Below are positions 1 to 64,000 of a stretch of DNA of 64,000 nucleotides, piece by piece. This DNA comes from Streptomyces fradiae. GTDB lineage: Bacteria; Actinomycetota; Actinomycetes; Streptomycetales; Streptomycetaceae. Location: contig NZ_CP065958.1 of assembly GCF_041270065.1 (NCBI RefSeq), positions 4,650,001 through 4,714,000 on the forward strand, written 5' to 3'. A program made the translations under genes and the position numbers. The notes under the pieces are model-generated. The model had not been told where the DNA came from. It ran no database searches and saw only the letters and a list, made by a program, of their open reading frames with translations. Positions within the stretch are counted from its first letter, which is position 1; every line of letters begins with the position of its first letter.

Positions 1-1151
1 GCACGCTCCTTCCGGCCGCGCCCGGCACCGAGACCGAGTGGCTCGACGCCCTCACCTCCCGGGTCGGCCTCTCCGAGGACGGCCTGGCCGCCGCCGAGGC
101 GCTGCGCGAGGACGGCGCCGTGATCGCCGTCGGCGAGCGGCTCGCCGGAGTGCCCGGCGCGCTCACCGCAGCCGTACGGGCCGCCACCGCCACCGGCGCC
201 GCGCTGGTGTGGATCCCGCGCCGGGCCGGCGAGCGCGGCGCCGTCGAGGCCGGTGCCATCCCGGCCCTGCTGCCCGGCGGACGGCCCGCGACCGATCCAC
301 GCGCGCGTGAGGAGGTCGCCGCCGTCTGGGGCGTACGCGAACTCCCGCACGGCTACGGCCGCGACACCGGCCAGATCGTCGAGGCCGCCGCCACCGGCGA
401 ACTCACCGCACTGCTCGTCGGCGGCGTCGACGTCGACGACCTGCCGGACCCGGCACGCGCGCGTGAGGCGCTCGACGCGGCCTTCGTCGTCTCCCTGGAG
501 CTGCGCCCCGGCGCGGTCACCGAGCGGGCCGACGTGGTCCTGCCGGTCGCGGCGGTCGCCGAGAAGCCCGGCACCTTCCTCAACTGGGAGGGCCGCGCCC
601 GCCTCTTCGAGGCCGCGCTCAAGCCCGAGCAGATGACGAGGTCGCTGGCTCCGACCGACGCCCGGGTCCTTCACATGCTGGCCGACGCCATGGACGCCCA
701 CCTGGGCCTGCCCGACCTGCGGTCGATCCGGGGCGAGCTGGACCGGCTCGGCGGCTGGACCGGCGAGCGGGCCACCGAGCCCGCCGAGCCCGGCCAGGCC
801 GCCGCCCGCCCCGGCGACGGCGAGGCCGTCCTCGCCGGCCACCGGCTCCTTCTCGACCTCGGCCGGCTCCAGGAGGGCGACGAGGCCCTGGCCGGCACCC
901 GGCACGCCGCCGTCGCCCGGCTCTCCGCCCGGACCGCCGAGGACACCGGCGTCAAGGACGGCGACCAGCTCGAAGTCACCGGCCCGGCCGGCGCGGTGAC
1001 CTTCCCGCTGGCCGTCACCGAGATGCCCGACCGCGTCGTCTGGCTCCCGCTCAACTCCACGGGCCACGGCATCCTCACCGACACCGGCGCCCGCCCCGGC
1101 GACCCGGTCCGCATCGGCCCGGCGGTCACCACGAAGGAGGTGCAGGCGTGA
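1..1151 (+). CDS. nuoG: NADH-quinone oxidoreductase subunit G, 3' part (5' end outside window)
   Basis: C-terminal 382 codons of the large iron-sulfur subunit of complex I; the first complete codon is at base 3 and no start is in the window. The visible part belongs to the molybdopterin-oxidoreductase-like half of NuoG: around codons 155-200 it has the family pattern [20 protein letters not shown] followed by EGRARLF, and the last 130 codons form the dinucleotide-binding-like barrel. In the complex this peripheral-arm subunit carries electrons from NADH/FMN (NuoEF) towards NuoI and NuoB. The iron-sulfur ligands of the N-terminal half cannot be seen. The stop overlaps the nuoH start as GTGA, so the genes are probably translationally coupled. 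Confidence 0.93.
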
Positions 1152-2527
1152 CCACGCTGCTCGCCGCTGAAGACCTGTCCCTGTTCGGCACGGACCCCTG
1201 GTGGCTCGTCGCGATCAAGGCCGTCTTCTGCTTCGCGTTCCTCATGGTGACCGTGCTCTTCTCCATCGTGTGGGAGCGCAAGGTCGTCGCCTGGATGCAG
1301 CTGCGCATCGGCCCCAACCGGCACGGCCCCTGGGGCCTCCTCCAGTCCCTCGCGGACGGCGTCAAGCTGATGCTGAAGGAGGACGTGATCGTCAAGCGGG
1401 CCGACAAGGTCGTCTACGTGCTCGCCCCGATCGTCGCGGCCATCCCGGCCTTCATGGCGATCGCGGTGATCCCGTTCGGCCCGGCCGGCAACGAGGTCTC
1501 GATCTTCGGCCAGCGCACCACGATGCAGCTCACCGACCTGCCGATCGCGATGCTGTACGTCCTCGCGGTCGCCTCCGTCGGCATCTACGGCATCGTGCTC
1601 GCCGGCTGGTCCTCCGGCTCGACCTACCCGCTGCTCGGCGGACTGCGCTCGGCCGCCCAGATGATCTCGTACGAGATCGCCATGGGCGCCGCCTTCGCCT
1701 CCGTCTTCCTCTACTCCGGGTCGATGTCGACCTCGGCGATCGTGGAGGCGCAGGCCGACCGCTGGTACATCATCCTGCTGCCGGTCTCCTTCATCATCTA
1801 CATCGTCACCATGGTGGGCGAGACCAACCGCGCCCCCTTCGACATGCCGGAGTCCGAGGGCGACCTCGTCGGCGGCTTCAACACCGAGTACTCGTCCATC
1901 AAGTTCGCGCTGTTCATGCTCGCCGAGTACGTGAACATGGTGACCGTCTCCGCCGTCTCCACCACCCTCTTCCTGGGCGGCTGGCGCGCCCCGTGGCCGA
2001 TCTCCGGATTCTGGGAGGGCGCCAACCACGGCTGGTGGCCGATGCTCTGGTTCGTCCTCAAGGTCCAGCTGCTGCTGTTCTTCTTCATCTGGCTGCGCGG
2101 CACCCTGCCCCGCGTCCGCTACGACCAGCTGATGAAGCTCGGCTGGAAGGTGCTCATCCCGGTCTCGGTGGTCTGGCTGATGCTGGTCGCCACCGTCCGG
2201 GCGCTGCGCAACGAGAACTACGGCTTCCAGACGATCGTGCTGTACGTCGCCGGAGCCGTGCTCGCGGTGCTGCTGCTGTCCTTCGTGGCGGACGTGTTCC
2301 GCGACCGGAAGGGCAAGGGCGCCAAGGGCGCCGAGGGGCAGGCGCCTTCGGCCGCCGAAGGCCGCGAGTTCGACCCGATGGCGGGCGGCTTCCCCGTGCC
2401 GCCCAAGCCAGGACAGTCCCTGCCGCCCGTACCGCGGCGCCGGCCCCGCAGCGAGCGGGAGCTGATTGTCAGTGGTGGCCCCGATACTGCTACCGAGAGT
2501 GATGAAAGGGGGACGGACGGTGTCTGA
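1148..2527 (+). CDS. nuoH: NADH-quinone oxidoreductase subunit H (complete-type complex I)
   Basis: 459-residue membrane subunit that forms the quinone chamber and joins the peripheral arm to the proton-pumping arm. The signature loop with [19 protein letters not shown] is near residues 222-245, including the acidic residues linked to quinone chemistry, and about eight hydrophobic segments are visible. After the last membrane helix there is a cytoplasmic tail of roughly 70 residues rich in Lys, Pro and Arg that E. coli NuoH (about 325 aa) lacks; such tails are common in actinobacteria. The GTG start overlaps the nuoG stop by four bases; its own stop lies inside nuoI. Confidence 0.96.
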
Positions 2528-3098
2528 TTTCCAGAATCCGGTGGCCGGTTTCGGCGTGACCTTCAAGGCCATGTTCAAGAAGCGGCTGACCGAGCAGTAC
2601 CCGGAGCAGCAGAAGACGACGGCGCCCCGCTTCCACGGCCGGCACCAGCTCAACCGTCACCCCGACGGTCTGGAGAAGTGCGTCGGCTGCGAGTTGTGCG
2701 CCTGGGCCTGCCCGGCCGACGCCATCTACGTGGAGGGCGCGGACAACACCGACGAGGAGCGCTACTCGCCGGGCGAGCGGTACGGGCGGGTGTACCAGAT
2801 CAACTACGCCCGCTGCATCCTGTGCGGACTCTGCATCGAGGCCTGCCCGACCCGGGCGCTCACGATGACCAACGAGTTCGAGCTGGCCGACTCCTCCCGC
2901 GAGAACCTGATCTTCACCAAGGAGCAGCTCCTCGCGGGCCTGGAAGAGGGCATGGTCGACAGCCCGCACGCCATCTACCCCGGCACCGACGAGCAGGACT
3001 ACTACCGGGGCCTGGTCACCGAGGCCGCGCCCGGGACCGTCCGTCAGGTCGCCGTCTCCAAGGGCGAGAAGGGCGAACCGGAGGAGGTGGACGCATGA
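2520..3098 (+). CDS. nuoI: NADH-quinone oxidoreductase subunit I, 2x[4Fe-4S] ferredoxin-like
   Basis: 192-residue iron-sulfur subunit that passes electrons through clusters N6a and N6b to NuoB. Two canonical motifs are present: [12 protein letters not shown] (Cys54, 57, 60, 64) and [12 protein letters not shown] (Cys99, 102, 105, 109). The GTG at 2520 is chosen because an AAAGGGGG ribosome-binding site sits 6 bases upstream and the protein then begins [18 protein letters not shown] as in actinobacterial homologues; an in-frame ATG at 2502 is the alternative. The start overlaps the end of nuoH by 8 bases, and the stop overlaps nuoJ as ATGA. Confidence 0.95.
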
Positions 3099-3925
3099 GC
3101 GCGCTCGCCGCCGCCTACACCACATCCACGGGTGAGGCCTTCCAGTTCTGGGTGCTCGGCACCGTCGCCGTCATCGGCGCGCTGTGCACGATCCTGATGC
3201 GCAAGGCCGTCCACTCGGCGCTCAGCCTCGCCGGCACCATGATCGTCCTGGCGGTGTTCTACCTCGCCAACGGCGCCTACTTCCTGGGCATCGTGCAGAT
3301 CATCGTCTACACCGGCGCGATCATGATGCTGTTCCTCTTCGTGGTCATGCTCGTCGGCGTCACCGCCGCCGACTCCGTGAAGGAGACCATCAAGGGACAG
3401 CGCTGGTGGGCCGCCGCCTGCGCCCTCGGCTTCGGCGTCCTGCTGGCCGCCGGCATCGGCCACGCCGGCCTGAAGCAGTTCAACGGGCTCGGCGCGGCCA
3501 ACGGGGCCTACGGCGGAAACGTCGAGGGCCTCGCCGCCCTCGTCTTCACCAAGTACGTCTTCGCCTTCGAGATCACCGGCGCCCTGCTCATCACCGCCGC
3601 CGTCGGCGCGATGGTGCTCACCCACCGCGAGCGCACCGAACGCGCCCGCACCCAGCGCGAGCTGGCCGAGCAGCGGGTCCGGGACGGCAAGCACCTGCCG
3701 CCGCTCCCCGCACCCGGCGTCTACGCCCGGCACAACGCGGTGGACATCGCCGGTCTGCTGCCCGACGGCACCCCCGCCGAGCTGACCGTGATCTCCACCC
3801 TGCGCAAGCGGGGCCAGATCCGCGACGTGTCCGGCGAGGCCCTCGCCGACCTCAAGGCCCTGGAGCAGCGCTCCGCGGAGCGCCTGGGGCGGAAGGCCCG
3901 TGACGGAGAGGAGGCCTCGCGGTGA
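3095..3925 (+). CDS. nuoJ: NADH-quinone oxidoreductase subunit J
   Basis: 276-residue membrane subunit of the proton-pumping arm. Five hydrophobic helices occupy about residues 10-190, including the conserved stretch [20 protein letters not shown] around residues 65-85, where a pi-bulge helix is known in the family. A hydrophilic tail of about 85 residues follows (from roughly residue 190), making the protein longer than E. coli NuoJ (about 184 aa); this is usual in Streptomyces. ATGA overlap with nuoI upstream and GTGA overlap with nuoK downstream indicate tight coupling. Confidence 0.95.
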
Positions 3926-4221
3926 ACCCCGTCAACTACCTGTACCTCGCCGCACTGCTGTTCACCATCGGTGCCACCGGGGTGCTCATCCGGCGCAACG
4001 CGATCGTGCTCTTCATGTGCGTCGAGCTGATGCTCAACGCCTGCAACCTCGCGCTCGTGACCTTCTCCCGAATGCACGGCAACCTCGACGGCCAGGTCAT
4101 CGCCTTCTTCACGATGGTCGTGGCCGCCGCGGAGGTCGTCGTCGGACTCGCGATCATCGTGTCCGTCTTCCGTGCCCGTCACTCGGCCTCGGTCGACGAC
4201 GCCAGTCTGATGAAGCTGTGA
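3922..4221 (+). CDS. nuoK: NADH-quinone oxidoreductase subunit K
   Basis: 99-residue, three-helix antiporter-like subunit of the membrane arm, the usual length for the family. The second helix carries the conserved glutamate in [15 protein letters not shown] and the third helix a second one in [13 protein letters not shown]; both are part of the hydrophilic axis that connects the pumping modules. The GTG start overlaps the nuoJ stop as GTGA. Confidence 0.96.
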
Positions 4222-4231
4222 GGGGCTGACC

Positions 4232-6133
4232 GTGGACAACCTCATCGCGCTGCTCGTCGCGGCGCCCCTGCTCGGAGCGGCCGTCCTGCTGTGCGGCGGA
4301 CGGCGGCTCGACAAGGCCGGGCACTGGCTCGGCACCCTGCTCGCCGGCGCGTCCTTCGTGATCGGCCTGGTCCTCTTCGCCGACATGCTCTCCAAGAGCG
4401 CCGACGACCGGACCCTGTACCAGAACCTGTACACCTGGATCCCCGTCGAGGGCTTCCAGGCGGACATCGCCTTCCAGCTCGACCAGCTCTCGATGACCTT
4501 CGTGCTGCTCATCACCGGAGTCGGCACGCTCATCCACCTGTACTCGGTCGGGTACATGGAGCACGACGAGCGCCGGCGCCGCTTCTTCGGCTACCTCAAC
4601 CTGTTCGTCGCGGCGATGCTGCTGCTCGTCCTCGCCGACAACTACCTGCTGCTCTACTTCGGCTGGGAGGGCGTCGGCCTCGCCTCGTACCTCCTGATCG
4701 GCTTCTGGCAGCACAAGCCCAGCGCGGCCACCGCCGCCAAGAAGGCCTTCCTGGTCAACCGGGTCGGCGACATGGGCCTGTCGATCGCGATCATGCTGAT
4801 GTTCACCACCTTCGGCACCTTCGCCTTCAACCCGGTCCTGCAGGAGGCAGCCGACGGCGCGGCCAGCGAGGGCAAGCTCACCGCCGTCGCGCTGATGCTG
4901 CTGCTCGCCGCCTGCGGCAAGTCCGCCCAGGTGCCGCTGCAGTCCTGGCTCGGCGACGCGATGGAGGGCCCGACCCCGGTCTCCGCCCTCATCCACGCCG
5001 CGACCATGGTGACCGCCGGTGTCTATCTGATCGTCCGCTCCGCCGACATCTTCAACGCGGCGCCGGACGCCCAGCTCGTCGTCACCGTCGTCGGCGCCGT
5101 CACGCTCCTCTTCGGTGCGATCGTCGGTTGCGCGAAGGACGACATCAAGAAGGCACTGGCCGGCTCGACGATGTCGCAGATCGGCTACATGGTCCTGGCG
5201 GCCGGCCTCGGCCCCATCGGCTACGCCTTCGCGATCATGCACCTGGTGACCCACGGCTTCTTCAAGGCCGGGCTGTTCCTCGGCGCCGGTTCGGTCATGC
5301 ACGGCATGAACGACGAGGTCGACATGCGGCACTACGGCGGCCTGCGCAAGTACATGCCGATCACCTTCGCCACCTTCGGCCTCGGCTACCTCGCGATCAT
5401 CGGCTTCCCCGGCCTGTCCGGCTTCTTCTCCAAGGACAAGATCATCGAGGCGGCCTTCGCCAAGGGCGGCACCGAGGGCTGGATCCTCGGCGCCTGCGCC
5501 CTCCTGGGCGCCGCCATCACCGCGTACTACATGACCCGCGTGATGCTGATGACCTTCTTCGGCGAGAAGCGCTGGCAGCCCGACGAGAAGGGCGAGCTGC
5601 CGCACCCGCACGAGTCGCCCAAGGTGATGACGATCCCGATGATCCTGCTGGCCGTCGGCTCGGTGTTCGCCGGTGGCATCTTCGGCATCGGCGACCGCTT
5701 CGTGAAGTGGCTGGAGCCGGTCACCTCGTTCGAGCACGGGCACCCGCCGATCAGCGCCGGGGCGATCACCGCCGCCACCGTCGTCGTCATGGTCCTCGGC
5801 GTCGGACTCGCCTGGCTCCAGTACGGGCGCCGCCCGGTGCCGGTCGTCGCCCCGCGCGGCTCCCTGCTCACCCGGGCCGCCCGCCGCGACCTGCTCCAGG
5901 ACGACTTCAACCACGTCGTCTTCGTCCGCGGCGGCACCCACCTGACCCGCTCCCTGGTCTATGTCGACCACAGCCTCGTCGACGGCGTGGTCAACGGCAC
6001 CGCGGCCTCCGTCGGCGGACTCTCCGGCCGGCTGCGCAAACTCCAGAACGGCTACGCCCGGTCCTACGCGGTCTCCATGTTCGGAGGCACGGCCGTGCTC
6101 ATCGCCGCGACCCTGCTGATGAGGGCGGTGTAA
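4232..6133 (+). CDS. nuoL: NADH-quinone oxidoreductase subunit L
   Basis: 633-residue distal antiporter-like subunit. The proton-channel residues are in place: Glu146 in [18 protein letters not shown], Lys230 in [14 protein letters not shown], and the following [20 protein letters not shown] block. The C-terminal part contains the expected long lateral helix and a final membrane anchor. GTG start 10 bases after the nuoK stop with an AGGGG site just upstream. Its length is close to the family norm (about 613-640 aa), unlike the NuoL of the second operon, which carries an insert. Confidence 0.96.
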
Positions 6134-6138
6134 CTGTC

Positions 6139-7710
6139 ATGTCTTTCCCGCTCCTTACGGTCACGGCGGCCGTGCCGGCGGTCGGCGCGGTGCTCACCGC
6201 GGCCGTCCCGGCGGCCCGCCGCACCGCCGCCAAGTGGCTGGCGCTGCTGATCTCGCTCGCCACCCTCGCGCTCGCCGCGGTCGTCTTCGTCCGCTTCGAG
6301 CCGGGCGGCGACCGCTACCAGCTGGTCGAGTCGCACGCCTGGATCAAGGACTTCGGCGTCCGCTACGAGCTCGGCGTGGACGGCATCGGGGTGGCCCTCA
6401 TCGGGCTCACCGCGCTGCTCATCCCGTTCATCGTGCTCGCCGGCTGGCACGACGCCGATCCGCTGGAGACCTCCTCCAAGCGGTGGCGGCCCACCCAGGG
6501 CTTCTTCGCCCTGATCCTCATGGTCGAGGCGATGGTGATCCTCTCCTTCGAGGCCACCGACGTCTTCCTCTTCTACATCCTGTTCGAAGCCATGCTCATC
6601 CCGATGTACTTCCTCATCGGCGGCTTCGGCGACCGCGCGCACAGCGGCACCGACGAGAACGCGGCGGCCCAGCGCTCGTACGCGGCGGTCAAGTTCCTGC
6701 TCTACAACCTGGTCGGCGGCCTCATCATGCTGGCCGCCGTCATCGGGCTCTATGTCGTCGCCGGCAACTTCTCCCTCACCGAGATCGCCGAGGCGCGCGC
6801 CAACGGCAGCCTGGAGATGGCGACCAGCACCGAGCGCTGGCTGTTCCTCGGCTTCTTCTTCGCCTTCGCGGTGAAGGCGCCGCTGTGGCCGCTGCACACC
6901 TGGCTGCCCAACGCGATGGGGGAGTCCACCGCCCCGGTCGCCGTCCTCATCACGGCGGTGGTCGACAAGGTCGGCACCTTCGCGATGCTCCGCTACTGCC
7001 TCGGGCTCTTCCCGGAGGCCAGCAAGTGGGCCACCCCGGTGATCGTCGCCCTGGCGCTGATCAGCATCGTGTACGGGGCGCTGCTCGCCGTCGGCCAGCG
7101 CGACATCAAGCGCCTGGTGGCCTACGCGTCGATCTCCCACTTCGGCTTCATCATCATGGGCATCTTCGCGATGACCAGCCAGGGCCAGTCCGGCGCCACG
7201 CTCTACATGGTCAACCACGGCATCTCGACCGCCGCCCTGATGCTGGTCGCCGGCTTCCTGATCTCCCGGCGCGGCTCGCGGCTCATCGCCGACTACGGCG
7301 GTGTGCAGAAGGCCGCGCCGATCCTGGCCGGTACCTTCCTGATCGGCGGTCTGGCGACCCTGTCGCTGCCCGGACTCGCCCCGTTCGTCAGCGAGTTCCT
7401 GGTCCTGGTCGGCACGTACTCCCGCTACCCGGTGGCCGGCATCATCGCCACCACCGGCATCGTCCTCGCCGCGCTCTACGTCCTCGTCCTCTACCAGCGG
7501 ACGATGACCGGCCCGGTGAAGGAGGAGACCCGGTCCATGCCGGACCTGCGGGTCCGCGAGCTCGCGGTGGTCGCCCCGCTGATCGCGGTGCTGATCTTCC
7601 TCGGGGTCTTCCCCAAGCCGCTGACGGACGTCGTCAACCCGGCGGTCCAGCACACCATGTCCGATGTCCAGCAGACGGACCCCGAGCCCGAAGTGGAGGC
7701 GGCCAAGTGA
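6139..7710 (+). CDS. nuoM: NADH-quinone oxidoreductase subunit M
   Basis: 523-residue antiporter-like subunit. The sequence shows Glu150 in FEAMLIPMYFLIGGFG, the conserved lysine in FAVKAPLWPLHTWLPNAMG and the second discontinuous-helix region with ASISHFGFIIMGIF. The ATG at 6139, five bases after the nuoL stop, gives the normal family N-terminus; the same frame stays open far upstream through nuoL but that is only a high-GC effect. The stop overlaps nuoN as GTGA. Confidence 0.96.
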   Translation: MSFPLLTVTAAVPAVGAVLTAAVPAARRTAAKWLALLISLATLALAAVVFVRFEPGGDRYQLVESHAWIKDFGVRYELGVDGIGVALIGLTALLIPFIVLAGWHDADPLETSSKRWRPTQGFFALILMVEAMVILSFEATDVFLFYILFEAMLIPMYFLIGGFGDRAHSGTDENAAAQRSYAAVKFLLYNLVGGLIMLAAVIGLYVVAGNFSLTEIAEARANGSLEMATSTERWLFLGFFFAFAVKAPLWPLHTWLPNAMGESTAPVAVLITAVVDKVGTFAMLRYCLGLFPEASKWATPVIVALALISIVYGALLAVGQRDIKRLVAYASISHFGFIIMGIFAMTSQGQSGATLYMVNHGISTAALMLVAGFLISRRGSRLIADYGGVQKAAPILAGTFLIGGLATLSLPGLAPFVSEFLVLVGTYSRYPVAGIIATTGIVLAALYVLVLYQRTMTGPVKEETRSMPDLRVRELAVVAPLIAVLIFLGVFPKPLTDVVNPAVQHTMSDVQQTDPEPEVEAAK

Positions 7711-9356
7711 CTCCAACGGCTGTCCACACCCTGTGGACGACGGCCGCCGGGCCGATCGACAAGATCCCGGCACCCCACATCGAGTACACCCAGCTGGCAC
7801 CCGTCCTCATCGTGGTCGGCGCCGCCGTGGTCAGCGTCCTCGTCGAGGCCTTCGTGCCGCGCAAGGGCCGCTACTTCGCCCAGGTGTTCCTGAGCGTCCT
7901 CGCGCTCGCCGCAGCCTTCGCGGCCGTCGTCGGCCTCGCCGCCGGCGGCTACGGCTCCACCAAGGCCCACATCGCGGCCATGGGCGCCATCGCCGTCGAC
8001 GGACCCGCCCTGTTCCTCCAGGGCACCATCCTGCTCGCCGCCGTCCTCGCGGTGCTCACCTTCGCCGAGCGCAGGCTCGACCCGGCCGACCACGGCCACC
8101 GGGTCGACTCCTTCGCCGCCGAGGCCGCCGCCGTACCCGGCAGCGAGCAGGAGAAGGCTGCCGTCAAGGCCGGCTTCACCACCACCGAGGTCTTCCCGCT
8201 GCTCCTGTTCGCGGTCACCGGCATGCTGGTCTTCCCGGCAGCCAACGACCTGCTGACCCTCTTCATCGCGCTGGAAGTCTTCTCGCTGCCGCTCTACCTG
8301 CTGTGCGCCGTCGCCCGCCGCAAGCGGCTGATGTCGCAGGAGTCCGCGGTCAAGTACTTCCTCCTCGGCGCCTTCTCCTCCGCCTTCCTGCTGTTCGGCA
8401 TCGCCCTGCTCTACGGCTACGCGGGCTCCGTCTCGTACGCCACGATCGCCGATGTCGTCAGCGGCGCCGTCCCGGCGATCGACCCGGCGCTCGCCGGCAC
8501 CATGGGCAACGACGTGCTGCTGCTCATCGGCTTCGCCATGGTGCTCATGGGCCTGCTCTTCAAGGTCGGCGCCGTCCCGTTCCACATGTGGACCCCGGAC
8601 GTCTACCAGGGCGCCCCGACCCCGGTCACCGGCTTCATGGCCGCGGCCACCAAGGTCGCCGCGTTCGGCGCGCTGCTGCGCCTGCTGTACGTGGTGCTGC
8701 CGGGCCTCACCTGGGACTGGCGGCCGGTCATGTGGGGCGTCGCCATCGTCACCATGCTGGGCGGTGCGATCGTCGCCATCACCCAGACCGACATCAAGCG
8801 GCTGCTCGCCTACTCGTCGATCGCCCACGCCGGCTTCCTCCTGGCCGGTGTCATCGCGGCCACGCCCAGCGGCGTCTCCTCGGTGCTGTTCTACCTGGGC
8901 GCCTACACCTTCGTGACGATCGGCGCCTTCGCCGTCGTCACCCTGGTGCGGGACGCGGGCGGCGAGGCCACCCACCTGTCCAAGTGGGCCGGACTCGGGC
9001 GCCGTTCGCCGCTCGTCGCCGCGGTCTTCGCGGTCTTCCTGCTCGCCTTCGCCGGCATCCCGCTGACCTCCGGATTCTCCGGCAAGTTCGCGGTCTTCAA
9101 GGCGGCGGCGGACGGCGGCGCGGGCGGGCTCGTCGTGATCGGTGTGATCTCCTCGGCGGTCGCCGCGTTCTTCTACATCCGGGTGATCGTGCTGATGTTC
9201 TTCAGCGAGCCGAAGGCGGACGGCCCCACGGTCGCTGTGCCCTCCGGGCTCACCTCGGTGGCGATCGCGGCCGGTGTGGTCGTGACGCTCGTGCTCGGCT
9301 TCGCGCCGCAGTACTTCCTGGACCTGGCGGGCCAGGCGAGCGTGTTCGTGCGCTGA
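7707..9356 (+). CDS. nuoN: NADH-quinone oxidoreductase subunit N
   Basis: 549-residue third antiporter-like subunit and last gene of this operon. The family landmarks are FIALEVFSLPLYLLCAVARR, LLFKVGAVPFHMWTPDVYQG and RLLAYSSIAHAGFLLAGV. A hydrophilic insert of about 35 residues (near residues 125-155, with the stretch HGHRVDSFAAEAAAV) is longer than in E. coli. GTG start overlaps the nuoM stop. A hairpin thirteen bases after the stop probably ends transcription. Confidence 0.96.
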   Translation: MTPTAVHTLWTTAAGPIDKIPAPHIEYTQLAPVLIVVGAAVVSVLVEAFVPRKGRYFAQVFLSVLALAAAFAAVVGLAAGGYGSTKAHIAAMGAIAVDGPALFLQGTILLAAVLAVLTFAERRLDPADHGHRVDSFAAEAAAVPGSEQEKAAVKAGFTTTEVFPLLLFAVTGMLVFPAANDLLTLFIALEVFSLPLYLLCAVARRKRLMSQESAVKYFLLGAFSSAFLLFGIALLYGYAGSVSYATIADVVSGAVPAIDPALAGTMGNDVLLLIGFAMVLMGLLFKVGAVPFHMWTPDVYQGAPTPVTGFMAAATKVAAFGALLRLLYVVLPGLTWDWRPVMWGVAIVTMLGGAIVAITQTDIKRLLAYSSIAHAGFLLAGVIAATPSGVSSVLFYLGAYTFVTIGAFAVVTLVRDAGGEATHLSKWAGLGRRSPLVAAVFAVFLLAFAGIPLTSGFSGKFAVFKAAADGGAGGLVVIGVISSAVAAFFYIRVIVLMFFSEPKADGPTVAVPSGLTSVAIAAGVVVTLVLGFAPQYFLDLAGQASVFVR

Positions 9357-9368
9357 CGGTAAGACTGA

Positions 9369-9400
9369 GGGCCCGGTCTCCCGCGTGGGGGGCCGGGCCC
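9369..9400. terminator. Hairpin terminator after nuoN, probably bidirectional
   Basis: Eight-base perfect arms, GGGCCCGG (9369-9376) and CCGGGCCC (9393-9400), separated by a 16-base loop and followed by TTCGTC. It sits between the convergent nuoN and the minus-strand secreted-protein gene, so it could serve both. There is no long T tract, which is normal for Streptomyces terminators. Confidence 0.7.
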
Positions 9401-9413
9401 TTCGTCGTACGCC

Positions 9414-10013
9414 CTACGGCTGCTGCTTGTGCTCGGGCTGCTGCTTCGGATGCTGCTTGTCCTCCGTGCACGGGGTGCAGTGCACGCGCGGGTTGTACGG
9501 GGTGAAGACGCCCTTCGGGTTCTTCTTGAAGATCCAGGCGTGCAGCGAGTAGTGGGGGCCGACCGGCGGGAAGTCGAAGGGCCCGTCGAAGTTCCGGTCG
9601 AAGATCCGCGGCACGGGCTGGCCGGTGTTGGGGACGACCCACTCGACGGCGACCAGCTCGCGCTTGCCGGTCTTGTGGTCCGGCGCGTACAGGATGGCGG
9701 CGGGCCGGGTCGGGTCGGTGGAGCCGAGGTTCGCGGGCTTCACGTAGTGGTAGCCCATGCCGCCGAGCTCCGGGTCCTCCACGCAGTCGTCGGTGCGCAG
9801 GTAGCCGTCGTCGATGGCGGCCTGCTCGGACTTGTACTTCTTCGTGGCCTCGTACGTCTTCTTCAGGTCCGGGTGCGGGAAGTCGTGGCCCTTCGGGTCC
9901 TTCGCCTTCGCCACGGGTGCGGCGGCCGAGACGGCCGGGGCGGCCCCCAGGGCCAGCGAGGTCGCGGCGGCCAGCGCGAGCGCGGCCATGAGGGGGCGGG
10001 GTCGTGCGGACAT
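9414..10013 (-). CDS. Secreted protein of unknown function
   Basis: 199 residues. The N-terminus is a clear Sec signal peptide (short Arg-rich start, LMAALALAAATSLALGA core, cleavage probably after AVSA near residue 31). The mature part begins Lys/Pro-rich (KAKDPKGHDFPHPDLKKTYEA), then contains GGMGYHYVKPANLGS and a C-terminal block NPKGVFTPYNPRVHC with two close cysteines (HCTPCTE), and ends in a Gln/His/Lys-rich tail. I recall similar GMGYHYVN...WNPRVSC proteins in many bacteria but know no function. The ATG at 10013 is preceded by GAGGAG at good spacing. Confidence 0.8.
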   Translation of the reverse strand: MSARPRPLMAALALAAATSLALGAAPAVSAAAPVAKAKDPKGHDFPHPDLKKTYEATKKYKSEQAAIDDGYLRTDDCVEDPELGGMGYHYVKPANLGSTDPTRPAAILYAPDHKTGKRELVAVEWVVPNTGQPVPRIFDRNFDGPFDFPPVGPHYSLHAWIFKKNPKGVFTPYNPRVHCTPCTEDKQHPKQQPEHKQQP

Positions 10014-10137
10014 GTGTGTCTGCTCCTCGGGAGGGGTGGGCGTGCCCGATCGGGCCGCCTGACGCGGGCGGGCTGCTCTCCCCGGCACCCGCCGTCCCCT
10101 GCAGCCTCACCCGCGGGCCGGGGAGGCCGCACGCGGG

Positions 10138-10158
10138 GGTGACCCATTGGGGGTCACC
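10138..10158. promoter_or_regulatory. Candidate operator, 8-bp inverted repeat
   Basis: GGTGACCC and GGGTCACC form perfect arms around a 5-base spacer. The site lies between the divergent secreted-protein gene (start 10013) and the AraC-type regulator (start 10261), where an autoregulatory or cross-regulatory operator would be expected. No binding protein can be assigned from sequence alone. Confidence 0.45.
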
Positions 10159-10184
10159 GTGTCATCGTGAGTAACCGCCCGGAT

Positions 10185-10196
10185 TGGTCTCGACCA
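10185..10196. promoter_or_regulatory. Candidate operator, TGGTC-TC-GACCA
   Basis: Short perfect dyad 65 bases upstream of the AraC-type gene. The word CCATTGGG follows it and also overlaps the dyad at 10138-10158, so the two sites share a half-element. Confidence 0.3.
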
Positions 10197-10260
10197 TTGG
10201 GCTCGGCTCTGTTGCCCGACCGCGTCGACTCGACCCCGCTGAGGAGAGGGAGGCCGCACG

Positions 10261-11181
10261 ATGCGCGGCACCACCGCGTTGCCCGACAGCCCCTGCACCG
10301 CGTCCCGGCGCGGCGAACCGCCCGTGCACCGCCTGGAGGTGCGGCTGCCCGAGGACGTCCCCTTCGCCGTCGGCAGCTTCGACACCATCGGCCCGATGTC
10401 CCGGGCCGCGTTCCCGCACCGGCACACCTTCTACGAGATCGTGCACGTCACCCACGGCACCGGCGCCCATGTGGTCGACCTGAACCGCTGGGAGCTCCGC
10501 CCGCCGCAGCTCGGCCTGATCCTGCCCGGGCAGCTCCACCACTGGGAGGACGTCCACGGCCTCGACGGCTCCGTCGTCCTCTTCACCCCCGAGTTCCTCG
10601 TCGACCACCCCGGCGACCGGGACCTGCTGCGCCGCATCGGCGAACGCCCCTGGCTCCGCCTCGACCCGGCCGCGCACACCCGCACCGGACGCCTGATCGC
10701 CGAGCTGAGGGAGGAGTACGGGCACGGGGACACCGGGTTCGCGACCGTGCTGCGCTCGCTGCTCCACGTCCTGCTGGTGCGCACGGCCCGGCTCGGCGGC
10801 CCGGTGGACGCTCCGCCCGCGCCGGCCCCGCCGCCCGGGCGGCCCGCGGCCGTCGCCGAGGAGTTCGCCCGGCTGATCGCCCGTACCGGAAAGGACGGCG
10901 GGGCGGACGTACCGCGCTCGGTCCGGGACTGCGCCGAGCGGATCGGCGTCACGCCCGGCTATCTCACCGAGGCGGTACGGGCGGCCGTCGGCCGCACCCC
11001 GGCCGGGCTGCTCCGCGAGGCCCGCACCCAGGAGGCCCAACGCCTGCTCGCCCGTACCAAACTGACGGTCCGGCAGATCGCGGCGCGGACCGGCTTCGAG
11101 GACCCCGCGTACTTCTGCCGCTTCTTCCGCCGGGAGACCGGAATGAGCCCCGGCGACTTCCGGAAGCGACAGGGCTTCTGA
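10261..11181 (+). CDS. AraC/XylS-family transcriptional regulator
   Basis: 306 residues. The N-terminal half is a cupin-like sensing domain (FPHRHTFYEIVHVTHGTGAH and LGLILPGQLHHW, residues about 40-105). A Pro-rich linker near residues 180-195 leads to the C-terminal double helix-turn-helix, ending in the family signature GFEDPAYFCRFFRRETGMSP (about residues 279-298). ATG start with GGGAGG eight bases upstream. It precedes a secreted aromatic-ring dioxygenase by about 100 bases in the same direction, so control of that gene is the simplest guess; the ligand is unknown. Confidence 0.9.
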   Translation: MRGTTALPDSPCTASRRGEPPVHRLEVRLPEDVPFAVGSFDTIGPMSRAAFPHRHTFYEIVHVTHGTGAHVVDLNRWELRPPQLGLILPGQLHHWEDVHGLDGSVVLFTPEFLVDHPGDRDLLRRIGERPWLRLDPAAHTRTGRLIAELREEYGHGDTGFATVLRSLLHVLLVRTARLGGPVDAPPAPAPPPGRPAAVAEEFARLIARTGKDGGADVPRSVRDCAERIGVTPGYLTEAVRAAVGRTPAGLLREARTQEAQRLLARTKLTVRQIAARTGFEDPAYFCRFFRRETGMSPGDFRKRQGF

Positions 11182-11278
11182 AAGCACCATGACCACCGCG
11201 CTCCGTCCATCGAAGCGGCCCGTGGCCCGCGCCTAGGTTTCTGGTCGACCGCTCGATCCCCCCACAGGAGGAGCAGGC

Positions 11279-12154
11279 ATGGACCGCAAGGACGACCGCA
11301 TGGACCGCATGGACCGTATGGACCGCGAGACCAGTACCGGACACGTCACCCGCAAGACCGTGCTGCGCGCCGCACTCGCCGCCGGCATGGCCGCGCCCGC
11401 GGTGCTCATGGGCGTCCCGGCGCTCGCCCGGACGCTCACCGACGGCGCGGGCACCGTGCCGCTGACGCCCGCGTGCGACGACGGCGACGAGCCGACCGTC
11501 CCGCAGATCGAGGGCCCCTACTTCAAGCCCAACTCCCCGCTGCGCACGAGCCTGTTGGAGCCGGGCACGGCGGGCGTACGGCTCACGCTCAGCGGCTATG
11601 TCTTCGGGCGGGCCTGCCGGCCGATCTCCGGGGTGCTGCTCGACTTCTGGCAGGCGGACACCAACGGCGCCTACGACAACACCGGATTCCGCTTCCGCGG
11701 CCACCAGTTCACCGGCGCGGACGGCGCCTTCGCGCTCACCACGATCGTGCCGGGCCTCTACCCCGGCCGCACCCGGCACATCCACGTCAAGGTGCAGGCG
11801 CCGGGCCGCCCGATCCTCACCACCCAGCTGTACTTCCCGGGCGAGCCCCGCAACAACACCGACTCGATCTTCGACGCGCGGCTCCTGATGAGCGTGCGGG
11901 ACGCGGGCGGCGGCAAGGAGGCGGCCTTCGACTTCGTCCTCGACGTCCCCCAGGACCCGAGCCCGAGCCCCACCCCGACCCCGACCCCCACCCCGACCTC
12001 GACGGCCCCGGGCGGGACGTGGGCGGTCGGCACCGCGTACCGGGCCGGGGACGCCGTCACGTACGCCGGGCGGGGCTATCTCTGCCTCCAGGCGCACACG
12101 GCCCAGCCCGGCTGGGAGCCGCCGGCGGTGCCGGCGCTGTGGCGGGCGGTGTGA
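11279..12154 (+). CDS. Secreted intradiol ring-cleavage dioxygenase with C-terminal carbohydrate-binding module
   Basis: 291 residues. An N-terminal export signal (HVTRKTVLRAALAAGMAAP, Tat-like with Arg-Lys) is preceded by a repeated Met-Asp-Arg motif. The dioxygenase domain (about 70-225) has the Fe(III) ligand pattern of the intradiol family: Tyr132 (GAYDNTG), Tyr161 (GLYPG) and His167/His169 (RHIHVKV). A Pro-Thr linker then joins a roughly 45-residue aromatic-rich module (AYRAGDAVTYAGRGYLCLQ) resembling CBM5/12. I recall an enzyme of the same design, SACTE_2871 of a Streptomyces insect symbiont, reported to cleave lignin-type catechols while bound to polysaccharide. Start ATG with AGGAGG upstream. 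Confidence 0.9.
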   Translation: MDRKDDRMDRMDRMDRETSTGHVTRKTVLRAALAAGMAAPAVLMGVPALARTLTDGAGTVPLTPACDDGDEPTVPQIEGPYFKPNSPLRTSLLEPGTAGVRLTLSGYVFGRACRPISGVLLDFWQADTNGAYDNTGFRFRGHQFTGADGAFALTTIVPGLYPGRTRHIHVKVQAPGRPILTTQLYFPGEPRNNTDSIFDARLLMSVRDAGGGKEAAFDFVLDVPQDPSPSPTPTPTPTPTSTAPGGTWAVGTAYRAGDAVTYAGRGYLCLQAHTAQPGWEPPAVPALWRAV

Positions 12155-12223
12155 GGGGACGCGGTTAACCCGTCGTACGTCCAGGGAGTCCGCCCTACGC
12201 TGATGTGACAAGGGGGGATGACG

Positions 12224-12676
12224 ATGGAACCGGTCTGGGTAGTGGCCGCGAACGTGGTGACCTGGCGCCGGTGCGGCGAGGGCGGCCAGGAGCTGCGCAA
12301 CGGCACGAAGGCGTTCCGCGGCGGGGCGAAGGTGTACGTCCTCCGGGCCTATTGGGGGCCCGGGGGCGAGCGGCTCACGGCGCTCGGCCGTGAGCGCCAC
12401 ACCAGCCGGTGGATCGTCCTCGATCTGGCGACGCGCCATCTGTTCGGCTTCCGGGCCAAGCAGGTGCACAGCCCGCGCGTACTGGAGCGCATCGCCGCGC
12501 ACCGGTACGGCGGCGGGTTCGGCACGGCGGAGGCGGCGGGCGAGATCGCCGAGACGCTGGAGCGGTACGCGCGCCGGTACCGGGCCGCCGTCTCGCCGTA
12601 CAGCCCGCACCCGGAGCACTGCCTGTGCCATGTGTGCCTCACGGGGGAGGCACACATGGCGGAAGCCGCTTCCTAG
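12224..12676 (+). CDS. Conserved small protein of unknown function
   Basis: 150 residues, not recognised. It starts EPVWVVAANVVTWRRC, has a central beta-rich part (KVYVLRAYWG, RWIVLDLATRHLFGF), a helical stretch, and ends with a cysteine-rich CLCHVC motif that could bind a metal. ATG 12224 is preferred over ATG 12218 because AAGGGGGG (12210-12217) is then 6 bases away; with 12218 there would be no spacing. The stop codon overlaps the convergent fumarylacetoacetase stop inside a CTAG tetramer. Confidence 0.7.
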   Translation: MEPVWVVAANVVTWRRCGEGGQELRNGTKAFRGGAKVYVLRAYWGPGGERLTALGRERHTSRWIVLDLATRHLFGFRAKQVHSPRVLERIAAHRYGGGFGTAEAAGEIAETLERYARRYRAAVSPYSPHPEHCLCHVCLTGEAHMAEAAS

Positions 12677-13905
12677 GCGGACGGGCTCGGCGCGATCCGG
12701 CCGGTGACCTCGCCGAGGGCGACGCGGGTGCCGTCCGGGCCCGGGGCCCAGGCGGTCAGGGTGACCTCGTCGCCGTCCTCCAGGAACGTGCGCTTGCCGT
12801 CGGGCAGGTCGAGGGCGTCGCGGCCGTTCCAGGTGAGTTCGAGGAGCGAGCCGCGCTGGGCGACCTCGGGGCCGGAGACCGTACCGGAGCCGTAGAGGTC
12901 GCCGGTACGGAGCGAGGCGCCGTTGACGGTCATGTGGGCGAGCTGCTGGGCGGCCGTCCAGTACATGGAGGCGAACGGCGGCTCGGCCACCACCTCGCCG
13001 TTGATGGCGACGCTGATCCGCAGGTCGAAGCCGCCCGGCTCCTCCTCGGCGGAGTCGTCCAGGTACGGCTGGAGCGCGAAGTCCCGCGCGGGCGGCGCGA
13101 CCCGGGCCGCGTCCAGGGCCTCCAGGGGGGTCACCCAGGCGGAGACCGAGGTCTGGAAGGACTTGCCGAGGAACGGGCCGAGCGGCACGTACTCCCAGGC
13201 CTGGATGTCCCGCGCCGACCAGTCGTTGAGCAGGGTCAGCCCGAAGACGTGCTCACGGAAGTCGGCGAGCGGGACGGGCGTGCCGAGCGTGGACGGGGTG
13301 CCGACGAGGAAGCCGACCTCCGCCTCGATGTCCAGCTTGACCGAGGGCCCGAAGACGGGCGCCGGGTCGGCCGGGGTCTTGCGCTGACCGGCGGGCCGTA
13401 CGACATCCGTACCCGACACGACGACGGTGCCGGCGCGCCCGTGGTAGCCGATCGGCAGGTGCTTCCAGTTCGGGGTGAGCGCGTCGCCGTCGGGGCGGAA
13501 CATCTTGCCGACGTTGGTCGCGTGGTGCTCGCTCGCGTAGAAGTCGACGTAGTCGGCGACCTCGTACGGCAGATGCAGGGTCACCGCGTCGAGCGGGTGC
13601 AGCAGCGGCTCCACGACCGGCCGGTGCGCGGGCACGGTCACCCACCCGACGAGCGCCCGCCGCACATCGCGCCAGGCGGTGCGGCCGGCCGCGAGCAGCG
13701 GGTTCAGGCTCGGCCGGTCGAGCAGCGCGGCATACGGCGACCCGAGGGCGTGCGCGGCGGCCCCGGCGTCGAGCACGTACCCGCCGATCCGGACGCCGAG
13801 CCTCCGGCGGTCCGGCTCATCGGCGGTCGAGAAGACGCCGTACGGAAGGTTGTGCGGGCCGAAGGGGTCGCCCTCGGGCAGGTCGAGCGGGCTCTGCTCG
13901 GGCAT
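12673..13905 (-). CDS. fahA: Fumarylacetoacetase
   Basis: 410 residues, about the usual length of FAH (around 420). The enzyme hydrolyses 4-fumarylacetoacetate to fumarate and acetoacetate, the last step of tyrosine/homogentisate breakdown. The order is an N-terminal SH3-like domain (from about residue 15, LPYGVFS) and the catalytic beta-roll domain with YVDFYASEHHATNVGKMFR, IEAEVGFLVG (acidic metal ligands) and FGLTLLNDWSARDIQAWEY. ATG 13905 gives the family N-terminus; the open frame extends further upstream but without homology. No other tyrosine-pathway gene is adjacent. It is convergent with, and overlaps by four bases, the small unknown gene. Confidence 0.95.
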   Translation of the reverse strand: MPEQSPLDLPEGDPFGPHNLPYGVFSTADEPDRRRLGVRIGGYVLDAGAAAHALGSPYAALLDRPSLNPLLAAGRTAWRDVRRALVGWVTVPAHRPVVEPLLHPLDAVTLHLPYEVADYVDFYASEHHATNVGKMFRPDGDALTPNWKHLPIGYHGRAGTVVVSGTDVVRPAGQRKTPADPAPVFGPSVKLDIEAEVGFLVGTPSTLGTPVPLADFREHVFGLTLLNDWSARDIQAWEYVPLGPFLGKSFQTSVSAWVTPLEALDAARVAPPARDFALQPYLDDSAEEEPGGFDLRISVAINGEVVAEPPFASMYWTAAQQLAHMTVNGASLRTGDLYGSGTVSGPEVAQRGSLLELTWNGRDALDLPDGKRTFLEDGDEVTLTAWAPGPDGTRVALGEVTGRIAPSPSA

Positions 13906-14043
13906 CGGTGCTTGCCTCGCTTTCCAGGTGTGTGGGGGACACGTTACGGGGCGTGCGCCGAGGCGCTGATGACATGTGTCACACAGAAAGTGCGGCCTCC
14001 GTGGGCAACTGTCCGGGTTGGCGTGCTTTATGGAGCCTGTGAA

Positions 14044-14065
14044 GGCGCTGTGTCGACATAGCGCC
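14044..14065. promoter_or_regulatory. 22-bp near-perfect palindrome in the fahA/surface-protein intergenic region
   Basis: Arms GGCGCT (14044-14049) and AGCGCC (14060-14065) flank GTCGAC; only one base pair (14050 with 14059) is mismatched. It lies in the 304-base gap between fahA (start 13905, leftward) and the coiled-coil surface protein (start 14210, rightward), 139 bases from fahA and 145 bases from the other start, so it could control either. The rest of this gap is AT-richer than average and otherwise shows only the short dyad at 14100-14116. Confidence 0.4.
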
Positions 14066-14099
14066 CGTCGTGCGCCCGTCAATCCGGCTATTCCAGGAC

Positions 14100-14116
14100 C
14101 CTATTCCGATCATAGG
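14100..14116. promoter_or_regulatory. Short dyad CCTAT-N7-ATAGG
   Basis: Five-base arms 94 bases upstream of the TTG start of the first surface-protein gene, in an unusually A/T-rich stretch. It could be an operator or part of a promoter; the evidence is the symmetry alone. Confidence 0.25.
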
Positions 14117-14209
14117 ATCGCTGCTATGCCGCGCCGCGTGAGATATCCGCAGGCGCGCACCCCACAACTCTGTTTGTTTTCCCTTTGGTCCTACCAGAAA
14201 AGGTCCATC

Positions 14210-15496
14210 TTGAAGATTCGCCGCATTCTCGCGACCGCCGTGGCCGCCGCCGTGACCACCCCGGTCGTGCTGCTCTCCGCCGCGCCCGCGTTCGCCGACA
14301 CCAAGCCGGCCGCCCAGACGCAGGACCAGAAGGCCGACATCGAGGCGCTCCGCCTCGCGGTGACCAAGGCGCAGACCGCGTACGACGCCGCCGTCATCGC
14401 CGACCAGAAGACCCAGGAGGCGTTCGAGGCGCTCACCAAGGACGACCACCCGCTGGTCGTCGCCGCTGCCGCGGCGAAGAAGGCCTCCGACGAGGCCGCC
14501 GCCGCCAAGACCGCCGCCGACGCGAAGCTGGAGCAGGCCAAGAAGGACCTGGCCGCCCTGCCCGCCGACGCGACGGAGGAGCAGAAGACCGCCGCTCAGC
14601 AGGCCGTCACCGCCGCGGAGGCCGACGCCGCCACGGCCAAGACCACCGCCGAGACCAAGGCCGCCGCCGCCACCGAGGCGAAGACCGCCCTGGACGACGC
14701 GCGCGTCGCCGCCGCCCGTGAGATCTCGAAGGCCCAGGAGGCCAAGAAGAAGGCGGCCAAGGAGCTCGACGCCGCCAAGAAGGCGCTCGCGGACGCTCTG
14801 GAGGAGGAGCCGGGCGAGGAGTGCGAGGTCGACAAGAACCTCGTCACCTCCGTGACCGGCCCGAAGAAGATCACCGCCGGTACCAGCGGCGTCTTCACCT
14901 TCCGCGTCACCAACAAGGGCAAGGTCGAGCTGGGCGAGGTCGGCGGCTACGCCGAGGCCTTCAACATGAGCGACGACCTCGACAAGTACCTGCACCTCAC
15001 CTGGTCCTCCGCGACCAGCCCGAAGTGGCAGGCGGTCGACGGGGAGAAGGGCTTCTCCAGCCTCTCCTCCCTCAAGCCGGGCAAGTCCTTCGACTTCAAG
15101 CTGAAGGTCGCGGTCGACACCAAGGCCCCCGCCGGCGACGGCGTCGTGGTCGCCGGCGGCGCCTACATCAACGAGGACGGCTCCTGCGGCTACGACGAGG
15201 GCGGCGCCTACGCCGAGTTCGGCATCGTCAAGGCCCACAAGCCCGGCACGGGCACGGGTGGCGGCTCCAACGGCGGCTCGACCGGTGGCAACGGCAACAC
15301 CACCCAGCAGGGCGGCTCGTCCACCACTCCGGTGAACAACGGCACGTCCGGCTCGTCGACCACCGGCGGCTCGCTCGCCAAGACCGGCGCGGGCTCCTCC
15401 ACGATGCCGATCGCCCTCGCGGGCGGCGCGGCCCTGGTGCTCGGTGCCGGCGCGATGGTCATGGTCCGCCGCCGTAAGGCCGGTTCGGACGCCTGA
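14210..15496 (+). CDS. Secreted coiled-coil surface protein with LAxTG sortase signal (copy 1)
   Basis: 428 residues. Signal peptide KIRRILATAVAAAVTTPVV, cleaved near AFA-DT (about residue 31); an Ala/Lys/Glu-rich, predicted coiled-coil region (about 40-200); a compact domain with paired Cys (EECEVDKN and DGSCGYDEG, about 205-340); a Gly/Ser/Thr linker; and a C-terminal sorting signal LAKTG, hydrophobic helix and RRRK tail. LAxTG is the class-E sortase motif used by Streptomyces. The TTG start at 14210 is inferred from the paralogue immediately downstream, whose GTG sits at the equivalent position after the same GAAAAGGTCCA leader. Function unknown; probably a cell-wall-anchored structural or adhesive protein. 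Confidence 0.88.
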   Translation: MKIRRILATAVAAAVTTPVVLLSAAPAFADTKPAAQTQDQKADIEALRLAVTKAQTAYDAAVIADQKTQEAFEALTKDDHPLVVAAAAAKKASDEAAAAKTAADAKLEQAKKDLAALPADATEEQKTAAQQAVTAAEADAATAKTTAETKAAAATEAKTALDDARVAAAREISKAQEAKKKAAKELDAAKKALADALEEEPGEECEVDKNLVTSVTGPKKITAGTSGVFTFRVTNKGKVELGEVGGYAEAFNMSDDLDKYLHLTWSSATSPKWQAVDGEKGFSSLSSLKPGKSFDFKLKVAVDTKAPAGDGVVVAGGAYINEDGSCGYDEGGAYAEFGIVKAHKPGTGTGGGSNGGSTGGNGNTTQQGGSSTTPVNNGTSGSSTTGGSLAKTGAGSSTMPIALAGGAALVLGAGAMVMVRRRKAGSDA

Positions 15497-15526
15497 CGTC
15501 CTCAGGCCTAGAGACGCCTGACGTCC
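15488..15526 (+). repeat. 14-bp direct repeat spanning the stop codon of copy 1
   Basis: GACGCCTGACGTCC occurs at 15488-15501, where it contains the stop codon of the first surface-protein gene, and again at 15513-15526 just after it. This looks like a small local duplication next to a tandem gene duplication. Confidence 0.6.
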
Positions 15527-15542
15527 CACGGCATAGAAGGGA

Positions 15543-15570
15543 GGCCCGCATTCCGATCGGAATGCGGGCC
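15543..15570. terminator. Perfect 28-bp palindrome, terminator between the two surface-protein genes
   Basis: Bases 15543-15570 read identically on both strands (arm GGCCCGCATTCCGA), so the transcript can form a 12-13 bp stem with almost no loop, followed by TTCC. Its place 47 bases after the stop of copy 1 and 70 bases before the start of copy 2 fits a terminator, implying that copy 2 has its own promoter within 15571-15639 or depends on read-through. Confidence 0.65.
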
Positions 15571-15639
15571 TTCCGATTCGGTGCCCTTCCCAATTCCCCT
15601 TCCCATTCGCGCTTCTTGTCCGACCAGAAAAGGTCCACC

Positions 15640-16944
15640 GTGAAGATTCGTCGCCTCCTCGCGACCGCCGTGGCCGCCGCCGTCACCACGCCGGTCGTGC
15701 TCCTCTCGGCCGCGCCCGCGTTCGCCGACACCAAGCCGTCCGGCCCCGCCGCCCGGGCGGAGCAGCAGGACGAGCTGCAGAAGCTGCGTGAGGCCGTCAC
15801 CAAGGCCGAGGCGGCGCTCGACGCCGCCGAGGCGGCCTACGGGGAGGCCACCGCGGCGCTCGCCGACCTGGAGACCGGCACCACCCCGGTGCGCACCGCC
15901 GCCCAGGACGCCAAGAAGGCCGCCGACAAGGCCGCCGAGGACAAGGCGGCGGCCGACGCCGCCGTCGTGGCCGCGCAGAAGAAGTTCGACGAGGCAGCCG
16001 AGGCCGACAAGGCCGCCGCGCAGACCGCCCTCGACGAGGCGAAGCAGAAGGCCGCGACCGCCGCCGAGGCCAAGACCGCGGCCGACGCCGAGCAGCTGAA
16101 GGCCGACAAGGCGCTCGCCGACGCGCTCACCGCGGCGCGGGCGGCGAAGGCCGAGGCGCTCAAGAAGGTGGAGAAGGCCAAGGCCGAGCTCGACGCCGCC
16201 GACAAGGCCCTGGAGGAGGCGGAGGCCGGTCACGAGTGCGTGCCCGAGCCGCTCTTCACCGCGCGTCTCACCGGCCCCTCGAAGGTCACGGCCGGCACCA
16301 CCGCGGACTACACCCTGCGGCTGACCAACGGCACCACCAAGGCCATGGACGAGGTCTGGCCGTTCCTGATGTTCCACGCCTTCGACACGCAGGACAAGCT
16401 GCTCGACGCCCACCTGAAGCTGCAGTACTCCACGGGCGGCGCCTGGGAGACGTACAACGTGGCCCAGGGCATCCCGCAGATCGGCTCGCTGGGCGCCAAG
16501 GCGCAGAAGGACATCAAGCTGCGGCTGACCGTCGACGGCAAGACGGCCGCGGGCAAGGGCGCGTTCGGCTACGCGGCCGACTACTGGAACGACGACGAGT
16601 CCTGCGGCGGCACGCCCGACCTGGACACCTTCGAGTTCGACATCGCCGCCAAGAAGCCCGGCACCGGGACCGGCTCCGGTTCCGGTTCCGGTTCCACCGG
16701 CGGTTCCGGTACCGGCACCGGATCCTCCGGCGGCAACGGGAACACCTCCCAGCAGGGCGGCTCGTCCACCACTCCGGTGAACAACGGCACGTCCGGGTCC
16801 GCCGGCTCCACCGGTGGGAACCTCGCCAGCACCGGTGCGGGCTCCGCCACGATGCCGATCGCCCTCGCGGGCGGCGCGGCCGTGGTGCTCGGGGCCGGGG
16901 CCGTGGTCGTGATGCGGCGCCGGAAGGCCGGCGCCGGCGCGTAA
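15640..16944 (+). CDS. Secreted coiled-coil surface protein with LAxTG sortase signal (copy 2)
   Basis: 434 residues, paralogue of the preceding gene. The signal peptide is almost identical (KIRRLLATAVAAAVTTPVV), then an Ala/Glu/Lys-rich predicted coiled coil (about 35-200), a globular part with the same Cys positions (GHECVPEP and DESCGGTP), a Gly/Ser/Thr linker, and the sorting signal LASTG with hydrophobic helix and MRRRKAGAGA tail. The linker end GGSSTTPVNNGTSGS is shared with copy 1, whereas the middle domain has diverged strongly. GTG start after the conserved leader GAAAAGGTCCACC. No sortase gene is in the window. Confidence 0.9.
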   Translation: MKIRRLLATAVAAAVTTPVVLLSAAPAFADTKPSGPAARAEQQDELQKLREAVTKAEAALDAAEAAYGEATAALADLETGTTPVRTAAQDAKKAADKAAEDKAAADAAVVAAQKKFDEAAEADKAAAQTALDEAKQKAATAAEAKTAADAEQLKADKALADALTAARAAKAEALKKVEKAKAELDAADKALEEAEAGHECVPEPLFTARLTGPSKVTAGTTADYTLRLTNGTTKAMDEVWPFLMFHAFDTQDKLLDAHLKLQYSTGGAWETYNVAQGIPQIGSLGAKAQKDIKLRLTVDGKTAAGKGAFGYAADYWNDDESCGGTPDLDTFEFDIAAKKPGTGTGSGSGSGSTGGSGTGTGSSGGNGNTSQQGGSSTTPVNNGTSGSAGSTGGNLASTGAGSATMPIALAGGAAVVLGAGAVVVMRRRKAGAGA

Positions 16945-16976
16945 GCAAGTCGGGGACAGGGCGGCGGGGTCGCCGG

Positions 16977-19025
16977 TCAGCCGGCCGTGCGGGGGATGCG
17001 TTCCTCCCAGGTGCGGTGGAAGACGACCTCGTCGCCCTCCTTGCAGATCACCTCGTCCGAGGTGACGAAGGCGTCCGCGTCGCAGGAGACCTCCGAGCGG
17101 GTCTCGATCCGCACGTCCCACGCGAGCTCGGGGCGGTGCAGCCGGATCGTCCGGTCGGCGCGGGTGCGGGCGGTCAGGGGGCCGGACTCGGCGATCGTGT
17201 ACGTCTCGGTCGCCTCCTCCGTGTACTCCAGGCCGTCCGGATGGACCCGGGTGCCGCCGGGGCGCGGGTCGAGCTCCAGGCGCCATTCGCCCTTGGCCAC
17301 GTCCCGGACCACCACCCGCGCCGGCCGCGGCTCCTCAAGGGTGCGCGGGTAGCTCACGCCGAGGGGCTCGGACTGCTCGGGCGCCTCGAAGCTCACCGCG
17401 TCGTCCGTGCGGGCGCGGACCGGGAGGGTGAGGGCGGAGCCGGCCGGGTCGAGGGTGAAGCCCGCCGCGTCCGGCTGGGGCCAGATCCAGGGCCAGTACG
17501 CGGAGGAGACGGCGAGCCGCACCCGGTGGCCGGGCGCGAAGGCGTGGCCGGTGCCGTCGAGCTCGACGACGTACGACTCCCACTCGCCGACCTGCGCCTC
17601 CACCGCGCGGTCCGCGCCGTAACGGGCGGAGAGGTTCAGCATCCCCCGGGTGACCAGGGTGGAGGAGCCGTCCGGGGCGACGTCGCAGAGCCGGGCGACG
17701 ACCTGGCCGGTCGGCGCGGGCGTCATCAGCCGGAGGTGCGCCGTCGGCCGGCCCAGGATCTCGACGGGGTCCGCGTCCTCCGGCACCGGGAAGTCGAAGC
17801 AGGCCGAGCACGCGTCCTCGTCCCGCTGGTCGGGCGGCAGGTCCGCGTCGTCGCCCCGGGGCACGAGGCGCCCCGCGTCGAGCCCGGTCCGCTGCGGCGA
17901 GTCCACGACGACCGGGGTGCCCTGGAAGGCGTACGTCACGGGGGTGACGTTCGGCGACGGCCAGGCGGGGTCCGCGACCCAGCGGCCCGGCAGCTCCTCG
18001 TACACCGTGGCCGGCGGGTGCGAGTCGCCGATCCAGGAGCGCAGCAGCGGCTCGGCCATCACGTCGTTGTCGACGCCCTTGAGGTGGTGGTCCCACCAGC
18101 GCAGGGTCTCCTGCAGGAAGCCGATCGCCGGTCCCGGCGGAAGACAGCGGTCCGGATACTGGTGCGACCAGGGCCCGATGATGCCGCGCACCCGGTCCTG
18201 CGGCAGATGCTCGACGAGCCGCAGCACGGTGTCCCGGCGCGGGTCGAGCCAGCCGCCGACGGCGAGCACGGCGGCGCGGATCGCCCCCTGGTCCTCGCGG
18301 ACGCTCTCGAGGACGCTGCCGTGCCGCCAGTACGCGTCGCGGGTCTGGTGCGCGAGCCAGGTGTGCACGAACGGGCGTACGGCCGCCAGCCGCCGCAGCC
18401 ACAGTTCGCGCCATTCCTCGTCGCCGTCGCCGTCGCCGGCGTACCGCGGGTCCGGCGGCCGGCACACGGCGGCGAGCAGGGCGGCCGCCCGGGCGGGCAG
18501 GCCGGCGGCGAGGACCGAGCCGCCGCGGTAGTGCACGTCGGCGGCGTAGGGGTCGTCGGTCGCGCAGACGGTCACGATCGCCTTCAGCGGCTCGGGCGCG
18601 AGCGCGGCGACCTGCAGGCTGCCGGTGCCGCCCCGGGAGATCCCGAACATTCCGACCTTGCCGGTGCACCAGGGCTGTTCGGCCAGCCACCGCACCACCG
18701 CCACGCCGTCGGCGAGCTCGACCGCGTCGTACGCGTCGTAGGTGTCTCCGGGCAGGCCCTCGCTGTTGCCGTGGCCGCGCACGTCCACCCGTACGGACGC
18801 GTAGCCGTGGCCCGCGTACCAGGGATGCCGTTGCCAGTCGCGCGGCGCGGTCCGGTCGGTGAGGCGGTCCGGAAGGTATTCGAGCAGCGCCGGTACGGGG
18901 TCGTCGGTGACCGGCCGCCAGACGCGCGCGTACAGCCGGGTGCCGTCCGGAAGAGGGATGCGGAGGTCCTCGTGCCGGGTCTCGTGAGGGAAGTCGGTAC
19001 GGATCCGCGGCTTCGTTCGGGACAT
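16977..19025 (-). CDS. CocE/NonD-family alpha/beta hydrolase (X-Pro dipeptidyl-peptidase type)
   Basis: 682 residues, a typical length. The N-terminal alpha/beta-hydrolase domain carries the nucleophile in GMFGISRGG (Ser130), the acid in GGWLDPR (Asp261) and the base in PWSHQYP (His288), the family triad. The C-terminal half (about 350-680) is the jelly-roll domain of X-Pro dipeptidyl-peptidases and cocaine esterase, with YVVELDGTGHAFAPGHRVRL. No signal peptide is seen, so it is probably cytoplasmic; it may hydrolyse acyl esters or peptides, substrate unknown. ATG 19025 is taken because the family N-terminus (RTDFPHETRHEDLRIPLPDG) follows directly. Confidence 0.9.
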   Translation of the reverse strand: MSRTKPRIRTDFPHETRHEDLRIPLPDGTRLYARVWRPVTDDPVPALLEYLPDRLTDRTAPRDWQRHPWYAGHGYASVRVDVRGHGNSEGLPGDTYDAYDAVELADGVAVVRWLAEQPWCTGKVGMFGISRGGTGSLQVAALAPEPLKAIVTVCATDDPYAADVHYRGGSVLAAGLPARAAALLAAVCRPPDPRYAGDGDGDEEWRELWLRRLAAVRPFVHTWLAHQTRDAYWRHGSVLESVREDQGAIRAAVLAVGGWLDPRRDTVLRLVEHLPQDRVRGIIGPWSHQYPDRCLPPGPAIGFLQETLRWWDHHLKGVDNDVMAEPLLRSWIGDSHPPATVYEELPGRWVADPAWPSPNVTPVTYAFQGTPVVVDSPQRTGLDAGRLVPRGDDADLPPDQRDEDACSACFDFPVPEDADPVEILGRPTAHLRLMTPAPTGQVVARLCDVAPDGSSTLVTRGMLNLSARYGADRAVEAQVGEWESYVVELDGTGHAFAPGHRVRLAVSSAYWPWIWPQPDAAGFTLDPAGSALTLPVRARTDDAVSFEAPEQSEPLGVSYPRTLEEPRPARVVVRDVAKGEWRLELDPRPGGTRVHPDGLEYTEEATETYTIAESGPLTARTRADRTIRLHRPELAWDVRIETRSEVSCDADAFVTSDEVICKEGDEVVFHRTWEERIPRTAG

Positions 19026-19182
19026 AACGCCTACTCCTGGTCGTATCGACTGATCACGAACATACCGGGGGTGACGGGCAGGCGCCCACGGTGATCGAAA
19101 CGTGACCGGATACGCTGGCTTGAGTGAGTGGACCGACACATCGACAATCCCTGTCACCGGGACGTCGCAGGCGTGCGGTCCG

Positions 19183-19218
19183 GCAAGCGTCAGGGCAAGC
19201 GTCAGCAGGCGTCAGCAG
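19183..19218 (+). repeat. Short direct repeats (GCGTCAG x3) before the polyprenyl synthase
   Basis: GCAAGCGTCAG occurs at 19183-19193 and 19195-19205, and GCGTCAGCAG follows at 19209-19218, right before the AGGAG ribosome-binding site of the downstream gene. These could bind a regulator or be simple slippage products. Confidence 0.5.
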
Positions 19219-19233
19219 ACAGGAGAACCCCTC

Positions 19234-20244
19234 GTGACCGTCGTCGGGCCGTTCGGCCTCAGCGTGCGGGACCAGGCTCTCGAAGCCGATGTCCAGACCG
19301 GTCTCGCCGCCGTGGAGGCGGGCCTCCTCGACGCCACCAAGAGCGACGTGCCGTTCATCACCGAGGCCGCCCAGCACCTGGTGCTCGCCGGCGGCAAGCG
19401 GTTCCGGCCGCTGCTCGTGATGCTCGCCGCGCAGTTCGGCGACCCGTACGCGCCGGGCGTCGTGCCCTCCGCCGTCGTCGTCGAGCTCACCCACCTCGCC
19501 ACGCTCTACCACGACGACGTGATGGACGAGGCGGCCGTACGGCGCGGGGTCGCCAGCGCCAACAGCCGCTGGGGCAACTCGCTCGCCGTCCTCACGGGTG
19601 ACTTCCTGTTCGCCCGCGCCTCGCACACCCTCGCGGACCTCGGCCCCGAGGCCGTCCGCATCCAGTCCGAGGCGTTCGAGCGGCTCGTCACCGGCCAGAT
19701 CCTGGAGACCGCGGGACCGCAGGAGGGCCGCGACCACGTCGACCACTACCTCGACGTGCTCGGCGGCAAGACCGGCTCGCTCGTCGCCGTCTCCTGCCGC
19801 TTCGGCGCGATGATGTCCGGCGCCGACGAGTCCGTCGTCGACATCCTCACCCAGTACGGGGAGCGGCTCGGCGTCGCGTTCCAGCTCGCCGACGACGTCC
19901 TCGACATCGCCTCCGACTCCCACGAGTCCGGCAAGACCCCGGGCACCGACCTCCGCGAGGGCGTCCCCACCCTGCCCGTCCTCCACCTGCGCGCCGCCGC
20001 GGCCGCCCACGGCCGGCCGGAGGACCTGGAGCTGCTCGCCCTGATCGAGAGCGACCTCACCGACGACGCCCGCCACGCCGAGGCCCTCCGCCGTCTGCGC
20101 GTCCACCCCGCCCTGGAACAGGCCCGCCGCGACACCGTCCGCTTCGCGGAGGAGGCCCGCTCCATGCTCACCCCGCTCCCCGAGGGCTACGCGAAGGCCG
20201 CCCTGCAGGAGATGTGCGACGCGGTGGTGCACCGGGCGGGCTAG
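19234..20244 (+). CDS. Polyprenyl diphosphate synthase (menaquinone side-chain type)
   Basis: 336 residues. A trans-prenyltransferase that condenses isopentenyl diphosphate onto an allylic primer; in Streptomyces the likely product is the long chain of menaquinone. The first Asp-rich motif is HDDVMDE (Asp94, 95, 98) and the second LADDVLDIASD (Asp220, 221, 224); GGKRFRPLL and GGKTGSLVA bind the diphosphates. The small Ala/Thr residues before the first DDxxD (HLATLYHDD) suggest a medium or long chain. GTG 19234 is preceded by AGGAGAAC; upstream in-frame starts add non-homologous residues. No menaquinone ring gene is adjacent, but both complex I operons in this window need a quinone. Confidence 0.93.
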   Translation: MTVVGPFGLSVRDQALEADVQTGLAAVEAGLLDATKSDVPFITEAAQHLVLAGGKRFRPLLVMLAAQFGDPYAPGVVPSAVVVELTHLATLYHDDVMDEAAVRRGVASANSRWGNSLAVLTGDFLFARASHTLADLGPEAVRIQSEAFERLVTGQILETAGPQEGRDHVDHYLDVLGGKTGSLVAVSCRFGAMMSGADESVVDILTQYGERLGVAFQLADDVLDIASDSHESGKTPGTDLREGVPTLPVLHLRAAAAAHGRPEDLELLALIESDLTDDARHAEALRRLRVHPALEQARRDTVRFAEEARSMLTPLPEGYAKAALQEMCDAVVHRAG

Positions 20245-20254
20245 CCGGCCGGCA

Positions 20255-20293
20255 GCCGTTCGGGGTTGGCCGTTCGGGGGTAGCCGTTCGGGG
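20255..20293 (+). repeat. Three direct copies of GCCGTTCGGGG, 14-bp period
   Basis: Copies start at 20255, 20269 and 20283, within 50 bases after the polyprenyl synthase stop. They have no dyad symmetry and no coding sense; an intergenic slippage repeat or a protein-binding array are both possible. Confidence 0.6.
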
Positions 20294-20376
20294 GGCTGCC
20301 CTAGGGGCGGGTCATCCTGGAGGGGTACGGAAGGTTGATCCCGGGGGCTGACGATTCCGGGCCGCCGTCCTGGTGT

Positions 20377-20388
20377 GATGGATCCATC
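20377..20388. promoter_or_regulatory. 12-bp palindrome GATGGATCCATC upstream of the LolA-like gene
   Basis: Perfect palindrome 38 bases before the start at 20427; the half-site GGTCCATC is repeated close by (20397-20404). It could be an operator. Confidence 0.3.
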
Positions 20389-20426
20389 GAAACAGGGTCC
20401 ATCAGGGCACGGAGGGAACGCAGACC

Positions 20427-21629
20427 ATGGCAGCAGAGCGCAAGGCGAGTCGTTACATCGTCCCGGTCGCGGTGGCCGGAGTGGCCGCTGCGACCATCGG
20501 CCTGGTGCCGGCGCTCGCCGCGTCCGGCGACCCGGATCTGCCGGAGATCACGGCGCAGCAGCTCATCGAGAAGATCGCCGCCTCGGACACGCAGACGCTG
20601 TCCGGCACGTTCAAGATCAGCACCGACCTGGGGCTGCCGTCCGTCGCCGGTCTGCTCCCGTCGGCCGTGCCGTCCGGGCCCGGCGGGTCCTCGACCGCCG
20701 ACCCGTCGGCGAAGCTCGCCGAGCTGGTGTCGGGCTCGCACACGCTGCGGGTGGCGGCCGACGGTCCGGAGCGGCAGAAGCTCACGGTGCTCGACGGCTC
20801 GGACGAGTACAGCCTGATCCACAACGGGGACGACGTCTGGGCGTACGACAGCAAGTCGGGCGAGGTCTTCCACGAGAAGGGCCAGTCCCCTAAGGGTGAG
20901 GGCCCGCACGGCAAGGCTCCGAAGGGGCACGAGGAGCTGCCGGGCACGCCCAAGCAGCTCGCCGACGAGGTCCTGAAGGCGGCTGGGGACACCACCTCGA
21001 TCACCGTCGGCGGTACGGCCAAGGTGGCCGGCCGGGACGCGTACCAGCTGGTGATCAAGCCCAAGCAGGCCGGTTCGACGGTCGAGTCGGTCAAGATCGC
21101 GGTGGACGCGTCCACCGGTACGCCGCTGAAGTTCACCCTCGACTCCGTCAGCGGCGGCAAGCCGGTCGTCGACGCGGGCTTCACCAAGGTGGACTTCGCC
21201 AAGCCGGCCGCCGACACCTTCGACTTCAAGGCGCCGAAGGGTGCCAAGGTGACGGAGGGCGCGGCGGAGAAGGCCGGAAAGGACGCCGGCAAGGATGCCG
21301 AGGACGAGTTCGGCAAGGGCTTCGGTGGGCTCCTCCCTGGCCTGGGCGAGGGCGGCAAGGGCGGTGCCGGCGAGCCCCAGATCATCGGCGAGGGCTGGAC
21401 CACCGTCGCCAAGCTGAACACCGGCGCCCCGGCGCCCAAGACGGACGACGCGCCGAAGGAGGTCCAGGGCTTCCTGGACGCCCTCGGCGACAAGGTGAGC
21501 GGGAAGTTCGGCTCCGGCACCGTCTTCAAGACGAAGATCGTCAACGTTCTGATGACGGACGACGGCACGGTCTACGTCGGTGCGGTCACGCCCGACAAGC
21601 TCGTCGCGACGGCCGACTCGGCCAAGTAG
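20427..21629 (+). CDS. LolA/RseB-like secreted protein
   Basis: 400 residues. It begins with an uncleaved or Sec-type signal (IVPVAVAGVAAATIGLVPALAA) and has a LolA-like fold pattern: ITAQQLIEKIAASDTQTLSGTFK at the start, repeated beta strands reading LTVLDGSDEYSLIHNGDDVWAYD, then AYQLVIKPKQAGSTVESVKIAVD. Streptomyces genomes carry such proteins, often called lipoprotein-carrier or sigma-E negative-regulator-like; there is no lipobox here. A Lys/Gly-rich low-complexity region is at about residues 275-315. ATG with GGAGG nine bases upstream. Lipid or cell-envelope binding is a guess from the fold. Confidence 0.85.
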   Translation: MAAERKASRYIVPVAVAGVAAATIGLVPALAASGDPDLPEITAQQLIEKIAASDTQTLSGTFKISTDLGLPSVAGLLPSAVPSGPGGSSTADPSAKLAELVSGSHTLRVAADGPERQKLTVLDGSDEYSLIHNGDDVWAYDSKSGEVFHEKGQSPKGEGPHGKAPKGHEELPGTPKQLADEVLKAAGDTTSITVGGTAKVAGRDAYQLVIKPKQAGSTVESVKIAVDASTGTPLKFTLDSVSGGKPVVDAGFTKVDFAKPAADTFDFKAPKGAKVTEGAAEKAGKDAGKDAEDEFGKGFGGLLPGLGEGGKGGAGEPQIIGEGWTTVAKLNTGAPAPKTDDAPKEVQGFLDALGDKVSGKFGSGTVFKTKIVNVLMTDDGTVYVGAVTPDKLVATADSAK

Positions 21630-21653
21630 GCCTGGAGCAGTACCGGTTGGGAC

Positions 21654-21692
21654 CCCGGGTGGGTCGGGGCGATGGTCACCGACCCACCCGGG
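21654..21692. terminator. Strong bidirectional terminator between convergent genes
   Basis: 14-bp perfect stem, CCCGGGTGGGTCGG (21654-21667) and CCGACCCACCCGGG (21679-21692), loop of 11 bases, followed on the plus strand by CGTTTCTT. It lies exactly between the convergent LolA-like gene and the aminopeptidase gene. Confidence 0.85.
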
Positions 21693-21698
21693 CGTTTC

Positions 21699-23205
<1,507 letters not shown>

Positions 23206-23218
23206 GAGCAGAATCCGG

Positions 23219-24418
23219 TCAGGGCTGTTCGCTCTCCGAACACCCCAGCGTCCGCAGCTTCAGCGTCGACAGCGCGTCGTTGACGGGATGAGCTCCGCTC
23301 CACCGCATGAGGTTGATGGCGATGGACATCTGGCGCCTGCCGTCCTCACGCGTCATCGACACCGCCCCGGCGCCCCACACCGTCCCCTCGTTCCCCCAGA
23401 AGGTGCCGCAGCCCGGCACCTCGACCTTCTGCAGCCCCAGGCCGTACGAGATCGTCGACCCGTCCAGGGCGATCACCGGCACCGTGCGCCGCATCTGCGC
23501 CAGCGAGGCCGGGGAGATGATCCGGCCGCCGAGCAGCGTCCGGTAGAAACGGTTCAGGTCCTCCATGGTGGACACCAGGCCGGCCCCGGTCATGTCCCAC
23601 GACATGGTGTAGACGCTGTAGTCGCGCGGCGGTTCGAGCGCGCCCCACAGCGCCTCGTACATCTTCGAGTGCGGTCCCTCGATCCGCGGTCCGGTGGGGA
23701 AGAAGGTGTGCCGCAGACCGGCCCGCTCGATGACGTTCCGGGTGATGTACTCCTCCGCCGGGACGCCCGTCACCCGCTCCAACAGCTCGCCGAGCAGCAG
23801 GTAGTTGGTGTTCGAGTAGACGCCGGGCAGAGCGCCGGGTTCGGCGGACGGCGGGGCGGCGAGACCGAGCGCGATCAGGTCGGTCGCCCGGAAGTGCGTG
23901 TAGCGGTTCTCGTCGAGGCTCTTCGAGGAGACCGGCCCGTCGGCGCCGGTGATGGACGGGAAGGCGTACGGGATGTACTCGGCGAAGCCGCTGGTGTGGT
24001 TGAGCAGCATCCGCACCGTGACCGCCCGCCCGCGCTCGCCCGGCACCAGGTCGGGCAGGTAGTCGCCGATCGGCGCGTCGAGCCGGACCCGGCCCTGCTC
24101 GACCTGCTGGAGGACGGCGGCGGAGGTGAAGGTCTTGGTGATGCTGCCGACCCGGTGCAGCAGGTCGGGCCGGACCGGCCGGCCGCTCTCCAGGTCGGCG
24201 ACGCCGGCCGCGCCCCGCCAGGTGCGCCCGGCGTCCCGTACCTCGGCGAACGCGCCGGGCATCCCCGCGGCGTGCAGGTCGTCCAGGGCGGACTGGAGCC
24301 CGGCGGGGTCGAGCCCGGGGGTGGGGGCGGGGGCGGTGGGTGTGCTCGCGGTGGCGGGGGTGGTGCTCGCCATCAGGCTGAAGGCGGCGAGCCCGAGCAG
24401 GGCAAGGCGCAGTTTCAT
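23219..24418 (-). CDS. Secreted serine beta-lactamase/D-alanyl-D-alanine carboxypeptidase-like protein
   Basis: About 399 residues with a signal peptide (LRLALLGLAAFSLMASTTPATA). Class-C-like serine hydrolase: SxxK at Ser92-Ile-Thr-Lys95, YxN at Tyr200-Ser-Asn202. The third motif, normally KTG or HxG, reads GNEGTVWG near residue 341, so the usual His/Lys is replaced; substrate preference may differ. Secreted homologues trim peptidoglycan peptides or hydrolyse esters. The start ATG 24418 has GGAG at fitting distance. It follows the esterase gene in the same direction with a 26-base gap, so the two are probably co-transcribed. Confidence 0.88.
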   Translation of the reverse strand: MKLRLALLGLAAFSLMASTTPATASTPTAPAPTPGLDPAGLQSALDDLHAAGMPGAFAEVRDAGRTWRGAAGVADLESGRPVRPDLLHRVGSITKTFTSAAVLQQVEQGRVRLDAPIGDYLPDLVPGERGRAVTVRMLLNHTSGFAEYIPYAFPSITGADGPVSSKSLDENRYTHFRATDLIALGLAAPPSAEPGALPGVYSNTNYLLLGELLERVTGVPAEEYITRNVIERAGLRHTFFPTGPRIEGPHSKMYEALWGALEPPRDYSVYTMSWDMTGAGLVSTMEDLNRFYRTLLGGRIISPASLAQMRRTVPVIALDGSTISYGLGLQKVEVPGCGTFWGNEGTVWGAGAVSMTREDGRRQMSIAINLMRWSGAHPVNDALSTLKLRTLGCSESEQP

Positions 24419-24444
24419 GAGGTCGTACTCCTCGCTGGGGGTCT

Positions 24445-25431
24445 TCAGTCGGTGAGGGCGCGGCGCAGCACCGCGCCCAGCTCGGCGTTCTGGCGCTGCG
24501 AGACATCGGCCGTGACGATCGCCTGCGAGCCGTGGAAGGTGCCGGGCCACTGATGCAGCTCGACGGGCACGCGGGCCTGGAGCAGGCGCAGCGCGTAGTG
24601 GATGTCCTCGTCGCGGTTGGGGCAGAGCTCGGCGGTCGCGATGTACGCCGGGGGCAGCCCGGTCAGGTCCTCGACGCGGCCGGCCGCGGCGTACCCGCCG
24701 GCTGGGGGCTCGCCGCCGACACCACCGACACCGCCGACACCACCGACACCGCCGACTCCGCCGACCCCGTGGAGGTAACTGCGCCAGGAGGCAGCGCACT
24801 TGTCGCGGTCGATCCACGGGGTGTCGGTGAAGTGGCGCTGCGACCACGTCTCCTGGCGGTCGTCCAGCTGCGGCTGGTTCAGCAGCTGGAACCGGATCGC
24901 CGGGCCGCCCTCGTCGCGCGCCCGCAGGGCGAGCGCCGCGGCCAGGCCGCCGCCCGCGCTGTGCCCGCCGACGGCGATCCGGTCGGGGTCGACGCCGAGC
25001 CGGTCGGCGTTCCGGACCGTCCACTTCAGTACGGCGTAGGCGTCGTCGAGGGCGGCGGGGTACGGGTGCTCCGGCGCGAGCCGGTAGCCCACCGACACCA
25101 CGACCTGGCCGGAGCCGACGGCGATCCGGGTGGCCCAGGGGTGCTCGCTGTCGAGGTCGCCCATGACGTACCCGCCGCCGTGCAGCCAGACGACGGCGCC
25201 GCGCGCGCCGCGCGGCCGGTAGATCCGTACGGGCACGTCGGGCTGCTCCGGCTCGTGGCTTTCGCCGTCCACCGTCGCGCCCGGCACCGTCGCGTCCTCC
25301 ACCGTCAGGCCCTCGGTCTCCGGGGCGGGCACGGCGGCGGCCAGCTTGCCGAACCCGGCGCGGGCGGCGACCGGGTCGGCGAAGTCGGCATCGGGGAACA
25401 GCGGGACGAAGGCTTCGAGTTCGGGATCCAT
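24445..25431 (-). CDS. Alpha/beta hydrolase of the hormone-sensitive-lipase (HSL) family
   Basis: 328 residues. The oxyanion loop HGGGYVMG (residues 84-91), nucleophile elbow GGHSAGG (Ser158), the acid in NRDEDIHYA (Asp274 or Asp276) and the base in GTFHGSQ (His300) are those of HSL-family carboxylesterases acting on short acyl esters. An uncommon feature is a Gly-Val-Gly repeat at residues 222-240 inserted between the cap region and the C-terminal strands, encoded by a 9-bp tandem repeat. ATG 25431 is chosen for homology; ATG 25440 and GTG 25455 are possible. Divergent from the PucR-type regulator. Confidence 0.9.
   Translation of the reverse strand: MDPELEAFVPLFPDADFADPVAARAGFGKLAAAVPAPETEGLTVEDATVPGATVDGESHEPEQPDVPVRIYRPRGARGAVVWLHGGGYVMGDLDSEHPWATRIAVGSGQVVVSVGYRLAPEHPYPAALDDAYAVLKWTVRNADRLGVDPDRIAVGGHSAGGGLAAALALRARDEGGPAIRFQLLNQPQLDDRQETWSQRHFTDTPWIDRDKCAASWRSYLHGVGGVGGVGGVGGVGGVGGEPPAGGYAAAGRVEDLTGLPPAYIATAELCPNRDEDIHYALRLLQARVPVELHQWPGTFHGSQAIVTADVSQRQNAELGAVLRRALTD
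24712..24768 (-). repeat. 9-bp tandem repeat inside the esterase gene
   Basis: About six copies of a unit of the form CACCGACAC/CGCCGACAC encode repeated Gly-Val-Gly. Copy number could change by slippage in steps of three codons without breaking the frame. Confidence 0.75.
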
Positions 25432-25549
25432 GACGCCCATCCTCACGGCGGCCACGGCCGCCGGGCAGCCGCCGTCCGTCGCGTGTCCGGGGCCGGACGC
25501 GCACCGATCGGCGCCCCCGCCGGCCGGCCGCGGCTTCTATCCTTCCGGC

Positions 25550-26647
25550 ATGGAGGCACTGGCCCTGCGCGTGTCCGGACTCGATCCGTACGTCGACGGA
25601 GCGATCCGCGTCGTCGCGTTCTACGACACCCTGATGCGCCGCCGCGTCGACCTTCCGGCCCTCGCGCGTGCCTCGGCTGGCCTGGCGGAGTGCGTCGCCG
25701 GCATCCGGCTGCACGGTTCGGGCCGGGCCATCCGGTTCTCGCCGCTGGGCACGGAGGCCCCGGCCCCGGCCCCTACCTCGGCCCCGACCTCGGCCCCGTC
25801 GCAGCCGGTGTCCCCCACGGCGCCGGTCCTCCTCGACGAGGAGGAGATCGGCACGGTGTGGCTGGAACGGGCGGGCGCGCCCCACCAGTTGGACGAGATC
25901 CTGCTCGACCGGCTCGCGATCGCGGTCGCGGCGGCCGTCGAGCGCTACGGCCCGACCCGTACCACCATGGCCGACCCGGCCCTCGTCGAACTGGCCGTCT
26001 CCGCCGGTACGGACGAGGTGGCCCGGGCCCGCGCGCTGCGGCTGCTCGGCTTCGCCGCCGGGGCGCCGCTGCACGTCGTCGCGGTGCGCTCGGCGGCCGT
26101 ACCGCTCGACCGGGTCGGGGCCGGCATCTGCCCCGGCGGCCTGGTGAAGGCGGCGTCGCTCGCCGCGCCGTGCGAGGGGACGGGCGTGCTCCTTGCCACC
26201 GCCGTGGACCGGGACGGATTTCCCGAGGGGGTACGGGCGGGGCTCGCCCTCGCGGGGGCCGACGCGCTCGATGCGTCCTGGCACCGGGCGCGTACCGCGC
26301 TCCGCTTCACCTCGACCCGCGAACCGGTGCTGCACTACGCGCAGTTGGGCGCCCTCGCCCTCCTTGCCGAGGTCCCGGACGCGGTGGCCCGCGCCAACCC
26401 CGACGTGGCCGCCCTGGCCCGGCTCGCCGGCAACGGCAACCCGGAGGACCTGGAGACCCTGGACGCCTACTGCGCCACCGGCTCCCTCCGCCGCGCCGCC
26501 GACCTGCTGCACCTCCACCACAGCAGCGTCTCGCGCCGCCTCGACCACCTGTCCCGCGCCCTTGGCCTGGACCTGACCGACCCGACGGGCCTGACGCGGG
26601 CGCGGCTGGCCTTGACGGCGTGGCGGCTGCTGCCTACTCCTGGGTGA
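25550..26647 (+). CDS. PucR/CdaR-type transcriptional regulator
   Basis: 365 residues. A poorly conserved N-terminal sensing half with an Ala/Pro/Thr-rich loop (about residues 65-85), then the C-terminal helix-turn-helix typical of PucR/CdaR proteins: DLETLDAYCATGSLRRAADL followed by LHLHHSSVSRRLDHLSRALG. It starts 118 bases from the divergent esterase start, so control of the esterase and the DD-peptidase-like gene is likely. The 3' end overlaps the convergent HEAT-repeat gene by 14 bases. Confidence 0.85.
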   Translation: MEALALRVSGLDPYVDGAIRVVAFYDTLMRRRVDLPALARASAGLAECVAGIRLHGSGRAIRFSPLGTEAPAPAPTSAPTSAPSQPVSPTAPVLLDEEEIGTVWLERAGAPHQLDEILLDRLAIAVAAAVERYGPTRTTMADPALVELAVSAGTDEVARARALRLLGFAAGAPLHVVAVRSAAVPLDRVGAGICPGGLVKAASLAAPCEGTGVLLATAVDRDGFPEGVRAGLALAGADALDASWHRARTALRFTSTREPVLHYAQLGALALLAEVPDAVARANPDVAALARLAGNGNPEDLETLDAYCATGSLRRAADLLHLHHSSVSRRLDHLSRALGLDLTDPTGLTRARLALTAWRLLPTPG

Positions 26648-27620
26648 GCACGGCCACGGTCTCGCGCACCCGCTCGTCCGGGTCGTCGGCCAGCACCCGC
26701 AGCAGGGCCTCCGCCTCGGGCGTCTCGCGGCGCACCAGGCCCTCGACCACGATGTCGCGGACGTCGGGGTCGGGGTCGCCGGCCAGGTCGGTCAGCAGGG
26801 CGTCGGCGCCGGGGGTGTCGCGGTACGCGATGCTCTCGGCCACGGCTTGTCGTACGGCCGCGTCGGCCGCGTCGTCGGCCAACTCCCGCAGCAGCGCGTC
26901 CACTCCGGGCGTCGACCAGCGCGCCACCGCCCGGGCGAGCTCCTGCCGTACGCCCGCGTCCGGATGCCCGGCGAGCCGCGCGAGCCGGGCCACCGGGCCG
27001 CGCCTGCGGAGCCGGTACCAGCGCAGCGTCTCGCACAACGCGGCTGTGTCGTCGCGGAGTTCGGCCCGGTCGAGCCGGGCGAGCAGCAGGCGGGACGCCG
27101 GCGCGGGACCGTACTCCGGGAGCGCGCGCCGTTCCCGCGTCCGCCGCGCGTTGTACCCGCCGGGCACCTGGCAGGCGTCGCAGGGGCAGGGCGCGGTGCC
27201 GTGCGCGTCGGGCATGTACCGCCAGCCGTTGACCTGCCGCACCTCCCGCACGTACCGGATCTCCCCGCGCCCCACCGCGCGCGGCAGAAACACCTCCCAC
27301 CCCCGCGCGTCCTCCAGCCCCCGTATCCGCCGCACGGCCCCGGCCGCCGTCGTCACCTCGGGCTCCCGCTCCCCGTACCGCCCGACGCTCACCGCCTCCT
27401 CGTCCGGCAGCCGTACGTGCACGGCGACGATCCCCCGCGGCCCGGGCCGCCGGGCCAGCTCGCGCAGCCACTGGTGGGTGAGCGCGTACGACTCCACCAC
27501 GGGAAACATGTACACCCCGCGCCCCGACTTCGCCCCGGGCCCGGGCCCGTGGGCCTTGATCCCGCTGCGCCGGATGCGGGTGGCGTGGACGGCGGGGGTG
27601 AGATGCACGAAGGTCGCCAT
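26634..27620 (-). CDS. HEAT-repeat protein with possible ADP-ribosyltransferase-like N-terminal domain
   Basis: 328 residues. The first 70 residues (FVHLTPAVHATRIRRSGIKA, then GRGVYMFPVVESYALTHQWL) follow the pattern H-x-T, I-x-x-x-G-I, G-V-Y seen in ADP-ribosyltransferase/KptA-like folds; this is inference from pattern only. A middle Cys motif PCPCDACQVPGGYNARR may bind zinc. From about residue 200 come four or five HEAT repeats (VRQELARAVARWSTPGVDALLRELADD and kin, each about 31 residues with an acidic end). Such repeats bind proteins or nucleic acids. No toxin/antitoxin partner is next to it. Overlaps the convergent regulator gene by 14 bases. Confidence 0.75.
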   Translation of the reverse strand: MATFVHLTPAVHATRIRRSGIKAHGPGPGAKSGRGVYMFPVVESYALTHQWLRELARRPGPRGIVAVHVRLPDEEAVSVGRYGEREPEVTTAAGAVRRIRGLEDARGWEVFLPRAVGRGEIRYVREVRQVNGWRYMPDAHGTAPCPCDACQVPGGYNARRTRERRALPEYGPAPASRLLLARLDRAELRDDTAALCETLRWYRLRRRGPVARLARLAGHPDAGVRQELARAVARWSTPGVDALLRELADDAADAAVRQAVAESIAYRDTPGADALLTDLAGDPDPDVRDIVVEGLVRRETPEAEALLRVLADDPDERVRETVAVLTQE

Positions 27621-27633
27621 GCGGCGATGCTAG

Positions 27634-27741
27634 GTGAGGGACTTGACCGCCGCGTGCATGCGCAAGGACCCCCACGAGCGGCCGCCCCTCGGTGACGTCC
27701 TCGCCCACCCGACCTCCCTGCGCTCCTCCGGCCACAAGTAG
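27634..27741 (+). pseudogene. Remnant of a Ser/Thr protein kinase catalytic domain
   Basis: An in-frame stretch of 35 codons between stop codons reads RDLTAACMRKDPHERPPLGD then VLAHP and ends at TAG. This is the end of a eukaryotic-type kinase domain (subdomain XI: Cys/Leu-x-x-K-D-P-x-x-R-P); compare LVTACLAKDAADRPTAAEV in the intact kinase at 45706-47943. Nothing else of a kinase is present upstream, where the HEAT gene begins on the other strand, so it is a decayed 3' fragment. Confidence 0.6.
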
Positions 27742-27807
27742 ACGTTCCGATGACCGACGGCGACGTGGGCGGACAGGTCCTTCTCGGGCCGCAGCCCGTC
27801 CGCCCGG

Positions 27808-28008
27808 CTAGCCCGCCAGAGCCGCCATCCACAGGTAGACGACCGCGAGCACCGCGCCCGTGCCGATCGCGAGGGCGGCGATCAGTGCGCAGCCGAGAGT
27901 CCCGGTCGTCGTGGCGATCGCCGTCCAGGCGAAGCGGGTTACGCGGTCGGCGCGCCGGACGGCGTCCTCGCAGGCGCGGTCGTCGTACCAGGCGTCGCGA
28001 TCGTTCAC
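27808..28008 (-). CDS. Small membrane protein, unknown function
   Basis: 66 residues: a charged N-terminus (NDRDAWYDDRACEDAVRRAD) and two hydrophobic segments (FAWTAIATTTGTLGCALIA and GTGAVLAVVYLWMAALAG). The GTG start overlaps the stop of the upstream membrane-protein gene as GTGA, which supports it being real and co-translated. Confidence 0.65.
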   Translation of the reverse strand: MNDRDAWYDDRACEDAVRRADRVTRFAWTAIATTTGTLGCALIAALAIGTGAVLAVVYLWMAALAG

Positions 28009-28670
28009 GGCTGCTCGCCGGTGCAGGTGTAAAAGTCGCAGCGGTAGACGTGGACGACTCCGGGGAGGTCGGCGATCTCGTCCCTCAGGTCGCTCTCGGT
28101 CCGGCCGCGAGTGAAGGTCTCCGGCATGTTCACGTCGACGACCGGTTGCCCGGCGCGCTCGTAGACCTGCACATCGGTGGCGCCGTAGTCCCACAGCCGC
28201 TCCGTGCTCTGGTTGAACTGCGGGTCGCGGGCGCGGTCCATGGAGTCCACGGTGGCGCGGAAGTAGGGCGGCGGTTCGTTGTCGGGGTCGACCTGGTTCA
28301 TCTGATGGAGGCTCAGGGCGAGAGCCGCCGCGGCGACGAGGGGCGTGATCGCGGAGAACCAGGGCCCCGGCCGGCTGCCGCTGCCGGGTCCCACGAAGGC
28401 CGCGATCACCAGGATCAGGGCGGCCGGTACGAACAGGAACATGCCGATCACGGCGCCCACCAACGTCCACACCAGCAGGCCGAGCCCGGTGACGAGGCAG
28501 ACCCGGGCGCAGATCTTCGGGCTCTCCGCCATCGGCAGCGGCAGGAGGGTCACCACCGCCGTGACCAGGAACAACCCGCCCAGGAGCGGCGCTGCCACCA
28601 GCCCCAGAAGGGCGGTGAGCCCCGCCACCACGACCCCCGCGACGACCCACCCCCGCTGCCGGGTGGACAC
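28005..28670 (-). CDS. Membrane protein of unknown function
   Basis: 221 residues. Four hydrophobic segments occupy residues 1-115 (GWVVAGVVVAGLTALLGLV, GLFLVTAVVTLLPLPM, GLGLLVWTLVGAVIGMFLFV, ILVIAAFVG) and a further one near 125-140; the C-terminal 80 residues are a hydrophilic domain with DVQVYERAGQPVVDVNMPET and two cysteines near the end (CDFYTC). GTG 28670 has GGAAGG seven bases upstream; ATG 28688, close behind an 11-G tract on this strand, is the alternative. Two 14-bp palindromes lie upstream. Confidence 0.75.
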   Translation of the reverse strand: MSTRQRGWVVAGVVVAGLTALLGLVAAPLLGGLFLVTAVVTLLPLPMAESPKICARVCLVTGLGLLVWTLVGAVIGMFLFVPAALILVIAAFVGPGSGSRPGPWFSAITPLVAAAALALSLHQMNQVDPDNEPPPYFRATVDSMDRARDPQFNQSTERLWDYGATDVQVYERAGQPVVDVNMPETFTRGRTESDLRDEIADLPGVVHVYRCDFYTCTGEQP

Positions 28671-28695
28671 TCTCCGACCTTCCTCCATCGTCCTT

Positions 28696-28706
28696 CCCCC
28701 CCCCCC
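28696..28706. repeat. Homopolymeric C11/G11 tract
   Basis: Eleven C on the plus strand between the membrane-protein gene and the twin palindromes. On the transcribed minus strand it is G11 just ahead of the candidate starts, a site prone to slippage. Confidence 0.9.
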
Positions 28707-28712
28707 TCACGA

Positions 28713-28746
28713 TTGAACGCGTTCAAGTCATCTTGAACGCGTTCAA
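28713..28746. promoter_or_regulatory. Tandem operator: two perfect 14-bp palindromes TTGAACGCGTTCAA
   Basis: Copies at 28713-28726 and 28733-28746 are identical and separated by six bases, so their centres are 20 bp apart (two helical turns, same DNA face). They lie between the divergent membrane-protein gene and the barstar-domain gene. The 12-bp core TGAACGCGTTCA also occurs within the Rex-type operator TGTGAACGCGTTCACA, but the outer bases differ, so a TetR/GntR-type or other repressor is equally possible. No regulator gene is immediately adjacent. Confidence 0.8.
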
Positions 28747-28815
28747 GGTAGCACTCGGCGGTGCCGAGAGGGAGTCGGATGGCGTCGATAGGATCGAGGC
28801 CCAGGGAGTGGTGTG

Positions 28816-29634
28816 ATGAAGACATCGAGGCGGGGCGGCGAGGGCTGGACGTACGCGCTGACCGCGGACGAGGACGACGCCGACTTCTGGGGCTTCGCCC
28901 GCGACGCCGAAGGGCTGTTCACCCCGCTGCCGGATACGCCGTCGGACACGGAGGAGGGCGCACGTCGCGTGCGCCTCGTGGGCTGCCGAGCGCAGGGCGG
29001 TCTCCTGAAGAGCCTGGCTCACGTCGGCGGCCGTCGCGCCGTGGCGGGGAACGCCTGGGTCGAGCTCCTCGACGCCGAGGGCGTCACCATGGGCTCGTAC
29101 TTCGTCAACGACGTCACGTTGACCGACGTCCAGCCCTCCGCCCACGGCGCCGATCTCGTCGACCTGACGACGACGCTTTGGTGCGAGAACGCCCTGCCCG
29201 GCGCGGACGCCATCTGGGACCTGGTCCGCACGGGGCGGCTGAACCGCACCGGCATGTGGCACGGTCTCGCCCCCGAGGGGCGACGCGCGTGGCTGTCGGT
29301 GGCACTGTGGTCCCACACGTACCGACGCCGGGGAAAGCCCGACGCGCCCGCGGGGCAGACGTTCACCCTGGACGGCCGGCACGTCGTCGACCGCGACAGC
29401 TTCTACTGCGCGATCGGCGAGGCCGTCAACGGGCCCGGCGGGTACTTCGGGTGGAACCTCGACGCGCTGGATGACTGCCTGAGGGGCGGTTGGGGTGCCG
29501 CCGCTCCCTTCACCCTGCTGTGGGACTCCTCCGCCCGGGCGAGGGAGCGGTGGGCTGAGTACGACGCCGGGCTGTTCGACGAGCTCCGGGAGATCTTCGA
29601 GGAGCGGGGCGTGAGCGTCGTCCTTCGGCGGTAG
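28816..29634 (+). CDS. Protein with C-terminal barstar (RNase-inhibitor) domain
   Basis: 272 residues. The last 95 residues match the barstar fold: FTLDGRHVVDRDSFYCAIGE, GYFGWNLDALDDCLRGGWG and FDELREIFEERGVSVVLR. The first 170 residues (KTSRRGGEGWTYALTADEDD ... MGSYFVNDVTLTDVQPS) are a separate domain I do not recognise that accompanies barstar domains in Streptomyces. Barstar proteins bind and block secreted ribonucleases; no barnase-like gene is in the window. ATG 28816 has GGGAG eight bases upstream. Probably controlled by the twin palindromes 70 bases before it. Confidence 0.85.
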   Translation: MKTSRRGGEGWTYALTADEDDADFWGFARDAEGLFTPLPDTPSDTEEGARRVRLVGCRAQGGLLKSLAHVGGRRAVAGNAWVELLDAEGVTMGSYFVNDVTLTDVQPSAHGADLVDLTTTLWCENALPGADAIWDLVRTGRLNRTGMWHGLAPEGRRAWLSVALWSHTYRRRGKPDAPAGQTFTLDGRHVVDRDSFYCAIGEAVNGPGGYFGWNLDALDDCLRGGWGAAAPFTLLWDSSARARERWAEYDAGLFDELREIFEERGVSVVLRR

Positions 29635-29643
29635 CCTGCCCGC

Positions 29644-30096
29644 GTGGCGGGGACCTGGGATGAGCAGCAACTGATCGCGGACGGCTTCGAGCGGGTGTAC
29701 GCCGAGTCGGACTGGTACGACGGACCGCGCGCCGGCCTTGCCGACATCGGCGGGAGGCCGCACTACTTCCAGAGCGACGAGTACGACCACGCCGACGAGG
29801 CCGATCAATACCAGGTCTGGCCCGCGAGCGAGGCCGCGGTGGGGCTGGAACGCGAGCAATGGGCGATCTTCGCCAGGTGGAACGAGCGTAGTGAGGCCGG
29901 TGAGGTCGGTCCGGAGAGTCATCCGGGCCGCGGCGGGATCGACGCCCGTTACGACGAACTGGAGCAGCTGCTTGCCCCGCACCGCCAGGCGCCGGACGAC
30001 ACGCGGCGGTTGGTGGGCGAGTTGCGGTTCGTTGAAGGGGCCCGCTACCGGGTCGATGGGCTCGACTACTGGATGCGGTGGCGCTCGAGCAGGTAG
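29644..30096 (+). CDS. Conserved acidic protein of unknown function
   Basis: 150 residues, acidic, rich in Trp and Tyr (WDEQQLIADGFERVYAESDW, GGRPHYFQSDEYD, LEREQWAIFARWNER). Similar small proteins are frequent in Streptomyces but I know no function. The GTG start follows the barstar-gene stop by nine bases, so it may be a co-expressed partner. Confidence 0.65.
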   Translation: MAGTWDEQQLIADGFERVYAESDWYDGPRAGLADIGGRPHYFQSDEYDHADEADQYQVWPASEAAVGLEREQWAIFARWNERSEAGEVGPESHPGRGGIDARYDELEQLLAPHRQAPDDTRRLVGELRFVEGARYRVDGLDYWMRWRSSR

Positions 30097-30174
30097 CGGG
30101 ACGTGGTCGGCTTGTGTCATCGCGGGCGATAACTCCGGCGACGTCGGCGATCGCCACCGGGATACTCGTCACCC

Positions 30175-30969
30175 ATGGATGAGGTCGAGGTCGTCGTCGC
30201 CCATTCCGAGCGCGCGACCCTGCGCGTCGGCGACGTGTTCCTGAAGGTGGACGCCGATCAGGCGCGTATCGACGTCGAGGTCGAGGCGATGTCTCGCGCG
30301 CCGGTCCCGACCCCGGAGGTCCTGTGGCGCAAGCCGCCCGTGCTCGCGATCGCCGCACTCCCGGGGGCGCCGCTCGGGCGCCTCGGCGGGGCGTCGAGCG
30401 GGGCGTCGACCGGACCGTCGAGCGGGTCGTCGGCGGCGTGGGCCGCGGCGGGTGCCGCCATCCGTACGCTGCACGACGCGCCGCTGCCGCCCTGGCCGGG
30501 CCGGGCAGGCCGGAGCAGCGTCGCGCTGGCGGCGGAACTCGACGCCGAGTGCGAGTTGCTCGTGACCAGGGGCCTCCTCCCCGCCGACCTGGTCACCCGT
30601 AACCGCCGGGTCGCCCAGGCCGCGCTCCGGCCGTGGACTCCGGCGTTCACGCACGGCGACCTGCAGATCGCGCACGTCTTCGTCGAAGGCGACGAGGTGA
30701 CGGGCATCATCGACTGGTCCGAGGCGGGCCAGGGCGATCCCCTGTACGACCTCGCCACCTTCACGCTCGGACACGAGGAGCGCCTCGACGACGTCCTCGC
30801 CGGCTACGGCCAAGGCCACGGCTACGGCCACGGCACCGAGGTCGACCTCGACGTGATCCGCGCGTGGTGGGCGTTGCGGAGCCTGCTGGCGGTTCGCTGG
30901 CTGATCGAGCACGGCTTCGACCCCTTCGCACCGGGCTGCGAGGTCGACGTGCTGAAGTCCCGGATGTGA
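30175..30969 (+). CDS. Aminoglycoside-phosphotransferase-family kinase
   Basis: 264 residues. The C-terminal half has the APH/choline-kinase catalytic pattern: FTHGDLQIAHVFVEG (catalytic Asp in HGD) and GIIDWSEAGQGDPLYDLA (metal-binding Asp), then a helical end with WWALRSLLAVRWLIEHG. The N-terminal lobe is short, with VFLKVDAD supplying the likely ATP-binding Lys, and a Gly/Ser/Ala-rich stretch at about residues 65-85. The family phosphorylates aminoglycosides, choline, homoserine or other small molecules; the substrate is not evident and resistance should not be assumed. Confidence 0.85.
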   Translation: MDEVEVVVAHSERATLRVGDVFLKVDADQARIDVEVEAMSRAPVPTPEVLWRKPPVLAIAALPGAPLGRLGGASSGASTGPSSGSSAAWAAAGAAIRTLHDAPLPPWPGRAGRSSVALAAELDAECELLVTRGLLPADLVTRNRRVAQAALRPWTPAFTHGDLQIAHVFVEGDEVTGIIDWSEAGQGDPLYDLATFTLGHEERLDDVLAGYGQGHGYGHGTEVDLDVIRAWWALRSLLAVRWLIEHGFDPFAPGCEVDVLKSRM

Positions 30970-30993
30970 GACGCCCATCGCGGTCGGGCTTTC

Positions 30994-31818
30994 TCAGGCG
31001 GCCGGTGCCTCTGCCGGGCGGCAGTCGCGGCAATGGCCGGGGGCGGGGGAGCGGAAGGCGCGGTCGCAGGTGTCGCAGTTCTGGAGGGGGATGGGGGCGG
31101 CGGCTGCCGGTTTGGTGGGGAGGCGGGGTGGGAGGAGGGCCGTGAGGCGGTGGGTGAGGAGGCCGGCCGGGTGGGCGAGGTCGGCGGGGAGGTTCGCGGA
31201 GAGGGTGCGGCGGATGGCGTCGGGGCGGGCGCCCCGGTCGAGCCAGGCCGTGACCCCTGGTGCCAGGCGCTCGATGTCGCGCTCGGAGAGCAGCAGCCGG
31301 GGGTCGTGGACGCGCAGGCCCGCGAGGAGTTCCGCGGCGGCGCGGTGGCGTTCCGCGAGCGGGATCGGGGGCGGCGGCGGAGCCGGGCGCGGAGCCGGGC
31401 TCGGAGCCGGAGGTGCGGGCTTCTCCCGTACGGGCGGCGGGGACGGGGGCCGGGGCGGCGTCTTGCGTACGGGCTCGGGCTCAGCCCCCGGCCGGTTGTA
31501 CGAGACCGTACGGTGCACGAACCGCCCGTCCGGCAGCCGCTCCCTGAAGCGCTTCAGATAGCCGACGGCCTCCAGCTCCCGCATGGCGCGGGCGATGCAC
31601 AGCTCGCTGTTCGGACACTGGGCGGCGATCGCCTTGATTCCGACGGAGGCCCCGGCGGGCAGCGACTCGAGGTAGAGCGCCAGCCCCCGCGCCTGCAGGG
31701 AGAGCTTGCGGTGCTGGGCGAGATCGTTGCCGACCACCACATAGCGCGTGGTGAGCCGGACATTGACGTGAATGAGCCCGGAGGCGCGCGAGGGCGCGCT
31801 AGGGTGCTTGAAAGCCAT
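30994..31818 (-). CDS. Helix-turn-helix DNA-binding protein with C-terminal zinc ribbon
   Basis: 274 residues. The N-terminal winged-helix part (LIHVNVRLTTRYVVVGNDLA, then LSLQARGLALYLESLPAG and RAMRELEAVGYLKRFRERLP, residues about 12-105) is shared by a large Streptomyces family linked to plasmid-replication-like or conjugation-related proteins. A long Pro-rich linker (about 125-165) follows, and the C-terminus has CDTCDRAF and HCRDCR, a four-Cys zinc ribbon. ATG 31818 gives the family N-terminus MAFKHPSAPSRASGLIHV. Confidence 0.8.
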   Translation of the reverse strand: MAFKHPSAPSRASGLIHVNVRLTTRYVVVGNDLAQHRKLSLQARGLALYLESLPAGASVGIKAIAAQCPNSELCIARAMRELEAVGYLKRFRERLPDGRFVHRTVSYNRPGAEPEPVRKTPPRPPSPPPVREKPAPPAPSPAPRPAPPPPPIPLAERHRAAAELLAGLRVHDPRLLLSERDIERLAPGVTAWLDRGARPDAIRRTLSANLPADLAHPAGLLTHRLTALLPPRLPTKPAAAAPIPLQNCDTCDRAFRSPAPGHCRDCRPAEAPAA

Positions 31819-32032
31819 CGGGAAGGTACTGCTTCCTCGTTGGTCAGGCCCTCGATCGGGATGCCAGTCCCGGCCGGGGGCCGACGTATGTCTGGAGTTG
31901 TCGCGGCGAGCATATGCCAGGCAACCGGCAACAAATCCAGTCCAGTTGGCCCAAGTCACCCATGTGAGTGATGGTGGGTGAGGGGGAGGCTGGAGGGGTT
32001 GGGTCAGGGATTTCCCCGGGATTAAAACCCTT

Positions 32033-32069
32033 ACGTCGTGGGTCACCGCGACGCGGGCGTCCACGACGT
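32033..32069 (-). terminator. Terminator after the anti-sigma-like ATPase gene
   Basis: ACGTCGTGG and CCACGACGT form 9-bp perfect arms with a 19-base loop; on the minus strand they are followed by AAGGGTTTTAAT. It lies 23 bases after the stop of the ATPase gene. The rest of the gap 31819-32032 shows no further feature. Confidence 0.5.
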
Positions 32070-32091
32070 GGTCGCCACGACGGGGCGCCGC

Positions 32092-32490
32092 TTACAGCAG
32101 GGCCAGCTCCGCCCACACCGTCTTGCGCGGTACGGGACCGAGCCGTACGCCCCACTCCCGCGCGAGCCCCTCCACGATCCGCAGCCCGCACCCCGCCGCC
32201 GCGACGGGCAGCCGGTCACCCCGCGTGTCGGTGACCTCGACACGGAGAGTGCCCGTGAGCACGAAGAGCCCGAGTCGAAAGTCCCGGCCGGGCACGCGGC
32301 CGTGCGTGACGGCGTTCGCGGCGAGCTCGGCGACGATCTGGGCGGCGGGCTCCGTGAGGTGGTCAAGGCCCCAGGAACGCAGCTGCTCGACGGCGAGCAG
32401 CCGGGCGAGACGGGCGCCGCGCGGGGTGGCGGAGAGCTGAATTCCGAATTGGCGTACGGACGCCACGAGTTGGGTGGGTTCCTGATTCAT
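32092..32490 (-). CDS. Anti-sigma-factor-type (RsbW-like) ATP-binding protein
   Basis: 132 residues, a GHKL ATPase domain alone: the N-box in IVAELAANAVTHG, and the G1/G2 region RVEVTDTRGDRLPVAAAGCG with GLRIVEGLA. Stand-alone domains of this type are numerous in Streptomyces; in WhiJ/AbaA-like clusters they sit beside an XRE regulator and a DUF397 protein, as here. It may bind a sigma factor or antagonise the neighbouring regulator. Divergent from the XRE gene, 143 bases apart. Confidence 0.88.
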   Translation of the reverse strand: MNQEPTQLVASVRQFGIQLSATPRGARLARLLAVEQLRSWGLDHLTEPAAQIVAELAANAVTHGRVPGRDFRLGLFVLTGTLRVEVTDTRGDRLPVAAAGCGLRIVEGLAREWGVRLGPVPRKTVWAELALL

Positions 32491-32550
32491 GTCACCCAGC
32501 GTGGCGGGATGTGCTTACGCTGCCCATCGAACATGCCCTTACGTACGGTT

Positions 32551-32586
32551 ACTGTCTTGAGACTGTCCGGTCGTGTCTCGACTGTC
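32551..32586. promoter_or_regulatory. Three ACTGTC repeats in the XRE/ATPase intergenic region
   Basis: ACTGTC occurs at 32551, 32562 and 32581 on the plus strand; TTGAGAC (32557-32563) and GTCTCGA (32575-32581) also form an imperfect inverted repeat. The position between the divergent ATPase and XRE genes suits an autoregulatory site. Confidence 0.35.
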
Positions 32587-32633
32587 TCGGACCGCGCTCC
32601 GGGTAGAGGGCCGCCACGAGGAGGTGGGCACGC

Positions 32634-33500
32634 ATGAGCGTGGACGAGGTGGACGGTGCGGTCGTCGAGGACGCGGGCTGGGAGGTCGATCCCGGCGACG
32701 AGCCGGCCAAGGCCGTCTTGGCCACGGTCGGACGCCAGCTCAGGACCTGGCGGGAGGCCAAGGGCCTACGCGTGGCCGAGTTCGGCGAACTGACCGGTTA
32801 TGGCGAGGACATGATCCGGAAGCTGGAGCGCGGCGAGCGCATCCCCCGCCCGGAGTTCCTGGACAGGGCAGACACCGTGCTGGGAGCGGGCGGGGTCATT
32901 CGGGCCCTGAAGGAGGACGTCATGGAGGTCCGCTACCCGAAGAAGCTGCGGAGCCTGGCGAAGATGGAAGCTCGGGCGGTGGAGTTCTGCATGTACAGCA
33001 ACTACAGCATGCATGGACTTCTGCAGACCGAGGAGTTCTCGCGAGCGCTGCTCAGGACGCGGCGCCCCGCCTACGGCCCGGCTGAACTTGAGCGGCACGT
33101 GACGTCCCGTGTGGCACGTCAAGCAGTGCTGGATCGCATGCCGGGGCCAGAGTTCAGTTTCGTCCAGGAAGAGGTGACGCTGCGGCGCCCCATCGGGGGC
33201 AAGATGGTGCTGCGTGGCCAGCTCGAACATCTGCTGGGGGTCGGTGACTTGCCCAACGTCGAGATCCAGGTGATGCCAACCGAGCGAGCCGATCACCCCG
33301 GCTCGGGCGGGATGATCGAGCTGCTCAAGTTCGGGGACGGCACTGCCGTGGGGCGCTCCGAGGGTCTCTTCAACGGCCGCCCGGTCTCCGACCTCAAACA
33401 GCTTCGGATCTTGGAGCTGCGCCATGGCATTATCCGGGCTCAGGCCCTCACTCCGGGGGAGTCGCGGGCCTTCATCGAGCGACTGCTGGGAGAGACATGA
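32634..33500 (+). CDS. XRE-family regulator with DUF5753 domain (WhiJ-like)
   Basis: 288 residues. A helix-turn-helix at about residues 30-85 (VGRQLRTWREAKGLRVAEFG, MIRKLERGERIPRPEFL), followed by the DUF5753 sensing domain (YSMHGLLQTEEFSRALL, FSFVQEEVTLRRPIGGKMVL, NVEIQVMPTERADHPGSGG). Proteins of this design, for example WhiJ, act in Streptomyces development together with a small DUF397 partner. ATG with GAGGAGG upstream; its stop overlaps the DUF397 start as ATGA. Confidence 0.93.
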   Translation: MSVDEVDGAVVEDAGWEVDPGDEPAKAVLATVGRQLRTWREAKGLRVAEFGELTGYGEDMIRKLERGERIPRPEFLDRADTVLGAGGVIRALKEDVMEVRYPKKLRSLAKMEARAVEFCMYSNYSMHGLLQTEEFSRALLRTRRPAYGPAELERHVTSRVARQAVLDRMPGPEFSFVQEEVTLRRPIGGKMVLRGQLEHLLGVGDLPNVEIQVMPTERADHPGSGGMIELLKFGDGTAVGRSEGLFNGRPVSDLKQLRILELRHGIIRAQALTPGESRAFIERLLGET

Positions 33501-33694
33501 TCCGCAAGGCCGAGTTGGCGTGGTTCAAGAGCAGCTACAGCAGTAACAGCGAAGGCGATGACTGCGTCGAGGTCGCCACCACCCCCGGCACCGTCCACGT
33601 CCGCGACTCCAAGGTCGCCGAAGGCGCCCGACTCGCCTTCGGCGTCGGCGCATGGGCCGGGTTCGTCGCCCACGCGTCGCGCGACCATGGGTGA
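33497..33694 (+). CDS. DUF397 small protein (WhiJ partner type)
   Basis: 65 residues with the complete DUF397 signature: WFKSSYSSNSEGDDCVEVA, VHVRDSKV and a C-terminal FGVGAWAGFVA. In characterised clusters this protein associates with the adjacent XRE/DUF5753 regulator. It overlaps the XRE stop by four bases and the next gene by eight. Confidence 0.93.
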   Translation: MIRKAELAWFKSSYSSNSEGDDCVEVATTPGTVHVRDSKVAEGARLAFGVGAWAGFVAHASRDHG

Positions 33695-34280
33695 GCTCAT
33701 CCTGATCCGGCACGGGCAGACCGAGTGGAGTCTCTCGGGCCGGCACGCCGGCCGCACCGACGTGCCGCTGACCGCCGCCGGGGAGGCCGCCGCCAGGGCG
33801 CTGGGGCCGAGGTTGGCGTCGCGGCGGCTCGGCGCCGTGTTCAGCAGTCCGTTGGGCCGGGCCATGCGGACGGCCGAGCTGGCCGGGCTGACGGGCGTCA
33901 AGCCCGATCCGGATCTGTTGGAGTGGGACTACGGCGGCTACGAGGGGCTGACCGCCGAGCAGATCAGGGAGTTGAAGCCCGGGTGGGATCTGTGGCGGGA
34001 CGGGGTCGTTCCCGGGGACGCCGATCACCCCGGGGAGGAGCTCCAGCAGGTGGCCGCGCGGGTGGACGCGGTCCTGGGCCGCGTCCGTACGCTCCTGCGC
34101 GCGGGCGACGGAGACGTCGCCGTCGTCGCGCACGGGCATCTCACCCGCGTGCTCACCGTGCGCTGGCTCGGTCTCGACGCCGCCGAGAGCCGGATGTTCG
34201 GGCACCCGCACCCCGGCAGCCTCAGCTTCCTGGCCGAGGAGGACGGGCAGCCGTACGTCTCCGCCTGGAACGTCCCGTAG
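33687..34280 (+). CDS. Histidine phosphatase (phosphoglycerate-mutase-like)
   Basis: 197 residues. N-terminal catalytic motif LILIRHGQTEWS (phosphorylated His), SSPLGRAMRTAELAG (second Arg), acid EWDYGGYEGLT and the distal VVAHGHLTRVL His. These are the residues of broad-specificity phosphatases of this superfamily; there is nothing to show mutase activity or a particular substrate. The ATG at 33687 overlaps the end of DUF397. Confidence 0.9.
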   Translation: MGELILIRHGQTEWSLSGRHAGRTDVPLTAAGEAAARALGPRLASRRLGAVFSSPLGRAMRTAELAGLTGVKPDPDLLEWDYGGYEGLTAEQIRELKPGWDLWRDGVVPGDADHPGEELQQVAARVDAVLGRVRTLLRAGDGDVAVVAHGHLTRVLTVRWLGLDAAESRMFGHPHPGSLSFLAEEDGQPYVSAWNVP

Positions 34281-34317
34281 CCAAGCCGGGCGCACGGGCA
34301 CCTACCGGGTTACGTGA

Positions 34318-34860
34318 TCAGACGCGGCCGTAGAACAGGCTGCCCGGCGCGTCCGGGTCGTTCGAGTAGAAGTGCTCGCGGGTCGCGCGGATGAACTCCT
34401 GGCGGGAGATCGAGCCGTCCCCGTCCGTGTCCAGTCGGTGGAACGCCTCCATCGCGTCGGGCGAGTCGGTCTTCCACACGTCCTTCAGGAGGCGGGCGAA
34501 CTCGTCCCGACTGATCTCGTTGTCGCCGTTGACGTCGACGACGTCGAAGATCGCGTGGGCGGAGCCCTCGACCACGTTGAGGCGGCTGGTGTCGACGGCC
34601 GCCAGCCGGCTGGCGGTGACGAACTCGTCCTTGGTGAGGCGGTCCCCCTGCACGCCCGAGTGACGCAGCAGTTCCATCCAGTTCATCTGCTGGCTGGCGA
34701 CGAGCGCCCTGGCCCGGTACTCGTTCTTGTCGAGCTTGTACGCCGCGATGTAGCGGTCGGCGAGGCTCTGGTAGTCCGACCAGTCCAGGTAGCCGTCGCC
34801 GTTGGCGTCCTTGCTGTCGAACTCGCGCTCAAGCTTGGTGGTGATGACGTCCGTGGTCAT
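34318..34860 (-). CDS. EF-hand calcium-binding protein (calerythrin-like)
   Basis: 180 residues with four EF-hand positions. Three loops look calcium-competent: DANGDGYLDWSD (about 19-30), DVNGDNEISRDE (about 108-119) and DTDGDGSISRQE (about 142-153); the second hand (near GVQGDRLTKDEF) is degenerate. The layout is that of actinobacterial calerythrin-type cytosolic Ca2+-binding proteins used for buffering or signalling. ATG 34860 with GGAAGGA upstream. Monocistronic. Confidence 0.93.
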   Translation of the reverse strand: MTTDVITTKLEREFDSKDANGDGYLDWSDYQSLADRYIAAYKLDKNEYRARALVASQQMNWMELLRHSGVQGDRLTKDEFVTASRLAAVDTSRLNVVEGSAHAIFDVVDVNGDNEISRDEFARLLKDVWKTDSPDAMEAFHRLDTDGDGSISRQEFIRATREHFYSNDPDAPGSLFYGRV

Positions 34861-35018
34861 GGGGCGTCGTGTCCTTCCGTGCCGTGATCTTGTCGTGCGG
34901 GCCTGCTCAGCCTGCTGCAGGAGATCGATCCGGAATAGGGAATTCCGCGGAATCCACTCGTTCCGGTGATCACGGACCGCGTCCATTCACGCGACGCCGC
35001 TGGCCTACGCTGCCCCGC

Positions 35019-36137
35019 GTGGACATAGACCTCGGCAACGGCATCGTCGGCGCGATCCTCGGCGTCGTCTTCGCGACGCTCTTCCAACAGTGGACCCAGG
35101 ACGTGTGGTTCAGGATTCGGCGGCGGTCGGCCGGGGCGGTACGGAGCTTCACGTACCGGCGAGCGCAGAGCGGCGGGGGCGGGCCGGTGGCGTGGTCGAC
35201 GTTCGCGATCGGGCCGCTGCACACCTCCGCGCTGCTCGTCGAGGGGGACGGGGACCAGGCCATCGCGCCCGAGTCCGTACACGTGCAGGTCCTGGAGGGC
35301 GAGGTGCGGCTGCCGGAGGGGATGGAGCCGTGGAGGGAGGAGATCGAGGCGGAGGAGCGCCGGGCCGCCGAGGCGGGGGAGCGGGCGCCGGTGTGGAACG
35401 GACCGCGGTACGCCGTCGAGTCCGTCGAGGTGTCCCGTACCGCGCTCGACGAACGGCCCGAGGTGCACCTGCGGCTGCGGCCCACCGACTACTTCACCTT
35501 CCTCGCCGCCCAGCAGCTCGACCGCCGCCTGCCCGACGGCACCACCCCGCGCGGCCGCTACCTCGACCCGGCCGACCCCCTCGCCGCGCCCGACTTCCTG
35601 CAGTGCAGCTTCGGCGCGAACATCGCCGTCGTCACCGCCGACCACCTCCTCGTGGTCACCCGCCGCAGCAACCGGGTACGGGTCGGCTCCGGGGTCTGGA
35701 ACTCCTCCGTCAACGAGGGCCTGGCCCGCCACATCGACTCCGCCGGCCGCAACGCGCCCGATCTGCACGCCGTCGCCCGGCGCGGCATGCGGGAGGAGCT
35801 GTCGCTCGAACCCCACGAGTACACCCTGGAGTTGCTCGCCTTCGCCCTCGACGTCGAGCGGCGCCAGTGGTGCGCCCACTTCTACGCCCGCCTGAAGGAC
35901 CTGACCGGCGACGGCCTGCGCGAGCGGATGAGCCGCGGCGTCGCGGACCGCTGGGAGCACCAGCACATCGCGTACGTGCCCTTCCGCACAGCCGACGTCA
36001 CCCGCTTCATGCTCGCCCCCGAACGCCTCCACCACTGGGCCCCGGTCGCCCCGTCCCTGTTCCACCTCGCGCTCGTCCACGTCCACGGGCGTGCGTCCGT
36101 GGAACGGGCCGAGGCGCAGGTCGTCCGGAGGCTGTGA
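35019..36137 (+). CDS. Membrane-anchored protein with Nudix-like domain
   Basis: 372 residues. One N-terminal hydrophobic segment (GNGIVGAILGVVFATLF, residues about 6-22) anchors a cytoplasmic body. A stretch VWNSSVNEGLARHIDS ... LHAVARRGMREELSLEP (about residues 225-265) resembles a Nudix box (RGxxEEL) but lacks the full GX5EX7REUXEEXGU pattern; strands before it (IAVVTADHLLVVTRRSNRV) fit the Nudix fold. Catalytic activity is uncertain. GTG 35019 is preferred over upstream starts because the hydrophobic anchor then begins the protein. Confidence 0.7.
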   Translation: MDIDLGNGIVGAILGVVFATLFQQWTQDVWFRIRRRSAGAVRSFTYRRAQSGGGGPVAWSTFAIGPLHTSALLVEGDGDQAIAPESVHVQVLEGEVRLPEGMEPWREEIEAEERRAAEAGERAPVWNGPRYAVESVEVSRTALDERPEVHLRLRPTDYFTFLAAQQLDRRLPDGTTPRGRYLDPADPLAAPDFLQCSFGANIAVVTADHLLVVTRRSNRVRVGSGVWNSSVNEGLARHIDSAGRNAPDLHAVARRGMREELSLEPHEYTLELLAFALDVERRQWCAHFYARLKDLTGDGLRERMSRGVADRWEHQHIAYVPFRTADVTRFMLAPERLHHWAPVAPSLFHLALVHVHGRASVERAEAQVVRRL

Positions 36138-36209
36138 CGCCGGCTCCCCGCCAGCTACGCGTCCGAATACCGCCAGCGGGCGACGTCGCACCAGCGTGAC
36201 CCTGGTGCC

Positions 36210-36728
36210 ATGACCACTACCACGTACACCGCACTCGCCATCCCCTCCGCCGCCCTCGCCCAGCTCCGCTCCGTCGACGACGCCGGGCGCCCCTGCCGGG
36301 CCTTCACGGCCGACGGCGACGCCGCCGGAAGCCCGCTGCGCTGCTGTCTGCGTGCCGCGCGGGCCGGGGAGCGGATCGCGCTCGTGTCGTACGCGCCGCT
36401 GCGGCGGTGGGCGGCCGGGAGCGAGGCCGAGCCCGGGGCGTACGACGAGCAGGGGCCCGTGTTCATCCACGCCGAGGAGTGCGGCGGGCCGGACCCGGCG
36501 CATCGGGCGTACCCCTTCGACCGGCCCGGCGCGCTGCGGACCCTGCGGCGGTACGACGCCGGCGGGCGGATCGTCGGCGGGCGGCTGTTCGAGATCCCGG
36601 AGGCGGCCACGGCCGGGTTCGACCGGGCGTTCGCGGAGGCGTTCGCCGATCCGGGGGTCGCGCTCGTGCACGTACGGGCCGTGGAGTACGGCTGCTTCCA
36701 CTTCGAGGTGCGACGCGACTCCCTCTAG
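36210..36728 (+). CDS. DUF1203 family protein
   Basis: 172 residues. The family pattern is visible: CRCCLR-like RCCLRAARAGERIALVSYAP, GPVFIHAEECGGPD, and a C-terminal VALVHVRAVEYGCFHFEVRR. Function is unknown. The ATG follows the Nudix-like gene by 72 bases. Confidence 0.85.
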   Translation: MTTTTYTALAIPSAALAQLRSVDDAGRPCRAFTADGDAAGSPLRCCLRAARAGERIALVSYAPLRRWAAGSEAEPGAYDEQGPVFIHAEECGGPDPAHRAYPFDRPGALRTLRRYDAGGRIVGGRLFEIPEAATAGFDRAFAEAFADPGVALVHVRAVEYGCFHFEVRRDSL

Positions 36729-36738
36729 GGTCGACCGC

Positions 36739-37458
36739 ATGGTCGATTCCTTCAGTTCGTTCAGTGACGCGTTTCTGTTCGAGGCCGAGCGCCATGCCGC
36801 CTGGGGCGCCGCCCAGTTGGAGGCCCTGATGGGCTTCCTGCCCGAGGGGGAGTGGTCGGCCGACCTGGAGGCCTGCCGCTACCAGCAGGGCGGGGTCGAG
36901 CTGCGAGTCGGCGTCCTCGGGACGTACGACATGAACGACCGGTCCTGGATGTGGGGTTGGGCCAACCCCGGACTTCGCGGCCGGGAGGTGGCCGCGCTCG
37001 CCGGGGCGGTCGAGCGGTACGGGCGGGCGCACGGCATCCCCGAACTCACCGCGGAGGTCCTCGACCTGAGCGGCTTCGAGGACCCGCGGCGGGCCGCCGA
37101 GACGCTGGCCTTCGCCGGGATGGGCGTCGCCGAGGCGCCCGGCTACATCGGCGCGCCCGCCGGCCCCACCACCCAGGTCTACTTCCTGCCCGACGACCCC
37201 CAGGTCCCGCGCCCCGCCCTCGACCCGATCGCCCTGCCGCGCGTGCTGCTCACCGGCGCCGGCCTGATCGGCCACTCGGCCCGCCATGTCGTCGAGGGCT
37301 ACCTCGACCACCACGGCGCCCCGTACCGCGCCGAGCCCGCCCGAATCGTCGCCGACCTTCCGGGCGGCGCCGGCACGGCCGACATCACCTTCGACTCCCT
37401 CGGCCGCATCGCGGGCGTGGAGATGAAGGTCCTGCCGAAGGACCCGCGGACCCTTTAG
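36739..37458 (+). CDS. DUF6882-type protein of unknown function
   Basis: 239 residues, Trp-rich, with WSADLEACRYQQGGVELRVG, LGTYDMNDRSWMWGWANP and a C-terminal YRAEPARIVADL, pattern of a Streptomyces family (I believe DUF6882). Ten bases after the DUF1203 stop and in the same direction, so probably co-transcribed. Catalytic motifs are not evident. Confidence 0.75.
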   Translation: MVDSFSSFSDAFLFEAERHAAWGAAQLEALMGFLPEGEWSADLEACRYQQGGVELRVGVLGTYDMNDRSWMWGWANPGLRGREVAALAGAVERYGRAHGIPELTAEVLDLSGFEDPRRAAETLAFAGMGVAEAPGYIGAPAGPTTQVYFLPDDPQVPRPALDPIALPRVLLTGAGLIGHSARHVVEGYLDHHGAPYRAEPARIVADLPGGAGTADITFDSLGRIAGVEMKVLPKDPRTL

Positions 37459-37483
37459 CCGTCGCCCGGCCGGTCAGCTTGGC

Positions 37484-37936
37484 TTACTGCACGCAGAACT
37501 CGTTGCCCTCCGGGTCCTCCATCACCGTCCAGGAACCGCCCTGCTCCGCGACCTCCCGCAGCACCTTCGCGCCCAGGCCGGTGAGCCGGGCGACCTCCGC
37601 GTCGCGGGTGCCCTTCGGGGGGTGGAGGTCGAGGTGGAGGCGGTTCTTGACGGTCTTCGGCTCGGGCACGCGCTGGAAGAGGATGCGGTGCCCGAGGCCG
37701 GTGTCGGTGTCCGGGTCGAACGGGTCGTCCGGGTGCCGTACGGCCGCGAGGTCGCGCCAGGCGAGCCGGCCCCGGACGGTGAGCGTGGCCTCGGCGGGGG
37801 CCGCGCCCGCGTCGAGGAGCCGGGTGATGAGGGGGCTGTGGTCCTCCTCGTGGTAGGCGAGGGCGGCGGCCCAGAACGCGGCCTGGGCGTGCGGGTCCGC
37901 CGCGTCGATGACGAGCTTCCAGTGGAGTGCGGTCAT
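37484..37936 (-). CDS. VOC (glyoxalase/bleomycin-resistance) superfamily protein
   Basis: 150 residues. Paired beta-alpha-beta-beta-beta modules: LHWKLVIDAADPHAQAAFWA at the start, and NRLHLDLHPPKGTRDAEVAR with WTVMEDPEGNEFCVQ at the end. Possible metal ligands are His (LHWKL), His (LHLDL) and Glu (GNEFC). Substrate unknown; such proteins range from ring-cleaving dioxygenases to drug-binding proteins. ATG with AGGGACG close upstream. Confidence 0.85.
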   Translation of the reverse strand: MTALHWKLVIDAADPHAQAAFWAAALAYHEEDHSPLITRLLDAGAAPAEATLTVRGRLAWRDLAAVRHPDDPFDPDTDTGLGHRILFQRVPEPKTVKNRLHLDLHPPKGTRDAEVARLTGLGAKVLREVAEQGGSWTVMEDPEGNEFCVQ

Positions 37937-38029
37937 CGTCCCTTTATAGGCGCGGCCACTGACATCGGCCCCTCGTGCTGCGACGAAGGTCACGGCCGGA
38001 ATCCGCCCGCGCGCGCGTAATGTAAAGGA

Positions 38030-38347
38030 ATGAACGATTCGCCCGACTGCCCCCTGGTCGGTGTCGCCGCTACGTACATGCCCCGGCTCTCGGAGTTCGG
38101 CTTCGAGCCGGGGCTGGTGGCCGCCGTCGATCAGCACGCGGCGGCCGTGTGCGACGCCCTGATCCCCGCCCAGCGCGGCCCCCGCCCGCGCACCGTGCGC
38201 CGCGAGGAACTCGCCGACTACGTCCTCGGGTTCACCGACTGGCTGACCGAGGTCGACTGGATCGAACCGATCGGCCACGACTTCGCCACCCTGCGGCTGA
38301 CCGCCGTCTGCTGGCTGATCCGCGAGCACGACCTGCTGGCGGCGTAG
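38030..38347 (+). CDS. Small protein, DUF6401-like
   Basis: 105 residues, acidic and helical ([58 protein letters not shown]). I recall this pattern from a Streptomyces DUF family near natural-product genes, but no function is known and no such cluster is here. Start ATG with AAAGGA four bases upstream. Confidence 0.7.
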
Positions 38348-38990
38348 CCGCCGGGCCGGCCGGGGCCGGCGGGAGCGGGTCCGGGAGCTGATTGCCGCCC
38401 GGCGCCCGACCTCGCCCGATTGCCGTCCGGCTGACCGCCACGGTCCGGGGCCGGCCGGTCCCGGACCGGTGCCTGCTCGCTGTCGGCCGAGGCCGGTGGA
38501 CACCGGGCCCGAGCCCCGACCGTGCTCGATCGCCATCCGCCCGCGCCCGGCGAACGCCCATCCGCCACCTGTGCCCGGCCGACCCGGGGCCGGTGGGGGA
38601 AACCGAGCCCGGCCCGCCGTTCGGCGGCACTCGGCCGCCAGGCCGACCTCCGGTCCGGCCGACCTGGTCCGTCGGCGGACCGCTGTCCGGCTGCGGCCCG
38701 GTCCATCAGCGCCCGGCCCGGCCGACCTCCGGCCCGGCCGCCCCGGTCCATCAGCGCCCGGTCTGGCCGACCTCCGGTCTGGCCGACCTGGTCCGTCGCG
38801 GACCGTCGTCCGGCGGCGCTCGGTCGCTGTCCGGCTGGCGGCTCGGTCCATCAGCTTCCGGGACGGCCGACCTCCGGTCTGGCCGACCCGGTCCGTCGCG
38901 GACCACCGTCCGGCTGCGGCCCGGCTCATCAGCCCCGGACCGGCCGACCCGGTCCGGCGGCGGACCGCCCCCGTACCCCGCCCAGCGTCC
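38348..38990. repeat. Non-coding region with degenerate GC-rich repeats and hairpins
   Basis: 643 bases without a credible gene between two convergent genes. From about 38639 to 38966 a unit starting GGCCGACCTCCGG(T/C) recurs at 38641, 38720, 38765 and 38865 (and shortened at 38942), often followed by GGTCCATCAG. Most units contain a small hairpin GGTCCG-N3/4-CGGACC (38666-38681, 38790-38804, 38890-38904, 38951-38966). Unit lengths vary from 45 to 100 bases, so this is an eroded repeat and not a CRISPR array. Reading frames through it are low-complexity Arg/Pro/Gly and look like shadows. Confidence 0.75.
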
Positions 38991-39830
38991 TCACCCCATC
39001 CGCGGCGGCGGCTCCTCGCCCCCACCCTGCTCGCCCCGAGCGCCGCGCTCGCGGCGCTCCATGCCCTGCCGCTCCTGGGCGGAGGGGAGGCCGCGCTGGG
39101 CGTCCTCGCGGCCCTGCTGGTAGGCGGAGATCTGGTCCTTGGCGCGGGCGGTCTCGGTCTCGGCGGTCGAGAGCCAGCGCTCCCAGCGGGAGCGCATCGG
39201 GGTGATCATGCCGCCGCCGACACCGACGATCACGACGCCCGCGATGGTCGCGAGCACGGCGGTGAGCAGCGGGCCGGTGATCGCGGTGGCGATGCCGGCC
39301 TGGCCGAGCGCGGCGATCACGCCGAGCGCCACGATGAAGGCCCAGATCGCCGTGGCGACGACCTTGCCGTACGACATCTGGGCGAGCGCCCCGCCCACGA
39401 TGTCCCGGACGGCGCGGGCGATGGCCATCGCCACGACCACGATGACGCAGGCGACGATCGCCCGGGGCAGCCAGGCCACGATGCCGTTGATCATGACGCT
39501 GACCGGGTTGGGGCCGAAGACCCCGAAGGCCAGCTGCAGGGCGATCAGCAGGATCGCGTAGTAGAGGATCTTGACGATGATGCCGGTGGCGTCGTACTTC
39601 GAGCCCTTCAGCGTGTTCGCGACACCGCTGCGTTCGGCCATCCGCTCGAAGCCGACGCGGCGCAGCAGACGGTCCGCGACGCGGGCGATGAGCTTCGCGA
39701 CGAACCAGCCGATGAGCAGGATCGCGAGGAAGCCGATGAACTTCGGGATGAACTCGGCGATCGCCGACCAGGCGTCCGTGAATCCTTGGCCGAAGTCCAC
39801 CGAGAGGGCGAGGGGGAGGGGGTGCGTCAT
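38991..39830 (-). CDS. MscS/CmpX-type membrane protein (TM-helix repeat family)
   Basis: 279 residues. Several hydrophobic segments, each followed by the amphipathic pattern of the mechanosensitive-channel TM-helix family: FIPKFIGFLAILLIGWFVAK with RVADRLLRRVGF, then VKILYYAILLIALQLAFGVF, LPRAIVACVIVVVAMAIARA and IAGVVIVGVGGGM. It lacks the large MscS beta domain, so it is of the CmpX kind rather than a full MscS channel. The last 50 residues are charged and Gln/Glu/Arg-rich. ATG 39830 gives the typical N-terminus. Confidence 0.85.
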   Translation of the reverse strand: MTHPLPLALSVDFGQGFTDAWSAIAEFIPKFIGFLAILLIGWFVAKLIARVADRLLRRVGFERMAERSGVANTLKGSKYDATGIIVKILYYAILLIALQLAFGVFGPNPVSVMINGIVAWLPRAIVACVIVVVAMAIARAVRDIVGGALAQMSYGKVVATAIWAFIVALGVIAALGQAGIATAITGPLLTAVLATIAGVVIVGVGGGMITPMRSRWERWLSTAETETARAKDQISAYQQGREDAQRGLPSAQERQGMERRERGARGEQGGGEEPPPRMG

Positions 39831-39923
39831 GGCACGGTCTCTCTTCGGAGAGGCGACGGGCCCGCCCGGGGGCGCGCCCCTTGACTCCCGACGTAACACC
39901 GCCCCCGCGGCCCTCGCGCGCGG

Positions 39924-40937
39924 TCAGCGGCCGGGCTGCGCCGATGGGGTGGAAAGCGCCTCCGGAGGGGCCGCCACGGTCGCTGCGGTCTCCACGTTCG
40001 CCATGGCCGCGGCCTCCGCCTCCGCCTTCGCCGCCTCCACCGCCGCCCGGCTGCGGCGCGCCGTGCGCAGGGCGTCCCAGCTGAGGATCGTCAGGGCCAG
40101 CCACACCAGCGAGAAGCCCGCCCAGCGCTCCGCCGGCATCGCCTCGTGGAAGTAGGCGACGCCGAGCAGGAACTGGAAGACCGGCGCCAGGTACTGCAGC
40201 AGGCCGAGCGTGGAGAGCGGGACGCGGATCGCGGCGGCGCCGAAGCAGATCAGCGGGATCGCGGTCACCAGGCCGGTCGCGGCGAGCAGCGCCGCGTGCC
40301 CGGCGCCGTGCGCGCCGAAGGCCAGGGAACCGGAATTGCCCAGCCACAGCAGATAGCCGAGCGCGGGCAGGAACTGCACGGCGGTCTCGGCGGCGAGCGA
40401 TTCCAGGCCGCCGATGTTCACCTGCTTCTTCACCAGGCCGTAGAGCGCGAAGGAGAAGGCGAGGGTGAGCGAGACCCACGGCGGGCGCCCGGCGCCGACC
40501 GCGAGGACGACCACGGCGGCGAAGCCGACCCCGACCGCCACCCACTGCGCCCGGCGCAGCCGCTCCTTCAGGACGAGGACGCCGAGGGCGATGGTGACGA
40601 GCGGGTTGATGAAGTAGCCGAGGGAGGCCTCGACGACCCGGCCGTCGTTGACGGCCCAGATGTAGACGCCCCAGTTGACGCTGATCACGGTCGCGGCGAC
40701 GGTGATGAGCGCGAGCTTGCGCGGGCTGCGCACCAGCTCGCGTATCCAGCCCCAGCGGCGCAGCGCGAGCAGCGCGAGGCCGACGACCGCGAGCGACCAG
40801 ACCATCCGGTGGGCCAGGATCTCGACCGCGCCGGCCGGCTTGACCAGCGGCCAGAAGAGCGGGACCAGACCCCACATGCCGTAGGCGCCGATCCCGTAGA
40901 GCAGTCCCGCTCGTGCCTCGTTCTTCTTCGTCTCCAC
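39924..40937 (-). CDS. rarD: EamA-family permease, RarD type
   Basis: 337 residues with ten hydrophobic segments and the RarD signature near the N-terminus (GLLYGIGAYGMWGLVPLFWP, then VEILAHRMVWSL). SLGYFINPLVTIALGVLVLKERLRRAQWVA matches the first EamA repeat and LLQYLAPVFQFLLGVAYFHE the second. Transport substrate unknown. The Ala/Glu-rich C-terminal 45 residues are an extension. GTG start with GGGAGG seven bases upstream. Confidence 0.92.
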   Translation of the reverse strand: METKKNEARAGLLYGIGAYGMWGLVPLFWPLVKPAGAVEILAHRMVWSLAVVGLALLALRRWGWIRELVRSPRKLALITVAATVISVNWGVYIWAVNDGRVVEASLGYFINPLVTIALGVLVLKERLRRAQWVAVGVGFAAVVVLAVGAGRPPWVSLTLAFSFALYGLVKKQVNIGGLESLAAETAVQFLPALGYLLWLGNSGSLAFGAHGAGHAALLAATGLVTAIPLICFGAAAIRVPLSTLGLLQYLAPVFQFLLGVAYFHEAMPAERWAGFSLVWLALTILSWDALRTARRSRAAVEAAKAEAEAAAMANVETAATVAAPPEALSTPSAQPGR

Positions 40938-41075
40938 CGGACCTCCCGCTCCGTCGGCCCTGCGCCGCGCATACCTGACGAAGGTAGCGCCGAGCAGGGC
41001 CGGCTGTCATGCCCGTATCGCCATACGGTCCTGACCGATCAAGAAGACCTGTGACGAGGAGGGTGACGCGGCCTC

Positions 41076-41942
41076 CTACGAAGCCGCCAGCGCCGCCTTG
41101 ATCGTCTCGGCGATCGGCGTGGTCGGGCGGCCGATGAGGCGGGACAGGTCGTTCCCGCGGGCGGCGAGGGCGCCGCGCGCGACGGCCGCGTCGACGTCGA
41201 CCAGGATCTCGGCGAAGGGCTGCGGCAGGCCGGCGCCGAGCAGGATCTCCAGGTGGGCCGCGGCCGGCACGTCGGAGTGGACGATCGCCTTGCCGGAGTG
41301 CCGGGCGACCTCCGCCGCGTACTCGGCGAAGGACCACGACACGTCGCCGCTCAGCTCGTACGCCCGGCCGGTGTGCTCGTCGAGCGGGCCGGTGAGTACG
41401 GCGGCGGCCGCGGCGGCGTAGTCGGCGCGGGTGGCGGAGGCGATCCGCCCCTCGCCGGCGTTGGCGACGACGGCGCCGTGGGCGAGCACGGGCGCGAGGT
41501 TCTCGGTGTAGTTCTCCGTGTACCAGCCGTTGCGCAGGAAGGTGTACGGCAGGCCGGAGTCGAGGACCGCCTGCTCGGTCGCCTTGTGCTCGTCGGCGAG
41601 CCGGAAGTCGGCGTCCGGGCCGCCGAGGACGCCGGTGTACGCGAGCTGGGCGACGCCGGCGGCCTTGGCGGCGCTGATCACGGCGGTGTGCTGCGGCACC
41701 CGCTGCCCGACCTCGCTGCCGGAGATCAGCAGCACCCGGTCCCCGGCGGCGAAGGCCCCGGCCAGCGTCTGGGGCCGGGAGTAGTCGGCGATCCGCAGCT
41801 CGACCCCGCGCTCGGCCAGGTCGGCGGCCTTCGCCTTGTCGCGGACGACGGCCACGACGTTCCCGGCGGGCTCGGTGGCGAGGAGGGCGTCGATGACGAG
41901 GCGGCCGAGCTTTCCGGTGGCTCCGGTGACGACGATGCTCAT
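41076..41942 (-). CDS. NAD(P)H-binding oxidoreductase, NmrA/Qor2-like
   Basis: 288 residues, atypical short-chain dehydrogenase. The Rossmann start is VVTGATGKLGRLVIDALL (GATGxxG), followed by VVAVVRDKAKAADLAERGVE, and FLRNGWYTENYTEN as in NADPH-quinone reductase 2 proteins. The divergent HxlR gene makes this pair resemble corynebacterial QorR/qor2, where a redox-sensitive repressor controls the quinone reductase. Starts 99 bases from the regulator. Confidence 0.9.
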   Translation of the reverse strand: MSIVVTGATGKLGRLVIDALLATEPAGNVVAVVRDKAKAADLAERGVELRIADYSRPQTLAGAFAAGDRVLLISGSEVGQRVPQHTAVISAAKAAGVAQLAYTGVLGGPDADFRLADEHKATEQAVLDSGLPYTFLRNGWYTENYTENLAPVLAHGAVVANAGEGRIASATRADYAAAAAAVLTGPLDEHTGRAYELSGDVSWSFAEYAAEVARHSGKAIVHSDVPAAAHLEILLGAGLPQPFAEILVDVDAAVARGALAARGNDLSRLIGRPTTPIAETIKAALAAS

Positions 41943-42013
41943 GGGGGTCTCTTCCTTCACTCCGGCGTTGGTTGGTGGCGTACTCACCGTAAGTCGGGCG
42001 CTAACCATTCGTA

Positions 42014-42038
42014 AGTACCCACTTTGAAGTAAGGTACT
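42014..42038. promoter_or_regulatory. Candidate QorR-type operator AGTACC-N13-GGTACT
   Basis: Six-base inverted repeats at 42014-42019 and 42033-42038 in the 99-base gap between the divergent oxidoreductase and HxlR regulator genes; GTAAG half-words recur around it (42011, 41990). It ends three bases before the regulator start, so binding would block its own expression. Confidence 0.5.
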
Positions 42039-42041
42039 GGT

Positions 42042-42464
42042 ATGCCGGTAAGTGGAGAGCCCTCGAAGAGCGAGAAGAAGCCCGACATCAACGATGCGAT
42101 GTGTCCCTCGCGCCTCGTCCTGGAGCACGTCACCAGCCGCTGGGGCGTCCTGATCCTGATCGCCCTGCTCGACCGCTCCTACCGCTTCAGCGAACTGCGC
42201 CGGAAGATCGGCGGGGTCAGCGAGAAGATGCTCACCCAGACCCTCCAGACCCTGGAGCGCGACGGCTTCGTGCACCGCGCCGCCCAGCCGGTCATCCCGC
42301 CCCGCGTCGACTACAGCCTCACCCCGCTCGGCGCCGAGGCCGCCCGCCTGATCGCGGAGCTCGGTCGCTGGACCGAGCAGCGGCTCGGTGCCGTGGAGGA
42401 GGCCCGCGAGCGCTACGACGAGCGGCGCGCGGAGTCCCGCCGGGCGCAGGCGATGTCTCAATGA
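42042..42464 (+). CDS. HxlR-family regulator (QorR-like)
   Basis: 140 residues. Winged helix of the HxlR family: CPSRLVLEHVTSRWGVLILI, FSELRRKIGGVSEKMLTQTL, LERDGFVHRAAQPVIPPRVD and YSLTPLGAE. The single N-terminal cysteine (Cys21, in AMCPS) is at the position used for redox sensing in QorR, HypR and similar proteins. It probably represses the divergent quinone-reductase-like gene until oxidised. Confidence 0.9.
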   Translation: MPVSGEPSKSEKKPDINDAMCPSRLVLEHVTSRWGVLILIALLDRSYRFSELRRKIGGVSEKMLTQTLQTLERDGFVHRAAQPVIPPRVDYSLTPLGAEAARLIAELGRWTEQRLGAVEEARERYDERRAESRRAQAMSQ

Positions 42465-42539
42465 TCCTGTTTCCAGGGCTTGTTGGTGCCCCGCGTCGTA
42501 CGATCTGCTGACCATGTGATGTGTGGGGGCGGGGGAATC

Positions 42540-43382
42540 GTGGCGCACACGAGGCGAAGACTGCTGCGCGCCGCCGGTGCCTGGGCGGCTGGAGCCGTCC
42601 TGTTACTGGCGGGCTGTTCGGGCGGTACGGACAAGGACACGGGTACGGAGACGGGCGCGGCCCCGCCCGGCAAGGCCTCCACGTCCCCGGCCTCCGCCAA
42701 GCCGTCGGCCACCCCCACCCCCACCCCCACCCCCACCCGCCCCGACACCCTCGACCCCCGGCGCGCGCCCCGCACCGCCGCCGACGCCCAGAAGCTCGCG
42801 CTCGCGGTCGTGGCCGGCCCCGACGCCTGGGGCCCCGACTACGAGAAGCGCTCCCCGTACCTCAGCCCGGCCGGCTACTGGCCGGTCCTCGGCGCCGAGT
42901 GCGTCTGGGACACCGGCGGCCTGCCCCGCTCCGTGCTCGCCAGCGCCACCGCCTACAGCGAGATCCCGGCCGCCGGCGGCAAGGGCACGCTGCGGGTCGC
43001 CGCCACCGTCACCATCCACCGGACCGACTCCGACGCCGACTGGGAGATGGCCGAGACCCTGGAGGAGGCGCTGCGCTGCCCGGACCAGGAGCTGCGCCAG
43101 GGTGAACGCATCACCGGCCTCACGTCGCTCGGCACCGAGTACGGCGTCAACGGCAACACCAGCACGACCGACCTCCTCCTCGAGCGCGGCTCGTACGTCA
43201 GCGACGCCGTCAAGGGACCGCAGTTCTACACCTGGATGCAGACCCGCGTCGGCCAGGTCACGTTCGCCACGGTCGTCAAGGGAGCCCCCGGCCACACCGA
43301 GGCGGAGACCAACGACGCCCAGGTCCGGGCCAACGTCATCATGCAGGACCGCCTCAAGAAGCAGTGGGGAGCCCAGTCGTGA
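42540..43382 (+). CDS. Lipoprotein, contains a TTA leucine codon
   Basis: 280 residues. Type-II signal peptide with lipobox LLAGC (RRRLLRAAGAWAAGAVLLLA then Cys), a Thr/Pro linker (about 45-65) and a globular domain (AQKLALAVVAGPDAWGPDYE, TLRVAATVTIHRTDSDADWE). Codon 22, inside the signal peptide (42603-42605), is TTA, read by the developmentally regulated bldA tRNA. The stop overlaps the kinase start as GTGA, so translation of the kinase may depend on it. GTG 42540 is the start giving a normal signal peptide. Likely an extracellular partner of the kinase sensor domain; function unknown. Confidence 0.85.
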   Translation: MAHTRRRLLRAAGAWAAGAVLLLAGCSGGTDKDTGTETGAAPPGKASTSPASAKPSATPTPTPTPTRPDTLDPRRAPRTAADAQKLALAVVAGPDAWGPDYEKRSPYLSPAGYWPVLGAECVWDTGGLPRSVLASATAYSEIPAAGGKGTLRVAATVTIHRTDSDADWEMAETLEEALRCPDQELRQGERITGLTSLGTEYGVNGNTSTTDLLLERGSYVSDAVKGPQFYTWMQTRVGQVTFATVVKGAPGHTEAETNDAQVRANVIMQDRLKKQWGAQS

Positions 43383-45703
43383 GCCCTGCGGCCCAGCCCG
43401 GCCCCCAGCCTGCCCCCACCCCCCAGCCCGGCGCGCTCCAGCCGCTCCACTCCTCCGACCCGTCGTCGATCGCCGGGTACCGCCTCCTCGGGCGGCTCGG
43501 CGCCGGTGGCATGGGCGTGGTCTACCTCGGGCGCACCGACACCGGCGAACTCGCCGCAGTGAAGGTCACCCACGCCGACCACGCCGACGAGTCCCACGGG
43601 GCCGACGACGCCGACTTCCGGGCCCGCTTCCGCCGCGAGGTGGCGGCCGCGCGCCGGGTGGTCAGCCCCTGGGCCGTGCCGGTCATCGGCGCCGACCCCG
43701 ACGCGCCGGAGCCGTGGCTGGCCACCGCCTTCGTGCCCGGCCCGTCCCTCGGCGAGGCCGTCCGCGCGCACGGGCCGCTGGCCGAGCGGAGCGTACGGAT
43801 CCTCGGCGGCGCCGTCGCCCGCGCGCTCGCCGCCGTCCACGCGGCCGGGCTCGTGCACCGGGACGTGAAGCCCGGCAACGTGCTGCTCGCCGTCGACGGC
43901 CCGCGCCTCATCGACTTCGGCATCGCCCGGGCCACCGGCGAGACCGGGCTGACCTCCACCGACATGGTCGTCGGCACCCCCGGCTTCCTCGCCCCCGAGC
44001 AGGCCGAGGCCCGCGCCGCCGAGATCGGGCCCGCCGCCGACGTCTTCGCCCTCGGCTGTCTGCTCGCCTTCGCCGCCACCGGCCGCCCGCCGTTCGGTAC
44101 GGGCTCCCTGGACGCGCTCCTGTACCGCACCGTGCACGACGAGCCCGAACTCGCCGACGTACCAGCCGCGTTGCTCGGCCTCGTACAACGGTGTCTGGCC
44201 AAACGGCCCGGCGAGCGGCCCACCGCGGAGGAGATCGCCGGGGAGCTCACCGAGGACGCCCCCGGCGCCCCCGCCGACTGGCTGCCCGCGCCCGTCGTCG
44301 CCACCATCGCCGCCCGCTCGGCGGCCATGCTGGCGCTCCCCGACATCGACCCGACCGCACCCGGCACGGGCCCGGCGGGCCCCGACGCCCCGCCGGGGCC
44401 CGGCAGGCGCCGCTTCCTGCTGCTCGCCGGTGGCGCCGGTACGGCTCTGCTCGCGGCGGGCGGCGGAGCGTACGCCGTGCTCAGGCAGCACGAAGACACC
44501 GACGGGAAGCACCCCGCACCCGGGCCCCGCACCACCTGGTCCATCGGCGTCCTCGCCGACCTCTCCGGCCCCGCCCGGGAGATCGGCCGGGCCCAGGAGC
44601 GCGGCGCCCGGCTCGCCGTCGAGCGGTTCAACGCCGAGCACCAGGGCAAGCCCTTCACCCTCGAACTCAAGGTCTCCGACGACCGCGGGGACAGCGCCGG
44701 CGCCCTCGCCGCCGCCCGCCGGCTCACCTCCGACCCCTCCGTGCTCGCCGTGCTCGGCCCCACCTCCGACGACACCGGCATCGCCGCGCTCCCCGCCTTC
44801 CAGGAGGCCGGCGTGCCGCTGCTCACCGTCTCGGCGGGCTACAACCGTTTCACCGTGGACGGGGGCGGCCCGCCCAACTCGACCGTGCTGCGCGCCATCC
44901 CGAACCACTTCATGGCGGGCACCTATCTCGCCTGGTCCGCGACGCTGCTGCCGCGGATCCGCCGCCCCGGCGTCCTCCAGGAACGCACCGACTCCCAGTA
45001 CAGCTGGCAGTACACCAAGGGCGTCGGCTTCGGCTTCGAGTACGCCGGCATCACGCCGCACTACCGGGTGGTCCCCGGCCGGGCCGTCGACTACCGCCGG
45101 ATCATCGGCGAGATGACCGACGCCGGCATCGACGCGTACGTCCACAACGGCGTCCGCTCCACCGCCGTGCTCGCCGCCCGCGCGCTCGACCAACTCGGCT
45201 TCACCGGGCCCCGGTTCGCCGGCCAGCACGTCTTCGGGACGGCATTCCTGAAGGAGGCCGGACCCGCCGCCGAGGGCTGGTTCGTCTGCGCGCCCGTCGT
45301 CGACCCCGTCCGGCGGGCCGCCGACCCCAAGGAGAAGCCCGCCGACCGCAGGCGCACCCAGGACTTCCTCGACGCCCACAGTAAGCGCTACGGCACCACC
45401 CCGGCCTTCTACACCGGCGAGGCCTACGACGTGGTGAACCTGACCACGACCTGGCTCGCCACGAGCGCCGCCAAGAGCCCGCCCACCCGCAAGGGCCTGT
45501 GGCAGGCCCTGCGCAAGCAGAAGTACACCGGCGCCATGGGCGGCTACCGGTTCGGCGACAACGGCGAGCTGACCGGCGTCGGCACCTTCCTGTACGGCGT
45601 GCAGAACGGGGCCTACAAGTACCTCGGCCCCGCACCCGCGGACGTCAAAACGCCCACCGGCAAGCCCACGCCCACCAAGACCGACACGTCCAAGAAGGCC
45701 TGA
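43379..45703 (+). CDS. Ser/Thr protein kinase fused to a periplasmic (receptor-type) binding domain, copy 1
   Basis: 774 residues. Pro-rich N-terminus, kinase domain at about 35-290 with GRLGAGGMGVVYLG (P-loop), AAVKV (Lys), HRDVKPGN (catalytic Asp), DFGIA and GTPGFLAPEQ; then a linker, one membrane segment preceded by RRRFLLLAGG (about 340-365), and an extracellular domain of the branched-chain amino-acid-binding type (IGVLADLSGPAREIGRAQER, VLAVLGPTSDDTGIAALPAF, LTVSAGYNRFTVDGGG). The layout makes it a one-protein receptor kinase sensing a small ligand. GTG start overlaps the lipoprotein stop. Confidence 0.93.
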   Translation: MSPAAQPGPQPAPTPQPGALQPLHSSDPSSIAGYRLLGRLGAGGMGVVYLGRTDTGELAAVKVTHADHADESHGADDADFRARFRREVAAARRVVSPWAVPVIGADPDAPEPWLATAFVPGPSLGEAVRAHGPLAERSVRILGGAVARALAAVHAAGLVHRDVKPGNVLLAVDGPRLIDFGIARATGETGLTSTDMVVGTPGFLAPEQAEARAAEIGPAADVFALGCLLAFAATGRPPFGTGSLDALLYRTVHDEPELADVPAALLGLVQRCLAKRPGERPTAEEIAGELTEDAPGAPADWLPAPVVATIAARSAAMLALPDIDPTAPGTGPAGPDAPPGPGRRRFLLLAGGAGTALLAAGGGAYAVLRQHEDTDGKHPAPGPRTTWSIGVLADLSGPAREIGRAQERGARLAVERFNAEHQGKPFTLELKVSDDRGDSAGALAAARRLTSDPSVLAVLGPTSDDTGIAALPAFQEAGVPLLTVSAGYNRFTVDGGGPPNSTVLRAIPNHFMAGTYLAWSATLLPRIRRPGVLQERTDSQYSWQYTKGVGFGFEYAGITPHYRVVPGRAVDYRRIIGEMTDAGIDAYVHNGVRSTAVLAARALDQLGFTGPRFAGQHVFGTAFLKEAGPAAEGWFVCAPVVDPVRRAADPKEKPADRRRTQDFLDAHSKRYGTTPAFYTGEAYDVVNLTTTWLATSAAKSPPTRKGLWQALRKQKYTGAMGGYRFGDNGELTGVGTFLYGVQNGAYKYLGPAPADVKTPTGKPTPTKTDTSKKA

Positions 45704-45705
45704 GC

Positions 45706-47943
45706 ATGCAGCCGCTCAAGAAGGCCGACCCCTCCGCCATCGCCGGCTACCGCCTCCTGGGGCGGCTCGGCGCCGGCGGCATGGGCGTGGTCTACCTGGC
45801 CCGGTCCGCCGGCGGCGCGCTCGCCGCGCTCAAGCTCATCCGGGCCGAGCATGCCGCCGACCCCGCCTTCCGGGCCCGCTTCCGCCGCGAGGCGGCCACC
45901 GCCGAGCGGATCACCGGCCGCTGGGTGGTCCGGGTCCTGGGCGCCGACCCGGAGGCCCGGGAGCCCTGGCTGGCCACCGAGTACGTGCCGGGGCCCTCGC
46001 TCGCCGAGGCGGTCGGGCTGCACGGCGCACTGCCCGAGCCCACCGTCCGCGCCCTCGGCGCCCGGCTCGCCGCCGCCCTCGACGGCATGCATGGGGCCGG
46101 GCTCGTCCACCGGGACGTCAAGCCCGGCAACGTCCTCCTCGCCCTCGACGGACCGCGCCTCATCGACTTCGGCATCGCCCGGGTCAGCGGCGCCACCGCG
46201 CTCACCGCCACCGACGCGATGATCGGCACCCCCGGCTTCCTCGCCCCCGAACAGGCCCGGGTGACCGGCGCGGGCGAGGTCGGCCCGGCCGCCGACGTCT
46301 TCTCGCTCGGCTGCGTCCTCGCGTACGCGCTGACCGGCCGCCGCCCCTTCGGCACGGGCGCGGTGGCCGCGGTCGTGTTCCGCACCGTCCACGAGGAACC
46401 CGACCTCGACGACGTACCGGACACCCTGCTCCCGCTGGTCACCGCCTGCCTCGCCAAGGACGCCGCCGACCGGCCGACCGCCGCCGAGGTGCGGGACGCC
46501 CTCGGCCCGTACGAGGGCAGCAACGAGGGCAACGAGGGCAACGACAGCAACGAGGGCTACGAGAGCCCGGCGGCGGGCGACTGGCTGCCGCCCGGTCTGC
46601 CCGCGCTGATCGCCCAGCGTTCGTCACGGGTCCTGGACCTGCCGGTCGCCGACCCGACGGTGCTCAACCCCGAGGCGCCACAGGGGACTTCGCGCCGCCG
46701 CCTCCTCGTCCTCGGCGCGACCGGGGCCGTCGCGGCCACCGGCGGCCTCACCGCCTGGCTGCTCGGCCGCGACCCCACCGGATCGGGAACCGGCAGCGGC
46801 ACCGGCGGTGGTACGGGGGCGCCCAGGGCGGCGTACACGGTCGGTGTCCTCACCGACCTCAGCGGCCCCGGCGCGGCGGACGGGCGCGGCCAGGAACGCG
46901 GGCTCCGCCTCGCCGCGGAGACCTTCAACGCCCGCCCGGACCGGCCCTTCGACCTGGTGCTCAAGGTGACGGACGACGGCGGAGACCCGCGGCGGGCCGC
47001 CGCCGGGGCCCGTGCCCTCCTCCGGGACCCGGCCCTGGTCGCCGTGCTCGGCCCGACCACCACCGCGACGGCGATCGCCGCGGCGGACGCGCTCGTCGAC
47101 GCGAAGGTGTCGGTGCTCAGCGTGGTGGCGTCGGTCCCCGAGGGGGAGATCCGGGGCCAGGCGCCGGACATGCGCACGTACTTCGAACCGCGGCCCTACC
47201 CCGACGTGATGATCGTGCCCTTCGGGCGCTGGCTCAGCGACCACGGACGCGGCCGCACCGCCGTCATCGAGGACCGCGCGGCCGGCGCCTACAGCTGGCT
47301 CGCCGCCCGGAGCATCACGAACTCGCCGCCCGCCGGCGGCACCGTCACCGTGCACCGGGTGGCAGCCGACAGCGAGGACTTCGGCCCGGCGGTCCGGGCC
47401 GCGCTCGCGACCTCCCCGACGGGCGTGATGCACGTGGGGACGTCGCCGCGCCGGGCCGCCCTGTGCGCCAAGGCGCTGCGGCAGCAGGGATACCGGGGCC
47501 CGTGCGGAAGCGTCGAGCCCGCGCTCGGGCCGGAGTTCCTCGCCGTCGCCGGACCGGCCGCCGAGGGCTGGTACTTCGGGACGGGCTACACCGATCCCGA
47601 CACGGTCCCGGCCGCGAAGGAGTTCGCCGCCGCGTACCGCAGGCGCTGGCGGCTCGCGGCCACGGACCCGGTCGACCGGTTCGCGGTGGAGTCGTACGAC
47701 GCCCTGTTCTGGACGGGGCAGGCGCTGCGCAGCGCCGCGAAGTGGAACGCGGAGCGCCCGGGCGCGGCGGTCTGGAGCGCGTTCCTGAAGGACGACGCGG
47801 TGTACCGCGGGGTGGCCAGGTCCTACGACGCCCGCGCCAACAACACCTCGGAGGCCCAGCTCCAAGGGCTGTTCCTGTGGCGGATCAGCTCCGGAAGGCC
47901 CCGCTGCCTCGGCCCGTACGCCGAGGCAGCGAAGCGCGACTGA
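45706..47943 (+). CDS. Ser/Thr protein kinase fused to a periplasmic binding domain, copy 2
   Basis: 745 residues, paralogue of the preceding gene, two bases after its stop. Kinase domain at about 10-265 (GRLGAGGMGVVYLARS, AALKLI, HRDVKPGNVLL, GTPGFLAPEQ), a short Asn/Glu/Gly repeat (EGNEGNDSNEGYES near 272-285), a membrane segment preceded by SRRRLLVLGATG, and an extracellular binding domain (VGVLTDLSGPGAADGRGQER, LVAVLGPTTTATAIAAADAL). Sequence identity is highest in the kinase and lower in the sensor, suggesting different ligands. No permease or ABC ATPase gene accompanies the binding domains. Confidence 0.93.
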   Translation: MQPLKKADPSAIAGYRLLGRLGAGGMGVVYLARSAGGALAALKLIRAEHAADPAFRARFRREAATAERITGRWVVRVLGADPEAREPWLATEYVPGPSLAEAVGLHGALPEPTVRALGARLAAALDGMHGAGLVHRDVKPGNVLLALDGPRLIDFGIARVSGATALTATDAMIGTPGFLAPEQARVTGAGEVGPAADVFSLGCVLAYALTGRRPFGTGAVAAVVFRTVHEEPDLDDVPDTLLPLVTACLAKDAADRPTAAEVRDALGPYEGSNEGNEGNDSNEGYESPAAGDWLPPGLPALIAQRSSRVLDLPVADPTVLNPEAPQGTSRRRLLVLGATGAVAATGGLTAWLLGRDPTGSGTGSGTGGGTGAPRAAYTVGVLTDLSGPGAADGRGQERGLRLAAETFNARPDRPFDLVLKVTDDGGDPRRAAAGARALLRDPALVAVLGPTTTATAIAAADALVDAKVSVLSVVASVPEGEIRGQAPDMRTYFEPRPYPDVMIVPFGRWLSDHGRGRTAVIEDRAAGAYSWLAARSITNSPPAGGTVTVHRVAADSEDFGPAVRAALATSPTGVMHVGTSPRRAALCAKALRQQGYRGPCGSVEPALGPEFLAVAGPAAEGWYFGTGYTDPDTVPAAKEFAAAYRRRWRLAATDPVDRFAVESYDALFWTGQALRSAAKWNAERPGAAVWSAFLKDDAVYRGVARSYDARANNTSEAQLQGLFLWRISSGRPRCLGPYAEAAKRD

Positions 47944-47946
47944 TCA

Positions 47947-47960
47947 GGAGCGGGTGCTCC
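47947..47960. terminator. Small hairpin between convergent kinase and korB genes
   Basis: GGAGC-GGGT-GCTCC, a 5-bp stem with a four-base loop in the 20-base gap between the two convergent stops. It is small, so its terminator role is uncertain. Confidence 0.35.
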
Positions 47961-47963
47961 GGG

Positions 47964-50973
<3,010 letters not shown>

Positions 50974-51250
50974 TGAACTGGACCTCCCTCGCGGCAAGGG
51001 TTCTCTCCGTCGAGACGTCCCGCGGAGAAGGCTCGTGAGACGGCCGGCTGCCCGGTCGTCCCGTGGCCCACCCTACGACTGTGAGGGAGGCCTTCCCGGG
51101 ACTTCTCGCATCGTGGACCTCATTTCGAGACGCCCGTGACGCCTTTATATGGCCAATTGTCGCTCTCTGTGACCCCTCTGGTCCAGTGACGCTCCAGCCG
51201 GGGGTCGCGCTCCGCTTGTGGCTGGTGACGGGGTGGAGCCGATACCGCCC

Positions 51251-51284
51251 CTGGACTCCCTCTGGACTCCCTCTGGGCTTCCCT
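51251..51284 (+). repeat. 11-bp tandem repeat CTGGACTCCCT in the korA leader gap
   Basis: Two perfect copies (51251-51261, 51262-51272) and a third variant copy (51273-51284). It lies in the 379-base gap between korA and the response-regulator gene. The remainder of this gap has one AT-rich patch (around 51145-51160, TTTATATGG) but no convincing promoter that I can read. Confidence 0.7.
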
Positions 51285-51290
51285 GGATAG

Positions 51291-51305
51291 CTGACGGTGC
51301 GTCAG
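51291..51305. promoter_or_regulatory. Hairpin or operator CTGACG-GTG-CGTCAG
   Basis: Perfect six-base arms with a three-base centre, 48 bases downstream of the minus-strand response-regulator stop (51353) and about 320 bases upstream of korA. It may end the two-component transcript or act as an operator for korA. Confidence 0.35.
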
Positions 51306-51352
51306 AAGTCCAGGAAGTCGGTGGTCCGGGGGCCGACGCGGTCTGCCGGGGG

Positions 51353-52045
51353 CTACGAGTTGAGATAGGTCAGTACGGCGAGCACCCGGCGGTGGTCCCC
51401 GTCGCTCGGCGAGAGCCCCAGCTTCAGGAAGATGTTGCTGATGTGCTTCTCGACCGCGCCGTCGCTCACCACCAGCTGCTTCGCGATGGCCGAATTCGTG
51501 CGCCCCTCCGCCATGAGGCCCAGGACCTCCCGCTCGCGCGGCGTCAACCCCGCGAGCACGTCCTGCTTGCGGCTGCGGCCGAGCAGCTGCGCCACGACCT
51601 CCGGGTCGAGGGCCGTGCCGCCCCTGGCCACCCGTACCACCGCGTCCACGAACTCCCGGACCTCGGCCACCCGGTCCTTGAGCAGATACCCCACCCCGGT
51701 GCTCGAACCGGCAAGCAGCTCCGTGGCGTACTGCTCCTCCACGTACTGCGACAGGACCAGGACCCCGAGCCCCGGGTGCTCCTTCCGCAGCCGCACCGCC
51801 GCCCGTACCCCTTCGTCGGTGTGCGTCGGCGGCATCCGTACGTCGGCGACCACCACGTCCGGCAGCGCGCCCTCGCCCGCCAGGTCGGACACCGTCTTCA
51901 CCAGCGCCTCGCCGTCCCCGACCCCGGCCACGACCTCGTGCCCCAGATCGGTGAGGAGCCGCGTCAGACCCTCGCGCAGCAGCACCGAGTCCTCGGCGAT
52001 CACCACGCGCACTCCCACCACGCGCTCGCCCACCGCGCCACCCAT
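51353..52045 (-). CDS. NarL/LuxR-family response regulator
   Basis: 230 residues. Receiver domain with the acidic pair in VVIAEDSVLLREGL, phosphoacceptor Asp68 (VVVADVRMPP) and Lys in GYLLKDRV; the C-terminal LuxR helix-turn-helix is LTPREREVLGLMAEGRTNSA and VEKHISNIFLKLGL. ATG 52045 is chosen from homology; in-frame upstream codons are unlikely. It follows the two sensor kinases in the same direction and is the only response regulator present, so both kinases may phosphorylate it. Confidence 0.92.
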   Translation of the reverse strand: MGGAVGERVVGVRVVIAEDSVLLREGLTRLLTDLGHEVVAGVGDGEALVKTVSDLAGEGALPDVVVADVRMPPTHTDEGVRAAVRLRKEHPGLGVLVLSQYVEEQYATELLAGSSTGVGYLLKDRVAEVREFVDAVVRVARGGTALDPEVVAQLLGRSRKQDVLAGLTPREREVLGLMAEGRTNSAIAKQLVVSDGAVEKHISNIFLKLGLSPSDGDHRRVLAVLTYLNS

Positions 52046-52153
52046 GTTCCTCACACCCCTGTTCGTCTCGCTGCCGACGCTCAGCATCGCAGCAGTAGGG
52101 ACGCGGGGGGCGGGAACGGGGTTCAACTCGGCCAGGGGACTGGCGGTCCCGCC

Positions 52154-52226
52154 GGTATGGCGGTTCAGGGGCCCGGCGGCCCGGCCGGCGTGGCGGATCA
52201 GGGGCGCGGTACGGCGGTTCAGCGGC
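52154..52226 (+). repeat. Three 19-bp imperfect repeats around the sensor-kinase stop
   Basis: Copies at 52154-52172, 52187-52205 and 52208-52226 share the core GGCGG(T/A)TCAG(G/C)GGC. The third copy includes the minus-strand stop of sensor kinase 1; the others lie between it and the response-regulator gene. Probably a local duplication of the gene end. Confidence 0.6.
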
Positions 52227-53505
52227 GCCACGGGATCTCGGCGGTGACCGTGGTCGGGCCGCCGGCCGGGGAGTCGACGGCGAGCACCCCGTCGACCGCG
52301 TCGAGCCGCTCGGTGAGACCGGCCAGGCCGCTGCCGGCCGCCGGGTCGGCGCCGCCGACGCCGTCGTCCCGCACCTGGATCATCAGCCGCTCCTGCGACC
52401 GCCACACGTCCACCCACGCCCGCCGTGCCCGGGAGTGCTTGGACACGTTCTGCAGCAGCTCGGACACCGTGAAGTACGCGATGCCCTCGATCGCCGCGGC
52501 CGGCCGCTTCGGCAGGTCCACCTCCACCGACACCGGCACGGTCGACCGGGCGGCCAGCGCCGACAGCGCCGCGTCCAGACCGCGGTCGGTGAGGACCGCC
52601 GGGTGGATGCCGCGAGCGAGGTCACGCAGCTCCTGGAGGGCGAGCTTCACCTCGCCGTGCGCCTCGTCGACCATCACCGCCGCGGCCAGCGGATCCCCGG
52701 CCAGCTTCTCCTTCGCGAGCCCCAGATCCATGGCCAGGGCCACGAGCCGGGCCTGCGCGCCGTCGTGCAGGTCGCGCTCGATGCGCCGCAGGTCGGCTGC
52801 GGCCGTGTCCACGACCACGCCCCGGTCCGACTCCAGCTCCGTCACCCGGGTGGCCAGCCGCGACGGCCCGAGCAGCCCGGCCACCATGAGCCGGTCCACC
52901 GCCACCATGCCGCGCAGGACCCACGGCCCGACCAGCACGAAGACCAGGCCCACCAGACTCGTCACGGCGATCTCGAAGGGCGAGTTCAGATAGACGGAGT
53001 GCGCCTCGTCCCCGTAGATCTGCAGCCCGGCCTGCCCGGCGTACATCGGGAGCACCCACTGCCACAGCGGATACGTGAACAGGCTCCAGCCCCACGACCA
53101 CAGCGCCACCGTCACCGAGAACGTGAACACCGCCCACGGGAAGTGCAGCAGCGCGTAGAGCAGATGCCGCCAGGACGCCCCGCTCTTCAGCGTCGCGCCC
53201 ATCCAGGACAGCGCGCCCCCGGTCTTCCCCCGGGCCGGCTCCGGCGCCGCCACGTCGAGCCCGAGCATCCCGCGCGCCCGCGCCCGCTCCACGGCCCCGA
53301 ACCCGCGGCACATCGCGAGCGCGCCGGCCAGGACGGGGATGCCGAGGAAGGTGACGAGCAGCCCGGCACCGGTCGACACCAGGGACACGGCGAGACAGAA
53401 GTAGAGGACGCTCAGCGGGAAGCCGGTCAGGACGTAGCCCAGCTCGCGCCAGGTGCGTCCTTCGAAGGGGGCGCGGAGGCCGGCGGGCAGGCGGTGGGTG
53501 GCCAT
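52219..53505 (-). CDS. Sensor histidine kinase (NarX/LiaS class), copy 1
   Basis: 428 residues. N-terminal membrane part with four to six hydrophobic segments (YVLTGFPLSVLYFCLAVSLV, WAVFTFSVTVALWSWGWSLF, VTSLVGLVFVLVGPWVL) in a sensor-domain pattern typical of Streptomyces; then dimerisation/phosphorylation helix RIERDLHDGAQARLVALAMD (His) and a GHKL ATPase with FTVSELLQNVSKHS and DDGVGGADPAAGSGLAGLTE. There is no extracytoplasmic domain of note, suggesting it senses the membrane. The start is 159 bases downstream of the next kinase. Confidence 0.92.
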   Translation of the reverse strand: MATHRLPAGLRAPFEGRTWRELGYVLTGFPLSVLYFCLAVSLVSTGAGLLVTFLGIPVLAGALAMCRGFGAVERARARGMLGLDVAAPEPARGKTGGALSWMGATLKSGASWRHLLYALLHFPWAVFTFSVTVALWSWGWSLFTYPLWQWVLPMYAGQAGLQIYGDEAHSVYLNSPFEIAVTSLVGLVFVLVGPWVLRGMVAVDRLMVAGLLGPSRLATRVTELESDRGVVVDTAAADLRRIERDLHDGAQARLVALAMDLGLAKEKLAGDPLAAAVMVDEAHGEVKLALQELRDLARGIHPAVLTDRGLDAALSALAARSTVPVSVEVDLPKRPAAAIEGIAYFTVSELLQNVSKHSRARRAWVDVWRSQERLMIQVRDDGVGGADPAAGSGLAGLTERLDAVDGVLAVDSPAGGPTTVTAEIPWRR

Positions 53506-53605
53506 CGGAGATCCGTTTCTCACGCGGGGGCGGTCGGGGCGTTCGCTCGTGTTCCACCTTCGCGGGTGGGAGGGGCCCGGAACCATGAGGCAGGTGGGCG
53601 TCTGT

Positions 53606-53646
53606 GGCGGGGGGTTTTCCCTACCGGCGGGGGTTCTCCCTACCGG
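53606..53646 (-). promoter_or_regulatory. Two G-tract/CCCTACCGG boxes upstream of sensor kinase 1
   Basis: Copies at 53606-53627 and 53626-53646 on the plus strand have the form GGCGGGG(G)..TTC/TTCCCTACCGG and overlap by two bases. Each combines a G tract with CCC (dyad) and TACCGG. They are about 100-140 bases upstream of the start of sensor kinase 1 (53505). The same motif occurs at 54891-54923 before sensor kinase 2. Confidence 0.65.
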
Positions 53647-53664
53647 CCGACGGAGGCAGAGGCC

Positions 53665-54834
53665 TTACGACGCAGCCGGGCGGTCGCGGTCGCGGTCGCG
53701 CCACGGCAGTTCGGCGGTGACGACGGTGGGCCCGCCGGCCGGGGAGTCGACGGCCAGGACCCCGTCGACCGCGCCGAGCCGCTCGCCGAGCCCCGCGAGG
53801 CCGCTGCCGGCGGCCGGGTCGGCGCCGCCGGCGCCGTCGTCCCGTACCTGCAGCATCAGCCGCTCCTCCGTCCGCCACACGTCCACGGCGGCGGACCGGG
53901 CGCGGGCGTGCTTGGAGACGTTCTGCAGCAGCTCGGAGACGGTGAAGTAGGCGATGCCCTCGATCGCCTCGGCGGGCCGTTCGGGCAGGTCGACGGAGAC
54001 CTTCACCGGCACCGTGCAGCGGGCGGCGACCGCCGAGAGCGCCGCGTCGAGACCGCGGTCGGTGAGGACCGCCGGGTGGATGCCACGGGCGAGGTCGCGG
54101 AGCTCCTGGAGTGCGAGCTTCACCTCGCCGTGCGCCTCGTCGACCATCGCGGCGGCGGCCTCCGGGTCGTCGAGCAGCTTCTCCTTGGCGAGGCCGAGCC
54201 CCATGGCCAGGGCCACGAGCCGGGCCTGCGCGCCGTCGTGCAGGTCGCGCTCGATGCGCCGCAGGTCGGCGGCGGCGGTGTCGACCACCACCCCCCGGTC
54301 CGACTCCAGCTCGGCGATGCGCCGTTCCAGCTCGTCGGAGGGGGAGAGCAGCCCGCGCACCATCGCCCGGTCGACGTTGCCGAGCCCGCGCGCCACGAAG
54401 GGCAGCACCGGCCACAGCACGATCAGCGACACCAGGGTCACGGTGAAGGTGAGCACGCCCCAGGGCAGCCGGATGAACCCGTACAGCTGGCTGCGCCACG
54501 CCACCGGGTCCTTCAGCTGCGCCCACAGCCACGGCAGGAACCCGTCCCGGTGCGGCAGCCGGCTCGGCCGCTCCACGTGCACGCCGAGCAGCCCGCGGGC
54601 CCGGGCCCGTTCCGCGCCGGCCATGCCGCGCGCCCCGGCCAGGCCGAGCGCGAGGAGCGGCAGGCCGATGACGGTGACGGACAGGCCCACGCCGAGGGCG
54701 ATCGTCACCACCGCGTACACGAACCCGGCCAGCGCGCACGGCAGATCGGCGAGGAGGTGCGCGACCTCCTTCCAGGTGTGCCGGCCGTAGGCGAGGCTGG
54801 CGGGCGGCGGCGGGGTGTCGTTGAGGCTGCTCAT
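53665..54834 (-). CDS. Sensor histidine kinase (NarX/LiaS class), copy 2
   Basis: 389 residues, paralogue of copy 1. Hydrophobic segments (ALAGFVYAVVTIALGVGLSV, LPWGVLTFTVTLVSLIVLWP) fill the first 180 residues; from there the sequence is almost collinear with copy 1: RIERDLHDGAQARLVALAMG, FTVSELLQNVSKHA and DDGAGGADPAAGSGLAGLGE. The near-identical ATPase regions also look similar at DNA level, a possible site of recombination. It is divergent from nuoA of the second nuo operon, 162 bases apart. Confidence 0.92.
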   Translation of the reverse strand: MSSLNDTPPPPASLAYGRHTWKEVAHLLADLPCALAGFVYAVVTIALGVGLSVTVIGLPLLALGLAGARGMAGAERARARGLLGVHVERPSRLPHRDGFLPWLWAQLKDPVAWRSQLYGFIRLPWGVLTFTVTLVSLIVLWPVLPFVARGLGNVDRAMVRGLLSPSDELERRIAELESDRGVVVDTAAADLRRIERDLHDGAQARLVALAMGLGLAKEKLLDDPEAAAAMVDEAHGEVKLALQELRDLARGIHPAVLTDRGLDAALSAVAARCTVPVKVSVDLPERPAEAIEGIAYFTVSELLQNVSKHARARSAAVDVWRTEERLMLQVRDDGAGGADPAAGSGLAGLGERLGAVDGVLAVDSPAGGPTVVTAELPWRDRDRDRPAAS

Positions 54835-54890
54835 GGGATCAAGGTTGTCGGTTGGAGGGCCGCGCACGCCATGGGGGAGGTGGCCGGAGC

Positions 54891-54923
54891 GGCAGGGGGG
54901 ATATCCCTACCGGGCCCTACCGG
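54891..54923. promoter_or_regulatory. CCCTACCGG boxes between sensor kinase 2 and nuoA
   Basis: A full copy at 54891-54913 (G tract, GATATCCC, TACCGG) and a second core CCCTACCGG at 54915-54923. GGGATATCCC inside it is a perfect 10-bp palindrome. It is positioned for control of sensor kinase 2 (start 54834) and possibly of nuoA (start 54997). Confidence 0.65.
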
Positions 54924-54996
54924 GGCCTGCTTACGCTCCCTTTAGCAGGGCCTAGACTCGCGTGCGTAGGACACTGATACCGAGGGGCGGACGGAC

Positions 54997-55485
54997 GTGC
55001 GGGAACCGACCGTCGTCGCGGCGGAGTACGCGGCGACGAACCACGCGACGCCGAACGCGGGGACGCACCACGCGGCGACGCACCACGCGACGACTCACGC
55101 GGCGGACTACTTCGCGGCGGACTACTTCGAGACGTACTCCGTCGTCGGACTGCTGGCCGTGCTCGGCGTGCTCTTCGTCGCGGTCGCGTTCGGCGCGGGC
55201 CGGCTGCTGCGCCCGGTCGTCCCGACCCCGGAGAAGCTCCTCACCTACGAGTGCGGCGTCGACCCGGTGGGGGAGGGATGGGCCCACACACAGGTCCGCT
55301 ACTACGTGTACGCCTTCCTCTATGTGATCTTCGCCGTCGACTCGATCTTCCTCTTCCCCTGGGCCACGGTCTTCGCCGCGCCCGGATACGGGGCGACGAC
55401 GCTGGTCGAGATGTTCGTCTTCCTCGGCTTCCTGGCCGTGGGCCTGCTCTACGCGTACAAGAAGGGCGTCCTGGCATGGCTGTGA
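54997..55485 (+). CDS. nuoA: NADH-quinone oxidoreductase subunit A, second operon
   Basis: 162 residues. The conserved core starts at about residue 47: [36 protein letters not shown] (the loop between helices 1 and 2), [19 protein letters not shown] and [18 protein letters not shown], with the usual three membrane helices. Ahead of it is a His/Ala/Thr-rich repetitive leader of about 45 residues ([20 protein letters not shown]) not found in usual NuoA (120-140 aa). GTG 54997 with GAGGGG eight bases upstream is taken as the start; a shorter protein is conceivable. It heads a ten-gene operon. Confidence 0.9.
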
Positions 55486-56045
55486 CCCCCCTGCCCGCCC
55501 CCAAGCTGGGCCCGCTCGCCCGACTGGCGCCGGAGCCCATGAAGGTGGTCCTGAACTGGGGCCGCCGCTACAGCCTGTGGGTCTTCAACTTCGGCCTCGC
55601 CTGCTGCGCGATCGAGTTCATCGCCGCGTCGATGGCCCGCCACGACTTCATCCGGCTCGGCGTGATCCCCTTCGCGCCGGGCCCGCGCCAGGCCGACCTG
55701 ATGATCGTCTCCGGCACGGTGACCGACAAGATGGCGCCGGCGGTCAAGCGCCTGTACGAGCAGATGCCGGAGCCGAAGTACGTCATCTCCTTCGGCGCCT
55801 GCTCGAACTGCGGCGGTCCGTACTGGGACTCGTACTCCGTCACCAAGGGCGTGGACCAGATCATCCCGGTGGACGTGTACGTGCCGGGCTGCCCGCCGCG
55901 GCCCGAGGCGCTGCTCCAGGGCATCCTCAAGCTCCAGGAGAAGATCGCGCGGGAGAGCCTGGAGGAGCGGTACGGGAGTGCTCCCTCGGTCGCCCAGCTG
56001 ACGAGCGGTCTGGTGCAGCCCCCTGCCCCGGGAGGCAAGGCATGA
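55476..56045 (+). CDS. nuoB: NADH-quinone oxidoreductase subunit B, second operon
   Basis: 189 residues. Terminal iron-sulfur subunit that holds cluster N2 beside the quinone site. Ligand cysteines are in [12 protein letters not shown] (adjacent Cys pair), [17 protein letters not shown] and [16 protein letters not shown], all present. A basic stretch [21 protein letters not shown] contacts the quinone cavity. ATG 55476 overlaps the nuoA stop by ten bases; GTG 55482 is the alternative start. In ordinary complex I this subunit docks to NuoD and NuoC; NuoD is not encoded here. Confidence 0.94.
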
Positions 56046-57433
56046 GCGAGAACTTCGCGGACAGCTACGCGGCGCTGCCGGACTCGGTCGCCGAGGTCTT
56101 CGGCGAGGAGGCGACGGCGGAGCGGGCGTACGACCTGCTGACGGTCGATGTGCCCGTCGGCTCGTGGATCGCGGCGCTGGAGATCGCCCGGGACAAGCTG
56201 GGCCTCACGTACTTCGACTGGCTGAGCGCGGTGGACGAGCCGGGCGTCGGCTTCCGGGTGTGCGCGCACGTGGCGTCGGTGGGCCCGGGTTCCGTGCGCC
56301 GCCTCCTCGTCCGTACGACGGTTCCGCACGCGGCCGCGTCCCTGCCGTCCGCCATCGCGGTCTACGCGGGCGCGGCCTGGCACGAGCGCGAGACCCACGA
56401 GATGTTCGGCATCACCTTCACCGACCACCCCCACCTGGTCCACCTCCTCCTCCCCGACACCTTCGAGGGCCACCCCCTCCGCAAGGACTTCGTCCTCGCC
56501 GCCCGCGTCGCCAAGGCCTGGCCCGGCGCCAAGGAACCCGGCGAGTCCCACGACCCCCACGCCCCCAAGCGCCGCCAAATGCTCCCCCCGGGCGTCCCCG
56601 ACCCCAACGACTGGGGCCCCCTCAAGGGCCAACTCCCCCCGGCCCCCTCCCGCCCCGCCCGCGGCGCAGCCGCGGCCGGCGGCGACCGCCCGGTGCGCCG
56701 TACCCGTACGGCGGGCGAGGGCTCGGCGAGCCAGCCCCCGACGGCCGACCGCCCGGTCCGCCGCGCACGCACAGCGGGCGAGGGCTCCGCAAGCCAGCAG
56801 ACCGAGGCCACCCCGGCGGCACCGGAGGCGCCTGCCGCCGCCGGTACCCAGCCCTCTCCGGCCGTGCCGGAAACCCCGTCCGCCCCCGCGGCCGGCCCGC
56901 GCCGAAACCGCAGCGCGAGTGCGGGCTCCGCGAGCCAGCGAGCTGGGGCAACGGCTGAGCCCGGCTCGGCAGCGCCGGCCGAAGACCGAGACGCTTCCGC
57001 GCCGGCGGCGCCCGCCGCAGGCGGCGGTGAGCCGACAGCGGCCCCAGCAGCTCCTGCGGGCCCGCGCCGTAGCCGTACGGCGAGCGGCGGCTCCGCCAGC
57101 CAGCGGGCCGAAGGCCCGGACGCTGCCGCGCCCGACACGGCGGGAAACCCGGCTGCGCCGGCGGCTCCCGCCGGTCCGAGCCAGGACGCTGCCGTGTCCG
57201 GCGGCGACGCGCCGTCGGAGCGGCCCGCGGCCCCGCCGCGTACCCGCAGCTCGGACGCCCCGTGGCACCACGCCCGCCCGGCGTTCGACGAGGAGCCGCA
57301 GGCTCCGGCTCCGGAGCCCGAAGCGCCCGCGCAGGGCGAGCCCGCCCCGCCCGCCGAAGGCGAAGCCGCCCCGCCCGCGCAGGGCGAGCCCACCACCAAC
57401 CCCACCGACCCCGCCGGAGGCGACCCCGCGTGA
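56042..57433 (+). CDS. nuoC: NADH-quinone oxidoreductase subunit C, second operon, with long disordered tail
   Basis: 463 residues. The NuoC (30-kDa) domain is residues 1-195: [40 protein letters not shown] and [12 protein letters not shown], including the family WxERExxDxFG-like motif with HEMFG. The remaining 270 residues are rich in Pro, Ala, Gly, Ser and Thr, with four repeats of the form R(R/P)xR(T/S)xxxGSASQ (starting near 56684, 56747, 56895 and 57058). E. coli and Streptomyces nuo1-type NuoC lack such a tail. ATGA overlap with nuoB; GTGA overlap with nuoH. Confidence 0.9.
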
Positions 57434-58398
57434 ACGACGTACTCGACGTCGCCCTCCGGCTGATCATCGTCTTCGCCGCGTTCCTCGTCCTGCCGCTCGT
57501 CGTCGGGCAGACCGAGCACAAGGTCATGGCGCACATGCAGGGCCGGCTCGGGCCCATGTACGCCGGTGGGTTCCACGGGTGGGCGCAGCTGGTCGCGGAC
57601 GGGGTGAAGTTCGCGCAGAAGGAGGACGTCGTCCCGAAGGACGCCGACCGGCGGGTGTTCCAGCTCGCGCCGGCCGTCGCGCTCCTGCCGTACCTCCTCG
57701 TGCTCGTCGCGATCCCGATCGGGCCCAGCGAGGGCGCCGTCGGGCGGGTGGTCGACGCCGGCATCTTCTTCGTGCTCGCCGTGATGGGCGTCGGGGTGCT
57801 CGGCAGCCTGATGGCCGGCTGGGCGTCGGCCAACAAGTTCAGCCTGCTCGGCGCGCTCCGTACCGCCGCTCAGCTGCTCGCGTACGAGCTGCCGATGCTG
57901 CTCGCCGCCGCGTCCGTCGCGATGGCGGCCGGTACCGTCTCCCTCCCCGGCATCCTGAACGCCTTCGAGTGGTGGTGGGTGCCCTGGCAGATCGTCGGCG
58001 CGCTGGTGTTCTTCACCGCCGGGCTCGCCGAGCTGCAGCGCCCGCCGTTCGACATGCCGGTCGCCGACTCGGAGATCATCTTCGGCGCGTACACCGAGTA
58101 CACCGGCCTGCGCTTCGCGCTGTTCCTGCTCGCCGAGTACGCCGGCATCGTCGTGCTCTGCGGCCTCACCACCGTCCTCTTCCTCGGCGGCTGGCACGGA
58201 CCCGGCGGCGCCGACGGCCTCGGCTGGGTGTGGACGCTCCTGAAGACCGCCGTCCTGGCCTTCGTCGTGATCTGGCTGCGGGTCTCGTACCCCCGCCTGC
58301 GCGAGGACCAGCTGCAGAAGCTGGCCTGGACGACCCTCGTACCGCTCGCCCTCGCGCAGATCGCGCTCACCGGCATCGTGAAGGTGGCGATCCAGTAA
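57430..58398 (+). CDS. nuoH: NADH-quinone oxidoreductase subunit H, second operon
   Basis: 322 residues, close to the E. coli length and without the long tail seen in the first operon's NuoH. The signature region reads [28 protein letters not shown] (about residues 205-232); relative to NuoH1 several acidic residues are retained (E, D, D) but the ETNRAPFD start is [28 protein letters not shown] and [19 protein letters not shown] match the family. GTG start overlapping the nuoC stop as GTGA. Confidence 0.93.
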
Positions 58399-58400
58399 CC

Positions 58401-58949
58401 ATGGCTCCGATTCCCGGTTCCGGCCTTGCCAAGGGCCTCGCCGTCACCCTCCGCACGATGACCCGCAGGTCGGTCACCGCGCAGTACCCGGACGCGCAGC
58501 CCGAGCTGCCGCCCCGTACCCGCGGGGTCATCGGGCTGTTCGAGGAGAACTGCACGGTGTGCATGCTGTGCGCCCGTGAGTGCCCCGACTGGTGCATCTA
58601 CATCGACTCCCACAAGGAGACGGTGCCGGCCGCCGCCCCCGGCGGCCGCGAGCGCAGCCGCAACGTCCTCGACCGTTTCGCCATCGACTTCTCGCTCTGC
58701 ATGTACTGCGGGATCTGCATCGAGGTGTGCCCCTTCGACGCGCTGTTCTGGTCGCCCGAGTTCGAGTACGCGGAGACCGACATCCACGAGCTGACGCACG
58801 AGCGCGACAAGCTCCGCGAGTGGATGTGGACGGTGCCGGAGCCGCCCGCGCTCGACCCGCGCGCGGAGGAGCCGAAGGAGATCGCCGCGGCACGCAAGGC
58901 AGCGGAAAAGGCCGCCGCCCAGGCCCAGCAGCAGGAGGGCCCGCAGTGA
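58401..58949 (+). CDS. nuoI: NADH-quinone oxidoreductase subunit I, second operon
   Basis: 182 residues. Two [4Fe-4S] motifs: [12 protein letters not shown] (followed by DWC) and [18 protein letters not shown], all eight ligand cysteines present. The C-terminus is a charged, Ala/Lys/Gln-rich extension ([20 protein letters not shown]). Without NuoE/F/G encoded nearby, its electron donor would have to be another ferredoxin-like protein or the first complex's modules. ATG three bases after the nuoH stop. Confidence 0.94.
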
Positions 58950-59536
58950 CCCTGGCAGCACAGACTCTCGCCGCCCAGCCCTTGGCCGCAGCCGCCCAGA
59001 ACAGCCACGGCTTCCTCTCGCCCACCGGCGTCGAGATCACCTTCCTCCTCGTCGGCCTCGTCACCCTCGGCGCCGCCCTCGTCGCCGTCACCACCAAGCA
59101 GCTCGTGCACGCCGCCCTGTGGCTGGTCGTCGCGCTCGGCGGGCTCGCCGTCGAGTACCTGCTCCTCACCGCCGAGTTCATCGCCTGGGTTCAGGTGCTG
59201 ATCTACGTCGGTTCCGTCGTCGTGCTCCTCCTCTTCGGGCTCATGCTCACCCGGGCCCCCGTCGGCCGTTCCCCGGACTCCGACTCCGGCAACCGGCCGG
59301 TCGCCCTCGCCGTGGCGGTCGCCGCCGCCGCGGCGCTGGTGTGGGTGGTCGTGGACGCCTTCCGTACCACCTGGATCGACCTCGAAGGGCCGGCCCTCGG
59401 CTCCACGAAGGTGACCGGCGAGATCCTCTTCCAGCACTGGGTGCTGCCCTTCGAGGCGCTGTCCGTGCTGCTGCTCGCCGCCCTGGTCGGCGCCATCGTC
59501 CTGTCCCGCAAGCAGCAGGAAGGGGAGCGGGACTGA
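58946..59536 (+). CDS. nuoJ: NADH-quinone oxidoreductase subunit J, second operon
   Basis: 196 residues, nearer the E. coli length than NuoJ of the first operon (276 aa). Five membrane segments, including [40 protein letters not shown] (the conserved YxGxxxxL helix) and [18 protein letters not shown]. Residues 1-22 are Ala/Gln-rich. GTG start overlapping nuoI as GTGA. Confidence 0.92.
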
Positions 59537-59895
59537 TGCACCTCGCCTACCCGGCCGTCCTCGCCGCGCTCCTCTTCTCCGTCGGCCTGTACGGCGTCCT
59601 CGCCCGCCGCAACGCGATCCTGGTCCTGATGTCCGTCGAGCTCATGCTCAACGCCGTCAACCTCAACCTGGTCGCGTTCGACGTCTGGCTCCGCGACACC
59701 CTGCACGCCGGCCAGGCGCTCACCCTCTTCGTCATCGCCATCGCCGCCGCCGAGATCGGCATCGGTCTCGCGATCGTCCTGATGGTCTACCGCAACCGCG
59801 GCACCTCGGACGTCGACCGTCTCCGCGACGCGAAGGAACAACCGGAACCCGCCGACAAGCCGTCCGCCGACGAGAAGGCCGAGGCCACCGCGTGA
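59536..59895 (+). CDS. nuoK: NADH-quinone oxidoreductase subunit K, second operon
   Basis: 119 residues. Three helices with the two glutamates of the hydrophilic axis: [20 protein letters not shown] and [20 protein letters not shown]. The C-terminal 20 residues ([15 protein letters not shown]) are an acidic extension. TGATG overlap with nuoJ (one base shared). Confidence 0.95.
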
Positions 59896-61928
59896 CCACC
59901 ACGACCCTCGCCGTCCTCGTCCCCCTCCTCCCCTTCCTCGGCTCCGCCGCCGGTCTCCTGCTCGGCCGCACCGCCCCCGGCTTCGCCCGTCCCCTCGCCG
60001 TCCTGCCCACGCTCGCCGCCGCCGTCCTGGCGGTCGTCGTCGCGGCCCGGCACGGCGGCGGGAAGGCGATCGACGCCGCCACCCAGCTCACCCCGACCGG
60101 CTCCGTACCGATCGACCTGGCCCTGCACATCGACGGCTTCGCCGCCCTCGTCGCGGTCCTCGTCGGCGTGGTCGCCACCTGTGTGCAGATCTACTCGACC
60201 GGCTATCTGCGCCACGACCCGCGCTACTCCTCGTACGCCGCGCTCGTCTCCCTCTTCACCTCCGCGATGCTGCTCGTCGTCTACTCCGGCGACCTGATGG
60301 TGCTCCTGGTCGGCTGGGAGATCATGGGCATCTGCTCGTACTTCCTCGTCGGGCACTACTGGGAGACCCCCGAGGCCCGCTCGGCCTCCCTCAAGGCCTT
60401 CCTCGTCACCAAGCTCGGCGACGTGCCCTTCCTCATCGGCCTGTTCGCCCTGGCCGCCGACGCGGGCACCTTCCGGATCACCGGCGTGCTCGGCGCGGTC
60501 GCCACCGGCGGCCTCGACCACCCCACCCTGATCGCACTGCTGCTGCTCGCCGGCGTCGCCGGCAAGTCCGCGCAGTTCCCGCTGCACACCTGGCTGCCCG
60601 ACGCGATGGCCGGCCCCACCCCCGTCTCCGCGCTCATCCACGCGGCGACCATGGTCGCCGCCGGCATCTACTTCGTCGCCCGGCTCCTCCCCGTCTTCGC
60701 CGCCTCCGCCGCCGCGCTGACCGTGCTCGCCGTCATGGCCGCGGTCACCATGGTCGGCTCGGCGCTCGCCGCGCTCGCCCAGGACGACATCAAGCGGGTC
60801 CTCGCCTACTCGACGATCGGCCAGCTCGGCTACATGGCCGGCGCGCTCGCCGTCGCCGACCGCGGCGCCGCCGTCTTCCACCTCCTCGCGCACGGCGCCT
60901 TCAAGGCGCTCCTCTTCCTCGCCGCCGGCGCGGTCATCCACGCCGCCGGCACCAACTCGCTCACCGCCATGTCCCGGATGAGCGGACTGACCAAGCGCAT
61001 CCCGGACGCCTACTGGACGATGACCGTCGGCCTCCTCGCGCTCGCCGCGATCCCGCCCTTCGCCGGCTTCTTCTCCAAGGAAGCCGTCCTCGTCGCCGCC
61101 GAGCACACCGCCACCGGCGACCGCACCGTCGCCCCCGCCGGCGCCGGCTGGATCGTGCTCGTCGCCGGACTCCTCACCGCGCTGCTCACCGCCGCGTACG
61201 CGATGCGGCTCTGGCTGCTCGCCTTCCGCGGCCGGGGCGCCGAGGCCCCCGACCACGGCCGGCAGCCGGTCGCCATGACCACCGTCCTGTGGGTGCTCGC
61301 CATCCCCTCCTTCGGCTTCGGACTGACCGCCGGCTACCTCGACGACTGGTTCGACGGACACCCGCTGACCCCGACCCTGGTGACGGCCGTGCTCGGCACC
61401 GGCCTCGCCGTCGTCGGCGCCGCGCTCACCTACGCGATCCGGCGCACCCTCGTCGCCCGCACCGCGCCGCCCCCGGCCGCCGTCCAGGGCGTCCCGGTCG
61501 GCGCCGCGCCCGCGCCGGCCGCCGGGGCGCTCGCCGCACCGACCGTCGCCCACCCCGACGCCGAGGCCGGCCAGGTCGAGGCGGAGGCCCTGGACCTGCC
61601 GCACCCGGCGACCGACCCCGCCGACCCCGGCCGCGCCCTGCTCGGCCCGCTGCACCCGCACGCCGCCGACGGCTTCCACCTGGACGCCGTCTACCAGACC
61701 CTGTTCGTCCGCCCCGTGCTCGCCGGCGCCTCCCTGGTGCGCTTCCTCGACCGCGAGGTCGTCGACACGTACGTGAACGGCGCGGGCAGCACCGCCAAGG
61801 GTCTCGGCTGGCTCGTCCGCCGCGCCCAGACCGGCAACGTGCAGACCTACCTCAGCGCGCTGCTCGCCGGCTCCGTCGTCCTGGCGATCGTCGCCGTCGT
61901 CCTCGCCAACGTCGCCGCCGGAGCGTGA
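59892..61928 (+). CDS. nuoL: NADH-quinone oxidoreductase subunit L, second operon
   Basis: 678 residues. Antiporter core with [20 protein letters not shown] (Glu), [20 protein letters not shown] (Lys) and [20 protein letters not shown]. About residues 525-590 are an Ala/Pro/Glu-rich insert ([20 protein letters not shown] and following) in the loop before the lateral helix, absent from NuoL1. The last membrane anchor is [23 protein letters not shown] start overlaps nuoK as GTGA. Confidence 0.95.
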
Positions 61929-61931
61929 GCC

Positions 61932-63527
61932 GTGATCGATATCAGCGAATCCGTGATGCAGTTCCTTCTGGCGTTGATCGTCGCCGGCCCGCTCCTCGGC
62001 GCCGCCGCCGCGCTCCTGCCCGCCCCGCCCGGACTGAAGGGGAAGTCACCCGACCAGGCCGTGCTCCGCCACGGCGTGACCGTCACCGGCGTCATCCTGA
62101 TCGCCGCGATCGTCCTCGCGCTCGGCTTCGACCACGACCACCCCTCGACGATGCAGGCCACCACCGACATCACCTGGATCAAGGCACTCGACGTGCGGAT
62201 CCACCTCGGTGTCGACGGCATCTCCCTCCCCCTCCTGCTCCTGACCGCGCTGCTGACCTTCCTCTGCGCGCTCTACAGCTACTTCAAGCCCCCCACGGGA
62301 TCCACTGGACCCGCAGGCCCCGCCCCCAAGGCCTTCGTCGCCCTGCTGCTCGTCCTCGAGTCCGGCACCCTGGCGACCTTCGCCGTCCTCGACCTGGTCC
62401 TCTTCTTCCTGGCCTTCGAGACGGTCCTCATCCCGATGTACTTCCTCATCGCCCGCTGGGGCGGCCCGGGCCGGCGGGCAGCCGCCTGGAAGTTCGTCCT
62501 CTACACCCTGCTCGGCTCTATCGTCATGCTGCTCGGCCTCCTCCTCATCGGCGTCAAGGCGGGCACGTTCGACATGGTGGCACTGGCCACTGACAACGGC
62601 CGCGGACTGACCACATCCGTGCAGGTCATCGCCGTCCTCGCGATCGGGATCGGGCTCGCCGTGAAGACCCCGATGTGGCCGCTGCACAGCTGGCTCCCGG
62701 ACGCCCACACCGCCGCCCCGACCGTCGGCTCCGTGCTCCTCGCCGGCGTGCTCCTGAAGATGGGCACGTACGGGTTCGTCCGCATCGTGCTGCCGATCGC
62801 CCCCGACGGCATGCACACCTTCGCCCCGTACCTCGCCGCCTTCGCCGTCGCCGGCATCATCTACGGATCGCTCGCCTGCCTCGCCCTCGCGAAGCCCGGC
62901 GCCAGGGGCGACCTCAAGCGGCTCATCGCCTACTCCTCCGTCGGCCACATGGGCTTCGTCCTCCTCGGCATCGCCACCATGACCCCCACCGGCGTCAACG
63001 GCGCGCTGTTCGCCAACATCGCCCACGGCCTCATCACCGGCCTGCTCTTCTTCCTGGTCGGCGCGCTCAAGGACCGCTACGGCACCGCCGACCTCGACAC
63101 CCTCGCCGGGGCCACCGGCGCCGCCCTCTACGGCCGCGCCCCCCGCCTCGGCGCCCTGCTCGCCTTCGCCGCCGTCGCCTCCCTCGGCCTGCCCGGCCTC
63201 GCCGGGTTCTGGGGCGAGATGCTCGCCCTGTTCGGCGCCTTCGAACCGGCCGCGGGCCTCAGCCGCCCCGCCTTCCTCACCTTCATGGCGATCGGCGCCT
63301 TCGGCACCCTGCTCACCGCCGCCTACCTCCTCGTCGTGGTCCGCCGGGTCTGCATGGGCGGCCCCCGCCCGGCCGGCGAGACCGTGATCGCCGACGTCCA
63401 GGGGTACGAGTTCGCCGCCTGGACCCCGCTCGTCGCCCTCACCGTCCTCGCCGGACTGTGGCCCGCCGTCCTCCTCGGCCTCACCGACCCGGCCGTCCAG
63501 CAGCTCCTCGCGGGAGGCAACCAGTGA
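61932..63527 (+). CDS. nuoM: NADH-quinone oxidoreductase subunit M, second operon
   Basis: 531 residues. LFFLAFETVLIPMYFLIARW (conserved Glu), VKTPMWPLHSWLPDAHTAAP (conserved Lys) and RLIAYSSVGHMGFVLLGIAT define the antiporter core. The pumping residues are intact, so the second operon's membrane arm looks functional. GTG three bases after the nuoL stop, with GTGA overlap into nuoN. Confidence 0.95.
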   Translation: MIDISESVMQFLLALIVAGPLLGAAAALLPAPPGLKGKSPDQAVLRHGVTVTGVILIAAIVLALGFDHDHPSTMQATTDITWIKALDVRIHLGVDGISLPLLLLTALLTFLCALYSYFKPPTGSTGPAGPAPKAFVALLLVLESGTLATFAVLDLVLFFLAFETVLIPMYFLIARWGGPGRRAAAWKFVLYTLLGSIVMLLGLLLIGVKAGTFDMVALATDNGRGLTTSVQVIAVLAIGIGLAVKTPMWPLHSWLPDAHTAAPTVGSVLLAGVLLKMGTYGFVRIVLPIAPDGMHTFAPYLAAFAVAGIIYGSLACLALAKPGARGDLKRLIAYSSVGHMGFVLLGIATMTPTGVNGALFANIAHGLITGLLFFLVGALKDRYGTADLDTLAGATGAALYGRAPRLGALLAFAAVASLGLPGLAGFWGEMLALFGAFEPAAGLSRPAFLTFMAIGAFGTLLTAAYLLVVVRRVCMGGPRPAGETVIADVQGYEFAAWTPLVALTVLAGLWPAVLLGLTDPAVQQLLAGGNQ

Positions 63528-64000
63528 AGCCAGTGCTGCAGCTCGCCCAGGGCGCCGATCTCGTCCAGTCCGTCGACTGGCTCGCCATCGCGCCACCCAC
63601 CCTCACCGCGCTGGTCGCGCTGGTCGTCCTCGTCGCCGACCTGTTCGTCCCCGAGGCGCGCAAGCGGCTCCTCGGCTGGACCGCGATCGCCGGCCTCGCC
63701 GCCGCGCTCGCACTGCTCGCCCCGCTGCGCGCGGCCGACCGCTCCACCTTCTGCCTCACCGCCGCCACCGAGCTGCGCGCGTGCAGCTACACCGCCGACA
63801 CCTTCACCCTGGTCATCCAGTTCCTGGTGCTCGCGGGCGCGCTCGTCACCGCCCTGCTCTCGCTCGACGACACCGACGGCGCCCGCCGGAAGCTGCCCGC
63901 CGGCGAGTACTGGTTCCTGCTGCTCTCCTCCGCCGCCGGCGCCGCTCTGCTGCCCGCCTCCCGCGACCTCGCCACCCTCGTCGTCGCCCTCGAAGTGGCC
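63524..64000 (+). CDS. nuoN: NADH-quinone oxidoreductase subunit N, second operon, 5' part
   Basis: 159 codons visible; the gene runs off the window. Start GTG overlaps the nuoM stop. Visible segments SVDWLAIAPPTLTALVALVV and EYWFLLLSSAAGAALLPASR are in the family order, ending just before the LFVALE-type motif (here RDLATLVVALEVA). Whether more nuo genes follow cannot be told. Confidence 0.9.
   Translation, partial: MKPVLQLAQGADLVQSVDWLAIAPPTLTALVALVVLVADLFVPEARKRLLGWTAIAGLAAALALLAPLRAADRSTFCLTAATELRACSYTADTFTLVIQFLVLAGALVTALLSLDDTDGARRKLPAGEYWFLLLSSAAGAALLPASRDLATLVVALEVA

Follow-up and report, generated by a model that had tools for sequence, protein, structure and literature searches.

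Together, the second nuo operon of Streptomyces fradiae (nuo2) and a distant midA-nuoD2 gene pair probably encode a dedicated complex I of 11 subunits (A, B, C, D and H-N) that has no NADH module, would be fed by ferredoxin and carries a remodelled quinone site. This reading draws on the gene set, its co-occurrence among genomes, a linked operon in other classes, signature residues and the MidA fold, all taken from sequence; the subunits would assemble with one another.

The nuo2 operon and its neighbours

The window (the whole stretch of 64,000 nucleotides that was analysed) holds on its + strand ten ORFs in the order A2 B2 C2 H2 I2 J2 K2 L2 M2 N2, which overlap or are separated by a few bases. 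This tightly packed arrangement, described in the initial annotation, was borne out by ORF positions and family matches, each product from A2 to M2 matching the expected Pfam family (E ≤2.7e-11). The genes are nuoA2 (54997..55485; PF00507, 1.6e-30, with an uncertain start codon and a family match from residue 62), nuoB2, encoding the carrier of cluster N2 (55476..56045; PF01058, 2.7e-29; TIGR01957 above cut-off; four N2 cysteines), nuoC2 (56042..57433; PF00329, 4.1e-31 over residues 36-155), nuoH2 (57430..58398; PF00146, 7.1e-99), nuoI2, with two 4Fe-4S clusters (58401..58949; PF00037, 2.7e-11; NuoI-type models below their cut-offs), nuoJ2 (58946..59536; PF00499, 4.6e-36), nuoK2 (59536..59895; PF00420, 1e-29), nuoL2 (59892..61928; PF00361, 1e-71; TIGR01974 above cut-off) and nuoM2 (61932..63527; PF00361, 2.7e-61; TIGR01972 above cut-off), the last two also aligned to solved chains. 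The first part of nuoN2 (63524..64000) matched solved NuoN-type chains (best E 4e-57), and its 3′-end lies beyond the window, at genome position 4,715,065 (window coordinate 65065; L008:1525-3066). Searches for sigma-70-type promoters and terminators near nuoA2, and for Rfam families, found none.

The claim that cluster and pumping residues are intact also held. All four N2-cluster cysteines were present in 48/48 NuoB2 rows, and both CxxCxxCxxxCP motifs were read in NuoI2. In L2, M2 and N2, the Glu/Lys residues that we take to be the pumping ones align with those of solved chains.

By reading of the ORFs, nuoD, E, F and G are absent inside nuo2. A 4-base overlap of nuoC2 with nuoH2 leaves no room for a gene between them, in agreement with what had been noted. 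A NuoD fused into NuoC2 was rejected, the C-terminal tail (∼290 residues) being of low complexity, with repeats and no Pfam match. When the sequence was extended past position 64000, as had been proposed, no NuoD stood immediately downstream: the 6.9 kb after nuoN2 showed no Nuo-like ORF, and genome-wide searches for NuoD, NuoE and NuoF placed no homologue of these three downstream of it. NuoE and NuoF types were found in nuo1 and in one distant fused ORF only, which adjoins a 914-residue ORF read as formate-dehydrogenase-like. A second NADH module (D, E, F) downstream or elsewhere was therefore discarded, and the earlier view that the operon lacks this module stands; a different donor, one of the two options raised with it, is likely.

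Upstream, on the - strand and divergent from nuo2, lie korA, for the alpha subunit of a 2-oxoacid:ferredoxin oxidoreductase (49036..50973; TIGR03710, 659 bits, cut-off 483), and korB, for its beta subunit (47964..49043; PF02775; TIGR02177 PorB_KorB, 247 bits, slightly below the cut-off of 262). Between korAB and nuo2, three genes were read from their translations as two-component genes, for a response regulator and two histidine kinases (51353..54867, - strand). By place they match AbrC1-C3 of S. coelicolor, whose genes are divergent from SCO4599-4608 (PMC9739823).

NuoD2 and its midA neighbour

The initial annotation had supposed that the complex either takes its NuoD from the first operon or does without one. 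A genome-wide search revealed, besides NuoD1, a full-length NuoD2 encoded 1.2 Mb from nuo2, so that all subunits of an 11-subunit complex I are encoded, with D2 elsewhere in the genome. The midA and nuoD2 genes overlap (genome positions 3,492,310-3,494,648). The midA product is a MidA/NDUFAF7-type methyltransferase with the COG1565/MidA fold, and the gene is likely a complex I methyltransferase gene. The arginine targeted by NDUFAF7 (at the position of Thermus Nqo4 T64, in an HRGxE motif) was present in 68/68 NuoD2 proteins and missing from NuoD1 of the same genomes.

NuoD2 was found in at least 84/216 genomes of the class, a count that rests on the listed matches and from which more divergent copies could have escaped. 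Of the at least 84, midA was not found in 9, with at most 8 candidates per genome scored, and NuoB2 was read in 81. NuoH2 was present in 51/216 genomes, NuoD2 accompanying it in 51/51.

Other classes of the phylum hold a linked arrangement. Of 18 sister-class loci, hand-picked from the NuoD2 rows, 14 have a NuoD2 homologue placed between C2 and H2, 4 have midA directly after nuoN2, and 15 have a NuoD of the Trp type (see below); korA was absent from all 18. In the NuoD tree, NuoD2 and the NuoD of linked 11-subunit operons form one clade; the NuoB tree, in contrast, splits the unlinked rows (2 changes). Both trees are of a quick type with SH-aLRT support only, with reduced lineages on long branches and G060 scored as reduced. 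Judging by the gene order in other classes, nuoD2 and midA were probably once part of an 11-subunit operon and moved out of it jointly.

It has been suggested in print for Streptomyces that Nuo2 borrows NuoD1, or that subunits swap into hybrids with nuo1, Nuo2 serving as an alternative membrane arm (PMC9239103, PMC3765725). Only 46 kb separate the two operons, which share one genome. However, a dedicated NuoD2 that always accompanies NuoH2 and sits inside the operon in other classes, and paired substitutions carried by NuoD2 and NuoH2 but absent from NuoD1 and NuoH1, make such borrowing quite unlikely. The presence of NuoD2, its co-occurrence with NuoH2 and its clade likewise speak against the earlier supposition.

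The quinone site and lineages without NuoH2

The paired substitutions fall on the quinone site. The quinone-binding Tyr (Thermus Nqo4 Y87) is replaced by Trp in 68/68 NuoD2 genomes (39/39 with NuoH2 and 29/29 without), and NuoD1 has Tyr at this position in 22/22 rows, which count the S. fradiae gene twice. The finding of Trp in 80/80 named loci is not counted as evidence, because one search pattern contained that Trp. Alignment to the E. coli chain places NuoH2 Val211 at NuoH Glu216; Val occupies this position in 90% of 40 NuoH2 rows, and Val or Ile replaces the conserved Glu in 14/14 linked loci. Both Tyr and Glu are kept at L285-L287, three 11-subunit operons of the ordinary type from the same phylum. 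The missing Glu of NuoH2 and the separate NuoD paralogue had both escaped the initial annotation.

Since NuoD2 lacks the quinone Tyr, we class nuo2 as a variant 11-subunit complex I instead of a standard one. The two replacements put quinone reduction in doubt, and in this respect the earlier idea of a different quinone module gains ground.

NuoD2 occurred without NuoH2 in 33 of the at least 84 genomes, so the membrane arm is not required by NuoD2 everywhere; here the absence of NuoH2 is the result of the NuoH2 search, J2-N2 were looked for in the loci read only, and the group includes G060 (fragmented, with NuoA2 kept), G014 (whose contig ends after C2) and G169 (where no NuoB2 was found). 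NuoH2 was lost in about three lineages, which kept B2-C2-I2 and D2. Their relaxed NuoD2 positions cluster at Nqo4 residues 26-50 and 127-152, windows picked post hoc (24/38 vs. 21/109 elsewhere), and NuoB2 is relaxed around residues 30-76; the N2 ligands and the NuoD2 Trp are kept. The relaxation falls at positions that face quinone and NuoH.

These data leave some room for the reading that the catalytic site has left quinone. NuoB2-C2-D2-I2 would then be a KorAB/ferredoxin-linked module that passes ferredoxin electrons to a non-quinone acceptor, its Trp site and MidA-modified arginine lying near N2. In Streptomyces the module might drive ion transport by the membrane arm; in about three other actinomycete lineages, where the arm would be dispensable, the complex I Q-module might have given rise to a soluble enzyme that stands alone. 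The invariant Trp, the lost Glu of NuoH2 and the pattern of relaxation are in its favour, but the quinone histidine (Nqo4 H38) is kept in 39/39 genomes with NuoH2 and in 26/29 without, Trp might still bind quinone, and neither a candidate for another acceptor nor an additional cofactor site turned up. Both this change of acceptor and the free-standing enzyme are thus tentative, and we consider them rather unlikely.

The idea that the reduced loci have gained a new neighbouring partner gene was rejected, as their neighbours vary: the ten scanned at L100, L101, L103, L104 and L107 were CorA, NTP transferase, NUDIX, AtuA, acyl-CoA dehydrogenase and M48 peptidase types and one without a match. Docking of the reduced modules on the nuo1 membrane arm is opposed by the relaxed NuoH-facing positions, but several reduced loci stand directly after nuo1, and such docking may occur there.

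The losses of NuoH2 in related lineages, NuoH2 fragments in G026 and a korA reduced to a 41-residue remnant in G173 could also mark nuo2 as a decaying relic without function. This is highly improbable: all 21 Streptomyces genomes examined keep both NuoD2 and NuoH2, cluster and pump residues are intact, the genes are reported to form one expressed operon (PMC3765725), and Nuo2 proteins to be more abundant in S. coelicolor than in S. lividans (PMC9739823).

A ferredoxin-fed enzyme and its relatives

With no NADH end and with altered quinone-site residues, the proposed dedicated complex I probably takes its electrons from ferredoxin and not from NADH. KorAB genes are divergent from nuo2 and within 10 kb of nuoB2 in 51/70 genomes with both genes; in 2 they are not linked, and in 17 they stand on a different contig (77 NuoB2 genomes entered this comparison). 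KorA was missing from 7/79 NuoD2 genomes searched, a set that leaves out G018, G113, G147, G169 and G208. These exceptions count against the main reading, as do the absence of korA from the sister-class loci, the genomes in which no midA or no NuoH2 accompanies NuoD2, and the split of the unlinked rows in the NuoB tree. The initial view of an assembly with no obvious substrate is softened by these neighbours. KorAB would reduce ferredoxin, whose electrons most likely enter NuoI2 and would pass to N2 in NuoB2 and on to menaquinone at the NuoD2 (Trp)/NuoH2 (Val) site, or the enzyme may work in reverse; L2, M2 and N2 would pump protons. During assembly, MidA most likely dimethylates the arginine of the NuoD2 HRG motif, as NDUFAF7 does for NDUFS2.

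This analysis locates the NuoD of a well-known Streptomyces operon and connects that operon with a likely methyltransferase of complex I and with a ferredoxin-producing enzyme. It also reveals a natural complex I family with Trp at the quinone tyrosine in every genome examined, and relatives that keep the peripheral module without NuoH2. The system bears on what feeds a complex I without an NADH module, and on which features next to N2 quinone reduction and coupling depend.

Two known types were excluded. Scores for F420H2 dehydrogenase (Fpo) fell below the model cut-offs (FpoC 52/220, FpoH 227/475, FpoI 55/180, FpoL 322/1050 and FpoD 312/600 bits), and a group 4 [NiFe]-hydrogenase was dismissed because the NuoD2 translation, as read, has no CxxC nickel ligands. 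The cyanobacterial and plastid NDH-1 is a ferredoxin-fed complex I without an NADH module. Nuo2 resembles it in lacking this module and in its likely donor, but none of the extra ferredoxin-docking subunits of NDH-1 is in the nuo2 operon.

The second nuo set of Streptomyces (SCO4599-4608) is the same system, with no N module and a separate nuoD2 in print, and its function has been called unclear (PMC3765725, PMC8388888, PMC9239103). Passages of these papers on the system say nothing of midA beside nuoD2, of the Trp/Arg signature, of korAB, of an operon with nuoD2 in place in other classes or of membrane-arm-free sets, and PMC9239103 lists NuoC and NuoL as missing, whereas Pfam matches place both in S. 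fradiae nuo2. The Trp and Arg of NuoD2, the Val/Ile of NuoH2, the korAB divergence and the reduced B2-C2-I2 plus D2 lineages are apparently new.

NDUFAF7/MidA acts on NDUFS2 (PMC3829151, PMC8042128). The S. fradiae MidA has the same methyltransferase fold and NuoD2 the same target arginine in HRGxE, but here the enzyme is predicted to pair with the NuoD of an actinobacterial complex lacking the NADH module. The complex I of Desulfitobacterium hafniense has the same 11 core subunits as Nuo2, without NuoE, F and G, and ferredoxin has been put forward as a candidate for its direct donor (PMC11238625, which also mentions NDH-1). Nuo2 differs from that enzyme in that its nuoD lies with midA at a distance of 1.2 Mb, in that Trp replaces the quinone Tyr and Val the NuoH Glu, and in having korAB linked.

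The nuo2 operon and its probable distant NuoD

The source genome is a single contig of 7.88 Mb, of which the window covers 4,650,001–4,714,000. NuoD2 shares up to 94% identity with that of named Streptomyces species, which marks the organism as Streptomyces-type. Window positions 1–9356 hold the tail end of the ordinary 14-gene nuo1 operon, and the second operon, nuo2 (window 54997 onward), lies 46 kb beyond it. As the initial annotation described, nuo2 is tightly packed in the order nuoA2-B2-C2-H2-I2-J2-K2-L2-M2-N2, with no D to G genes between C and H, since nuoC2 and nuoH2 overlap by 4 bases. The last gene, nuoN2, runs to window coordinate 65065; nothing Nuo-like was seen in the following 6.9 kb. 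The earlier interpretation is supported in that there is no NADH module, another donor is probable and the quinone site looks remodelled, but a borrowed or absent NuoD is not supported: a probably dedicated nuoD2 is paired ∼1.2 Mb away with midA, a MidA/NDUFAF7-type methyltransferase gene (genome 3,492,310–3,494,648).

NuoD2 was found in at least 84 of the 216 genomes of the class, among the matches listed. NuoH2 was present in 51 of the 216, always together with NuoD2 (51/51), and in none of the 132 genomes outside the 84. MidA scored ≥100 bits in 75 of the 84 genomes with NuoD2 vs. 1 of the 132 others; midA lay ≤12 kb from nuoD2 in 72 of these 75 genomes and on a separate contig in three. 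The neighbourhood of the pair is conserved in many actinomycetes (L005, L079–L098), and in the translations read it is flanked by ftsH-folate-like ORFs on one side and panC-nadB-type ORFs on the other. Judged from sequence, nuo2 most likely encodes a dedicated complex I with no NADH module, a NuoD encoded elsewhere and a remodelled quinone site.

The long tail of NuoC2 (window 56042–57433) is rich in Pro and Ala and carries four repeats of the RRx[R]-[ST]A-GSASQ type (residues 219, 240, 287 and 342). One to four SASQ repeats were present in each of the 11 own-genus NuoC2 tails listed; the two listed tails of other families had none. The genome also holds a third complex I-like locus (about 7,017,500–7,024,300), which encodes Hyf-type B, C, E, F and G proteins; its G-type protein has no CxxC and therefore no nickel ligands. 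A fused NuoE-NuoF-type ORF (genome 6,964,899–6,965,918; open frame of 598 aa) adjoins a 914-residue ORF resembling a formate dehydrogenase alpha subunit.

Eleven-subunit relatives in other classes

When 158 genomes of the phylum were searched, NuoD2 relatives turned up in other classes, and 18 such loci were read. Fourteen of them have an A-to-N operon with a NuoD homologue placed between C2 and H2 (J was not detected in L288, and L279 leaves its contig within M2). Ten of these 14 linked loci sit close to where nuo1 ends, and in four a midA homologue directly follows nuoN2. The NuoD2 copy of L290 is unlinked, and L285–L287 represent a second, ordinary kind of 11-subunit nuo operon.

All nuo2 rows fell on one side of a branch in both the NuoD and the NuoB tree (SH-aLRT 99 each). 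Unlinked NuoD2 formed a single clade (SH-aLRT 100), and unlinked NuoB2 needed two changes on the NuoB tree. On the simplest account, an 11-subunit operon that included midA lost both nuoD2 and midA from its linkage in a single event.

Quinone site and probable electron donor

Excerpts of two papers name Tyr87 of Nqo4, the Thermus NuoD counterpart, as the quinone-binding tyrosine (PMC8119997, PMC8042128). This position is Trp in NuoD2 both with (39/39) and without (29/29) NuoH2, and Tyr in all 22 NuoD1 rows. Nqo4 Thr64, named in part of another text as the counterpart of human Arg85 (PMC3829151), is Arg in 68/68 NuoD2 and Thr in 22/22 NuoD1 rows; hence NuoD2 bears the HRGxE motif, discussed in an excerpt of PMC8042128, and NuoD1 does not. 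The same Trp and Arg pair was found in 15 of the 18 other-class loci, and the other three (L285–L287) keep Tyr at the quinone site with the HR arginine. In the alignment, the E. coli NuoH Glu216 position is Val in 90% of 40 NuoH2 rows and Val or Ile in 14/14 linked loci; Glu is kept in the source-genome NuoH1 and in three ordinary 11-subunit operons.

The 2-oxoacid:ferredoxin oxidoreductase genes korAB (window 47964–50973, minus strand) and the nuo2 operon are divergently oriented, separated by three two-component genes. KorA matched the 2-oxoacid:acceptor oxidoreductase model above cut-off, and KorB scored just below the cut-off of its own model. KorA was present in 72 of the 79 NuoD2 genomes searched, once only as a 41-residue remnant. 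Among the 70 genomes with both genes located, korA and nuoB2 were ≤10 kb apart in 51 (all divergent), and ≤500 bp apart in 17 of these 51; they were on different contigs in another 17 and far apart in 2. Because korA is widespread among NuoD2 genomes and divergent beside nuoB2, our best guess is that reduced ferredoxin would be the donor of Nuo2. Against a ferredoxin donor, korA is absent from 7 of the 79 NuoD2 genomes searched and from all 18 other-class loci.

The korAB-nuo2 spacer of this genus holds a response regulator and two adjacent, similar histidine kinases (window 51353–54867), and in one genome of the genus (G076) korA is merely 900 bp from nuoB2.

Lineages without the membrane arm and published complexes

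Among the matches listed, NuoH2 is absent from 33 of the 84 NuoD2 genomes. NuoB2, C2 and I2 occur together in 27 loci read from such genomes (I2 some 4 kb from B2-C2 in L100), and no nuo2-type J–N genes were seen at these loci (7 + 20 read). On the NuoD2 tree (68 genomes, NuoD1 root) the NuoH2-bearing form is basal, and loss of NuoH2 takes three changes. Decay appears to be in progress at L101 (G026), with NuoH2 fragments between C2 and I2 and a weak NuoA2 match, and at L133 (G173), where short korA and korB remnants adjoin B2-C2-I2.

In genomes with NuoH2, NuoD2 has 147 conserved positions, and relaxation was analyzed at these. Positions relaxed without NuoH2 cluster at Nqo4 26–50 and 127–152 (24/38 vs. 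21/109 elsewhere; Fisher p = 1e-6, with the two segments picked post hoc). The first segment includes the quinone histidine loop, and the second includes Asp139, which we take to be the ND1-facing aspartate. An excerpt of PMC8119997 places the histidine loop at the quinone and has an aspartate pointing towards ND1. The quinone histidine is retained in 26 of 29 NuoD2 without NuoH2; in the corresponding NuoB2, residues ∼30–76 are relaxed, and the N2 ligands and GGPYWD are retained. We read these patterns as NuoD2 and NuoB2 having probably been released both from the quinone tunnel and from NuoH, while keeping the chemistry beside cluster N2.

The literature searched, which excludes most subscription papers, yielded nothing on a pairing of MidA and NuoD2, the Trp of NuoD2, the link to korAB or membrane-arm-free sets. 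A Streptomyces nuo2 that lacks the NADH module and has a separate nuoD2 is already published (PMC3765725, PMC8388888). PMC9239103 calls nuo2 function unclear and proposes a possible hybrid, and PMC9739823 reports Nuo2 protein at higher levels in S. coelicolor than in S. lividans. Eleven-subunit complexes whose donor is unsettled are likewise known (PMC11238625).
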